From the IMG/VR virus record IMGVR_UViG_3300020200_000077, positions 1 to 36,260 of that record: 36,260 bases of DNA. One strand, written 5' to 3'. Positions 1 to 36,260 of this stretch are shown here, one piece after another. Source of the stretch: a virus. A model generated the notes under the pieces. That model was not told the origin of the DNA and searched no databases. It was given only the letters and a program-made list of their open reading frames with translations. Positions within the stretch are counted from its first letter, which is position 1; each line of letters starts with the position of its first letter. Position numbers and translations under genes: made by a program.

Positions 1-2
1 TC

Positions 3-209
3 CACCGTGCCGCCGACTTCCGCGACCGCGAGCGACCGTGGAGCGAACGGCCGCTCCGGCAGGAGCGACCGCGCGACGCGCTCACGATCGCGCTCATCGC
101 GTGCGAGCGCGCAGCGCGTGACCGCTTCCCGACCGATCAGGACGCCGCCGCACGCTACATCGGCGACCTTATCACCGAATGGGCGAACGCGCCGTGGCCG
201 GCGCGATGA
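3..209 (+). CDS. C-terminal part of a small hypothetical protein (cut by window edge)
   Basis: An open frame runs in from the left edge (first complete codon at position 3) and stops with TGA at 207-209, giving at least 68 residues. The sequence is rich in Arg, Ala and Asp/Glu and ends in an amphipathic stretch around DAAARYIGDLITEWANAPW, which looks like genuine protein. The stop overlaps the ATG of the next gene (ATGA at 206-209), the coupling pattern used throughout this genome, and that is the main reason to accept the frame. The start is outside the window. If the molecule is circular, the frame would continue into the right end, but I see no ATG there in phase. Function unknown. Confidence 0.55.
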   Translation, partial: HRAADFRDRERPWSERPLRQERPRDALTIALIACERAARDRFPTDQDAAARYIGDLITEWANAPWPAR

Positions 210-436
210 TCGCCATATTCCGCATCTGGACGTTCGACGATCCAGGCTGGCGGCGGGGGACCGCGGTCCGGGTAGGTCCGCTCGTCGCGCACCTCTGGCA
301 CGAACGCAAGAACCCGCGTCGCTTCTATCTGTATCGGCGGCCGCGTTTCCTGAACACAAATAGAGACCTGTTTCCCCGGCCATTCATCGCGCTCGAGGTG
401 TTCGGGCGCATTGCGACATTGGAGGTGGGGCGATGA
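206..436 (+). CDS. Small hypothetical phage protein carrying an NTNRDL motif
   Basis: This encodes 76 residues if it starts at the ATG at 206, which overlaps the preceding stop; an in-phase ATG at 179 is the alternative. The N-terminal half (MIAIFRIWTFDDPGWRRG, then VGPLVAHLWHERKN) looks like a compact beta-strand-rich phage protein. Near residue 50 it reads LNTNRDLF, encoded by the first copy of a 16-bp repeat (355-370). The repeat recurs twice in the next gene and again reads TNRDL in that gene's own frame. The following bases (371-388) are one copy of a second dispersed repeat. The stop overlaps the next ATG at 433. I do not recognise a family. Confidence 0.6.
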   Translation: MIAIFRIWTFDDPGWRRGTAVRVGPLVAHLWHERKNPRRFYLYRRPRFLNTNRDLFPRPFIALEVFGRIATLEVGR

Positions 437-492
437 GCGACACGAGCACAAATAGAGACCTGATCCAGAACACAAATAGAGACCTGATCCAG
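355..492 (+). repeat. Three copies of a 16-bp repeat, two in tandem
   Basis: CACAAATAGAGACCTG occurs at 355-370, 447-462 and 471-486. The last two copies share a further ATCCAG and are arranged with a 24-bp period. The element is clearly more A+T-rich than its surroundings. In both host genes it is read in the phase that gives TNRDL, although the two genes lie in different absolute frames. Confidence 0.85.
371..388 (+). repeat. Dispersed repeat, copy 1
   Basis: TTTCCCCGGCCATTCATC directly follows the first 16-bp repeat. An exact reverse complement of all 18 bases lies at 703-720, and 16 of the 18 bases recur in direct orientation at 7573-7588. This copy is inside a coding frame (reading FPRPFI). 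Confidence 0.8.
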
Positions 493-510
493 CATCGGCA
501 CTCGGCATGA
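433..510 (+). CDS. 25-residue micro-gene built from a tandem TNRDLIQ repeat
   Basis: This very short frame (25 aa) starts with ATGA overlapping the stop of the gene before it and ends with ATGA overlapping the start of the gene after it. Most of the peptide is two tandem copies of (S/N)TNRDLIQ, encoded by a 24-bp tandem DNA repeat at 447-492. It may be a real micro-peptide. It may equally be the remnant of a repeat-bearing DNA site that stayed open, serving only to carry ribosomes to the next start. No function can be assigned. Confidence 0.4.
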   Translation: MSDTSTNRDLIQNTNRDLIQHRHSA

Positions 511-689
511 CCAGCAAGGCCGAGGCGGTCGCCATCTTGAAGCGCCGGCTGATGATGCTTGAGACCCGCATCTACACGCGCGAGCAGGCGGGCCACATGT
601 CTAGCTATGACAGAGCAGAGGCCGCAGCGATCCGCAAGCTCCTCGGGGAACTCGCCAAGTACGAAAGCCAAATGGAGACGCACGACTAG
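507..689 (+). CDS. Small helical hypothetical protein
   Basis: This gives 60 residues starting MTSKAEAVAILKRRLMMLE. Its ATG overlaps the preceding stop (ATGA at 507-510). The sequence is almost entirely predicted helix with charged and hydrophobic residues alternating (AILKRRLMMLETRIYTREQ, then DRAEAAAIRKLLGELAKYES), so a short coiled coil or helical hairpin is likely. No catalytic motif is visible. Its place in a chain of small overlapping phage genes suggests an early accessory protein. Function unknown. Confidence 0.7.
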   Translation: MTSKAEAVAILKRRLMMLETRIYTREQAGHMSSYDRAEAAAIRKLLGELAKYESQMETHD

Positions 690-702
690 GCGTCTCATGC
701 CG

Positions 703-720
703 GATGAATGGCCGGGGAAA
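703..720 (-). repeat. Dispersed repeat, copy 2 (inverted)
   Basis: GATGAATGGCCGGGGAAA is the exact reverse complement of 371-388. It is not coding in the chosen annotation. It lies between the 60-residue gene and the next gene and abuts the GGAGA ribosome binding site at 721-725. Confidence 0.8.
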
Positions 721-728
721 GGAGACCC

Positions 729-947
729 ATGACAGCGACGTGCAAGTGCCAGATCTGCCACCTCGACATCGTGCGCGGCGACTCAGCGAGTGGATGGGTC
801 CACAGCGCCCGCAACTATGAACCGTGGTTCGGCTCCCGCGCCGACATGCAGCGACAGCTGAAGCTCGCGGCGTTCGCCGCAGTCAGCGCGCGCGTATCGC
901 GCAAGATGGACGCGGACCACGCGGCAGAGCCGAAGAAGCCGGCCTGA
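729..947 (+). CDS. Small Cys-rich, probably zinc-binding protein
   Basis: This encodes 72 residues from the ATG at 729, chosen because GGAGA lies a few bases upstream; an in-frame ATG at 708 has no such site and overlaps the dispersed repeat. The N-terminus holds a C-x-C-x2-C cluster (TCKCQICHLDIVRGDSASGW) followed by H, typical of small zinc-binding phage proteins. The rest is Ala/Arg-rich helix ending in KKPA. It is the last gene of this rightward group and converges on the C5-methyltransferase gene. Function unknown. Confidence 0.65.
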   Translation: MTATCKCQICHLDIVRGDSASGWVHSARNYEPWFGSRADMQRQLKLAAFAAVSARVSRKMDADHAAEPKKPA

Positions 948-953
948 CCCACT

Positions 954-970
954 CATGTCGTAAGGACATG
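954..970. terminator. Weak hairpin at convergent gene ends
   Basis: CATGTC / GACATG forms a 6-bp stem with a 5-base loop between the convergent gene ends at 947 and 1077. There is no T-run. It could aid termination, but the evidence is thin. Nothing else is visible in 948-1076. Confidence 0.25.
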
Positions 971-1076
971 GGCGCGAGCGCCGAGGCGATCGACTGCGCC
1001 GGTCTCCTCGCTCGTTTAGCCGGCCTGCCATCCTCGGCGAGCAGGTCCGCGCGATCGACCTCGTCACCGCCGGTGA

Positions 1077-2627
1077 TCAGGTCCGCGCGCGCGGTGCTCG
1101 TCCGTACACGGCCCCCGGAGGTCGCAGATGCACCGCCATCATTCTCCTGCCTATCCAATAGGCCACGTTCACCGTGACCGCGTTGCCGAGCGCGGCGTAC
1201 CGCGGCCCATCCGGGCAGGTGCAGGGGTCCGCATCGCAGAGGCAGCTCCACCCTCGGGGAAAGCCCTGTAGTGCTTCACATTCCGTGGGCGTGAGGCGGC
1301 GAACGGATGCGGCGATGGTCGGCGTCACCTCTGACGAGAGCGACTCGCGCGTGAACAGGAGCGAGCCGGTCGGCTGCGTGCCTGGCGCGTTCGCGCGGAG
1401 ACTCCCTGCGTCCTCGTACTCGCGCACACCCGTCCGCGCCTCCTGGACGATCATCGGTGTCCCGCGCCCCGTGCCGTCCTCGCTCGCGTCGAAGCCCTCG
1501 GCGCGGAGGGTGTGGGCTACCAACCCTTGCGATGCGAGCGAGGCGTGGGAGTAGGCGACTTCGGGGATGTAGTCCTGCTCAACATGGTTGCGGCCAGTAT
1601 TCGCCTTGAGGGTCATGCCGACTTCGGGGATGTAGGTGCCGCTGTCGGCTCGGTGAGAGGCGTTTGGCTGCGCTCGGAGAGTGTGGGCGATGAGCGTGTC
1701 CTGCGACTCCAAAAGGCTCACGCCCTTGCGGTTCCTTTCCGCGAGCGCGTAGGCGACTTCGGGGATGTAGGCACCGCTGCTGTCGAGGTCTCCGCGCCAT
1801 CCGCGAGCGCCCGGAGCGCCGCCTCCAATCGTTCCGGCAACTTCCTCCCCCGACGCTCGGCCCGCCGCAGGATCCCTGCCGCCGCTCTCGGGCTCAAAGA
1901 GAACCGAGCTGGGGGGCGGGCCTCCAAAATGTCCGACAAGGAACACACGGCGCCGTCGCTGGGCGACTCCGAACCATCGCGAGTCCAGCACTCGCCACTC
2001 CACGAAATACCCTGCGTCTCCCAACTCACGGAGGACAACGGCGAAGTCTCGCCCTCCGTTAGATGAGAGAAGCCCAGGGACGTTTTCCACGAGAAGCCAG
2101 CGCGGCTGTAGCTCTCGAGCCACTCGGACGAACTCGTAGAAGAGTCCAGAGCGAGCGCCAGCGAGCCCTGCACGCCGACCGGCGACCGAGACATCCTGAC
2201 ATGGGAAGCCGCCGGTGAGGAGGTCGATAGCACGCTCGGCGGGTACGAACCCGTCAGCGGGACCGGCACGTCCTTCCCCGGCACCTGATCCTGACCGCTG
2301 TGCGAGTAGAACGTCAGCGCCGCCGCCACCAACGGCACCATCACCATCGGCGCTGAGTCGCCCTTCCTGCTCTGTGCTTTCAGCGGTGGGGCTATCGGCT
2401 CCGGCCTCCCCAGACCGTTCCGCGCGATCCGCGTCTCGAAGACTGTCGGCTCCGAACTCTCGGATGTCTCCGAACTGGGCGACGCCGGGGTAGCGCTTCG
2501 CTCGGACCCTGTTGCAGAAGGCGTCGATCTCGACCTGCGCGACGCAGCGCCAGCCCGCCCGGTCGAGGCCGAGACCGATGCCTTCGATGCCCGAGAACGT
2601 CGAGATGTATGTCGGCCGCTCATCCAC
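1077..2627 (-). CDS. C5-cytosine DNA methyltransferase
   Basis: This 516-residue protein transfers a methyl group from S-adenosylmethionine to C5 of cytosine in DNA. All key motifs are visible: motif I FSGIEGIGLGLDRAG (residues 11-25), the catalytic loop GGFPCQDVSVAGRR with Cys143, ENVPG (181-185), QRRRRVFLVG (223-232), and motif X ALGNAVTVNVAYWIG near the C-terminus. Residues 60-135 are a Gly/Ala/Glu-rich, low-complexity insertion. The target-recognition region repeats YIPEV three times and AHTLRA twice, as I would expect of the phage branch of this family. The start is GTG at 2627. It is the last gene of the leftward operon, after a second methyltransferase, and no restriction enzyme is adjacent, so self-protection against host restriction is the likely role. 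Confidence 0.93.
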   Translation of the reverse strand: MDERPTYISTFSGIEGIGLGLDRAGWRCVAQVEIDAFCNRVRAKRYPGVAQFGDIREFGADSLRDADRAERSGEAGADSPTAESTEQEGRLSADGDGAVGGGGADVLLAQRSGSGAGEGRAGPADGFVPAERAIDLLTGGFPCQDVSVAGRRAGLAGARSGLFYEFVRVARELQPRWLLVENVPGLLSSNGGRDFAVVLRELGDAGYFVEWRVLDSRWFGVAQRRRRVFLVGHFGGPPPSSVLFEPESGGRDPAAGRASGEEVAGTIGGGAPGARGWRGDLDSSGAYIPEVAYALAERNRKGVSLLESQDTLIAHTLRAQPNASHRADSGTYIPEVGMTLKANTGRNHVEQDYIPEVAYSHASLASQGLVAHTLRAEGFDASEDGTGRGTPMIVQEARTGVREYEDAGSLRANAPGTQPTGSLLFTRESLSSEVTPTIAASVRRLTPTECEALQGFPRGWSCLCDADPCTCPDGPRYAALGNAVTVNVAYWIGRRMMAVHLRPPGAVYGRAPRART

Positions 2628-2679
2628 GATCTGCTCTCACCGTGTTTTGCATGTCTAGCACACCCTTCTGCACTCGCAT

Positions 2680-4008
2680 CTACAGCGCCATTCCGAGCTG
2701 CATCGCCGCCCGCCACTTCTCGATGCCCGCGACGTACTCGGCCTCCTTCTCGATGAGGATGCAGCGGAAACCCTCAGCGAGCGCCGCCTGCCCAGTGGTG
2801 CCCGACCCGGCGAAGGGGTCGAGCACGAGCCCACCCGGCGGCGTGACGAGGCGGCAGAGCCAGCGCATGAGGTCGACGGGTTTCACCGTCGGGTGCGTGT
2901 TGCCCTTGCCGCGATCCTGCTTGTCGGCCTTCGCGGTGTAGAAGAAGCGCGAGGCGCCGCCGGTATCGCCGTAGGTCTCGCTGACCATGTAGCCCGCGCG
3001 CGAGCGCCCCGTTACAGTCCGCACCGGTGCTTCCCGACCCGGCGAGTAAAAGGCGTGCATCTTCCCGCTCGGGTGTTCTCCGCTCTGATCGTCCAGCATC
3101 GCTGCCGCGTCCTCATCGAGGACGACGTTCGCGGGCCAGCGGCCTTCCGGTTGCGAGAACTCACCAGGCTTGCGCTTGAACTCACCGCCCTCCCAGCGTC
3201 GAATGCGACCCGCATCCGTCTCGGGTGAATACGCTCCACCGTTGAGGTTGTCAGATGTCGCAATGCGACAGCCGTCGATGTTCAGTGCGCCCGTGCCATG
3301 TCTTTCGACGTTCTGGGCTACGGTGCCGGCGAGCGGCTTGCGGGCGAGGATGATCGGCTCCCACGCTGGTTTGAGCGCCGTGCCCCAGCCCTGCCACTTG
3401 CGAGCGAGATCGGTGGCGGGAGCTGTATCCCATCGGTTATCGGTTTGCCCTCGCCCGTATACCTGCGTCGTGTCGTCCTTTGGGCGTTGCCCCATAATAT
3501 GCTGCCACCTGTTGGGACCGACAACCTCTCGCTCCGCGCCCTTCGCCTTGTCAATGGCCCTACTCACGTCCAGCGACTTCGGGAAGCCCTGCCCGTACAG
3601 CCACATGAGGCAGTCGCGGATCTCGAAGCCCGCGTCCTCGATGGCAATGGTCATGCGGTGGAAGGTGCGGGTGCCGCCGAAGGCGAGCAGGTGGCCCCCC
3701 GGCTTCAGGACGCGCAGAGCTTCGCGGGCCCATGTCTCTGACCACTGCTGGAACATGGGGCCGTCCGTCGCGTGAAGTTCGACCCGAGCAGCCAGATATG
3801 GCCCCGATGAGCTTTTGTGTCCCCGACCCTTCGGCGTCATTTCGTCTGGCCGTGGGCGCGTGACCTTCCACGGCGCGTCCCAGTCCTTGCCCATGAACTC
3901 GAGGCCGTAGGGCGGGTCGGTCACGATGGCGTCCACGCTCGCCTCGGCCATGCCCGCCATTACCTCGACGCAGTCACCATGCACTATCCGCAGTGGATCG
4001 GCGGTCAT
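2680..4008 (-). CDS. Beta-class DNA methyltransferase (probably N6-adenine)
   Basis: This encodes 442 residues. The catalytic motif TDPPYG (DPPY at 31-34) comes first, and the SAM-binding motif DPFAGSGTTG (397-406) lies near the C-terminus, followed by the ILIEKEAEY strand. That circular order defines the beta class. DPPY rather than SPPY favours N6-adenine over N4-cytosine, but sequence alone does not settle it. The central 150-330 region, with GTGALNIDGCRI and GRWPANVVLDE, is typical of phage and prophage enzymes of this type. The start at 4008 follows a GGGGAGG site. It lies between a 28-residue micro-gene and the C5 methyltransferase, and the two enzymes together would modify two different targets. 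Confidence 0.92.
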   Translation of the reverse strand: MTADPLRIVHGDCVEVMAGMAEASVDAIVTDPPYGLEFMGKDWDAPWKVTRPRPDEMTPKGRGHKSSSGPYLAARVELHATDGPMFQQWSETWAREALRVLKPGGHLLAFGGTRTFHRMTIAIEDAGFEIRDCLMWLYGQGFPKSLDVSRAIDKAKGAEREVVGPNRWQHIMGQRPKDDTTQVYGRGQTDNRWDTAPATDLARKWQGWGTALKPAWEPIILARKPLAGTVAQNVERHGTGALNIDGCRIATSDNLNGGAYSPETDAGRIRRWEGGEFKRKPGEFSQPEGRWPANVVLDEDAAAMLDDQSGEHPSGKMHAFYSPGREAPVRTVTGRSRAGYMVSETYGDTGGASRFFYTAKADKQDRGKGNTHPTVKPVDLMRWLCRLVTPPGGLVLDPFAGSGTTGQAALAEGFRCILIEKEAEYVAGIEKWRAAMQLGMAL

Positions 4009-4021
4009 TCATCCTCCCCAA

Positions 4022-4108
4022 TTACAGCGCCATCGCCATCTGCCGGGGACGCTCGAGGCGGTCCAGCAGTTTCGTGGCCTCGCGGAGGGTAACGGGCCGC
4101 AACTTCAC
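4022..4108 (-). CDS. 28-residue micro-gene upstream of the methyltransferase
   Basis: This short frame begins with GTG at 4108, overlapping the stop of the NinG-like gene (GTGA), and ends with TAA at 4022. A strong GGGGAGG site precedes the start. The peptide (VKLRPVTLREATKLLDRLER, then PRQMAMAL) is a plausible single amphipathic helix. Its stop is just upstream of the methyltransferase ribosome binding site, so it may serve translational coupling as much as a peptide function. No homology recognised. Confidence 0.55.
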   Translation of the reverse strand: MKLRPVTLREATKLLDRLERPRQMAMAL

Positions 4109-4641
4109 CTCCCCATCTCACCAATGACCGCGGCGTAGTCCGGCCTGCCCTTGAAGGTGAGCGCGGTGCGGCGCAGCTCGTCGTACACCGCCGAGCCGAG
4201 CACCCGCCGACCTCGCTCCTCAGCCTCTAGTGGCCGTTCGGTAAGCCGCTTGTGGCAGCGGAAGCACAGGCACTCGGCATTCAGCCTGACGTATCGAACG
4301 CCCAAGTAGCGCCGCGAGATGAAGTGACTACATTGCAGGTTGGTCGTTGCCCCGCATGCCTCACAGCGTCCACCCTTGCGCACCTCGAGCGAGAACAGCC
4401 GGTCGGCCTCGCGCTTGGCATGGGTGAGGCAGTAGAAGCGAACCTCGGGCTCGCGGCAATGACAGGCAGCGCCATGAGGGCCGGGACAGTCGGAGATGTT
4501 CGCACCGACCACCCCCGCCCTCTTACACCCGCGCACCATGCAGCGCGGCGAGCGGGTGCGCCGTGGCGTCTTGCGTTTGGGCCGCGGACCCACCTTCCTT
4601 TGCGTTATGCCTTGCCTCCTTCGGCCACCACGGCACGTCAC
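4105..4641 (-). CDS. NinG/Rap-like HNH-type recombination nuclease
   Basis: This is 178 residues if started at the GTG at 4641, which overlaps the previous stop. The C-terminal half has CEACG, then QCSHFISRRYLGVRYVRLN, then CLCFRCHK, closely resembling the zinc and GHFISR-type signature of lambda NinG (Rap), a nuclease that helps resolve recombination intermediates. The N-terminus is a basic Arg/Lys-rich stretch followed by a second Cys/His group (CMVRGCKRAG, CPGPHGAACHCRE, CLTHAK). A possible alternative start is an ATA at 4606-4608, six bases after AAGGAGG, the same geometry as the tail-fibre gene at 13025. It sits with DNA-modification genes, which fits a DNA-metabolism role. Confidence 0.75.
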   Translation of the reverse strand: MTCRGGRRRQGITQRKVGPRPKRKTPRRTRSPRCMVRGCKRAGVVGANISDCPGPHGAACHCREPEVRFYCLTHAKREADRLFSLEVRKGGRCEACGATTNLQCSHFISRRYLGVRYVRLNAECLCFRCHKRLTERPLEAEERGRRVLGSAVYDELRRTALTFKGRPDYAAVIGEMGR

Positions 4642-4928
4642 GACGTTGTCCGCGTCGGCTCAGGCAGCGCCAGAACGCGTCGGTCCTCGTGATACGTCCA
4701 CTCGACGCTGACTACACCATGCGTGCGCGCGTGACGCGCGAAGGCATCGAGCGCCTCGCGACGCGTGCGGTACGACCGACGAGACTCCCACCAGCACTTC
4801 TTTTTCGGACTGCGACTCAGCCAGCAGCGAGCGCGGTACGTGAGAATGAATGTTCCTGTGGGCTTCAATTTAGGCGCGCTATCCTGACTGATCGACAACG
4901 CTATCAGGTACGCCAGCGTCTTATTCAA
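4638..4928 (-). CDS. Tandemly duplicated small protein, downstream copy
   Basis: This encodes 96 residues from TTG at 4928. The TTG start is chosen because the bases just upstream (GGTGTGACCG) are identical to those before the sister gene at 5263. The C-terminal half (KCWWESRRSYRTRREALDAF and on to RRVLALPEPTR) is nearly identical to that protein. The motif looks like a small basic alpha/beta domain with a conserved CWW and a long Arg-rich helix. N-terminal halves of the two copies differ apart from a shared RARC. Its stop overlaps the NinG-like start (GTGA). Function unknown; nucleic-acid binding is plausible from its charge. Confidence 0.65.
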   Translation of the reverse strand: MNKTLAYLIALSISQDSAPKLKPTGTFILTYRARCWLSRSPKKKCWWESRRSYRTRREALDAFARHARTHGVVSVEWTYHEDRRVLALPEPTRTTS

Positions 4929-5138
4929 CGGTCACACCCCTGTTCTGCGGGGATCCTTTACAATCGCACGGAACACCTCGGTCACCGGGTCGGCTCAGGC
5001 AGCGCCAGAACGCGTCGGATCCCGTGATACCCAACCCACTCGACGAGGACGGCACCATGCGTGCGCGCGTGACGCGCGAAGGCATCGAGCGCCTCGCGAC
5101 GCGTGCGGTACGACCGACGAGACTCCCACCAGCACTTC
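4654..5138. repeat. Recent tandem duplication (86 bp and 30 bp exact blocks)
   Basis: Bases 4715-4800 are identical to 5053-5138 (86 bp), and 4654-4683 are identical to 4989-5018 (30 bp). The offset is 338 and 335 bp respectively. The two genes also share AACGGTCACACC over their start sites (4927-4938 and 5261-5272), so the duplicated unit was a whole gene with its ribosome binding site. Confidence 0.9.
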
Positions 5139-5263
5139 GTCCACGGAGTGCGGCTCGGCTGATGAGTCCAACGGGCCGCACCGGATAGGAGCGGCAGATA
5201 GGAGAAGAACATGCCGCAGCGAGCGCGGAACCTGCGAACCTCGACCACCTCTCTCGCCGCCAA
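4982..5263 (-). CDS. Tandemly duplicated small protein, upstream copy
   Basis: This encodes 93 residues from TTG at 5263 and is the first gene of the leftward operon. It shares the KCWWESRRSYRTRREALDAF block and the RRVLALPEPTR tail with the next gene, and an 86-bp stretch of DNA is identical between them. The frame was chosen because only this one aligns with the paralogue; overlapping frames at 4921-5181 and 4995-5270 do not. The N-terminus carries a short hydrophobic segment (CGMFFSYLPLLSGAARW). Translation would begin about 50 bases downstream of the predicted leftward promoter. Function unknown. Confidence 0.65.
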   Translation of the reverse strand: MAAREVVEVRRFRARCGMFFSYLPLLSGAARWTHQPSRTPWTKCWWESRRSYRTRREALDAFARHARTHGAVLVEWVGYHGIRRVLALPEPTR

Positions 5264-5311
5264 CGGTCACACCTTCCCTAGCCGCCGCACGATCTCCGCT
5301 AGCACGAGCGC

Positions 5312-5340
5312 AGATTACAAGCCTGTTGACACGTCGTCAA
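5312..5340 (-). promoter_or_regulatory. Leftward early promoter overlapping the rightward one
   Basis: On the minus strand TTGACG (5340-5335) is followed after 17 bases by TAATCT (5317-5312). It would drive the 5263-to-1077 operon. Its -35 box lies in the same palindrome as the -35 box of the opposing promoter. Confidence 0.65.
5326..5340. promoter_or_regulatory. Palindromic operator shared by both promoters
   Basis: TTGAC-ACGTC-GTCAA has perfect 5-bp arms and covers the -35 boxes of both divergent promoters. A dimeric repressor bound here would close both promoters at once. The adjacent HTH gene is the obvious candidate, but that is inference. Confidence 0.55.
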
Positions 5341-5355
5341 GTAGTCTGCTAATGT
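5326..5355 (+). promoter_or_regulatory. Rightward early promoter (extended -10, near-leaderless)
   Basis: TTGACA (5326-5331) and TAATGT (5350-5355) are separated by 18 bases, with TG one base upstream of the -10 (TGC-TAATGT). Transcription would start around 5361-5363, at or within a few bases of the ATG at 5364, so the first gene is probably translated from a leaderless or almost leaderless mRNA. Confidence 0.7.
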
Positions 5356-5363
5356 AGCCGATC

Positions 5364-5561
5364 ATGAACAAAGATGTACGCGCGGCCCTCGAGCGTGCCT
5401 ACCGCGAGCACAAGACCTACCGCGCCACCGGAGAAGCGCTTGGCGTGAGCGGAGCGCACATCCACGATCTGCTCCACAACCGCCGTGAACCCGGAGCCAA
5501 GCTGCTCCGGCGACTCGGCTTCCGCAAGGTGATCGCCCCCCTTTACGAGCGGATCTCATGA
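5364..5561 (+). CDS. Small helix-turn-helix regulator (Cro-like)
   Basis: This encodes 65 residues. The central segment YRATGEALGVSGAHIHDLLH reads as a helix-turn-helix, and RREPGAKLLRRLGFRKVIAP follows as in short XRE/Cro-type proteins: Ala/Gly at the turn, then Ser-Gly-Ala-His at the start of the recognition helix. It is the first gene right of the divergent promoters and begins only 9 bases after the predicted -10. It therefore probably binds the palindrome at 5326-5340 and controls both operons, including itself. Its stop overlaps the next ATG (ATGA). Confidence 0.75.
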   Translation: MNKDVRAALERAYREHKTYRATGEALGVSGAHIHDLLHNRREPGAKLLRRLGFRKVIAPLYERIS

Positions 5562-5812
5562 GCGCGACGGACTGCCTGACCTGTTTCCACCCTTACGCCG
5601 AGCACACCTCCTACGGCTGCGCGGCGGTCATCCAGCGCTACCGCATGGAGGACTCCTCGCCTGACGAGTGCGTCTGCACTGTGAGGGTGTGCGACGGCTG
5701 CCTCTCACCGAAGCGATGCAGCGCGTCCTGCCCATGCGCTGACTGTCTGAACGAGGCCGACGCCGGCGAGCGTGCCAAGCGCGATGCTTACTACGACGGT
5801 ATCCGAGCGTGA
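5558..5812 (+). CDS. Cys-rich, probably zinc-binding protein
   Basis: This encodes 84 residues with 12 cysteines. They are grouped as CLTCFHPYAEH, CVCTVRVCDGC, then CSASCPCADCL, with His12 and His16 near the first pair. Such spacing suggests two or three small zinc sites. The start overlaps the previous stop (ATGA at 5558-5561), and the stop overlaps the next GTG. The remaining C-terminus is acidic helix. It does not match a named family that I recognise, and it belongs to the coupled early operon controlled by the 5326 promoter. Confidence 0.75.
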   Translation: MSATDCLTCFHPYAEHTSYGCAAVIQRYRMEDSSPDECVCTVRVCDGCLSPKRCSASCPCADCLNEADAGERAKRDAYYDGIRA

Positions 5813-6018
5813 CCTGCGCCGAGTGCGGACGCTCCGTCCGCAAGCTCGAGGTCAGTGGTCGCTGGATGCACGATATTCCGTTCCCCGCTGTGGGCTTCCG
5901 CGAGGCCGTGGTCGCGGGCGGGACCGCAGCGGTCGCTGCCAAGACCGAATGGGGCCGCGAGATCGGCATGTTCATCTTGGCCACGGCACACAACGCACGT
6001 CCAAAGGAGGATGAATGA
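5809..6018 (+). CDS. Small protein with an N-terminal CxxC pair
   Basis: This encodes 69 residues from GTG at 5809, overlapping the previous stop (GTGA). It opens with TCAECGRSVRKLEVSGRWMH, a CxxC zinc-ribbon-like half site with a following His. A Gly/Ala-rich segment (AVVAGGTAAVAAKTEWG) and a hydrophobic MFILATAH stretch follow. It ends inside the AAAGGAGG site and ATGA start of the next gene, so the two are tightly coupled. Function unknown. Confidence 0.65.
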   Translation: MTCAECGRSVRKLEVSGRWMHDIPFPAVGFREAVVAGGTAAVAAKTEWGREIGMFILATAHNARPKEDE

Positions 6019-6569
6019 GCCTTCCTGCGCAAGCATCGTCGTCGTCGAGCGTCGCCCTTTCCCAAGAGATCCAAGACGCGCTGGTGACCGCGGTGGCCTG
6101 CATCGTGGCACCGCAGGACATGGAGGTCACGGTCGCGGCCGTTCCCGCCGAGAGCGTGCTGGCGGTGCTGTGGGCCGCCGATGAGCTGGTGCAACGCGCC
6201 AACGCGCTCAAGAAGGCCCTCGTCATCGAGGCCAGCGTGGCCTGCGAGCAGGGCGAGATCCCGGTAGGAAACCGGAGCATCACCGTAGCCGGCCGGAAGC
6301 ACATCTTCAAACATGACTTCAAGAACGAGTTTGATGACGTGCCGCTACTGATGCAGGAGCTCTCCAACCTCGGTTTCCTGCCCTACACCCTCGGACGCGC
6401 CGTGAGCTACCTGCGCGTGACGAGCCTTCAGGACGCCATCCACGAGATCAGCGACCCGGATGTGCGCGAGCGCGCCTACGCTCTGCTCAAGGAGCACCGC
6501 GTCAGGAAGTTCACCGGGTGGGCGCTGGTACTCCAAGACAACCCGCACCGGAAGGCGCTGGAGCGGTGA
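6015..6569 (+). CDS. Hypothetical early phage protein
   Basis: This encodes 184 residues starting at 6015 after a very good ribosome binding site (AAAGGAGG). An alpha-helical N-terminal half (LSQEIQDALVTAVACIVAP; SVLAVLWAADELVQRANALK) leads to a basic stretch (VGNRSITVAGRKHIFKHDFK) and a helical C-terminus ending in VLQDNPHRKALER. No Walker, nuclease or helix-turn-helix motif is evident. It directly precedes the putative ssDNA-binding protein, so a DNA-replication accessory role is a reasonable guess, no more. I do not recognise a family. Confidence 0.7.
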   Translation: MSLPAQASSSSSVALSQEIQDALVTAVACIVAPQDMEVTVAAVPAESVLAVLWAADELVQRANALKKALVIEASVACEQGEIPVGNRSITVAGRKHIFKHDFKNEFDDVPLLMQELSNLGFLPYTLGRAVSYLRVTSLQDAIHEISDPDVRERAYALLKEHRVRKFTGWALVLQDNPHRKALER

Positions 6570-6572
6570 GCG

Positions 6573-7361
6573 ATGCCGTGGTATCGCTGGATGAGCTACT
6601 TCCGAGGCGAACACACCGATACGAAGTGGCACTTCGCCGTATCACCGCACGATGAACTCGTCAACTGTGGAGTGCGCTCACGAGCAGCGCTCGCGAGCGT
6701 CAAGGACGACCCCAAGCGATCTCGCTGCCTGCGCTGCGTATCAAGACTCGGAGGTGTGCCGGACACGGACGCCCTAGCCCGGCTCCACCGCGACTGGAAG
6801 AAGCGCCGACCGTCTCCGGCAAGTGCCCGAAAGGCGGTGCGCAGAAAGAAGAGGCAACGAGAAGTGTCATTCTCAGAAGCGATCAAGCAGGCCGAGAAGG
6901 AAGGCAAGATCGGCAGCAGCGTGTTCAAGCCGCAGGAGGGCAAGAACACCGTCCGCGTGGTGGCCGGGCCGCTGGCCCACGAGGAGGAGTACGAGGGCAA
7001 GCCGCGCTTCAAGTGGCTCGTCGCCGTGATCGACCGCAAGGACGGCTTGGTCAAGCCGTGGTTCATGCCGCTGTCGATCGCCAAGATGATCCGCGATCTC
7101 CAAGAGTCCGACGACTTCGCCTTCCAGCGCAGCGTCGATGAGCCGCTGCCCTACGACATCGTGCTCTCAGCGAAGAACGCCGGCACGCGCGATGTCGAGT
7201 ACGGCGTGGTCCCGCGCAAGACCGCCCCGCTGACCAGGGAGGAGACCATCGATGTCGCCGATTTCGGCTCGCTCGCCGACTACCAGCAACGCCTGCGCGA
7301 GCGCCGCGGCGAGAAGTTCGATCCCGATGCCGTGTCCCATGACGGCGAGACCGCGGTCTGA
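6573..7361 (+). CDS. Putative ssDNA-binding protein with an N-terminal Zn-binding extension
   Basis: This encodes 262 residues. The last 165 residues begin SFSEAIKQAEKEGKIGSSVF and contain EGKNTVRVVAGPLAHEEEY, a charged basic OB-like region and an acidic tail (DPDAVSHDGETAV), which resembles phage gp32/gp2.5-type single-strand binding proteins. The first 95 residues look like a separate small module with WHFAVSPH, NCG and CLRCVSR, ending in a basic linker (RKAVRRKKRQRE). An in-frame GTG at 6864 could start the second part alone, giving two products or marking an older gene boundary. Either way it would act at replication or recombination. Confidence 0.6.
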   Translation: MPWYRWMSYFRGEHTDTKWHFAVSPHDELVNCGVRSRAALASVKDDPKRSRCLRCVSRLGGVPDTDALARLHRDWKKRRPSPASARKAVRRKKRQREVSFSEAIKQAEKEGKIGSSVFKPQEGKNTVRVVAGPLAHEEEYEGKPRFKWLVAVIDRKDGLVKPWFMPLSIAKMIRDLQESDDFAFQRSVDEPLPYDIVLSAKNAGTRDVEYGVVPRKTAPLTREETIDVADFGSLADYQQRLRERRGEKFDPDAVSHDGETAV

Positions 7362-7477
7362 TGAGCCACCCGAACCCTTGGCGGCTGTTCGGCGCGCTCG
7401 AGCCAGAGTCAAGTGAGAGGTATGGTGTGGTTCAGAAGCTCGCCGATCACAACGAGACCCACAAGAAGCCCGCGTGA
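7361..7477 (+). CDS. 38-residue micro-gene
   Basis: The start ATG overlaps the previous stop (TGATG, 7359-7363). The frame ends with TGA at 7475-7477, which overlaps the GTG of the next gene. The peptide begins MSHPNPWRLFGALEPESSER and continues YGVVQKLADHNETHKKPA. The double overlap makes a real translated unit likely; function unknown. Confidence 0.6.
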   Translation: MSHPNPWRLFGALEPESSERYGVVQKLADHNETHKKPA

Positions 7478-7695
7478 GCAAGGCCGCACCGGCCGTGGAG
7501 GGAGAGCGCGAGGACCGCGAGGCTCGCCAAAAGGAAGGCTCTCCCTCCGCGTATCTTGGACGCAGATGCCCCTTTCCCCGGCCATTCACCGACGGTCTGG
7601 GGATGCGCTGCGAGCGCCCGACGGTCGTCTGGGATGTAAGTGGCCGAGCGGCATGCGGCTACCACTCGCAGGACCTCGCTCGCAGGAAGCCATGA
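7474..7695 (+). CDS. Small Cys-containing protein
   Basis: This encodes 73 residues from GTG at 7474 (GTGA overlap with the previous gene). The first 27 residues are charged and probably disordered. A compact domain follows with RRCPFPRPFTDGLGMRCERP and AACGYHSQDL, giving three Cys and one His that could hold one zinc. The CPFPRPFT stretch is encoded by the third copy of the dispersed repeat (7573-7588). The stop overlaps the next ATG. Function unknown. Confidence 0.65.
   Translation: MSKAAPAVEGEREDREARQKEGSPSAYLGRRCPFPRPFTDGLGMRCERPTVVWDVSGRAACGYHSQDLARRKP
7573..7588 (+). repeat. Dispersed repeat, copy 3
   Basis: TTTCCCCGGCCATTCA is identical to 371-386 and to the reverse complement of 705-720. 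Like copy 1 it lies inside a coding frame and is read as FPRPF. Confidence 0.75.
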
Positions 7696-7982
7696 CACGA
7701 ATGGAGAAAGTATCGCCCACCGACGGCCTCTCGCTAAAGATCGTGCGCGTTGCGCGACAGATCCGCGCGTGTGATGTAGCCGACGCACTCCACGTCGCGC
7801 CTCAGCGCATCTCCGCCATTGAAGGCGCGATCCGCGTTACGCCACGGATTGCAATGCGCTACCTAGAGGCGCTGTCGCGACTCACATCCGAACGGAGAAC
7901 CGCGCATCGCCGCGAGCGCAATCAGAAGCGCATGCCAGTGTCGGGGCGCAGAGCTGTCAGGCAGGCCCGACCCGCTCCCTAG
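7692..7982 (+). CDS. XRE-type helix-turn-helix protein
   Basis: This encodes 96 residues from the ATG at 7692 (ATGA overlap). The core LSLKIVRVARQIRACDVADA, then LHVAPQRISAIEG, then RVTPRIAMRYLEALSRL, has the five-helix pattern of the lambda-repressor/XRE DNA-binding domain. In XRE terms: Q-x3-DVA (helix 2), QRISAIEG (recognition helix), and a final helix that contacts a dimer partner. The last 30 residues are a basic tail. It is a second potential regulator in the early operon, perhaps acting late because it is distal. The target is unknown. Confidence 0.75.
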   Translation: MTRMEKVSPTDGLSLKIVRVARQIRACDVADALHVAPQRISAIEGAIRVTPRIAMRYLEALSRLTSERRTAHRRERNQKRMPVSGRRAVRQARPAP

Positions 7983-7986
7983 CCTC

Positions 7987-8457
7987 TTGGGAGTGGCCAT
8001 CTTCGCCTTGGCGTCCGTCTGGACGCTCCGTGGCTCTGTGGCACCCCCGCCAGCGCAGACACAGATATCTATGCCTCTGGCCGTCCCGCCCGTCCTGAGC
8101 CTCTACAGAGCCTCCCAGACCGCCTACGACCCGCCATCCGACCCGCCCATCCGGCCCCTGCCGGTCCCGCTCTCGATCGAGCAGATCGTCCGCGAGTCGG
8201 CGCGGGCCTACAGGCTCTCCGAGGAGCACCTGCTGGCGCTGGCGGTCTGCGAGAGTTCGATGCGCCCTGAGGCTGTGGGTGATGGGGGTTTGTCGGTCGG
8301 GCTGTTCCAGTTCCAAGAGGCGACGTGGCGACGCTGGGGTGAGGGCAATCGTACCGACGCGGCGGCGAGCGCCCGAGCCGCCGCCAGGAAGGCCAGCGTG
8401 GAAGGTACCTACCGAGGAGGATGGTCGATCTGTTCTGAGAAGCTCGGATTGCCCTAG
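7987..8457 (+). CDS. Lytic-transglycosylase-like cell-wall hydrolase with signal anchor
   Basis: This is 156 residues if started at TTG 7987; GTG 7993 is the alternative. An N-terminal hydrophobic segment (VAIFALASVWTL) can act as a signal anchor or signal-arrest-release sequence, followed by a Pro-rich linker (residues 20-62). The catalytic part has LALAVCESSMRPEAVG (Glu89-Ser90), then GLSVGLFQFQEATWRRWG, matching the ES-x-x-x-P-x-A and G-L-x-Q motifs of SLT/lysozyme-like folds; Glu89 would be the acid. It probably cleaves peptidoglycan glycan strands at lysis or entry. Its position at the end of the rightward operon, not by the holin-like gene, is unusual. Confidence 0.7.
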   Translation: MGVAIFALASVWTLRGSVAPPPAQTQISMPLAVPPVLSLYRASQTAYDPPSDPPIRPLPVPLSIEQIVRESARAYRLSEEHLLALAVCESSMRPEAVGDGGLSVGLFQFQEATWRRWGEGNRTDAAASARAAARKASVEGTYRGGWSICSEKLGLP

Positions 8458-8493
8458 CGCACACCCCCGCCTAATAGGCGGGCGGGGTGTGCG
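8458..8493. terminator. Strong hairpin at convergent junction
   Basis: The left arm CGCACACCCCCGCC (8458-8471) and the right arm (8477-8493) pair over 14 bp with a 3-base bulge and a TAATA loop. It starts right after the TAG of the rightward operon and lies before the end of the leftward helicase gene, so it may stop both. No long T-run. A 10-bp palindrome TGTGCGCACA follows at 8512-8521. Confidence 0.65.
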
Positions 8494-8532
8494 TGCGGTT
8501 CGTATACAGGGTGTGCGCACAGGTGTGCGCTC

Positions 8533-9786
8533 CTAGTGTCCCCTCGCCGTCAGCCACCACAGGTCGTCCTTCTTGACCACCGCGCCTCGCTTCTGGAGGT
8601 CGGCGAGGCGGGCGCGGATGAGGTTGGCCGAGGCCTCCAGCTCGACCGCCAGCGCCCCCGCTTCCTTGCCGCCGGACGCCAGCGAAGACAGAATGCGCTC
8701 GGCGGTGGAGGCCCGCCGACCGAGATCGCCGTCGGCGGCCAGGTCGAACTGCTTGAAGGCGAGGCTCACCAGCACATCTTCGCTGTCGCGCTCGAAGATC
8801 ATGCGGTAGCCGATGGAAGGCTGGCGGCCGATGTTGTTCTGCTTACGGTTGACCAGGGCCACCTTCTGGCTGGCACGGTCCTCATCTGCCTTGTCCATGC
8901 TCCACGTCAGCCGAGAGAGGTTGGGCGTATAGGCTGATCCGAACGGCTTGGTCGAGTCGTTGCCGGCGGCCTTGGTGACGTGATCGACCGCCAGCCACGG
9001 GACACCCCACGAGCGGGCGGCGTTGAACGTCCTGATGGTCAGATCGGCCGACTCCGGCTCGCCGCCGCGGGCGGCTCCCAGCGAGTCCACCACGACGAGG
9101 CCGACCACGCGGCGGGCGATGATGCGACGGATCTCCGAGCTCGACTCGATCAGCGAGGCCGACTGGCGCCGGTAGTAGATGGGCGGGGCTTCGGAGATGC
9201 CCGCAGCCCAGCGGATGGCTTGGATGCGCTCCTGCACGGTGTCGGCGTCGGTCTCCCAGTCGAGGTAGAGGACGGGGCACGCCTCCGAGCGCAGGTGACC
9301 GACGACGGGTCTGCCCGATGACACCGACACCGCGATGGCCATGGCGAAGAACGACTTTCCGGTTCCGCCGTCGGCGAAGAGGATGGTCGGGCCGCCGCGC
9401 TCCACGAAGGGCTCGAGCACCCAGCGTGTCTGGAGGTCGGGCGAGTAGGAGCGCAGGTCGATCTCCGGTTCTCCGATGCGGTGGAGGTCGAGCACCCCGC
9501 GTATCAGCTGCGTGAGCATGCCGTCCCAGTCGTAAATGCCGTCGCGCGCCGCGAGGTCTCGGGCGAGGCCGCGGCGCGTCTGCGGGGCCATCAGGTTGAC
9601 GCGGGCCGGCGCGAGCATCTCGCCACCGCCGTCGAGGACGGAGCGGATGCGGATCTCGGCGGTCACGCCGTCGCCCTTCTCATCAATCCGCTCGACGGTC
9701 GCCTCAAGCGCGGCGTCCTCCCACCTCACCAGATACCCGTCGGTCGTTGGTGAGACGGTGACCTTGGGCAGGAGTGGCCCGCTCAC
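8533..9786 (-). CDS. RepA/AAA_25-type replicative helicase-like ATPase
   Basis: This is 417 residues from GTG at 9786, chosen because it overlaps the stop of the upstream gene; the frame stays open further but that part only mirrors the neighbour. Residues 125-330 form a RecA-fold ATPase: Walker A FADGGTGKSFF (137-147), YLDWETD (174-180) with the conserved acidic residue, Walker B VGLVVVDS (228-235), and AVDHVTK. This is the pattern of the hexameric RepA/AAA_25 family. The last 60 residues (TAERILSSLAS through GAVVKKDDLWWLT) look like a winged helix for DNA or primase contact. About 120 N-terminal residues are unassigned. It is likely the replication helicase/initiator, with a DnaA-box region 650 bp upstream. 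Confidence 0.82.
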   Translation of the reverse strand: MSGPLLPKVTVSPTTDGYLVRWEDAALEATVERIDEKGDGVTAEIRIRSVLDGGGEMLAPARVNLMAPQTRRGLARDLAARDGIYDWDGMLTQLIRGVLDLHRIGEPEIDLRSYSPDLQTRWVLEPFVERGGPTILFADGGTGKSFFAMAIAVSVSSGRPVVGHLRSEACPVLYLDWETDADTVQERIQAIRWAAGISEAPPIYYRRQSASLIESSSEIRRIIARRVVGLVVVDSLGAARGGEPESADLTIRTFNAARSWGVPWLAVDHVTKAAGNDSTKPFGSAYTPNLSRLTWSMDKADEDRASQKVALVNRKQNNIGRQPSIGYRMIFERDSEDVLVSLAFKQFDLAADGDLGRRASTAERILSSLASGGKEAGALAVELEASANLIRARLADLQKRGAVVKKDDLWWLTARGH

Positions 9787-10100
9787 GGCACGGCCCGACG
9801 GCGGAAGCGCGGCCACGCCAGCGGCTGGAGCGGGATGTACCCGGCGGGGAACTCGAATTCGGCGGTCTCGCGCTCGATGCGACGGGCGTAGGCTTCGACG
9901 CGCTCGATGAGGCTCTTGGCGGCCTCGATCTTCTTGGCGAGTTCGCTCAGAGAGATGACGCGGCGCTCGCCGCCGAGGCTCGTCTCGATGACCTCGACGG
10001 CTTCTGCGGCGTCGCGTAGGAACGCCGCGGCCGCGCGACATTCCTCGTAGGCGGAGGGGATGGCGACGGGGAGGCCGTGCTGGTCGCGCCAGCCGCTCAT
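9783..10100 (-). CDS. Coiled-coil hypothetical protein of the replication block
   Basis: This encodes 105 residues beginning MSGWRDQHGLPVAIPSAYEE, with ATG at 10100 overlapping the previous stop and a stop overlapping the helicase GTG. Residues 20-85 are a long charged helix with heptad spacing (AAAFLRDAAEAVEVIETSL; SLSELAKKIEAAKSLIERVE; AYARRIERETAEF). The C-terminus, EFPAGYIPLQPLAWPRFRRR, is compact. It could be an adaptor or loader partner of the helicase, judging only from position. No family recognised. Confidence 0.7.
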   Translation of the reverse strand: MSGWRDQHGLPVAIPSAYEECRAAAAFLRDAAEAVEVIETSLGGERRVISLSELAKKIEAAKSLIERVEAYARRIERETAEFEFPAGYIPLQPLAWPRFRRRAVP

Positions 10101-10312
10101 GCTGCTGCCTCGTCAGCGATCAGACGCCGAGCGATCAAGGCGAACCCGATGGCGTGCTCCTCGCCTCTCGCCACTCCTCGGAGGACCTGGCGGGCCTCCT
10201 GCTCCCACTCCTCGCGCCGACGCAGCTCGTCGCGGTAGGAGCGCCCATCGATGAAGCCCACATAGAGGATGCCGACCGCCAGACCCAGAAAGAAACCGAT
10301 AGCGAAGTCCAT
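10097..10312 (-). CDS. Small single-pass membrane protein
   Basis: This is 71 residues from the ATG at 10312, preceded by GAGGAAGGTGA; a longer frame to 10399 has no such site. It opens with a clear transmembrane helix (MDFAIGFFLGLAVGILYVGF), then a charged cytoplasmic helix (RSYRDELRRREEWEQEARQV). The stop overlaps the next ATG. It is the first gene of the leftward replication block. It may attach replication factors to the membrane or act on the host envelope; neither is shown. Confidence 0.65.
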   Translation of the reverse strand: MDFAIGFFLGLAVGILYVGFIDGRSYRDELRRREEWEQEARQVLRGVARGEEHAIGFALIARRLIADEAAA

Positions 10313-10387
10313 GAGCGTCACCTTCCTCAAAGCAATGCTCAGGCCAAACACCATCGGCCCGCCCGCCAAGTGCGTCCTGCCGATAGC

Positions 10388-10416
10388 GGTATACATCATG
10401 TGAGGGCTTCACACAA
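10388..10416 (-). promoter_or_regulatory. Candidate leftward promoter for the replication block
   Basis: On the minus strand TTGTGT (10416-10411) and TATACC (10393-10388) are separated by 17 bases. The predicted start is near 10381, leaving a leader of about 70 bases before the ATG at 10312. The -35 match is moderate. Confidence 0.4.
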
Positions 10417-10429
10417 AAAGGGAAGCACT

Positions 10430-10472
10430 TTGTCCACCGACTTATCCACAGCGTGTCCAAGGATGTGGATAA
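10430..10472. other. DnaA-box cluster, candidate replication origin
   Basis: There is a perfect TTATCCACA at 10442-10450 and a perfect inverted copy TGTGGATAA at 10464-10472, with 13 bases between them. A near-match, TTGTCCACC, lies at 10430-10438. TTATCCACA is the bacterial DnaA consensus. The cluster sits upstream of the helicase block and beside a strong hairpin, at the boundary between the replication and late modules, a sensible place for an origin that recruits host DnaA. Confidence 0.65.
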
Positions 10473-10507
10473 GCGAGAGGCCCGAGCAGGGCACTCGGGC
10501 CTCTCGC
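10473..10507. terminator. Perfect 14-bp hairpin ending the late operon
   Basis: GCGAGAGGCCCGAG (10473-10486) pairs perfectly with CTCGGGCCTCTCGC (10494-10507) around a 7-base loop. It lies just after the last gene of the long leftward late operon (stop at 10530) and shields the replication block from read-through. The tail after the stem on the minus strand is only weakly T-rich (CTTATCC). Confidence 0.75.
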
Positions 10508-10529
10508 GGACGTGGGGAGTGGGGATCGT

Positions 10530-10724
10530 CTAGGGGGTCGCGGACTTGCTGATCGGCAAGCGCTGGCCGAGGTAGTACGAGACGATGGCGACGTTGAGCG
10601 TCCAGACCTCGGCTGGCACCGTCTGACCTCGCACCAGCAGGAACAGCGTGACGCCGGTAAAAGCGAGCGTGACGGCGAGTTGGCCGGTGGCCATGACGAA
10701 CGCCTGCCAGTCCTTGCTTTCCAT
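10530..10724 (-). CDS. Holin-like small membrane protein
   Basis: This encodes 64 residues from the ATG at 10724 with a good AAGGAGG upstream. A hydrophobic segment (LAVTLAFTGVTLFLLV, about residues 16-31) and a second, weaker one (VWTLNVAIVSYYLG) suggest two membrane passes joined by a short polar loop, with a basic/polar tail. Size, topology and position at the very end of the late operon, next to a metallopeptidase, fit a holin, but holins share little sequence and this is a topology-based call. Confidence 0.5.
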   Translation of the reverse strand: MESKDWQAFVMATGQLAVTLAFTGVTLFLLVRGQTVPAEVWTLNVAIVSYYLGQRLPISKSATP

Positions 10725-10739
10725 TTTCGTCCTCCTTCC

Positions 10740-11393
10740 CTAGCTGACGGTGGTCGTAACCGTGTGGCCGTGCGTCCTGAGCGCGAGGGTGTCATCGACC
10801 TGCTGTTGGAGGGCGCGCTTGTACGCTTCCAGCTCGGTCTTGCTGACGTAGCCCTCAAGGAGCCTGCGGACCTCTTCCTCGGTCACCTCTATCACCTCCG
10901 CTCTGATCGACTTGAAGAACACGTCGAGTCGCGCGAGGGTCGCTTCGTCCCACTTGCCCCCGTAGATGCCGGGGTCGCAGTCCCCGAAGCCGCCGTAGGT
11001 GAGATACGAGAACGCATCGGCGAAGTGCTCGCTGGGGGCGTACTTGTGCTGGCGGTTGGCGAGGTAGAAGCCATACGCTTCGTCCCACGTCACGGCGAAG
11101 CCCGCCTCCCGCCAGAAAGGCATGAGCACGGTGTCGTCCAGACGGATGTTGATGGGGTCGCCGCCGGCGAGGGCGTGGATGGCGTGGCCGAGCTCGTGAG
11201 CCACGACCCACTCGGGAATGAGCCAGTGAACGTCGAAGGTGTAGTGCGGACAGCCGTCCTTGATGTAGCGCCAGGTGGCGAACGGGTAGTCGTTCGGCGC
11301 GTCCGGCTCCCACGTCCAGCACTCGGGCACGATCTCGAAGCGCGGCGAGAGCGTCTGATGGACCGCGGCGATGCGCTCGGCGGTCGTGGTCAC
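10740..11393 (-). CDS. HELGH zinc metallopeptidase
   Basis: This is 217 residues from GTG at 11393, overlapping the previous stop (GTGA). The zinc motif VVAHELGHAIHALAGG has His66-Glu67-x-x-His70. A downstream acidic cluster SEHFADAFSYL (from Glu122) probably supplies the third ligand, as in ATLF- or ImmA/IrrE-like peptidases. The catalytic core covers residues 40-135; the last 60 residues are helical (EEEVRRLLEGYVSKTELEAY). There is no signal peptide. It lies between a membrane-anchored coiled-coil protein and the holin-like protein, so a lysis, virion-maturation or entry role is possible. It could cleave peptide crosslinks or proteins; the substrate cannot be told from sequence. Confidence 0.75.
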   Translation of the reverse strand: MTTTAERIAAVHQTLSPRFEIVPECWTWEPDAPNDYPFATWRYIKDGCPHYTFDVHWLIPEWVVAHELGHAIHALAGGDPINIRLDDTVLMPFWREAGFAVTWDEAYGFYLANRQHKYAPSEHFADAFSYLTYGGFGDCDPGIYGGKWDEATLARLDVFFKSIRAEVIEVTEEEVRRLLEGYVSKTELEAYKRALQQQVDDTLALRTHGHTVTTTVS

Positions 11394-11767
11394 ATTGTCC
11401 CCCGCTGGACGGCGGTGATGAATCCGAGCGCGAGCAGGCCGAGGATGACCGTGGCCGTGACCGTCGCGACCTGCGAAGCGATGGAGAACACGAGCCGTTC
11501 GCCCCAGTTCTTCTCCGCAGCGATGTGCCGATCGAGCATCACCGCGAGCGTCGCGTTCGCTTCGGTGTTCGCGGTCATGAGTTTGCCGAGATCGGCCACG
11601 ACCCACAGCAGACCCTCCGTCGGGTCGCCGTTGCCCACGACCCACTTGGTCACACGTTCGAGATCCTGCCTGATCTCAGCAAGTTGTTTTTGGAGCAGCG
11701 TGAGGTCGAATGTCGGATCGTTCCCAGTATGCATGCCCCCGGTCACGCCGACGATTCGCTGCTCCAC
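11390..11767 (-). CDS. Coiled-coil protein with C-terminal membrane anchor
   Basis: This is 125 residues from GTG at 11767; an in-frame ATG at residue 12 is the alternative. Residues 20-85 form a charged coiled coil (LLQKQLAEIRQDLERVTKWV; ANTEANATLAVMLDRHIAAE). A strong transmembrane segment follows near the C-terminus (VATVTATVILGLLALGFITA) with a short basic end. The stop overlaps the metallopeptidase start. A tail-anchored coiled coil in a lysis-like neighbourhood could be a spanin-like or holin-partner protein, or may hold the peptidase at the membrane. No family recognised. Confidence 0.65.
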   Translation of the reverse strand: MEQRIVGVTGGMHTGNDPTFDLTLLQKQLAEIRQDLERVTKWVVGNGDPTEGLLWVVADLGKLMTANTEANATLAVMLDRHIAAEKNWGERLVFSIASQVATVTATVILGLLALGFITAVQRGTM

Positions 11768-11768
11768 A

Positions 11769-11822
11769 TCAATCGACCACGGTCCTGATGATCCGGCCGA
11801 GTGCGATGGTCGCGAAGGTCAT
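11769..11822 (-). CDS. Possible 17-residue micro-gene
   Basis: The frame starts with ATG overlapping the previous stop (ATGA at 11822-11819) and ends with TGA at 11769, one base before the next GTG. The peptide MTFATIALGRIIRTVVD is hydrophobic. Only the overlap pattern supports it. Confidence 0.3.
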   Translation of the reverse strand: MTFATIALGRIIRTVVD

Positions 11823-12010
11823 GTGGCGACGCCGTCCACGATATCTATGCCTCTGTCCGTAACGACGGCTGCGGTGCCCATTCGCATGGCCGCGAGCAGT
11901 TGTGCCTCCGTCGCGTCGTCGAGTTCGACGATGTCGCAGTCCGCGCGCTCGCCGAGTCCGTGCCCGTACTGCACGACGAGCCTATCTGTCTTCCTCACCG
12001 ATGCCTGCAT
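11819..12010 (-). CDS. Small hypothetical protein following the tail fibre
   Basis: This encodes 63 residues beginning MQASVRKTDRLVVQYGHGLG, after a GAGGAAG site. It looks like a small alpha/beta protein (DCDIVELDDATEAQLLAAMR; GTAAVVTDRGIDIVDGVAT). Small proteins with similar DRGI-type strand patterns often follow fibre genes in phages, but I cannot name the family. It is co-transcribed with the fibre gene, 10 bases after its stop. Confidence 0.6.
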   Translation of the reverse strand: MQASVRKTDRLVVQYGHGLGERADCDIVELDDATEAQLLAAMRMGTAAVVTDRGIDIVDGVAT

Positions 12011-12020
12011 GAACTTCCTC

Positions 12021-13025
12021 CTACGCCGCGAGCTTCAGCGCGCGAATGGAGCTGAGCTTGTTGCCGCCGGCGGCAGGGTTACCGAGCGCGGCGTCGATCG
12101 TCTTGCCAGCGCCGTCAGAGGCGCAGCTGACCTTGATCGTGGTCGTGCTGCCGAGAGTGATGATGGCCGCCACCGCGATCGTGCCCGGATAGCCCACCCC
12201 GTGGTCCCCGCCACCGGTTGCGTAGTCCGTGGTGCCATCCCAGAGCCGCGCCTGAGCGCTGTTGGCCGCGACTCCGCTGATCGCCACGTTTGCCATGACG
12301 AGCCACGTTCCGGCGACGAGCGAGACGCTCGGACCGTCGTACCACTGATTCGCGTTCGTCATCGTCACGTCGGCCGCGAGGAACGCCTCGGATGTCGTCG
12401 CGGTGATCGCGTGCGCGTGGCCGTCGCGGGAGTAGATACCATCAGTCCCTGCTGACGCAGACCCACCGAGAGTGCTCGCACCGGGCCCAGTCCCCGATGT
12501 AGGGCCCGACGCGCTCGCCGGCATGCCGTGCCGGTGGTCGCGACGGGCCGCGGTCGTGGCTGATCCCGCCGCAGCCGCATCGCTGTATGCCTGGGTCACG
12601 GGCGCCGTCGCGTCGTAGCCGGTCATGAAGTTGGTGCCGCCGTCGAGGCTCAGTCCTGACGACGACAGGCGCGCGCGCTCGGCGCCGCCCGTACCGAGGC
12701 CGAGCACGTTGGCGGAGACGCCGTACAGGCCGGTGTCCTTGTCGCCCTCGAGCGCGACACCGGGCGTCCCGACCGCTCCATCGTTCGCGTACACGCGGCC
12801 GTCCGATGAGAGTGCCGCCTGGACCGTCCCGGCCGAGTTCTTGATCTGGAAGATCTCGGTACCCGCTGCGGGGTTGGAGGAGGGCTGGAAGATCAGAGCG
12901 CCGGCGGCGTTGTAGATCAGGGTGACCGATTCACCCGATCCGGTCACGCCCTTGAGGATGTTGTAGAACTGCGCTACATCGGCAGCGAGTATGCGGTCGC
13001 CTGCCGACGGGGCATAAAGTGCTAT
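12021..13025 (-). CDS. Tail fibre / receptor-binding protein, apparent AUA start
   Basis: This is 334 residues if read from the ATA at 13023-13025; the first conventional start (GTG at 12947) would discard a fibre-like N-terminus (APSAGDRILAADVAQFYNIL). Upstream of the ATA is CGGAGG with a 6-base gap, and an in-frame TGA lies further upstream with no ATG, GTG, TTG or CTG between it and the GTG. The body has fibre hallmarks: SSDGRVYANDGAVG, GDKDTGLYGVS, two DHRHG/DGHAHA His-rich turns (RRDHRHGMP, YSRDGHAHAIT) and a Gly/Ser/Ala/Thr-rich beta C-terminus. It should form a trimeric appendage that contacts the host surface. It lies late in the structural operon, as expected. Confidence 0.75.
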   Translation of the reverse strand: MALYAPSAGDRILAADVAQFYNILKGVTGSGESVTLIYNAAGALIFQPSSNPAAGTEIFQIKNSAGTVQAALSSDGRVYANDGAVGTPGVALEGDKDTGLYGVSANVLGLGTGGAERARLSSSGLSLDGGTNFMTGYDATAPVTQAYSDAAAAGSATTAARRDHRHGMPASASGPTSGTGPGASTLGGSASAGTDGIYSRDGHAHAITATTSEAFLAADVTMTNANQWYDGPSVSLVAGTWLVMANVAISGVAANSAQARLWDGTTDYATGGGDHGVGYPGTIAVAAIITLGSTTTIKVSCASDGAGKTIDAALGNPAAGGNKLSSIRALKLAA

Positions 13026-13047
13026 GTCACACCTCCGATCCGATGAC

Positions 13048-13398
13048 TCATGAATCCAACTCCCAAGGGATCATCCGCTTGATGACCTCGTAGGACCGCC
13101 AGCCGAGGCCGAGCGCCGCGAGGCCCATGAGCGGCGTGAGCGGGGGAGCAATGACCGCGCTGATCGTGGCCAGGAGCAGCGCGGCCATTGCCGCACGCAG
13201 GATCGTCTTCTGTACCTGCCAGTCGAGCATCCCGTAGACGCGCTTGCAGGCGTCGTGGATGCGCCAGTAGCGGTGCTGATCCTCGATGGGCGCGTCGTCG
13301 GAGACGCGCTCGGCGGCGATCGTGAGGAACGTGGCACGGGCGACGCGAAGCTCTCTGAGCGTGCGAAGACCCGGCAATGTGGCCGTAGGCAGAGCCAT
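13048..13398 (-). CDS. Membrane-associated late protein
   Basis: This encodes 116 residues. A basic helical N-terminus (LPGLRTLRELRVARATFLTI) and a polar segment (DQHRYWRIHDACKRVYGMLD) are followed by two hydrophobic stretches (AAMAALLLATISAVIA and PLMGLAALGLGWRS) and a short C-terminus. Two closely spaced membrane segments are likely. It lies between a large structural gene and the fibre gene, and could belong to a membrane-contacting tail part, to ejection, or to lysis. No family recognised. Confidence 0.65.
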   Translation of the reverse strand: MALPTATLPGLRTLRELRVARATFLTIAAERVSDDAPIEDQHRYWRIHDACKRVYGMLDWQVQKTILRAAMAALLLATISAVIAPPLTPLMGLAALGLGWRSYEVIKRMIPWELDS

Positions 13399-13443
13399 CG
13401 GCGCGGAGTCTACTAGGTCTGGTAGCGGGTTAGAAGGCTGCCC

Positions 13444-15363
13444 CTACGAGTAGTACGCATAGTTGGTGTCCGACCCGTTGCTGTAGACCGCGCGGTCGTC
13501 GAACACCTGGGTCGCCGAGTTGTAGCGAAACACCCCTGCGCCCGACCGCCATTCGAGCAGGCTGACGGGCAGGAGGAACACCGGGTCGGCCTGGTCCACG
13601 GAGTCGCCCTTGCGAATGTCCTGGGTCTGGGGGATGAGCTCACCGAGATCTTCCACGAACACCGAGAAGGTGCGGCCGTTCTTGTCGATGAAGTTCACCG
13701 GGGCCACCGTCGAGCGGGCCGACTCGAGACGGGTGAGCTGGCTGAGTTCGGTGGCGCGGATGTTGGCGTCGGCGGTGCGCGAGGCGACGGCCTTGAAGAT
13801 CCAGCGCCGCTTGCGCTCGAAGCGCAGCTGGAAGTGCCGCGAGAATGGCAGGATACGCGGCGTCTGGGTGGAGTCATCAGTGGCCAGACGGATGTGCAGC
13901 GAGATGCGCCGGCCCTGGGTCGATGTCGGGAAGAACACGGTCGAGAGGCCGTTGGCGGTGATGCGCTTGAGCGTCGTCTCGGAGCCGCCGTCGAGGGCAT
14001 AGACGACATCGACGTAGCGGGACGCGGTGAGGTTCTCGCACTCGAACTTCAGCGAGAGGTACGCCTTGTTCACGTCGTCGAACACGTCGGACTCGACCGG
14101 GAGGTAGATGTCGCCGAGCGCCGCGTAGCGGCAGCCTGAGTCCACATATGGGTTCTGGGCGTCGTTGGGAAGGATGAAGTAGTAGATCTCAGTGCCCTGC
14201 GAGTACCAGATGCGCGGGTTGGAGCCCGATGACTTGAAGCGTCCGATGGCGGTGAGCGCGGTCGTCCCGGTCATGACCACCTGATGCCAGCCGAGCGCGA
14301 TGCCGGGGTTGTAGTCGTAGGCGATGATGTAGTAGTTCCCTGATTGCGCGGCGAGGATGCCCCACAGGAAGTCCACGTCGGGCCAGAGATCGACGATGCT
14401 GCCGCGGACCTCGTTCACGCTCGTCCGCGTGATGCCCGGCATGAGCACCTCGGCCGAGAAGGTGGGCTTGCCCTCGGTGACGATCTGGTCCTCGGCGTAG
14501 CGCCACAGCGACGGGCCGACCGGGAGGTAGACCTTGCCGCGGCTGGGCTTGCCGCCGCGCGTGTTGGCCGCGTCGATGCGCATGGCCAACTCGGGCAGGT
14601 GGTTGATGACCGAGGTGCCGTCGTAGTCGAAGAAGCCCTCGGGCTTGCCGATGTGCGGCCGGCCGCCGTAGTCGACGAGCGAGACGGCGGCGCGGTTGGA
14701 GTCCCCGATGGAGACGGCCGAGGTCCATGTCGTGAAGTCGGTCGAGGACGAGAGCTGGTTGGATGAGAATAGCCGCCAGAGCGTGTTGCCGACGCTGGCC
14801 ATGAGTTGGGCCTTGATGACGGCGGGCTGGTCCCACACTCCAGCGGTGGTGCGCCGCCAGTAATCGACCGACCCGCCCGCGCCGACGACGAGATAGGACC
14901 CGTAGACGGTCGCCGCGCCCTTGATCGCCGCGGCGCTCGCGCCCATGTCCTTGTCGGTGTCCCATGTCGATGTGCCGCTGTTGAACTTGAAGACGTAGCG
15001 CACCGAGATGCCGTACCACGCGCTGTCGAACTCGATGAACTGGACGATGCTCTGAGCGTTCGCGGGCGTGGTGAAGGCCGTCGATGCCACCAGCGGGCCG
15101 AGGATGAGCTGGTTCTTGATGCGCGCGTCGATGTTCTGGGCGTAGTGGTAGCGGGCCTGCGAGTCGAGCTCCATGTTGCCGATGCCGTATCCGTTGTGCC
15201 ACGAGTCCTGAGCGGCGATCGACTCGTTCGAGCGGTCGGCCTGCGTCACCGACCCCTGACGGATCTGGCTGGCCAGCGGGGCCACTTCAGTGACCGTGTA
15301 GTCCCGCACGACGTAGGGGTAGCCGTCGAGGACGATCTTGTCGGCCTGGCCCTTGGGGGCCAT
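13444..15363 (-). CDS. Large structural protein (tail tube/nozzle-like, putative)
   Basis: This encodes 639 residues; the ATG at 15363 directly follows the previous TAG. Beta-rich throughout, with many aromatic residues and evenly spaced Trp/Tyr strands (VDYWRRTTAGVWDQP; TLWRLFSSNQLSSSTDFTTW; IWYSQGTEIYYFILP), as in beta-propeller-containing tail or nozzle proteins. Residues 45-75 (SIAAQDSWHNGYGIGNMELD) look like a docking segment. The C-terminal part has FERKRRWIFKAVASR and ends SNGSDTNYAYYS. Its place after the connector-like gene and before the fibre matches podovirus nozzle or stopper genes, but the assignment rests on position and composition. Confidence 0.55.
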   Translation of the reverse strand: MAPKGQADKIVLDGYPYVVRDYTVTEVAPLASQIRQGSVTQADRSNESIAAQDSWHNGYGIGNMELDSQARYHYAQNIDARIKNQLILGPLVASTAFTTPANAQSIVQFIEFDSAWYGISVRYVFKFNSGTSTWDTDKDMGASAAAIKGAATVYGSYLVVGAGGSVDYWRRTTAGVWDQPAVIKAQLMASVGNTLWRLFSSNQLSSSTDFTTWTSAVSIGDSNRAAVSLVDYGGRPHIGKPEGFFDYDGTSVINHLPELAMRIDAANTRGGKPSRGKVYLPVGPSLWRYAEDQIVTEGKPTFSAEVLMPGITRTSVNEVRGSIVDLWPDVDFLWGILAAQSGNYYIIAYDYNPGIALGWHQVVMTGTTALTAIGRFKSSGSNPRIWYSQGTEIYYFILPNDAQNPYVDSGCRYAALGDIYLPVESDVFDDVNKAYLSLKFECENLTASRYVDVVYALDGGSETTLKRITANGLSTVFFPTSTQGRRISLHIRLATDDSTQTPRILPFSRHFQLRFERKRRWIFKAVASRTADANIRATELSQLTRLESARSTVAPVNFIDKNGRTFSVFVEDLGELIPQTQDIRKGDSVDQADPVFLLPVSLLEWRSGAGVFRYNSATQVFDDRAVYSNGSDTNYAYYS

Positions 15364-16263
15364 CTAGCGGACGATGCCGATGCGCACGGCGAATGTCGGG
15401 CGGCGCAGCGGGCGGTTGGGCTTCTCGGGCATGAGTCGCTGGCGCAACCGTGCGGCGTCTTCCGCCCACCTGTCCGCCTGACGCTGCGCGTCGTCGCGCT
15501 GGCCAGCCGGGGCACGGCTGGCCTCGGTACGCCACAGGTTCGCCACCGCGTCGGTGTAGAGCCACTCGACCTCGGGCGGATCGAGGTGGATGGGGTCGGT
15601 GGTGGTGGCCATCTGCGGCAGCGCGGCGGCGAAGATAAAGCGCAGATCGCGGTTCGACTCAGGGTTGAAGCGCAGCTGGACGGTATTGGTACGAACGCCG
15701 CTGGCACCCTCGGCCGGGCTGGAGGAGAACAGCTCCCACACGGAAGGATCGAGTCGGAGGAAGGGCCACGTCGTTTGGCTGGCATCGGTGTAGACCTCGT
15801 ACTCGAGCGCGATGAGGCCGCGGTTGCCGATGTCCGGGCCGGTGGGCACGGCGTACTGGAGCGTGTCGCGCGTCGTCGTCACGGTCTTGCGCACCGTGTC
15901 GCCGAAGTCCGGCCATGCGGTGTTGAGGCTGCGGTTGATGGCCCGCTCGTAATCGACCGGGGTGAAGCGGCGGTAAAGCCGGTAACTGTCACCCGATGCC
16001 ACCGTCGAGGGGAAGGAGCCGTAGAAGGTCGCCTGCGCCGTGGCCGAGACGAAGTCCGAGACGCGTCGGCGCTGCCCGACGTTCCCTGCGGTGCCGCCGG
16101 TCATCTCGACCACGCACTCGTTCCAGTAGTCGTCGGAGGCCTGGAGGTCGGCGCCGTTGGTGTCGATGAGGGTGGTGGTCGATCCGCCGGTCGCGGTGCC
16201 CGTCAGGAACTCACCCGCCCTGCGGGCGACCTCGGCCACGGCGTTCGAGAAAGTTACGGACAT
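15364..16263 (-). CDS. Head-tail connector/adaptor-like structural protein
   Basis: This encodes 299 residues starting MSVTFSNAVAEVARRAGEFL. After an N-terminal helix comes a beta-rich region (TTTLIDTNGADLQASDDYWN; SYRLYRRFTPVDYERAINRS), then LNTAWPDFG, a pattern common in head-completion proteins, and a C-terminal helical section (DDAQRQADRWAEDAARLRQR). Its ATG overlaps the stop of the aminotransferase gene by 10 bases, so virion and sugar genes are coupled here. By order it would normally follow the capsid gene; the sugar cassette sits in between. Confidence 0.6.
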   Translation of the reverse strand: MSVTFSNAVAEVARRAGEFLTGTATGGSTTTLIDTNGADLQASDDYWNECVVEMTGGTAGNVGQRRRVSDFVSATAQATFYGSFPSTVASGDSYRLYRRFTPVDYERAINRSLNTAWPDFGDTVRKTVTTTRDTLQYAVPTGPDIGNRGLIALEYEVYTDASQTTWPFLRLDPSVWELFSSSPAEGASGVRTNTVQLRFNPESNRDLRFIFAAALPQMATTTDPIHLDPPEVEWLYTDAVANLWRTEASRAPAGQRDDAQRQADRWAEDAARLRQRLMPEKPNRPLRRPTFAVRIGIVR

Positions 16264-17243
16264 ATCTGTACAGCGCAGATGATAGCGAAGACATCCTCAT
16301 CCGAGAGCGACCAGTGCGACGGCAGCCACAGCGCGTGCTCGTAGAAGCGCTCGGCGCCGAGGAACGGACGCTCATCGGCCGGGAGCAGGCTCCACACCGG
16401 GGCGTAGGCGGGCTGACGGTGAAGAGGCTTCCAGTATCGGCGGCAGACGAAGCCAGCTACGGCGACCCGTCCCGCGACCGCATCGGGATCGTCCACGATG
16501 ATGTCGGTCCAGAGCGGCTGCTCGTCCCTTCGGAATGGGACGACCGGAAGGTGCTCGGCGTAGAGCGCGTGGATGGCCCGCATCCGCACCAGACGCTCAT
16601 CGAGCTTCTCCAGCTGCGCGAGGCCGACGGCCGCCTGGAGGTCGGTGAAGCGCAGGTTGAAGCCGAGCGAGCGATGGTCGTCCGATCCGCGCTCGGTGCG
16701 TCCGTGGTCCTTGTATCTCCGCATCCGCTTCGCGAGGAGGTCGTCGTCGGTCGCCACCGCACCGCCCTGTCCGGTGGTGATGACCTTGTTCGGCGAGAAG
16801 GAGTAGCAGGCGGCGTAGCCCTCCGGTCTCTTGGGGAAGGCCTCGCAGGCATCCTCCACGGCCATCTCGCCGACAGAGGCATGACGACCGGAGATGTGGA
16901 CGGGGATCTCGGGATGGTCAACCTCGCCGCTGTGATGGAGCAGCCCGCGCTCGTCCACGTCGGAGAGGATTGGTCGTAGCCCCGCGAGCGTAGCGGCGTG
17001 GGCAGTGGCGATGAAGGTGAGCGAAGGGATGACGACCGGAACGTCGGCGCCGAAGAGGCAGCGCAGCGCGAGGAGGATGGCCGCCGTCCCCGAGGTGGTA
17101 CAGATGACATGCCTGACCCCGATGCGTTCCGCGAGCGCCCGCTCGAAGCGCTCGGTGAGCGGCCCCTCGTTCGGGAACGACAGAGCCTCCTCCAGATAGC
17201 GCATCTCGCGGCCGGTCATCTCGGGAGTCCAGAACGGCCTCAT
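16254..17243 (-). CDS. DegT/DnrJ/EryC1-type sugar aminotransferase
   Basis: This PLP-dependent enzyme of 329 residues would place an amino group on a nucleotide-linked keto-sugar. Visible motifs are TTSGTAAI (49-56), which binds the cofactor phosphate, VEDACEAF (129-136) with the Asp that contacts the pyridine nitrogen, and SFSPNKVITTGQGGAV with Lys153 as the Schiff-base lysine. Family members run about 360-400 residues, so this one is short, with a reduced C-terminal domain. The ATG at 17243 overlaps the C-methyltransferase stop (ATGA). It closes the sugar cassette and runs into the connector gene. Confidence 0.88.
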   Translation of the reverse strand: MRPFWTPEMTGREMRYLEEALSFPNEGPLTERFERALAERIGVRHVICTTSGTAAILLALRCLFGADVPVVIPSLTFIATAHAATLAGLRPILSDVDERGLLHHSGEVDHPEIPVHISGRHASVGEMAVEDACEAFPKRPEGYAACYSFSPNKVITTGQGGAVATDDDLLAKRMRRYKDHGRTERGSDDHRSLGFNLRFTDLQAAVGLAQLEKLDERLVRMRAIHALYAEHLPVVPFRRDEQPLWTDIIVDDPDAVAGRVAVAGFVCRRYWKPLHRQPAYAPVWSLLPADERPFLGAERFYEHALWLPSHWSLSDEDVFAIICAVQICP

Positions 17244-18400
17244 ACGAGACGCGGCTCCGGCAGCGGAACGATGAACTGGCCACGGAAGCCGCGCCTTCGC
17301 AGGTTCGCTCTGACCTCATCGGCGATGTGCCACGACAGCACCAGCGCCATCTGACCGGCGCATTCCGCTTCGTCCACCACCGGGATGAGCGTTCCGGGCA
17401 TGCAGCGGCCGATCTTGGGCGACCCTGCCACCTCCCCCACCGCTACGAGAGGAACGCCCGTGTACTGGATGAGCGTGGCCGCACGCGATGGCGCACCCAC
17501 GCCCCATATCGGAACGTCCAGCGTGTCGATGTGCGAGAGCAGTCGGGCACGCGATCGCTCCACGCGCCGCTGGAGCGAGGCGCGCATCTCCTCGGTGTCC
17601 CACATCCGCTCCATCGCCAGCATCGTTCGTACTGCGGGCGTCACGGCGCGGTCGCCCTGCCGTGCTGCCCAGACGCGGATAGAGCCGCCGTGGGTCGGGA
17701 TGCGCTGCACGTCGTACACCTCAAGACCGGCGAGCCCGAGCAGATGCGTAAGGCTGGTGAGCGAGTAGTAGCGCAGGTGCTCGTGGTAGACGGTGTCGTA
17801 CTGGAGATCGATGAGGATGCTCTCCCAGTAGTGCGACTCAGAGAGGAACGTGCCTTTGGGCGCGAGCAGTCCAGTGATGCGGTGGACGACGGCCACCGGA
17901 TCGGGGATGTGGGCGAACACGTTGCATGCGGTGATGAGGTCGGGCGCCCACGGCACCCGGGCCGCCGAGTCGTTGTCGAAGAAAGCCATGTCCGTCGGGA
18001 TGCCACGCTGCTGCGCCTCAACGGTCGCGCCAGTGGGCTCAATGCCCCACACCTTCGCGCCCTGCTCTTGGAACGCGGCTAGGAGCGTGCCGTCGTTGGA
18101 GCCGATGTCCAGTACGCACGTCGCCGTCACGCTCTTGGCGAGCGCGGTGAAGTGCTCACGAAGCGCCCGCGTGGTGCCGGTGCGGTAGGGGTAGTCGGGC
18201 GGAAAGACCATGCGCGGGTCGGGGACGACCGAGAGCTGCACGAGAGCGCAGACACGGCAGCGCAGGACCTCGGTAGCTAGATGCATCTGCGGCTCGCGCG
18301 AGCCGATGAGCGGCATGACGTTGGCCGGGGCAAGGTATCCGAGGTCCAGAACGGGCTCGAGGTCGGACGATCCGCATGCCTGGCAGCTAGGCGGTGACAC
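17240..18400 (-). CDS. Sugar C-methyltransferase-like protein
   Basis: This encodes 386 residues from GTG at 18400. It has the three-part layout of TylC3/NovU-type sugar methyltransferases: an N-terminal zinc site (Cys6, Cys9, Cys48, Cys51 in CQACG and CRVC), a central SAM-binding domain with VLDIGSNDGTLLAAF (96-110) and YHEHLRYYS (205-213), and a C-terminal Rossmann-like domain (DVPIWGVGAPSRAATLIQY). Known members methylate C3 of dTDP-keto-sugars; others of the fold act differently, so substrate and product are inferred. It overlaps the epimerase gene by 14 bases. Confidence 0.85.
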   Translation of the reverse strand: MSPPSCQACGSSDLEPVLDLGYLAPANVMPLIGSREPQMHLATEVLRCRVCALVQLSVVPDPRMVFPPDYPYRTGTTRALREHFTALAKSVTATCVLDIGSNDGTLLAAFQEQGAKVWGIEPTGATVEAQQRGIPTDMAFFDNDSAARVPWAPDLITACNVFAHIPDPVAVVHRITGLLAPKGTFLSESHYWESILIDLQYDTVYHEHLRYYSLTSLTHLLGLAGLEVYDVQRIPTHGGSIRVWAARQGDRAVTPAVRTMLAMERMWDTEEMRASLQRRVERSRARLLSHIDTLDVPIWGVGAPSRAATLIQYTGVPLVAVGEVAGSPKIGRCMPGTLIPVVDEAECAGQMALVLSWHIADEVRANLRRRGFRGQFIVPLPEPRLV

Positions 18401-19304
18401 GTTCCGTCATCCGGCGGATGCCCTGGCGCAGACCGACCTCCGGTGCCCAGCCCAGAGCACGGAGCTTGGAGTTGTCAGCGGAGCGGCGCTGGATGTCCTC
18501 GGGCGGAGGCGGCATGTCCTCGGTGACGAAGCGGGCGCTCACGCCCGTCTCCTCGCAGACGATCTTCGCGAGGTCGGCAATGCTGTACTCGCTGCCGCCG
18601 CCGATGTTGTACGGCTGGAGATGCGTCCCGCGTTCGGCGACGGTCACCAGACCCTCCACCACATCGCCGATCCAGGTGAAGTCCCGCGTCTGAGTGCCCG
18701 ATCCGAAGATGGGGAAGACACCCGTGGTCTTCGCCTGCTCGGCCTTGCGGAAGAACTCGGGGATGACGTGGGGCGAGAGCGGCGAGTCGCCGGGACCGTA
18801 GACGTTGAAGAGACGAGCGATGCGCACCTGGAAGCCGTACTGCCGCGAGTACCAGCGGGTCATCTCCTCGCCGATCTGCTTGGAGAGGCCGTAGGAGGTG
18901 TCGCAGATGCCGGTGTCCTCCTCGACGTGCGGCACCTTCGCGCCGGGGAAGTCGTAGACGCAGGACGACGAGACGAAGAAGTAGTAGGGCACCCCCGCGC
19001 GGGCGACCGCCTCGAGCACGCTGCCGGTGATGCGCAGGTTGTCACGCAGCAGCGTGGCCGGGTCGCGGTAGAGGTCACGGGCGCCGGCCACGCGAGCGGC
19101 AAGGTCGTACACGCGGTCGAAGCCCTCAAGACTCGGCTCGTTCTCACACAGATCTATGCGCGTGATCGCCACGGCCGAGCCTTTCAGGTTCTGGGGGACG
19201 CCACGCGAGTAGTTGTCAAAGACGTAGATCTCGTGATCCCCTGCTAGCCGCCTGACGAGAGCGGAGCCGACGAAGCCCGCCCCGCCCATGATCGCGATCT
19301 TCAT
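18387..19304 (-). CDS. NAD-dependent sugar epimerase/dehydratase
   Basis: This encodes 305 residues of the extended short-chain dehydrogenase family. GGAGFVGS (7-14) binds NAD(P), SSS (112-114) and Tyr138-x3-Lys142 (TSYGLSKQ) form the catalytic set, and RLFNVYGPGDSP follows as in UDP-glucose epimerases and dTDP-glucose dehydratase relatives. It should convert a nucleotide-linked sugar (epimerisation or 4,6-dehydration), giving the keto-sugar that the next two enzymes use. The ATG overlaps the formyltransferase stop. I cannot tell epimerase from dehydratase here. Confidence 0.9.
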   Translation of the reverse strand: MKIAIMGGAGFVGSALVRRLAGDHEIYVFDNYSRGVPQNLKGSAVAITRIDLCENEPSLEGFDRVYDLAARVAGARDLYRDPATLLRDNLRITGSVLEAVARAGVPYYFFVSSSCVYDFPGAKVPHVEEDTGICDTSYGLSKQIGEEMTRWYSRQYGFQVRIARLFNVYGPGDSPLSPHVIPEFFRKAEQAKTTGVFPIFGSGTQTRDFTWIGDVVEGLVTVAERGTHLQPYNIGGGSEYSIADLAKIVCEETGVSARFVTEDMPPPPEDIQRRSADNSKLRALGWAPEVGLRQGIRRMTERVTA

Positions 19305-19864
19305 GGTGTCCTCCTCATCGGTACAGCGGTGAATGATGGATGCTGCTCGAACTCCGAGCGAGTTACGGACGGCCTAGCCCACACGTCGCCCGAATAGGGC
19401 ATCGAGGCGCCGTCCGCGATCAGCGTCACCTGGTCGCAGAACAGCTCCAGACACTCCTCAAGCGACCGGTCCCACAGGTCGCCGTAGCCCCAGCGCGGGT
19501 CGATGCGGAAGTGGGCCACGCGGACGATGGGACCGTGGTCGAACCGCTCGTCCATGACGTGGCAGGTGACGCCATGCCACGTCCGCTCGTCGTGGAGAGC
19601 CAGCGAGGCTGATCCGACGCCGGGGTACTCGGGCGGCGCAGGGTGGAAGTTCAGCGCGTGGTCCCCGAAGCGTGCCAGCACGCTGTTCGGGATCTTGGGA
19701 GCGGAGAGGAAGTTCAGCAGCCAGTCGGCGTCTGGGACCGCTCTGAGCAGATCGTGTCGTCCATGCCGCTGAACATCTGCGAGATCAAGGATTGACCGGG
19801 CCGCTGCGTGCGCCCGCGTGACGTATGGCTCATAGCCCCCAAGGAGCAGGACTGCGGTCACCAT
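19301..19864 (-). CDS. Formyltransferase (putative sugar N-formyltransferase)
   Basis: This encodes 187 residues matching the N-terminal catalytic domain of the methionyl-tRNA formyltransferase fold. LNFHPAPPEYPGVGSASLAL gives Asn72 and His74, and VMDERFDHGPIV gives Asp109, the standard Asn-His-Asp triad that transfers a formyl group from N10-formyltetrahydrofolate to an amine. The tRNA-binding C-terminal domain is absent, as in enzymes that formylate amino sugars. Beside an aminotransferase and an epimerase it most likely makes an N-formylamino sugar; the sugar is unknown. Confidence 0.82.
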   Translation of the reverse strand: MVTAVLLLGGYEPYVTRAHAAARSILDLADVQRHGRHDLLRAVPDADWLLNFLSAPKIPNSVLARFGDHALNFHPAPPEYPGVGSASLALHDERTWHGVTCHVMDERFDHGPIVRVAHFRIDPRWGYGDLWDRSLEECLELFCDQVTLIADGASMPYSGDVWARPSVTRSEFEQHPSFTAVPMRRTP

Positions 19865-20505
19865 GACGCTTTGCGCCGCTCGTACACCGCCATCTCCTCA
19901 CCGTAGCGGAGCCCCTTACGGTGGTAGGTCTCATCGAACTGCGCGAGGCCGCGCGAATGGTGCCGGTGGTCGAGGAGCAGGCGGCTGGGCAGCCTGGTCA
20001 CGCCGTCCTTGCGCAGCCGCTCGCGCAGTTCAGTATCACCGAAGAGGCCCCAGTAGTCATCCGAGTAGAGGCCGCGTGCCTCCACGAACGCTCGGTTGAA
20101 GACCCACTCGATGGCGGTGTTGCCGAGGCTGTCGTCCACCAGCATCGCCGCAGGCTCAGAGTGGCCGGCGAACGCTTCCAGCGTGAGGGTGTCCCAGTGC
20201 GCCGGGGCCATGAGGTCGTCCTCGATGGGAAAGAGGATGTCGCCCGTGGCCTTCTTGGCCGCAAGGTTGTAGGCGCGGAAGCAGCCCTTCGGCTTCCGCA
20301 CCACGACGCGCCGGAGGTCTGCGGTCGCTTCCAGCGTCTCCGCATCGTCGCCATCGACGGCGAAGATGTGCTCGATCTGCTCGGGGTGGTCGGCGGTGCC
20401 GAGCCACTGTGCCCGAACGATGAGCGCCTGCTGTGGTCGGCCACGGGTGGCATGGAGGAGGGAGATCAGCCGTCGCACTGAGGGGCATTGGGGGCTATGA
20501 GCCAT
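19858..20505 (-). CDS. GT-A-type glycosyltransferase
   Basis: This is 215 residues from the ATG at 20505; an internal GTG near 20478 is possible. RRLISLLHATRGRPQQALIV is the typical first strand and helix of family-2 transferases, FAVDGDDAETL follows, and ILFPIEDDLMAPAHWDTL holds the DXD-like metal site (Glu95-Asp96-Asp97). The domain is small for the family and probably needs only the core. No transmembrane segment, so it is cytoplasmic. It overlaps a small, apparently frame-damaged frame on one side and the formyltransferase on the other. It may transfer the cassette's sugar to a phage protein or carrier. Confidence 0.8.
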   Translation of the reverse strand: MAHSPQCPSVRRLISLLHATRGRPQQALIVRAQWLGTADHPEQIEHIFAVDGDDAETLEATADLRRVVVRKPKGCFRAYNLAAKKATGDILFPIEDDLMAPAHWDTLTLEAFAGHSEPAAMLVDDSLGNTAIEWVFNRAFVEARGLYSDDYWGLFGDTELRERLRKDGVTRLPSRLLLDHRHHSRGLAQFDETYHRKGLRYGEEMAVYERRKASW

Positions 20506-20714
20506 ACGTCCTCCTCGGCCCAGGTCCAGATATCGGCGTCAGGCTTCAGGGACCGAGCCTCGGGCGAACTTCGGCGGTCGCACGACACGACCACCTCCAT
20601 CCCCATCTCCCGCGCCTTCGGCCACACCCTCGCTCGTTTCCACGGCAGGTGCGGGTCGCGTCGGGGATGTAGTGATCGGTGACGTGGACGGCGCGCGCCG
20701 GGCAGCCTCTTCAT
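20466..20714 (-). pseudogene. Small gene with two compensating frame disruptions (putative)
   Basis: One minus-strand frame begins MKRLP at 20714 and ends with the protein-like stretch WKRARVWPKAREMGMEVVVS, SLKPDADIWTWAEEDVWLIA and PNAPQCDG (stop at 20466). Between these, the natural-looking run ARAVHVTDHYIPD lies in the next frame. Removing one C from the CCC run near 20701 and adding one C after GACGC near 20663 would join everything into one 82-residue protein. The two single-base problems suggest sequencing error or recent decay. It overlaps the end of the 1068-residue protein and the start of the GT-A gene. Function unknown, but it sits among glycosyltransferases. Confidence 0.45.
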
Positions 20715-23700
20715 CCGCGATGATCTGAAGCCAGCCGTCCCTGATACGTTCCCAGGTCTGCTCACGCGCCCACACCCTTCCTCGCTCGCGCATCCTCTCG
20801 CGCTCGGCCTTGGGCATCTTCCAGAAGCGCCGGAGCGCGGCCCACACGTCGTCGGTCTGGATGCCGGTCGCGTTCGTCTCCGAGAGAGCGCCGTGCGAGT
20901 GCGTGATGGGAACGCATCCGGCGGCCTGCGCCTCGACGACCATGATGCAGTATGTCTCGTGGAACAGGCTGCCCTCGGGCAGGACGCTCTGGTACACGAG
21001 CACGTCGCTCCGCAGGTACTCGCGCGCGAGGGTGGTCTGGTCCACCCGTCCCCGGACCTCGATGCCCGGCTGCTGGAGGAGCTTGTCGATGCGCTCCATC
21101 GCCTGCGGCCGCACCTTGCGCGCGAGGTCCGATCCGTAGAAGACCGAGAGCGTGGCCTTGGGGAACTCGGCCCTGATCTTGGGCCATTCGCGCAGGATGG
21201 GCTCGAGGCCGCGGTCGGGAGAGGAGGCCCAGATGAGGTGATAGGGCTCGCGTTTCACCTTCTGATCGAACCGCGACGGCACGATGCCGTTGCCGCTCTT
21301 GACGATGCGCGCACCCGGATAGACCTCGCGCAGGTGCGCCATCTGCCAGTCCGAGAGCGCGATGATGGTCGTCCCGGCCAGACGCTCGGAGGACACGGCG
21401 CCGATGTCGGTGTCGTGCATCCACAGGAAGCGGTGCTCCGCGAACTCGGCCATCTGGGGCATCGAGAGCGCCCGCCAGGAGACATAGAGCTTCATGGGGA
21501 AGGGCCGGAACTGCTTGGTCGGGCGGTAGAGCACCCCGTCCCACAGCCCGTCGGCCTCGGCGTACACCGTCACGCGGTAGCCCGACCGGGTGAGCTGGCG
21601 GCCCATGTGGATGACCGCCGTCTCCGAGCCGCCGATGCCCCCGCGCCACAGCGAGTCGGGAGACCAGCGCTGCCCGGTGTCGAAGCAGTGGATGACCGCC
21701 GGGGGTCTGGAGGTCATGTCTGGTACGGGACCGGCAACGTACTGCGCGACGATGTGACCGCGCGAGCCGTCGTCCCTCTGGAGGGTGTGGAGGTCGATCA
21801 TCTCGCCCGCTAGATGGCCCCCAAGGGCCACGCTGACAAGGCGCTGCGCCAGGAGCACGCCGAGCTCGCGCTGGCTCCACTGGCGGAGCGTGGCGCCGTC
21901 CGGCTGCTGCGGCCCTTCGTAGTCGCCTTGGGGGACGATGACGATGACACGCTGGGCCATCGCCTCGGCCGCCTTCAGGATGGCCTCGGGGTCGCCCGAG
22001 CCGAGAGCGCCGACGACCACGGCATCGAACGGACCGAGAGCGCCGATCTCGTGCTCGCTGCCGTCGGTGAGCTTCACCGAGCCGAGAGCGTCCGGCGGAC
22101 TCCAGTGGAACATGAACGGCGAGACGGGAGTGAAGTGCGGCACACGCCCGACCCCATCGACCACGGTGGTCCGCACGAGCTTGGCCTTGATCCCGAGGAG
22201 GTTGGCCGCCTTGACACGGGATGGGTCGTGGTCGATCCCCACCACCTCGACGCCCTGCTTCGCGAGATGAACGGCCCACTGCGCGGACACGCCGATCATG
22301 AGCACGCGGCGAGACCGCACATGGAGACCCAGCCACCATCCGGCCGGGTCGGTCTCCGGGGTCACCGCGGCGGGCTTCTCGATCGGAGCGCCCATGCGTG
22401 CCATCCGGCGCTCCTCCTCGCTCATCGGCAGACGCCGCGCGAGACCAGCCATCGCCTTGGCCGCTTCGGGGAACTGCTCCACCGCTCCCGCCGGCAGCGC
22501 TTCGAGCACGGCCTTGGCCTTCATCGGCTCGTTGATGCCGACCATGTGCGCCGCGAGCTGTAGACCCCTCTCCACCGCCTCGAGCCGCCGGATGCCCCAT
22601 GCCAGATGCTCACGCTCCTTCTGGAGCTTCGGGTCGGGCACCGCCGCGATCGCCGCGTCGTATGCGCGAAGCGCGGCGGCGTTATCGCCGAGGTTGAAGT
22701 AGACGGAGGCGAGCAGGGCGTAGGGGTCGTAGCGATAGACCTTCATGTTCACGAACAGCACGCTCGGAGGCAGCGTGCCCTTGTGGATGCGCTCGATGCA
22801 CTCCTCGGCCCAGTACCTTGCGCGCTCCCAGTCGCCCATGCTGGCGTGGGTGTAGGCGAGGCCGAGATAGTGGTCGGGATACGCGGGCCGCAGCTCCATC
22901 GCCCGCAGGTCGGCGTTGAGCGCGCTCTTCATGAGGTTCATCTCGCGGTAGGCGATGGCGGTGTAGATGAGCGCGATCCAGCGCTCGTCGTCCCAGCCCG
23001 ACATGGTGACGTACTGCTCGTAGCACTTAGCCGCCTCGGCGTAGTCCTTGACCGAGAAGTAGGCGTTGCCGAGGTAGTACCAGGTGCGCACGTTCTTGGG
23101 GTCGCGCGCGATCTCTTTACGCAGGATGCGCAGGTTGCGTTCGATGGCCCCCGCCGCGCCGCGACCATCGGTGTGGTGGAACCACGAGACGCCCGCGGCC
23201 TTGACCCACGGCTGGGTCGGCTCCATGTAGATGTCCTCGTGGCAGGCGTTCCGCCAGCGCCACGGCAAGCCGACACGGAAGAAGCGGATGCGGTCGTGCT
23301 CCGTCGTGCGGTTGCCGTGCTCGTCGCGCCCGTAGTCGTAGTGGGCCGTGACCATGCTCACATGATCCGGCAGCGAGGCGAGGAAGGCGGGCACGTCGGG
23401 GCTGGGCGGATGTCCCATGTCGCGGCCCTGCGGGTCCACGGCGACGAGCGGCCCCGTCTGCTTGATCTCGTCGTCCCAGTCGAGCCAGAACGCCCAATCG
23501 GCCCGCTTCGGGATACGGTCGAGCGTCAGGTTGCGGGCGTAGGAGAAGTCGTCGCGCCAGGTGAACGGGAACACCCGCCCGCGCTTGCCGAGGCGCTTGC
23601 GCAGACGCTCCACCGTGTCGGGTGGGCTCTTGCGGTCCACCGCCAGCACGAAGTCGGTCGCGCCGATGGCCTCGCAGGACGCGAGCATGCGCTCGGTCTG

Positions 23701-23745
23701 CTCTGGGTCCCTCTCCCAGAGGATCGCCGTGGCGACGAGACGCAC
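20539..23745 (-). CDS. Giant multidomain glycosyltransferase (GT-A + TPR + Rossmann + GT-B)
   Basis: This encodes 1068 residues from GTG at 23745, overlapping the previous TAG. Residues 1-200 form a GT-A domain (LVATAILWERDPEQTERML; WLDWDDE at 87-93 as metal site; CHEDIY at 168-173). Residues 205-435 are TPR-like helices (WYYLGNAYFSVKDYAEAAKC). Residues 475-680 look like a SAM/NAD Rossmann domain (RRVLMIGVSAQWAVHL; VVGIDHD; FDAVVVGALG). Residues 683-1010 are a GT-B enzyme: GGIGGSETAV (702-711), IALSDWQMAHL, NGIVPSRFD, and the donor-site FHETYCIMVVEAQAAG with Glu930 and Glu938. The last 50 residues are Pro/Ser/Gly-rich and may lie beyond the natural end. It could add two sugars in turn to one acceptor. 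Confidence 0.8.
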   Translation of the reverse strand: MRLVATAILWERDPEQTERMLASCEAIGATDFVLAVDRKSPPDTVERLRKRLGKRGRVFPFTWRDDFSYARNLTLDRIPKRADWAFWLDWDDEIKQTGPLVAVDPQGRDMGHPPSPDVPAFLASLPDHVSMVTAHYDYGRDEHGNRTTEHDRIRFFRVGLPWRWRNACHEDIYMEPTQPWVKAAGVSWFHHTDGRGAAGAIERNLRILRKEIARDPKNVRTWYYLGNAYFSVKDYAEAAKCYEQYVTMSGWDDERWIALIYTAIAYREMNLMKSALNADLRAMELRPAYPDHYLGLAYTHASMGDWERARYWAEECIERIHKGTLPPSVLFVNMKVYRYDPYALLASVYFNLGDNAAALRAYDAAIAAVPDPKLQKEREHLAWGIRRLEAVERGLQLAAHMVGINEPMKAKAVLEALPAGAVEQFPEAAKAMAGLARRLPMSEEERRMARMGAPIEKPAAVTPETDPAGWWLGLHVRSRRVLMIGVSAQWAVHLAKQGVEVVGIDHDPSRVKAANLLGIKAKLVRTTVVDGVGRVPHFTPVSPFMFHWSPPDALGSVKLTDGSEHEIGALGPFDAVVVGALGSGDPEAILKAAEAMAQRVIVIVPQGDYEGPQQPDGATLRQWSQRELGVLLAQRLVSVALGGHLAGEMIDLHTLQRDDGSRGHIVAQYVAGPVPDMTSRPPAVIHCFDTGQRWSPDSLWRGGIGGSETAVIHMGRQLTRSGYRVTVYAEADGLWDGVLYRPTKQFRPFPMKLYVSWRALSMPQMAEFAEHRFLWMHDTDIGAVSSERLAGTTIIALSDWQMAHLREVYPGARIVKSGNGIVPSRFDQKVKREPYHLIWASSPDRGLEPILREWPKIRAEFPKATLSVFYGSDLARKVRPQAMERIDKLLQQPGIEVRGRVDQTTLAREYLRSDVLVYQSVLPEGSLFHETYCIMVVEAQAAGCVPITHSHGALSETNATGIQTDDVWAALRRFWKMPKAERERMRERGRVWAREQTWERIRDGWLQIIADEEAARRAPSTSPITTSPTRPAPAVETSEGVAEGAGDGDGGGRVVRPPKFARGSVPEA

Positions 23746-24263
23746 TACTTCTGTTCGATGCCCGGTGTGGAGCCTGCTCCCGGTCGCGGGTCGAGCCCGC
23801 CGAAGTTCATGCGATGCACGCGACTGCGGAAGCCCGCGTAGGCCTGCTTCTCATCCGGCCTCAGCGGACCGAAGTAGGAGTCGTTGATCCCGCGCGCGCG
23901 ACGGACCTTGTCGTACTCACCCTTGAAGATGGCGAAGGTGGTGATCTCCTCGCCCGCCACGAGGTCCACGGTGAGGCCGTTCCATGTGAGCGGCGCGCTG
24001 AAGATGGGCGTGAAGGTGACCTCGCGGAACTCCTGGTCACCTGCGGCCTGCCGCTCGCGCAGGTGGTTCCACGTCCACGCCATCTTGGTCGCACCGGGAG
24101 TGCCGGGGTTCAGGATGGTGCCCGGCTGGACGCCGACCGGGGCGGGCGGAGCCGGGAGGGCAGCCAACTCTGCGATGAGTGCGGCGCGCTTGGCGCGCAG
24201 CTCCTCCTCGCTCATCTCCTTGGTCTCGCTCAGGGTCGTCGTCACTTCCTCTGCTTTCGCCAT
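23745..24263 (-). CDS. Hypothetical late protein following the capsid gene
   Basis: This is 172 residues from the ATG at 24263, just after GGAGAGAGAC. The first 55 residues are a charged helix with coiled-coil features (ETKEMSEEELRAKRAALIAE) leading to a Pro/Gly-rich turn (PAPPAPVGVQPGTILNPGTP). A beta-rich core follows (EFREVTFTPIFSAPLTWNGL, VDLVAGEEITTFAIFKGEYD) with a basic helix and a Gly/Pro tail. It lies one hairpin downstream of the capsid gene, so a decoration or minor head protein is possible. It is also the first gene of the block that carries the sugar enzymes, and could be their acceptor. No family recognised. Confidence 0.6.
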   Translation of the reverse strand: MAKAEEVTTTLSETKEMSEEELRAKRAALIAELAALPAPPAPVGVQPGTILNPGTPGATKMAWTWNHLRERQAAGDQEFREVTFTPIFSAPLTWNGLTVDLVAGEEITTFAIFKGEYDKVRRARGINDSYFGPLRPDEKQAYAGFRSRVHRMNFGGLDPRPGAGSTPGIEQK

Positions 24264-24285
24264 GTCTCTCTCCTTTGTGGAGTGG

Positions 24286-24310
24286 GGCCGGGAGGTCTTC
24301 CCTCCCGGCC
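24286..24310. terminator. Perfect 10-bp hairpin after the capsid gene
   Basis: GGCCGGGAGG (24286-24295) pairs perfectly with CCTCCCGGCC (24301-24310) around TCTTC. It lies between the capsid gene end (24350) and the next start (24263). Without a clear T-run it may be a partial terminator that lets capsid mRNA outnumber the downstream sugar genes. Confidence 0.65.
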
Positions 24311-24349
24311 TGTCCCCCACGTTACTCACTAGTACCTACGCCGCTAGTC

Positions 24350-25330
24350 TCATGCGGCGTTCTTCCTGCTTGTCACATGCTCGAGCGAGACGATGCGGTT
24401 CTGGTCGAGGATGACCGCGGTGTGCGCGATCTTCCAGCCGAGCGACCAGTACTGGTTCAGCGGGTCGGTGGCTCCAGCCGAACCCTTCGGGTGGTAGATG
24501 ATCTCGCTGTTATCGACCTCGAGCGTCGCGTGGGCGTAGGCCTCTTCGCCGATGAGCAGGGACTGGTACACGTCGGCGCCGGACTGGCCGGCCGACGAAC
24601 GGATCGTGCCATTGCTCGTCTCGAAGAAGCGGAAGCCGACGAGGTCCCCCAGTTGACCGGTCTGGAGCGGGTTCTCGCCGCCAGCCGCCGCGCCGCGGTT
24701 GACCGCGTACTGGAAGACGTTGGTGACGTTCGTGTCTCCGAGCATGTCGCGCGTGGAGTCGGGGTGGATGATCGCGGCGAACTTTCCCGCCGCCGGTCCT
24801 TTGCGGATCGGCTTCACGTCGTTCCGCTTGAGGGTGGCCATCGCCTCGCGGAGTTCCGCGAAGGTCAGGTACATGCCGCTTGAAAGACCGGTGCGGGCGG
24901 TCGCCGTGCTCGCGTACTGCGTGTTGGTGCCGGCGTTGATGACGTTGCGCGTGATCACGTCGCGGGTGTCCTGAAGGTCGTCACCGAACGCCTGCGTGAA
25001 GCCCGTGACGATGGGGTCGATGGACTGCCAATCGAGGATGTCAGACCCGAGCATGTAGCCGCCGTACTGACTGATCGTCAGCGTGACGGCCTCGACCGTG
25101 GGGTTGAGCGCGGTCGGTGGAGTGCCCTCCACAAGTGCCGTGGTCTGAGCACCCGGACGTGCGAAGCGACGCAGCTGGGCGTTGATGCCCTGCCCGCGCG
25201 GGATGCGCACCGGCATCCCGAACTCGTTGTGCCAGAAGTCCGGCACACGGCGGGTCAGAAGCTGCATCTCGTAGAAGGTCCGGGCCTCGTTGGTCATACC
25301 AGCGGCCGTGAGCAGCTGTTGGGTTGCCAC
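24350..25330 (-). CDS. Major capsid protein (N4-gp56 family)
   Basis: This encodes 326 residues. The sequence has the features of the N4-gp56 capsid family: an N-terminal helix that ends in FYEMQLLTRRVPDFWHNEFG, the ARPGAQTTALVEGTPPTAL strand, TISQYGGYMLGSDILDWQSI, AAIIHPDSTRDMLGDTNVTN, LVGFRFFETSNGTI and IGEEAYAHATLEVDNSEIIY, matching an HK97-like fold. It forms the icosahedral shell. It follows the scaffold-like gene, as expected, and a hairpin after it may raise its level relative to genes further on. Of the virion proteins here this is one of the most secure calls. It is the likely bulk target if the virion is glycosylated. Confidence 0.9.
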   Translation of the reverse strand: MATQQLLTAAGMTNEARTFYEMQLLTRRVPDFWHNEFGMPVRIPRGQGINAQLRRFARPGAQTTALVEGTPPTALNPTVEAVTLTISQYGGYMLGSDILDWQSIDPIVTGFTQAFGDDLQDTRDVITRNVINAGTNTQYASTATARTGLSSGMYLTFAELREAMATLKRNDVKPIRKGPAAGKFAAIIHPDSTRDMLGDTNVTNVFQYAVNRGAAAGGENPLQTGQLGDLVGFRFFETSNGTIRSSAGQSGADVYQSLLIGEEAYAHATLEVDNSEIIYHPKGSAGATDPLNQYWSLGWKIAHTAVILDQNRIVSLEHVTSRKNAA

Positions 25331-25356
25331 TAGTTAGACCCTCCTTGGATCTTTCT

Positions 25357-26124
25357 TCATCTGATGGCGATGCCTCGGAGGTCGCCCCGCAGCGCCCGCT
25401 CGGTGAGGGCCTCGAACTCCTTGGAGTTCGGATCCGTCGAGGCGAGCAGCTGCGCGAACGTGGACGGCGATCCCTGCGCGGTGTCGATCTTGTCGGCGCC
25501 GGCCTCCTTGAGAACGCGACGCTGCTCGTCCTTCAGCTTCTTCTCGATCTCGGCGGTGCGGGTCTTGACACCGCGGTCCACCGATCGGAGCAGTCCATCC
25601 CGCCCCTTGGCGACGTTCGACTGGATGCTCGCGTGGACCCGGTCGGTCCATTCATCGAGCGAGGTCGCGTCATCGGCCCAGTCGATCTGCTTGGGGTCTA
25701 GTCCGATCTGCTCCAGGGTCGAGGTGAGGATGCGCTGCTGGGCGAGCACGACATTGCGTGCGTCCTGCTGCGAGCGCGAGGTCTTGGCGGCGTCCTCGGC
25801 AGCCTTGCTCTGAGCGATGAGGGCGTCGGCCTGCTCCGGCGGGAGGGTCGCCTTGGCGATGGCCTCCTGCTGGGTGCGGATGATGCGGATGGCTTCGACG
25901 AGCTCGCGATTGGTCGCGCTCGCCTCATTCAGTCTCCTCGCCAGACGCGAAGAGGTCCGCCTTTCCGACTTGTAGGACTCCCGCCAGTCTGTTTCGCTCT
26001 TCTCCGGCTCCAGCGGGGCTTCGGCCTGCGCTGCGGCGGCCTGATCCGTTTCTATCGAACTCGGCGTCGGCTCGGCAGCGGGGGCTTCCGGCTCCAGTGT
26101 GCCCGGAATCTCGGGGTCTGCCAC
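25357..26124 (-). CDS. Scaffold-like protein
   Basis: This is 255 residues from GTG at 26124, after AAGGAGGAAGG. The N-terminal 45 residues are acidic and Pro/Ala/Glu-rich (MADPEIPGTLEPEAPAAEPT), followed by long charged helix with coiled-coil pattern to about residue 215 (SSRLARRLNEASATNRELVE; AEIEKKLKDEQRRVLKEAGA). The C-terminus, TFAQLLASTDPNSKEFEALT, is short and basic/helical. Composition, length and position directly upstream of the capsid gene are those of capsid scaffolds, which shape procapsid assembly and then leave. No protease domain. Confidence 0.75.
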   Translation of the reverse strand: MADPEIPGTLEPEAPAAEPTPSSIETDQAAAAQAEAPLEPEKSETDWRESYKSERRTSSRLARRLNEASATNRELVEAIRIIRTQQEAIAKATLPPEQADALIAQSKAAEDAAKTSRSQQDARNVVLAQQRILTSTLEQIGLDPKQIDWADDATSLDEWTDRVHASIQSNVAKGRDGLLRSVDRGVKTRTAEIEKKLKDEQRRVLKEAGADKIDTAQGSPSTFAQLLASTDPNSKEFEALTERALRGDLRGIAIR

Positions 26125-26154
26125 GTTCCTTCCTCCTTGCGTCCTGAGTATCTA

Positions 26155-29100
26155 CTAGTCCAGCAATCTGTCCAAACCTGGGTTGGCTTTCATGATCTTG
26201 GCGCGCTCTGGGTTCGGCCCGACGAGCTGGTACTTGCGGATGAGGTTGGCGCCCTCGCGGTCCTTCTGCGAGTACCAATACCACTCGGCTATTCCTGCGG
26301 GCTTCTTGGTGGTCTCGGCGTACTCGCGCGCCTTGCGGTGCAGGTCTTTCAGACGCGCCCATTCCTCAGCGGTCCCGTAGGGCCGCGTGCGCGATCCGTA
26401 GGGCGGCTCGGCAAGGTACTTCCGCATCGCGGGGACGAGCCGCATCATCTCGTCCACCGTTGGATCGGGCTTGCCCTGTAGCGAATCGATCTCACGGCGG
26501 GTGAGGTCGAGCTGGGCCTTCACCTCGGGCGAGAGCTTGCCCTGCGCCGACAGCAACGCGACGTACTCAGCCGTGTTCCCGATGCGCGTGCGCGTCCCGT
26601 CACCAACGATGGTCGCTATCTTCATCATCGCGCCGCGCGCGACCTCGGCCGGCGTCTTGGCCTGCCCCACGATCTCGTCGGCCACCAGACCCCGTGCCGT
26701 GCGGCGCGTTTTATCGATGACCGCCTCGGCCAGCGCGCGCTGCCGCCACGCCGCGGATGACCTGAACTCATCCGAGGCAAAGGTCTTCTCCAACTCGCGC
26801 ATGGCGAGGGCCTGGGCCACCTCTTTCAGACGGAACCCCTCGGTCTTGGTCAGTCCGATGTCGCGGATATCTTCGGTCGGGAAGCCCAGGACCAGCGGTC
26901 GGCCCGGGATCTTCTCGCCGCCAGGGCCGATGGTCTCCGGCATGGTGAGGCTGTTGAGCGTGGCGATGATCTCGTTCTGGCGCTCCGGCGAGACGATGAT
27001 GGGGTTGACCATCCCGATCACACCCCTCTTGGACTCTGGCCGTCGCGCGGGTTCGCCGGTCACTTCGAGCACGGGACGAACTTTCTGATAGGTCCACGGG
27101 AGTTGGGCCTCGATGCGCTCGAGGGTCGTGTCGGGATCGCGGTAGAAGGGGTCGTTGGCGTAGGCGGTCGTCCGAAGCATCGATGAGAAGGGGATGAAGC
27201 CCGCTCCGGTACGGGCGAGGAACGCCGACACGAGATCCTCGTCAGGCCGGTCCAACAGCGAGGCGAAGTCGGAGAGGCCCGTCAGGTACGAGGCATCGAA
27301 AATGGCACGGGCGCCGACGCCGACCATCTGGAAGGCGACCTCGGGCGATAGCGTGCGACCGTTGCGCTCATACACGTCACGCGCCGCTGCCATCCACTTG
27401 ATGGGCGTGGAGAACGGCTCGAGGCGGCTGTACTGGATCCACTGATCGCCGATCTTCACCGCGTAGGGGACCTTGCCCTCGGAGTAGAACTGGCGGCGCT
27501 CATCGGGGTTGGCGGGCACGGTGCCGGTCACGTCGATCTCGCCCGACTGGAGCTTGGAAAGGAAGAATGCGTACATGCCCACCGAGGCGACTGAGGCACG
27601 GGCGAGAGCGGCGGAGCGCGCCGCGCCGCCTGCGCGGCCCGAGCCGATGGCCGCGTCGATGAAGCCCAGCGGCGAGTAGGAGCCGCCGAGCCTGATGAGG
27701 CTGTCGGGGGCCTGGACGAATGGCATGAGGATGTTGGCCGCGGTCTTTATCAGCGGGTTCTTGTCCGCGCGCAGCCGCAGCACCGACTTGGCGATGGTCG
27801 AGGGTTCGCCCTTGAGGGTGACGAGCTCGGCGTGCTCCTTCGCGGCACGCAGCATCTGCGCGGTCGGCTTCTGGATGAGTTGGGCGATGCGATCATCGAA
27901 ACTCGCCCCGCGTATACCCTCCTTCTTTGCTTTCGCCATGTCTTTCGCCGCCTGCCGCGCGGCCTGCGCGTATAGCTCCCCCGACCGGGCCATCTCGTAG
28001 AACACGGCATCCGTCGCGGCGAGCGCCCGCGTCGGGGCGTTGACGACGGCCGAGACCGTTCCCGCGATCGGCTGCGGGACGCGGACCTGGCGGAGCAGGG
28101 CCTCCGTTGCCTCCCCTCTCGGGAGGTCACCCCGTTCCAAGAACTTGGAGATCTGGTCGGGGGTCATCTTGGCCTGCGCGATCATGCGCGCGTTCTGGAG
28201 TCCGCGTCCGAACCCCGCCGTCATCCCCTGTATGCCGGGGAACACCTCCGAGAAGAACACCTCGCGGCCGTTCGGCCGACGCCCCATCGCCGCGAGCACC
28301 GCCTCCCAGCCGGCCTGAGCGAAGCGCGTGGCCGAGCGTTCGGCGACGAGGAGCGAGGTGTTGCCGAGCGCGTTCACCACCAAGGTCGGAGGGCCGCTGA
28401 GAAGCGCGTTGCGGCGGACCTCGAGAATAAAGTTCAGCGCTCCCGGCGATTCGAGGCCGCGCAGGTATTTGAACACCGCCTCGTCGCGGGCCAGCTCTTT
28501 CCCGGCGAAGCTCGGGTCGGTCCATATCTCCACAAGCCCGCGGACGACCTGCTCGCCCTTCTCGCGCCCGCCGATGAACTTCGCGGCCTCTTCCCACATC
28601 GAATGCGTTGACTCACCCGGCTTGACCGTTTCGCGCAGCGCGCGCAGCGATCGCCCAGCCTCAGCGCGACCGCCTGCGAGGACGCGGTGGAGCGCCGACA
28701 ACTCGGTCATCTCAACGATGAGGCGCGCCTTGTCGGCATCGTTGGCGTTGGCCGCGAGCCGCCCAGCCGTCTGGATCACGTCTTCGGCCTTGCCGATGAG
28801 CGACGCCTGTGTGGCGAGCAGGGTCTCGGCGTTCATGGCCTTACCCGGTTTGATTCTCAGCACATCTTCGAGCGAGAGGTCGGGGATGATATGGCGCGCC
28901 TTCTCCCACTGCTCGGCGATGGTCTGGACGCCGCGGCGCTGGTCGGTGAACGACAGGCGCGAGATGTCGTCGTAGTTGCGCGCGGCGTTGGCGAGGATGA
29001 GTTGCTTGACAGAATCGTCGACTTCCAGTTTATCGAGGTTCGCGCCGATCTCGCGGAACACCTCGTCCTGCGTGCGCGCGATCGCGGGCTTACCGGTGAG

Positions 29101-30216
29101 CGCTCCGGCCTTGATATTCTTCTCCATGCGTTCCGTCTGCTCGCGCGTGAGGATCATTGCGTCCTCGGCGAGCTCCTCGGCGGCGCGGCGCTGGCGTGCG
29201 GCGAACGTCTCGATGATGTCGGCGACCTTGATGAGCTCGGTGGTCTTGGCGACATCCGGGGCGGCCGTCACGGCCTCGGCGGCCTCGGCGACCTTGGCGA
29301 CCTTCGCTCCAGCAGCAGCCTCAGACTGCACGACGTCCAGCACTCGGGCACCTCGAGCGGTCGCACCGATCAGATTCCCCATGGGCACAACGTCTCCCAC
29401 ATCGGTAGCCGTACGAGCCGCGCTTGGAACGACCCTGGGGGAGATCGGTACGCCTCTGGCCGCGTAAGCCTCGTGCCCGAAGCGTTCGGCGGTCCGGGAA
29501 AGGCCGGCAGCCACATCTTCGCTTCTGGCCGCTGCCTGCGCGATCCGCGCAGACTCCTCGATCGCTTCGGCGGGAGCTTTGAACTGCTTGGCGACATCTA
29601 GGGTACGTTTGGCTTTCGCGACACCGCCGAGAACTCCTGAGAATGGCATCGCGATCTCGGCGATGTCCAGCGGATCGAAGCGGATCGGCGTGTCCCCGAT
29701 CCTGCCTACCTCGATCGCGGGCAGGTCGGCCTGCCGATGCGCGATGCGCTTGGCTTCGCCAGCGGCAGCCGCGTACAGGATGGGCGTGACGAACGGTCTC
29801 AGGTATGCAGGAAGCTGTTCCGTCTCCTGACGTACAGCTTCGGTAACGGCCTGTAACTCACGCCCCCGACCTGCGCCCGGAATGAACGAGACGGCCTTCT
29901 GTAGACCGATGCCGTAAAGGCCTGCGGGGATATCAAGAGGGTTCTGAAAAGCAAAGATCGCATCCTTCCCGACATCCGACTCCAGCAGACCACGGGCGGC
30001 ATCCACAGCAACATCACCAGCACCAGAAAGCGCACGACCAAGGAACTCGGGCAGTTGACGCGAGGCATCCAGCAGCGGATTGTTCGGCGGATCCTCCTCA
30101 CGCGGCCTCGTGGTGGGCGGGGTCAGGATCCCCGCGAGACGAGCACGCTGATCGCGCAGCACCGACGGCATCCCCGGCGGTGGATCGTCAACGTAGATCT
30201 CATCCGTTCGGGCCAC
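26155..30216 (-). CDS. Very large internal virion/ejection protein (LPD-type, putative)
   Basis: This 1353-residue, mostly helical protein is the largest in the window. Its middle has RRNALLSGPPTLVVNALGNT and SLLVAERSATRFAQAG, then KTAANILMPFVQAPDSLIRL with GGSYSPLGFIDAAIGSGRAG, a pattern seen in large polyvalent-type virion proteins of podoviruses. Several amphipathic, Ala-rich helical stretches (AAAGAKVAKVAEAAEAVTAA; ALARASVASVGMYAFFLSKL) could insert in membranes. The C-terminus is rich in RKAREYAETTKKPAG and WYWYSQKDREGANLIRKYQL. It is likely packaged and ejected with the DNA to form a conduit. No lysozyme, protease or polymerase signature is evident. Confidence 0.65.
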   Translation of the reverse strand: MARTDEIYVDDPPPGMPSVLRDQRARLAGILTPPTTRPREEDPPNNPLLDASRQLPEFLGRALSGAGDVAVDAARGLLESDVGKDAIFAFQNPLDIPAGLYGIGLQKAVSFIPGAGRGRELQAVTEAVRQETEQLPAYLRPFVTPILYAAAAGEAKRIAHRQADLPAIEVGRIGDTPIRFDPLDIAEIAMPFSGVLGGVAKAKRTLDVAKQFKAPAEAIEESARIAQAAARSEDVAAGLSRTAERFGHEAYAARGVPISPRVVPSAARTATDVGDVVPMGNLIGATARGARVLDVVQSEAAAGAKVAKVAEAAEAVTAAPDVAKTTELIKVADIIETFAARQRRAAEELAEDAMILTREQTERMEKNIKAGALTGKPAIARTQDEVFREIGANLDKLEVDDSVKQLILANAARNYDDISRLSFTDQRRGVQTIAEQWEKARHIIPDLSLEDVLRIKPGKAMNAETLLATQASLIGKAEDVIQTAGRLAANANDADKARLIVEMTELSALHRVLAGGRAEAGRSLRALRETVKPGESTHSMWEEAAKFIGGREKGEQVVRGLVEIWTDPSFAGKELARDEAVFKYLRGLESPGALNFILEVRRNALLSGPPTLVVNALGNTSLLVAERSATRFAQAGWEAVLAAMGRRPNGREVFFSEVFPGIQGMTAGFGRGLQNARMIAQAKMTPDQISKFLERGDLPRGEATEALLRQVRVPQPIAGTVSAVVNAPTRALAATDAVFYEMARSGELYAQAARQAAKDMAKAKKEGIRGASFDDRIAQLIQKPTAQMLRAAKEHAELVTLKGEPSTIAKSVLRLRADKNPLIKTAANILMPFVQAPDSLIRLGGSYSPLGFIDAAIGSGRAGGAARSAALARASVASVGMYAFFLSKLQSGEIDVTGTVPANPDERRQFYSEGKVPYAVKIGDQWIQYSRLEPFSTPIKWMAAARDVYERNGRTLSPEVAFQMVGVGARAIFDASYLTGLSDFASLLDRPDEDLVSAFLARTGAGFIPFSSMLRTTAYANDPFYRDPDTTLERIEAQLPWTYQKVRPVLEVTGEPARRPESKRGVIGMVNPIIVSPERQNEIIATLNSLTMPETIGPGGEKIPGRPLVLGFPTEDIRDIGLTKTEGFRLKEVAQALAMRELEKTFASDEFRSSAAWRQRALAEAVIDKTRRTARGLVADEIVGQAKTPAEVARGAMMKIATIVGDGTRTRIGNTAEYVALLSAQGKLSPEVKAQLDLTRREIDSLQGKPDPTVDEMMRLVPAMRKYLAEPPYGSRTRPYGTAEEWARLKDLHRKAREYAETTKKPAGIAEWYWYSQKDREGANLIRKYQLVGPNPERAKIMKANPGLDRLLD

Positions 30217-30223
30217 TAGGGCC

Positions 30224-31651
30224 TCACTGCCTGATGAAGGCGAATGGCGTCGGGCCGGTGTTGTCGGTGCGCCTCGCCGGAGAAGCGCGCTGCACCAGGT
30301 CGAGGTAGTCCTCCCACGTCATGCCGCTGCCCTCGACCAGACCGCGGAAGCCCTCGCGCTCGCTGGGGCTCATCTGCATGAGCGCCAGCGAGGACACCAG
30401 CGGCACGCCCTCCGGCGGTGCTCCGGTCTGCGGGGTGTTCGTTCCGACCGCGGCGTTGCCCTCGGCCTGTCCGAACACGCGTGACAGGAACGGCGGGACG
30501 ACCCCCTGCTGCTGGAGCGCGGAGACCAGGTTGGCCGGCTGGAACGAGGTGGCAGAGGGCGTAGCGGCGGACGGCGAAGCGCCGCCACTCGCCGCACTGA
30601 TGATGCCCTGAAGGAAGCCCGGCAGCGTCTCGGCCACGTTCGACACGTTCAGACCCGCGGGGATGGGTGATCCCGCACCGACCTGTCCTGGCGGCGTGAG
30701 TCCCCGGTTGAGGAAGAACGACGCCAGCGCGGTACGCGGGTTGCGCGCGAGGTCGGTGAGGAACTCAAGAGCCTTTAGACCGAACTGCTGCCGACCGAGT
30801 TCGTATTCGTCTCGTGCGACCTTCTGCTCCAGATCGAACTTCTGGCGCGCGAGCGTCTGCGAGATGTCGAACTGGCGCTTCGACTCCGAGAACTTTCCTG
30901 ACTCCAACTCGCGCATGGCGAGGTTGTGCGCTGCCTGCTCCTGATTTTGGAGACGTGTCAGTTCGTTCCGCTGAAGAGCAAGTTGGTTCTGCTCCCGACC
31001 GATCTGGCGAGTACGCTCGTTCTCTACGACATCGAACTCCCGCCTCTCTCTCGCCTCACGAGCGCGGCGGTCAGCCTCCACACCAGCCAGTCTTTCATCG
31101 AACTCCCGCCTCTCTCTCGCCTCACGAGCGCGCCGCTCAAACTCCTCTTTCGCCTCACGACTGCGCCGCTCAGCCTCCTCTTTCGCCTCAAGGCTGCGCC
31201 GTCCAGCTTCCTCTTTCGCCTCACGACTGCGCCGTTCAGCCTCCGCAAGTTGACGCTGTATCGTGAGGGTGTTCTCGAGGTTCTTTAGCTCGCGCTCGAA
31301 GGTCTGTTTGCGTTCGAGGTCCGGATCGGGGATGGCGGCGGCTGGTACGGCAGGTGGCTTGTTGATGGTTTGCCGAGTTAGTTCGTTCAGGAGTTTGATG
31401 CGCTCGATCTCGAGCGCGCGCCTCCGTGCTTCTTGGGCGGCCGGGTCTTCCTCGTTCGGGTCGGGCGCGGGCGCGGTGGTGGTCGGACCGCGGTATATCG
31501 GATCACGGCCATAGAGATCACCAGCGGGCTGCTCGTTGAAGAGCCGGTCGATCTCTACATCAGGGCGGACTTCCGGCACCAACTCGTAATCGCTATCGGG
31601 ATCCTGAGGGTTCAAGATCCGGTCGAGCCGTAGCAGATCGAGTTGAGGCAT
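30224..31651 (-). CDS. Coiled-coil virion protein with 11-residue repeats
   Basis: This encodes 475 residues. After an acidic N-terminal 85 residues, the stretch of residues 115-300 is a long charged coiled coil, including about four 11-residue units of the type AERRSREAKEE and two copies of RREFDERLA / RRAREARERREFD. The 11-residue period fits a right-handed or straight coiled coil. The second half is Pro/Gly/Ala/Ser-rich (ASGGASPSAATPSATSFQPA) and ends ARRTDNTGPTPFAFIRQ. It sits between the portal-side genes and the giant internal protein, so a core or ejection protein is likely. No enzyme motif seen. Confidence 0.65.
   Translation of the reverse strand: MPQLDLLRLDRILNPQDPDSDYELVPEVRPDVEIDRLFNEQPAGDLYGRDPIYRGPTTTAPAPDPNEEDPAAQEARRRALEIERIKLLNELTRQTINKPPAVPAAAIPDPDLERKQTFERELKNLENTLTIQRQLAEAERRSREAKEEAGRRSLEAKEEAERRSREAKEEFERRAREARERREFDERLAGVEADRRAREARERREFDVVENERTRQIGREQNQLALQRNELTRLQNQEQAAHNLAMRELESGKFSESKRQFDISQTLARQKFDLEQKVARDEYELGRQQFGLKALEFLTDLARNPRTALASFFLNRGLTPPGQVGAGSPIPAGLNVSNVAETLPGFLQGIISAASGGASPSAATPSATSFQPANLVSALQQQGVVPPFLSRVFGQAEGNAAVGTNTPQTGAPPEGVPLVSSLALMQMSPSEREGFRGLVEGSGMTWEDYLDLVQRASPARRTDNTGPTPFAFIRQ
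31031..31132. repeat. 37-bp direct repeat inside the coiled-coil gene
   Basis: Bases 31031-31067 are identical to 31096-31132 (period 65). Shorter, imperfect 33-bp units continue to about 31245, encoding the AERRSREAKEE-type peptide repeats. These are coding repeats that arose by internal duplication. Confidence 0.85.
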
Positions 31652-31678
31652 TCTGATCGTACTCCTGTTGGTCTCGTG

Positions 31679-31777
31679 TCAGCTAAGTTCGCGGCAGAGT
31701 CTACCGCTAACCGTAGCGGTGACCGCAAGCCCCGCCCCAACATCGGCTCCAGCGATCACCAAGGAGTGCGCGCACAT
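31679..31777 (-). CDS. Possible 32-residue hydrophobic peptide
   Basis: This short frame (MCAHSLVIAGADVGAGLAVT, then ATVSGRLCRELS) could be a small membrane peptide, and it partly fills the 150-base gap between 31651 and 31803. No ribosome binding site is seen. A 7-bp hairpin (ACCGCTA/TAGCGGT, 31703-31720) also lies in the gap. Only weakly supported. Confidence 0.25.
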   Translation of the reverse strand: MCAHSLVIAGADVGAGLAVTATVSGRLCRELS

Positions 31778-31802
31778 CGACTGTAGATGCGCTCGGTGCG
31801 GG

Positions 31803-32102
31803 CTAGACCTCGGGCTCGTATCCCGACTCGGCAGGCAGTCGCGGGCGCGCTTCGGCGCGCTTCTCGAGCAGGTTGATGCGGCCGGCGTAGCGCTCGGCGG
31901 TGTCGGGGTCGCGCAGCGCGATGTCGGCCAGCTGCTCGGCGGTGATGCCCATGAGGTACTTGTCCATGGTGCGCGCATCGACCTTGCGCGTCATGAACGC
32001 GCCGGGCCGGTAGACCTTGGTCATCTCCTGCGTCCGGCGCACGATGAGGTCGCGTGCATCCAGCACCGCGCCGGTCATGAGATCGACACCCCTGCGTCTC
32101 AT
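31803..32102 (-). CDS. Small helical late protein downstream of the portal
   Basis: This encodes 99 residues from the ATG at 32102, overlapping the portal stop (ATGA). It reads MTGAVLDARDLIVRRTQEMT, VYRPGAFMTRKVDARTMDKY, ITAEQLADIALRDPDTAERY and LLEKRAEARPRLPAESGYEP, a mainly helical charged protein. Its place directly after the portal would suit a head-completion or portal-associated protein. I do not recognise a family. Confidence 0.7.
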   Translation of the reverse strand: MRRRGVDLMTGAVLDARDLIVRRTQEMTKVYRPGAFMTRKVDARTMDKYLMGITAEQLADIALRDPDTAERYAGRINLLEKRAEARPRLPAESGYEPEV

Positions 32103-34021
32103 CTCGGGGTGGGACCTCCTGCGGACTGCTGGGCGATGAGGTTGGCCTGCGCCACCGAGCCCGGCTGGACCGGCGGTGTCGGGATCTGCGTGGCCGGGGC
32201 CACGCGCTCCGGCGGCATCGAGGCGGGAATGGAGCCGTTGCCGGGCGCTCCGGGCGCGCCGGGCGCGCCGGGCGCGCCGTTCGCGCGTATCTGACCCGCA
32301 GCGAAGCCGGGCGCGGCAATGGGACCGGATGGCGGGACGACCCCGTAGAGCTTGAGCACCTCGGCCACCATCAGCTTGAAGGCGGCGGGGTCCTTGGCCA
32401 GATCCTCGGCCAGCCGCTCGCGCAGCAGCTCGTCCGCGTTCTCGCGGCGGGCGTAGCTCTCGAGCACGTCGCGCATCGGCAGGCCGCCGTGCTCGTAGAG
32501 CTTGAGGCCGTCAGCGATGTCGCGCGAGGTGTCGTGCGGCAGCGACGGCTCGAGCGTGGCGTAGACCTCATAGTGGCCGCGGATGTCGTCGGATCTGATG
32601 GTCACGAACTCGTCCTCGGCGGCCATGCCCTTGCCCCAGATGGAGACCGGTCCGGGGCACTTGTTTTCGACGAGCCGGAAGAAGCCCGCGGTGGCCCACT
32701 CCACGCAGCGCTCGATGGCGTCCACCACCGGGCGCAGGTTGGAGCGCCCCGCGCCGAGGATCTGGAGGTTCTGGAAGCCCGAGTAGACCGTCGGGGTCGG
32801 CTGCCCGCCGAGCGCGTCGGGGACCGTGGCGCTCTCGATCTCGCTTTTGGTTTCACGCAGCTCCAGGACGAGCTCCTGCACCGGGACGTTGGGCCGGAAG
32901 AAGGCGATCTTCTCGCGCACGTCCACGGTGTCGGGGAAGCGGATGACCCCGCCGAGGGCCATGTTGGCGTTGATCGACTCGGCCATCGCGATCGGCGGAA
33001 AGGCGTTCTGGGCGATGATGGCGTCGAGGTGCGTGCGCCGGCGGGCTTCGAGCTCGATGAGGTCGCGGACCTTGGTGATGAGCCCGGTGCCCTTCTGGCG
33101 CGGCAGCCCGTGGGGCTGGCCCAGACCGGACCAGGCGAAGAAGTACGGCAGGAAGCCGTAGCCGTGCTCGACCAGATCGACCCGCTTCTGGCCGACCCAT
33201 TGCAGCGACACGATGTTGGCGTTCGGCCCCGTGCCGCCGACGAAGTAGCCCTTGTGGGTCCGGTCAAAGTAGGCGAGGAACTGCACCCAGTCGGTCGGCT
33301 TGACGTAGCCCGGAGCGCCCGAGCGCGCGAAGCGGCCCGCCACGTCGCGGTGCTGGCCACCCGTCGATGGGATCCAGTAGTCCCACTGCGGCCACTGGCG
33401 CTTCACGTCATAGGCGCGCCTGTTGAAGGCGATGATGATGTAGGTCTGGCCCTCGGTCTCGGGGTCCGGGTACATCGTCGATGGATCGATCGGCAGCAGA
33501 CGGAATGGCCATGCTGATCGCCGCAGCCCGTCGATCTCACGCTTCTTGGTCCGGCGCTCTTCGGCGTCCATACCCTCGTACTCGGCGTCGGTCGGGTCCT
33601 CGGGGTAGGCGTCGGAGTCGTAGAGCAGCGCCGCGCCGATGGCTCCCTTGAGGTAGGCATCCTGCGCCCACGCACGCAGCGGGTTGAGCGCGCTGGTGGC
33701 GATGGCGCGGTACCAGAAGCCCTGCCCGGCCTTCTCCATGAGCGTGGCGCGCTCCTGTGCGCTGGGAACCTCGGCGCGCCTAGGGACGTGGAGTTTGGGG
33801 ATGTTGCCGGCGGTGTGGTTGGCGGCGGTGTTGACCAGACGCGCCGCGGTCGGAGGACGGACCTGGTCGTATCCAGAGGGGATGTCGGTGGCCATGACCT
33901 CGTACTCGAGGTTGAAGAAGCGCTCGTCGGTGAGTTGCTGGAGGTGCCACTCCTGGTAGATCTCTTCAAGCGACCAGCGCAGCGCCGAGATGTCGGCGGC
34001 GGTCATCAGATCCTTAGTCAT
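32099..34021 (-). CDS. Portal protein
   Basis: This encodes 640 residues. Size, position after the terminase genes and overall pattern fit a phage portal, the 12-subunit ring through which DNA is packaged and ejected. Recognisable stretches include QVRPPTAARLVNTAANHTAG, PFRLLPIDPSTMYPDPETEG, KGTGLITKVRDLIELEARRR, and TVPDALGGQPTPTVYSGFQN before the long helical C-terminal part. Around residues 589-602 is a short collagen-like run (GAPGAPGAPGAPG), encoded by repeated GGGCGCGCC units at about 32246-32283. That is unusual for a portal and would be exposed and flexible. The stop overlaps the next gene. Confidence 0.87.
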   Translation of the reverse strand: MTKDLMTAADISALRWSLEEIYQEWHLQQLTDERFFNLEYEVMATDIPSGYDQVRPPTAARLVNTAANHTAGNIPKLHVPRRAEVPSAQERATLMEKAGQGFWYRAIATSALNPLRAWAQDAYLKGAIGAALLYDSDAYPEDPTDAEYEGMDAEERRTKKREIDGLRRSAWPFRLLPIDPSTMYPDPETEGQTYIIIAFNRRAYDVKRQWPQWDYWIPSTGGQHRDVAGRFARSGAPGYVKPTDWVQFLAYFDRTHKGYFVGGTGPNANIVSLQWVGQKRVDLVEHGYGFLPYFFAWSGLGQPHGLPRQKGTGLITKVRDLIELEARRRTHLDAIIAQNAFPPIAMAESINANMALGGVIRFPDTVDVREKIAFFRPNVPVQELVLELRETKSEIESATVPDALGGQPTPTVYSGFQNLQILGAGRSNLRPVVDAIERCVEWATAGFFRLVENKCPGPVSIWGKGMAAEDEFVTIRSDDIRGHYEVYATLEPSLPHDTSRDIADGLKLYEHGGLPMRDVLESYARRENADELLRERLAEDLAKDPAAFKLMVAEVLKLYGVVPPSGPIAAPGFAAGQIRANGAPGAPGAPGAPGNGSIPASMPPERVAPATQIPTPPVQPGSVAQANLIAQQSAGGPTPR

Positions 34022-34045
34022 CTGGACCGCGATGCTACATCTCTT

Positions 34046-34177
34046 TCATTTCTTCTTCGACTTGCCCGCCGCACGCATAGCTATGGCGATCGCCTGATCG
34101 TGCGGTTTGCCGTGCTTCATCTCGGTGCGGATGTTGCTTGCGATGACGGCTTTGCTGCTGCCCTTGCGTAGCGGCAT
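34046..34177 (-). CDS. 43-residue basic protein (DUF6496-like)
   Basis: This short frame encodes [40 protein letters not shown] and KKK. Its pattern (MPL-x-KG-x-S, I-x-x-NI-x-x-E, G-KP-x-x-QA-x-AIA-x-x-x-AGKS-KK) is one I know from many small phage proteins annotated as DUF6496 or hypothetical, usually next to terminase or portal genes. The ATG directly follows the TAG of the gene before. The role is unknown; its high positive charge suggests DNA contact. Confidence 0.8.
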
Positions 34178-34321
34178 CTAGCGCCTCCGTTCCACCCCGC
34201 TCGTACTCCGTGTACCGCCTGCGACCGTCTTCCACCGGCAGCGGTCGCAGGGCCAGTGATCCTCACCCTCGACGGCATTCACGCATCCGGCCCACTCGAT
34301 CCCCGGCACCAGTCGCTTCAC
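34178..34321 (-). CDS. 47-residue protein with a CxxC motif
   Basis: The frame starts with GTG overlapping the stop before it (GTGA at 34321-34318) and ends with TAG at 34178. The peptide VKRLVPGIEWAGCVNAVEGE continues DHWPCDRCRWKTVAGGTRST, with CDRC as half of a zinc site and a third Cys nearby. Tight coupling to both neighbours supports it as a real gene. Confidence 0.65.
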   Translation of the reverse strand: MKRLVPGIEWAGCVNAVEGEDHWPCDRCRWKTVAGGTRSTSGVERRR

Positions 34322-34509
34322 TGATGCGTCTCGCCACAGACGCATTTCCAGCGGTACGCCACAAGCCGTCGCTCGGAAGGGTCGATCTCTCTGTGTTCAC
34401 TGTTGACTACCAGGCTCATAGCGTGTTCTAGCCGTTCCTCTGGCTCCCTGTCGATCGTCCCCCCGGCCTTGCGCGCTACCAGGTACGCGACGCGCCACAG
34501 GATGTTCAC
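34318..34509 (-). CDS. 63-residue protein with a C-terminal CVCG motif
   Basis: This begins with GTG at 34509, overlapping the terminase stop (GTGA at 34509-34506). It encodes VNILWRVAYLVARKAGGTID, a helical N-terminus, then REPEERLEHAMSLVVNSEHR and a C-terminal WKCVCGETHQ, a short Cys/His group that may bind one metal. A longer frame continues upstream but only as an out-of-phase mirror of the terminase gene. It probably has a packaging-linked role. Function unknown. Confidence 0.65.
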   Translation of the reverse strand: MNILWRVAYLVARKAGGTIDREPEERLEHAMSLVVNSEHREIDPSERRLVAYRWKCVCGETHQ

Positions 34510-35849
34510 TTGGCCACTCCCAGCGGTCTGTCCGCTCCGGTCCCGAGGTAGGTCTTGCCGATCCTGCCGGTCCTGCCGGTCCTGTCGGTCCTGTCGCCGT
34601 GCATGTAGTTCTCGGGACCGCGCGGCCGCGCCGAAAGATACACCAGCCCGCGCTGTCCGTGGAGCGCGAGCGCCAAGGCGATGACCATGTCGTCGTGCTC
34701 GCCCTCGGGCGCCGAGTACGTCACGCGACCCCTGTCGGTGACCTCGTACTGGAAGGCGTCGAGCTCGCGGATGAGCTCGCCGTCGTCTGGGAAGGACACG
34801 TTGCCCTGCTGGATGGCGATGCGCAGCCCGTCGACGAGCTGGTGCTTGGAGGCCCCGCCCCCGGTGATGACGTACTCCTCGACCGGGAAGCCCGCGGTGG
34901 CGAGGTCGCGCGCGATGGGGTCGCCCACGCCGGTCGAGTCGATGACCAGGCGGCGGGCGTTGTACTTGAAGGCCATCTCGGCGATGCGCTGCTTCTGGAG
35001 CGGCCAGTCGCTCTGCATCCTGACCATATCGACCACTTCTCTGCGCCCGTTCATGGCCACCACGGCTGAGTGGTCCATCTTGCGCCCGAGGTCGATGCCG
35101 AGGCACATGTAGCCGTCCGCCTGCGCGGGCAGCCGGCGGATGCATCCCTGGACGGCACGGAACACGGCCGAGGCGTTGTCCACGATCTCGGCGTCGTACT
35201 CCTGGCGGAACCAGTCGGGGTGCATGTCTCTGCGCGCCTGCTCGATCTCGATGAGGGATGAATAGGGACTCTCGGCGGTGCGCCAGTGGAACGAGGCGTA
35301 GGCGGGGTCGTGGTCGGGGTTGGGGAAGTTCGCCTGAGGGTGTCCCGGCGGGAAGAGCTTGTGGCCTTTGAGCCACAGCTTCCACGACCAGTTGCGCCCC
35401 CGAGGGGTAGAGACGAAGATGACCGGGGCCTGCTTGACGTTGAGCATGGGCCGCAGCAGCAGCCAGGGAGCTTCCTTCCATAGCGCGAACTCGTCGCACA
35501 CCAGCCCGTCGAGCTGCTCCGACACCAGCGAGTCCTTGCCGTCGGCCGACTTGATGACGATGCGCGAGCCGTTCCCCAGGAGGATGAGGCGCTGGCTCTC
35601 GTTGCTCTTCTCGATGACCTCCTTGGGCAGATGGGCGTTGAGGTCGCGCCAGGCCTTGTCCTTGACCTCGTAGTTCGCGGTGACCCACCACAGCACCCGC
35701 CCCGGATCCTCCATGGCCCACTGGCAGATCTCGGCCACGGCGGTGATGGACTTACCGCTCTGCCTCCCGGCGATGACGACCCGGAAGCGGGCCTCCGAAG
35801 AATGCACCCGCGCCTGCTTGCTCCATGGGGTGTAGAGAACGGCGGTCAC
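34506..35849 (-). CDS. terL: Terminase large subunit
   Basis: This 447-residue packaging motor, from GTG at 35849, has an ATPase domain with Walker A GRQSGKS (28-34) and Walker B LDGLVCDEFAL, with Asp119 and Glu120. VSTPRGRNW follows as motif III. The RNase-H-like nuclease domain has Asp253 (GIDLGRKMDHSAVV), Asp304 (VIDSTGVGDP) and Asp386/Asp387 (EHDDMVIALALA). It powers DNA translocation into the prohead and cuts the DNA. The extreme C-terminus has short GDRTDRTGRTGRIGKT repeats, encoded by a run of near-identical 9-base units around 34560-34600. No separate small subunit is recognised next to it. Confidence 0.93.
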   Translation of the reverse strand: MTAVLYTPWSKQARVHSSEARFRVVIAGRQSGKSITAVAEICQWAMEDPGRVLWWVTANYEVKDKAWRDLNAHLPKEVIEKSNESQRLILLGNGSRIVIKSADGKDSLVSEQLDGLVCDEFALWKEAPWLLLRPMLNVKQAPVIFVSTPRGRNWSWKLWLKGHKLFPPGHPQANFPNPDHDPAYASFHWRTAESPYSSLIEIEQARRDMHPDWFRQEYDAEIVDNASAVFRAVQGCIRRLPAQADGYMCLGIDLGRKMDHSAVVAMNGRREVVDMVRMQSDWPLQKQRIAEMAFKYNARRLVIDSTGVGDPIARDLATAGFPVEEYVITGGGASKHQLVDGLRIAIQQGNVSFPDDGELIRELDAFQYEVTDRGRVTYSAPEGEHDDMVIALALALHGQRGLVYLSARPRGPENYMHGDRTDRTGRTGRIGKTYLGTGADRPLGVAK

Positions 35850-35852
35850 GGC

Positions 35853-36107
35853 TTACATCACTCTGAAAGAGGTGGCCCAGGCCCTCTCATCCGCCAACTT
35901 CTCTCGGGCGTGGCGGCAGCGCGCGCAGCGGCAGGTGGGATGGTGGGCTATCGGCCTGCCGGTGGGGTGGGGTGCTCTGGGAGAGACCTTCGAGGGCGAG
36001 AAGGACCAGCAGCCATCGCAGATGAGCCCGACAGGCACCCAGCGGGTACGTTCCTTCCGCACATAAGCGGTGCGCTCGGTGCCGGCGCAGGAGGAGCTGT
36101 GCGGCAT
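35853..36107 (-). CDS. Cys-rich (zinc-ribbon-like) protein at the head of the late operon
   Basis: This encodes 84 residues starting MPHSSSCAGTERTAYVRKER. Two Cys/His groups, ICDGCW and HHPTCRCARCRHAREKL, suggest one or two zinc sites; the last part is basic and helical. It ends with TAA at 35853, four bases before the terminase start. It could be a small terminase partner or a regulatory protein; size and motif do not decide. A plus-strand frame over the same DNA (35872-36066) lacks such motifs and is not supported. Repeats and a palindrome lie upstream (36116-36228). Confidence 0.65.
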   Translation of the reverse strand: MPHSSSCAGTERTAYVRKERTRWVPVGLICDGCWSFSPSKVSPRAPHPTGRPIAHHPTCRCARCRHAREKLADERAWATSFRVM

Positions 36108-36115
36108 GTGTCTAC

Positions 36116-36166
36116 GAAGTGTAGAACGGATGTGTAGAACAGTGTCTGATGTGTAGAACAGTGTCT
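36116..36166 (-). repeat. 19-bp tandem repeats upstream of the late operon
   Basis: GATGTGTAGAACAGTGTCT occurs exactly at 36129-36147 and 36148-36166, with a partial copy (GAAGTGTAGAAC) at 36116-36127. The last unit together with the following ACAC makes a GTGTAGA/TCTACAC hairpin (36151-36170). They sit 9 bases or more upstream of the first late gene, in the right place for operator or activator sites. I see no clear promoter boxes. Confidence 0.8.
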
Positions 36167-36207
36167 ACACGGGTCGCGGCGACGCAAAGCCTGTGAGGGG
36201 CTGGTTC

Positions 36208-36228
36208 GCACCGGTACCGTACCGGTGC
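36208..36228. promoter_or_regulatory. Perfect 21-bp palindrome
   Basis: GCACCGGTAC and GTACCGGTGC are perfect inverted arms around a single C. On the plus strand TTTTGGG follows. It may be an operator for a dimeric protein or a rightward terminator. A second palindrome, TATGCGCGCATA, lies at 36240-36251. There is no supported gene in 36108-36260. Confidence 0.7.
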
Positions 36229-36260
36229 TTTTGGGACACTATGCGCGCATATTTACCGTT

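Follow-up and report, generated by a model that had tools for sequence, protein, structure and literature searches.

A predicted amino-sugar glycosylation cassette between the capsid and neck genes of an environmental phage, and its counterparts in other viral loci

A cassette of six genes for nucleotide-sugar synthesis and glycosyl transfer lies within the virion operon of the IMG/VR record IMGVR_UViG_3300020200_000077, the whole of which was analysed here as a single window of 36,260 bases (G+C 66%); a nucleotide search of the phage collection found nothing closely related to it. The cassette would most plausibly act as a late-expressed, cytoplasmic protein-glycosylation module, a reading to which we assign a probability of roughly two in three. 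Cassettes in the same capsid-connector slot were observed in viral loci with three other types of capsid, which suggests that many phages may coat their own particles with sugar.

Late genes of the window are encoded on the minus strand in the order large terminase, portal-position protein, 475-aa protein, 1353-aa internal-virion-type protein, scaffold-position protein, major capsid protein, 194/172-aa protein, the six-gene cassette, 299-aa protein and 639-aa protein (Table 1). The cassette occupies exactly 16254-23745, flanked by the capsid gene plus one small gene on one side and by the neck gene on the other, and the original prediction was exact in its coordinates, common strand and overlaps. 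From the capsid side to the neck side the gene spacings are -1, 33, -7, -4, -14, -4 and -10 bp; the fusion gene starts one base inside the 194/172-aa gene and the aminotransferase gene overlaps the 299-aa gene by 10 bases, and these overlaps at both ends join the cassette to the virion genes. There was no promoter-like or terminator-like site inside the cassette, nor was there a signal of acquisition in base composition, GC content and codon usage being close to those of the rest of the operon, with the formyltransferase gene the most deviant of the six.

Table 1. Features of the virion operon in and around the cassette (positions in the window)
Feature	Coordinates	Strand	Basis
639-aa protein, position of phage stabilisation/tail-closure protein	13444..15363	-	Position and weak profile match
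299-aa neck protein at the adaptor position, bordering the cassette downstream	15364..16263	-	Homolog in locus L034
DegT/DnrJ/EryC1 sugar aminotransferase, 329 aa, perosamine-synthase-like	16254..17243	-	PF01041 4.6e-55, residues 23-325
Sugar 3-C-methyltransferase, 386 aa, three-domain	17240..18400	-	PF08421+PF13489+PF08484
SDR sugar epimerase(/reductase), GDP-fucose-synthase/GDP-mannose-3,5-epimerase type, 305 aa	18387..19304	-	Epimerase 1.5e-47
N-formyltransferase, 187 aa	19301..19864	-	PF00551 (Formyl_trans_N) 3.4e-11
Small GT2-like protein, 215 aa	19858..20505	-	PF00535 7e-6; phrog_14945 glycosyltransferase 2.5e-8
Glycosyltransferase fusion, 1068 aa	20539..23745	-	Pfam; GT2 profile versus PDB; homolog in locus L173
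172-aa protein separating capsid gene from cassette; candidate for decoration protein and for glycan acceptor	23745..24263	-	Position only
Major capsid protein of the N4-gp56 family, a candidate glycan acceptor	24350..25330	-	TIGR04387 3.4e-44; phrog_1357

The genes bordering the cassette were less readily assigned. A good Shine-Dalgarno sequence precedes the 172-aa start at 24263, an alternative upstream start at 24329 would give 194 aa, and the 172-aa product had no family match in Pfam, TIGR-type or PHROG profile searches. The border gene on the other side had been called connector-like; its 10-base overlap was confirmed, but the adaptor or connector role is putative and assigned by position only, the comparison with SU10-type adaptors giving a weak profile match (hhalign probability 25%, 55 columns) and the predicted structure being too poor (pLDDT 44) to resolve a fold. 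The 639-aa protein resembled stabilisation proteins weakly in profile comparison (87%, 79 columns). Elsewhere, the window contains a fibre-like gene at 12021-12947, downstream of the cassette, genes for two DNA methyltransferases and, at 4638-5263, two adjoining minus-strand ORFs with a near-identical stretch, KCWWESRRSYRTRREALDAFARHARTHG, representing a local duplication.

Pfam family matches of the cassette proteins were far beyond chance, and the aminotransferase, C-methyltransferase and formyltransferase of the original prediction were all retained. The DegT protein has a full-length family match, its closest PDB match is perosamine synthetase (2e-32), and alignment to that enzyme places the PLP lysine at the NK in SFSPNKVITTGQGG. 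The C-methyltransferase (Methyltransf_14 1.8e-24, Pfam) gave full-length PDB matches to D-mycarose 3-C-methyltransferase (2e-50) and TcaB9 (3e-48), with the zinc-binding, SAM and C-terminal domains in the order of the TylC3/TcaB9 type and with AHIP, YHEHL and YPY, which we take to be the catalytic motifs, aligned. The third enzyme had been described as an epimerase/dehydratase, of which the epimerase part stood: its best PDB match is GDP-mannose 3,5-epimerase (9e-35), GDP-fucose synthase was also matched, and SSSCVY and HVIP align with SSCIY and HVIP of E. coli Fcl, retaining the Cys/His pair that presumably catalyses C3/C5 epimerisation. Assignment as an NDP-hexose 4,6-dehydratase was rejected, SSSCVY standing where E. 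coli Gmd has STSELY, and in the alignment with Fcl and Gmd the T/S-x-E/D dehydratase signature (TSE) was absent from the active site. There is no 4,6-dehydratase elsewhere in the cassette either, and the 4-keto sugar must therefore come from the host, so that the complete dedicated pathway originally proposed was not borne out; sister cassettes in loci L106-L108 and L111 do carry a gene of the GDP-mannose 4,6-dehydratase type.

In the formyltransferase, alignment showed the N72/H74/D109 triad to be kept, and the structural model (pLDDT 70) has the formyltransferase superfamily fold, with matches including Rv3404c, PseJ and WbkC. Foldseek scores were 2e-9 to GART and 3e-8 to the tuberculosis sugar N-formyltransferase Rv3404c, sugar and purine formyltransferases scoring alike by both sequence and fold; the neighbouring genes suggest an NDP-amino sugar as the substrate, and in principle the enzyme could act on something other than the cassette sugar. 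A tblastn search found no homologs in phages, and an alignment scan returned only two contigs, both known already. From these enzyme families the product of the cassette is likely to approximate NDP-4-formamido-4,6-dideoxy-3-C-methylhexose, which we presume to resemble kansosamine, the 3-C-methyl-4-amino-4,6-dideoxymannose of mycobacterial lipids. The original prediction, a cassette within the virion operon for an amino sugar that is N-formylated and C-methylated, is supported.

The two glycosyltransferase genes originally proposed are indeed two genes, but one of them is a multi-domain fusion with two glycosyltransferase domains and a methyltransferase-like insert. Its domains are GT2 (about 1-195), TPR (about 200-400), a methyltransferase-like Rossmann insert (about 470-670) and GT4/GT-B (about 685-1030), the insert being read from the sequence and the others being Pfam matches. 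A profile of the GT2 part, built from the window protein and 17 relatives, had GmaR (6.7e-37) and SunS (3.8e-25) as its best PDB matches, the next kind being TagF, a polysaccharide enzyme, at 2e-7, and the DxDD motif was invariant in both alignments of fusion relatives. The fusion therefore carries a GT2 domain of the GmaR/SunS subgroup followed by TPR, and in this it resembles protein-glycosylating enzymes, a likeness that leaves the choice of acceptor free. The 215-aa GT2-like protein had no PDB match.

To place the cassette among other viruses, IMG/VR was scanned by alignment, single-protein patterns having given nothing, with the fusion alone (80 viral loci) and separately with the aminotransferase (80 loci). 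A capsid gene was present within 3 kb upstream, usually at 300-600 bases, in 47 of the 80 fusion-chosen loci, and a packaging, capsid or neck gene was at the expected place in 57, counts that are approximate given that related contigs are not independent and that the profiles were built within the analysis. The placement of such cassettes beside the capsid gene, for which counterparts in related phages had been sought, recurs in these loci. Capsid or neck markers were absent from the remaining 23 loci, some of which were short and some from very large contigs. The gene following the cassette in fusion-chosen loci was often SU10_adaptor-like, and the profiles that identified these capsids were all built on SU10_MCP proteins, L188 with its N4-gp56 capsid being the exception; there, at 5801-7874, the capsid gene seemingly lies in three pieces, with intervening ORFs that may reflect introns or homing endonucleases, and a 1081-aa glycosyltransferase fusion follows. 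Of the 80 viral loci, 65 have the two-domain fusion, compared with none of 74 bacterial loci retrieved with the same kind of patterns, in which the GT2-TPR part was present with no match to a phage head or neck profile; a crude motif detected no flagellin beside these bacterial homologs.

At least 20 of the 80 aminotransferase-chosen loci either belong to the capsid/neck module or adjoin terminase. Sugar enzymes stand between capsid and adaptor in the N4-gp56 phages L096, L098-L100, L106-L108, L111, L136 and L155, another aminotransferase-chosen locus, L103, has a phrog_267 capsid, and L131 (IMG/VR 3300033429_000001) encodes an HK97-family capsid (PF05065), glycosyltransferases, DegT and formyltransferase, and then a gp6-like connector. 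In all, phages with any of four capsid families have sugar genes in the capsid-connector slot, and with both DegT and formyltransferase in L131, such a pair in the slot is not confined to the window phage. Sugar genes occupied other parts of the head module in two podovirus-like genomes, L174 (MW202497.1, 35151-39470) and L003 (MW202713.1, 36117-40650), with either glycosyltransferase genes between terminase and portal or DegT, methyltransferase and glycosyltransferase genes just upstream of terminase. Two further viral contigs, L139 and L151, have long sugar clusters with DegT, formyltransferase, several SDRs and C-methyltransferase and with no capsid or neck markers nearby. Three GenBank entries from cyanobacteria that are labelled 'phage', each 42,586 bases long (ON073792.1, which is L004, PP438404.1 and PP438434.1), match the same aminotransferase; ON073792.1 is annotated with genes for exopolysaccharide, replication and ParA/ParB but with none for capsid, terminase or tail, and it looks like a plasmid.

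Among 47 loci chosen by likeness to the window's capsid, a sugar gene could be recognised within the following 8 kb in only one, and L034, a relative by its neck genes, has the 299-aa homolog after the capsid gene and two small genes, without a cassette. As most N4-gp56 relatives lack sugar genes and L034 lacks the cassette, it is considered an accessory island.

In the scheme that we infer from these families, both in its order of reactions and in its nucleotide, host enzymes would supply a GDP- or dTDP-linked 4-keto-6-deoxyhexose, the C-methyltransferase would methylate C3, adjacent to the ketone, and the Fcl/GME-like SDR would epimerise C3/C5 or make a second deoxysugar, the latter if it also reduces the ketone as Fcl does. 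DegT would then aminate C4 and the formyltransferase would cap the amine, giving roughly an N-formyl kansosamine/perosamine-like nucleotide sugar. The TPR region of the fusion may bind a newly made virion protein while its GT2-TPR part adds the first sugar, after which the GT4 domain and the 215-aa glycosyltransferase would lengthen the glycan and the methyltransferase-like insert may O-methylate it. Position in the operon is evidence of co-expression, not of target; the likeliest acceptors are the major capsid protein and the 172-aa protein beside it. Transfer to a receptor-binding protein, such as a tail fibre or spike, is an improbable alternative: the fibre-like gene lies downstream and such a modification could adjust adsorption, but across several capsid types the cassettes adjoin the capsid gene, not fibre genes.

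The cassette might instead remodel the host surface (lipopolysaccharide, capsule or teichoic acid), for instance to block superinfection or aid release. DegT enzymes, 3-C-methyltransferases and N-formyl amino sugars are typically associated with the O-antigen and surface loci of bacteria. The O-polysaccharide of Brucella, for example, is described in the abstract of PMC5981137 as N-formyl-perosamine. Despite this resemblance, we regard host-surface modification as unlikely, the cassette lying in a late virion operon without Wzx/Wzy, priming transferase or other membrane protein, and the protein-glycosyltransferase-like GT2 domain belonging to a fusion tied to capsid genes. Across 22 contiguous capsid-sugar-adaptor loci, a strongly hydrophobic segment was found in one of 162 intervening genes, with no sign of a flippase, polymerase or membrane priming transferase, which makes a surface polysaccharide built from cassette genes alone unlikely. 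Transfer of the sugar onto the DNA of the phage, by analogy with phages whose bases are hypermodified, is less probable still: the window encodes two DNA methyltransferases and DNA-modifying phage glycosyltransferases exist (Pyle 2024, as cited in PMC12619734), but among the window proteins scanned there was no base hydroxylase or other hypermodification enzyme, and the cassette combines a late position with TPR and a GmaR/SunS-like glycosyltransferase. Glycosylation of a virion protein, as originally predicted, remains the favoured reading on the strength of that domain, the same-slot recurrence and the lack of flippase, polymerase and membrane enzymes, with both acceptor and glycan kept as predictions.

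A broader proposition, to which we give about even odds, is that tailed phages with at least four capsid types use the capsid-connector slot for exchangeable glycosylation islands, many led by a virus-specific GmaR/SunS-like GT2-TPR-GT4 fusion, and thereby put custom sugars, here a formylated 3-C-methyl amino sugar, on the particle surface. If so, virion glycosylation would be far commoner in environmental phages than the few isolate cases imply, the sugars being made or completed by the phages themselves, and this would bear on how particles encounter hosts and the immune system. The fusion in its slot would then provide a sequence handle for choosing phages for glycoproteomics, as well as a source of new cytoplasmic protein glycosyltransferases.

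Several known systems share parts of this arrangement. SunS, the sublancin S-glycosyltransferase of the SPbeta prophage, has a related GT2 domain and acts on a peptide, but its substrate is a bacteriocin and it is a single glycosyltransferase. GmaR, the Listeria flagellin O-GlcNAc transferase, has GT2 then TPR, as in the N-terminal part of the fusion, with the TPR as the proposed flagellin-recognition element (PMC9638930); its C-terminal part is an antirepressor domain, whereas the phage fusion continues with the methyltransferase-like insert and GT4. FlmG of Caulobacter, a TPR and glycosyltransferase enzyme, belongs to a cytoplasmic pathway by which flagellins receive pseudaminic acid (PMC7591256), and so resembles the cytoplasmic protein O-glycosylation fed by an unusual-sugar pathway proposed for the phage, but differs in its cellular flagellin target, its GT-B fold and its sugar. 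Among phages, the mycobacteriophages Che8 and Rita carry glycans on capsid and tail-tube subunits (Freeman 2023, as cited in PMC11256854 and PMC12619734), involving phage-encoded glycosyltransferases as here, but the glycosyltransferase genes of Maravista lie near the genome 3' end according to PMC11256854, compared with amino-sugar genes between capsid and neck genes in the window phage. Two of the loci recovered here offer further parallels. In the Manatee Spring podovirus ctKR88 (MW202524, L173), a homologous GT2-TPR-GT4 fusion directly follows the capsid gene and one small gene, in the order scaffold, capsid, small gene, fusion, glycosyltransferases, methyltransferases and stabilisation protein, but the capsid is of the SU10 type, the fusion is without the methyltransferase insert, and no DegT or formyltransferase was recognised. 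L131 shares DegT, formyltransferase and glycosyltransferases between its capsid gene and head-tail connector, with an HK97-family capsid and other glycosyltransferases. A literature search found no paper on phage DegT/glycosyltransferase genes with capsid genes, which is weak evidence of novelty. Phage virion glycosylation is already known; what appears to be new, within the material searched, is the recurrence of the capsid-connector slot, a fusion of the GmaR/SunS kind seen only among the viral loci, and a gene set for a formylated and C-methylated amino sugar.
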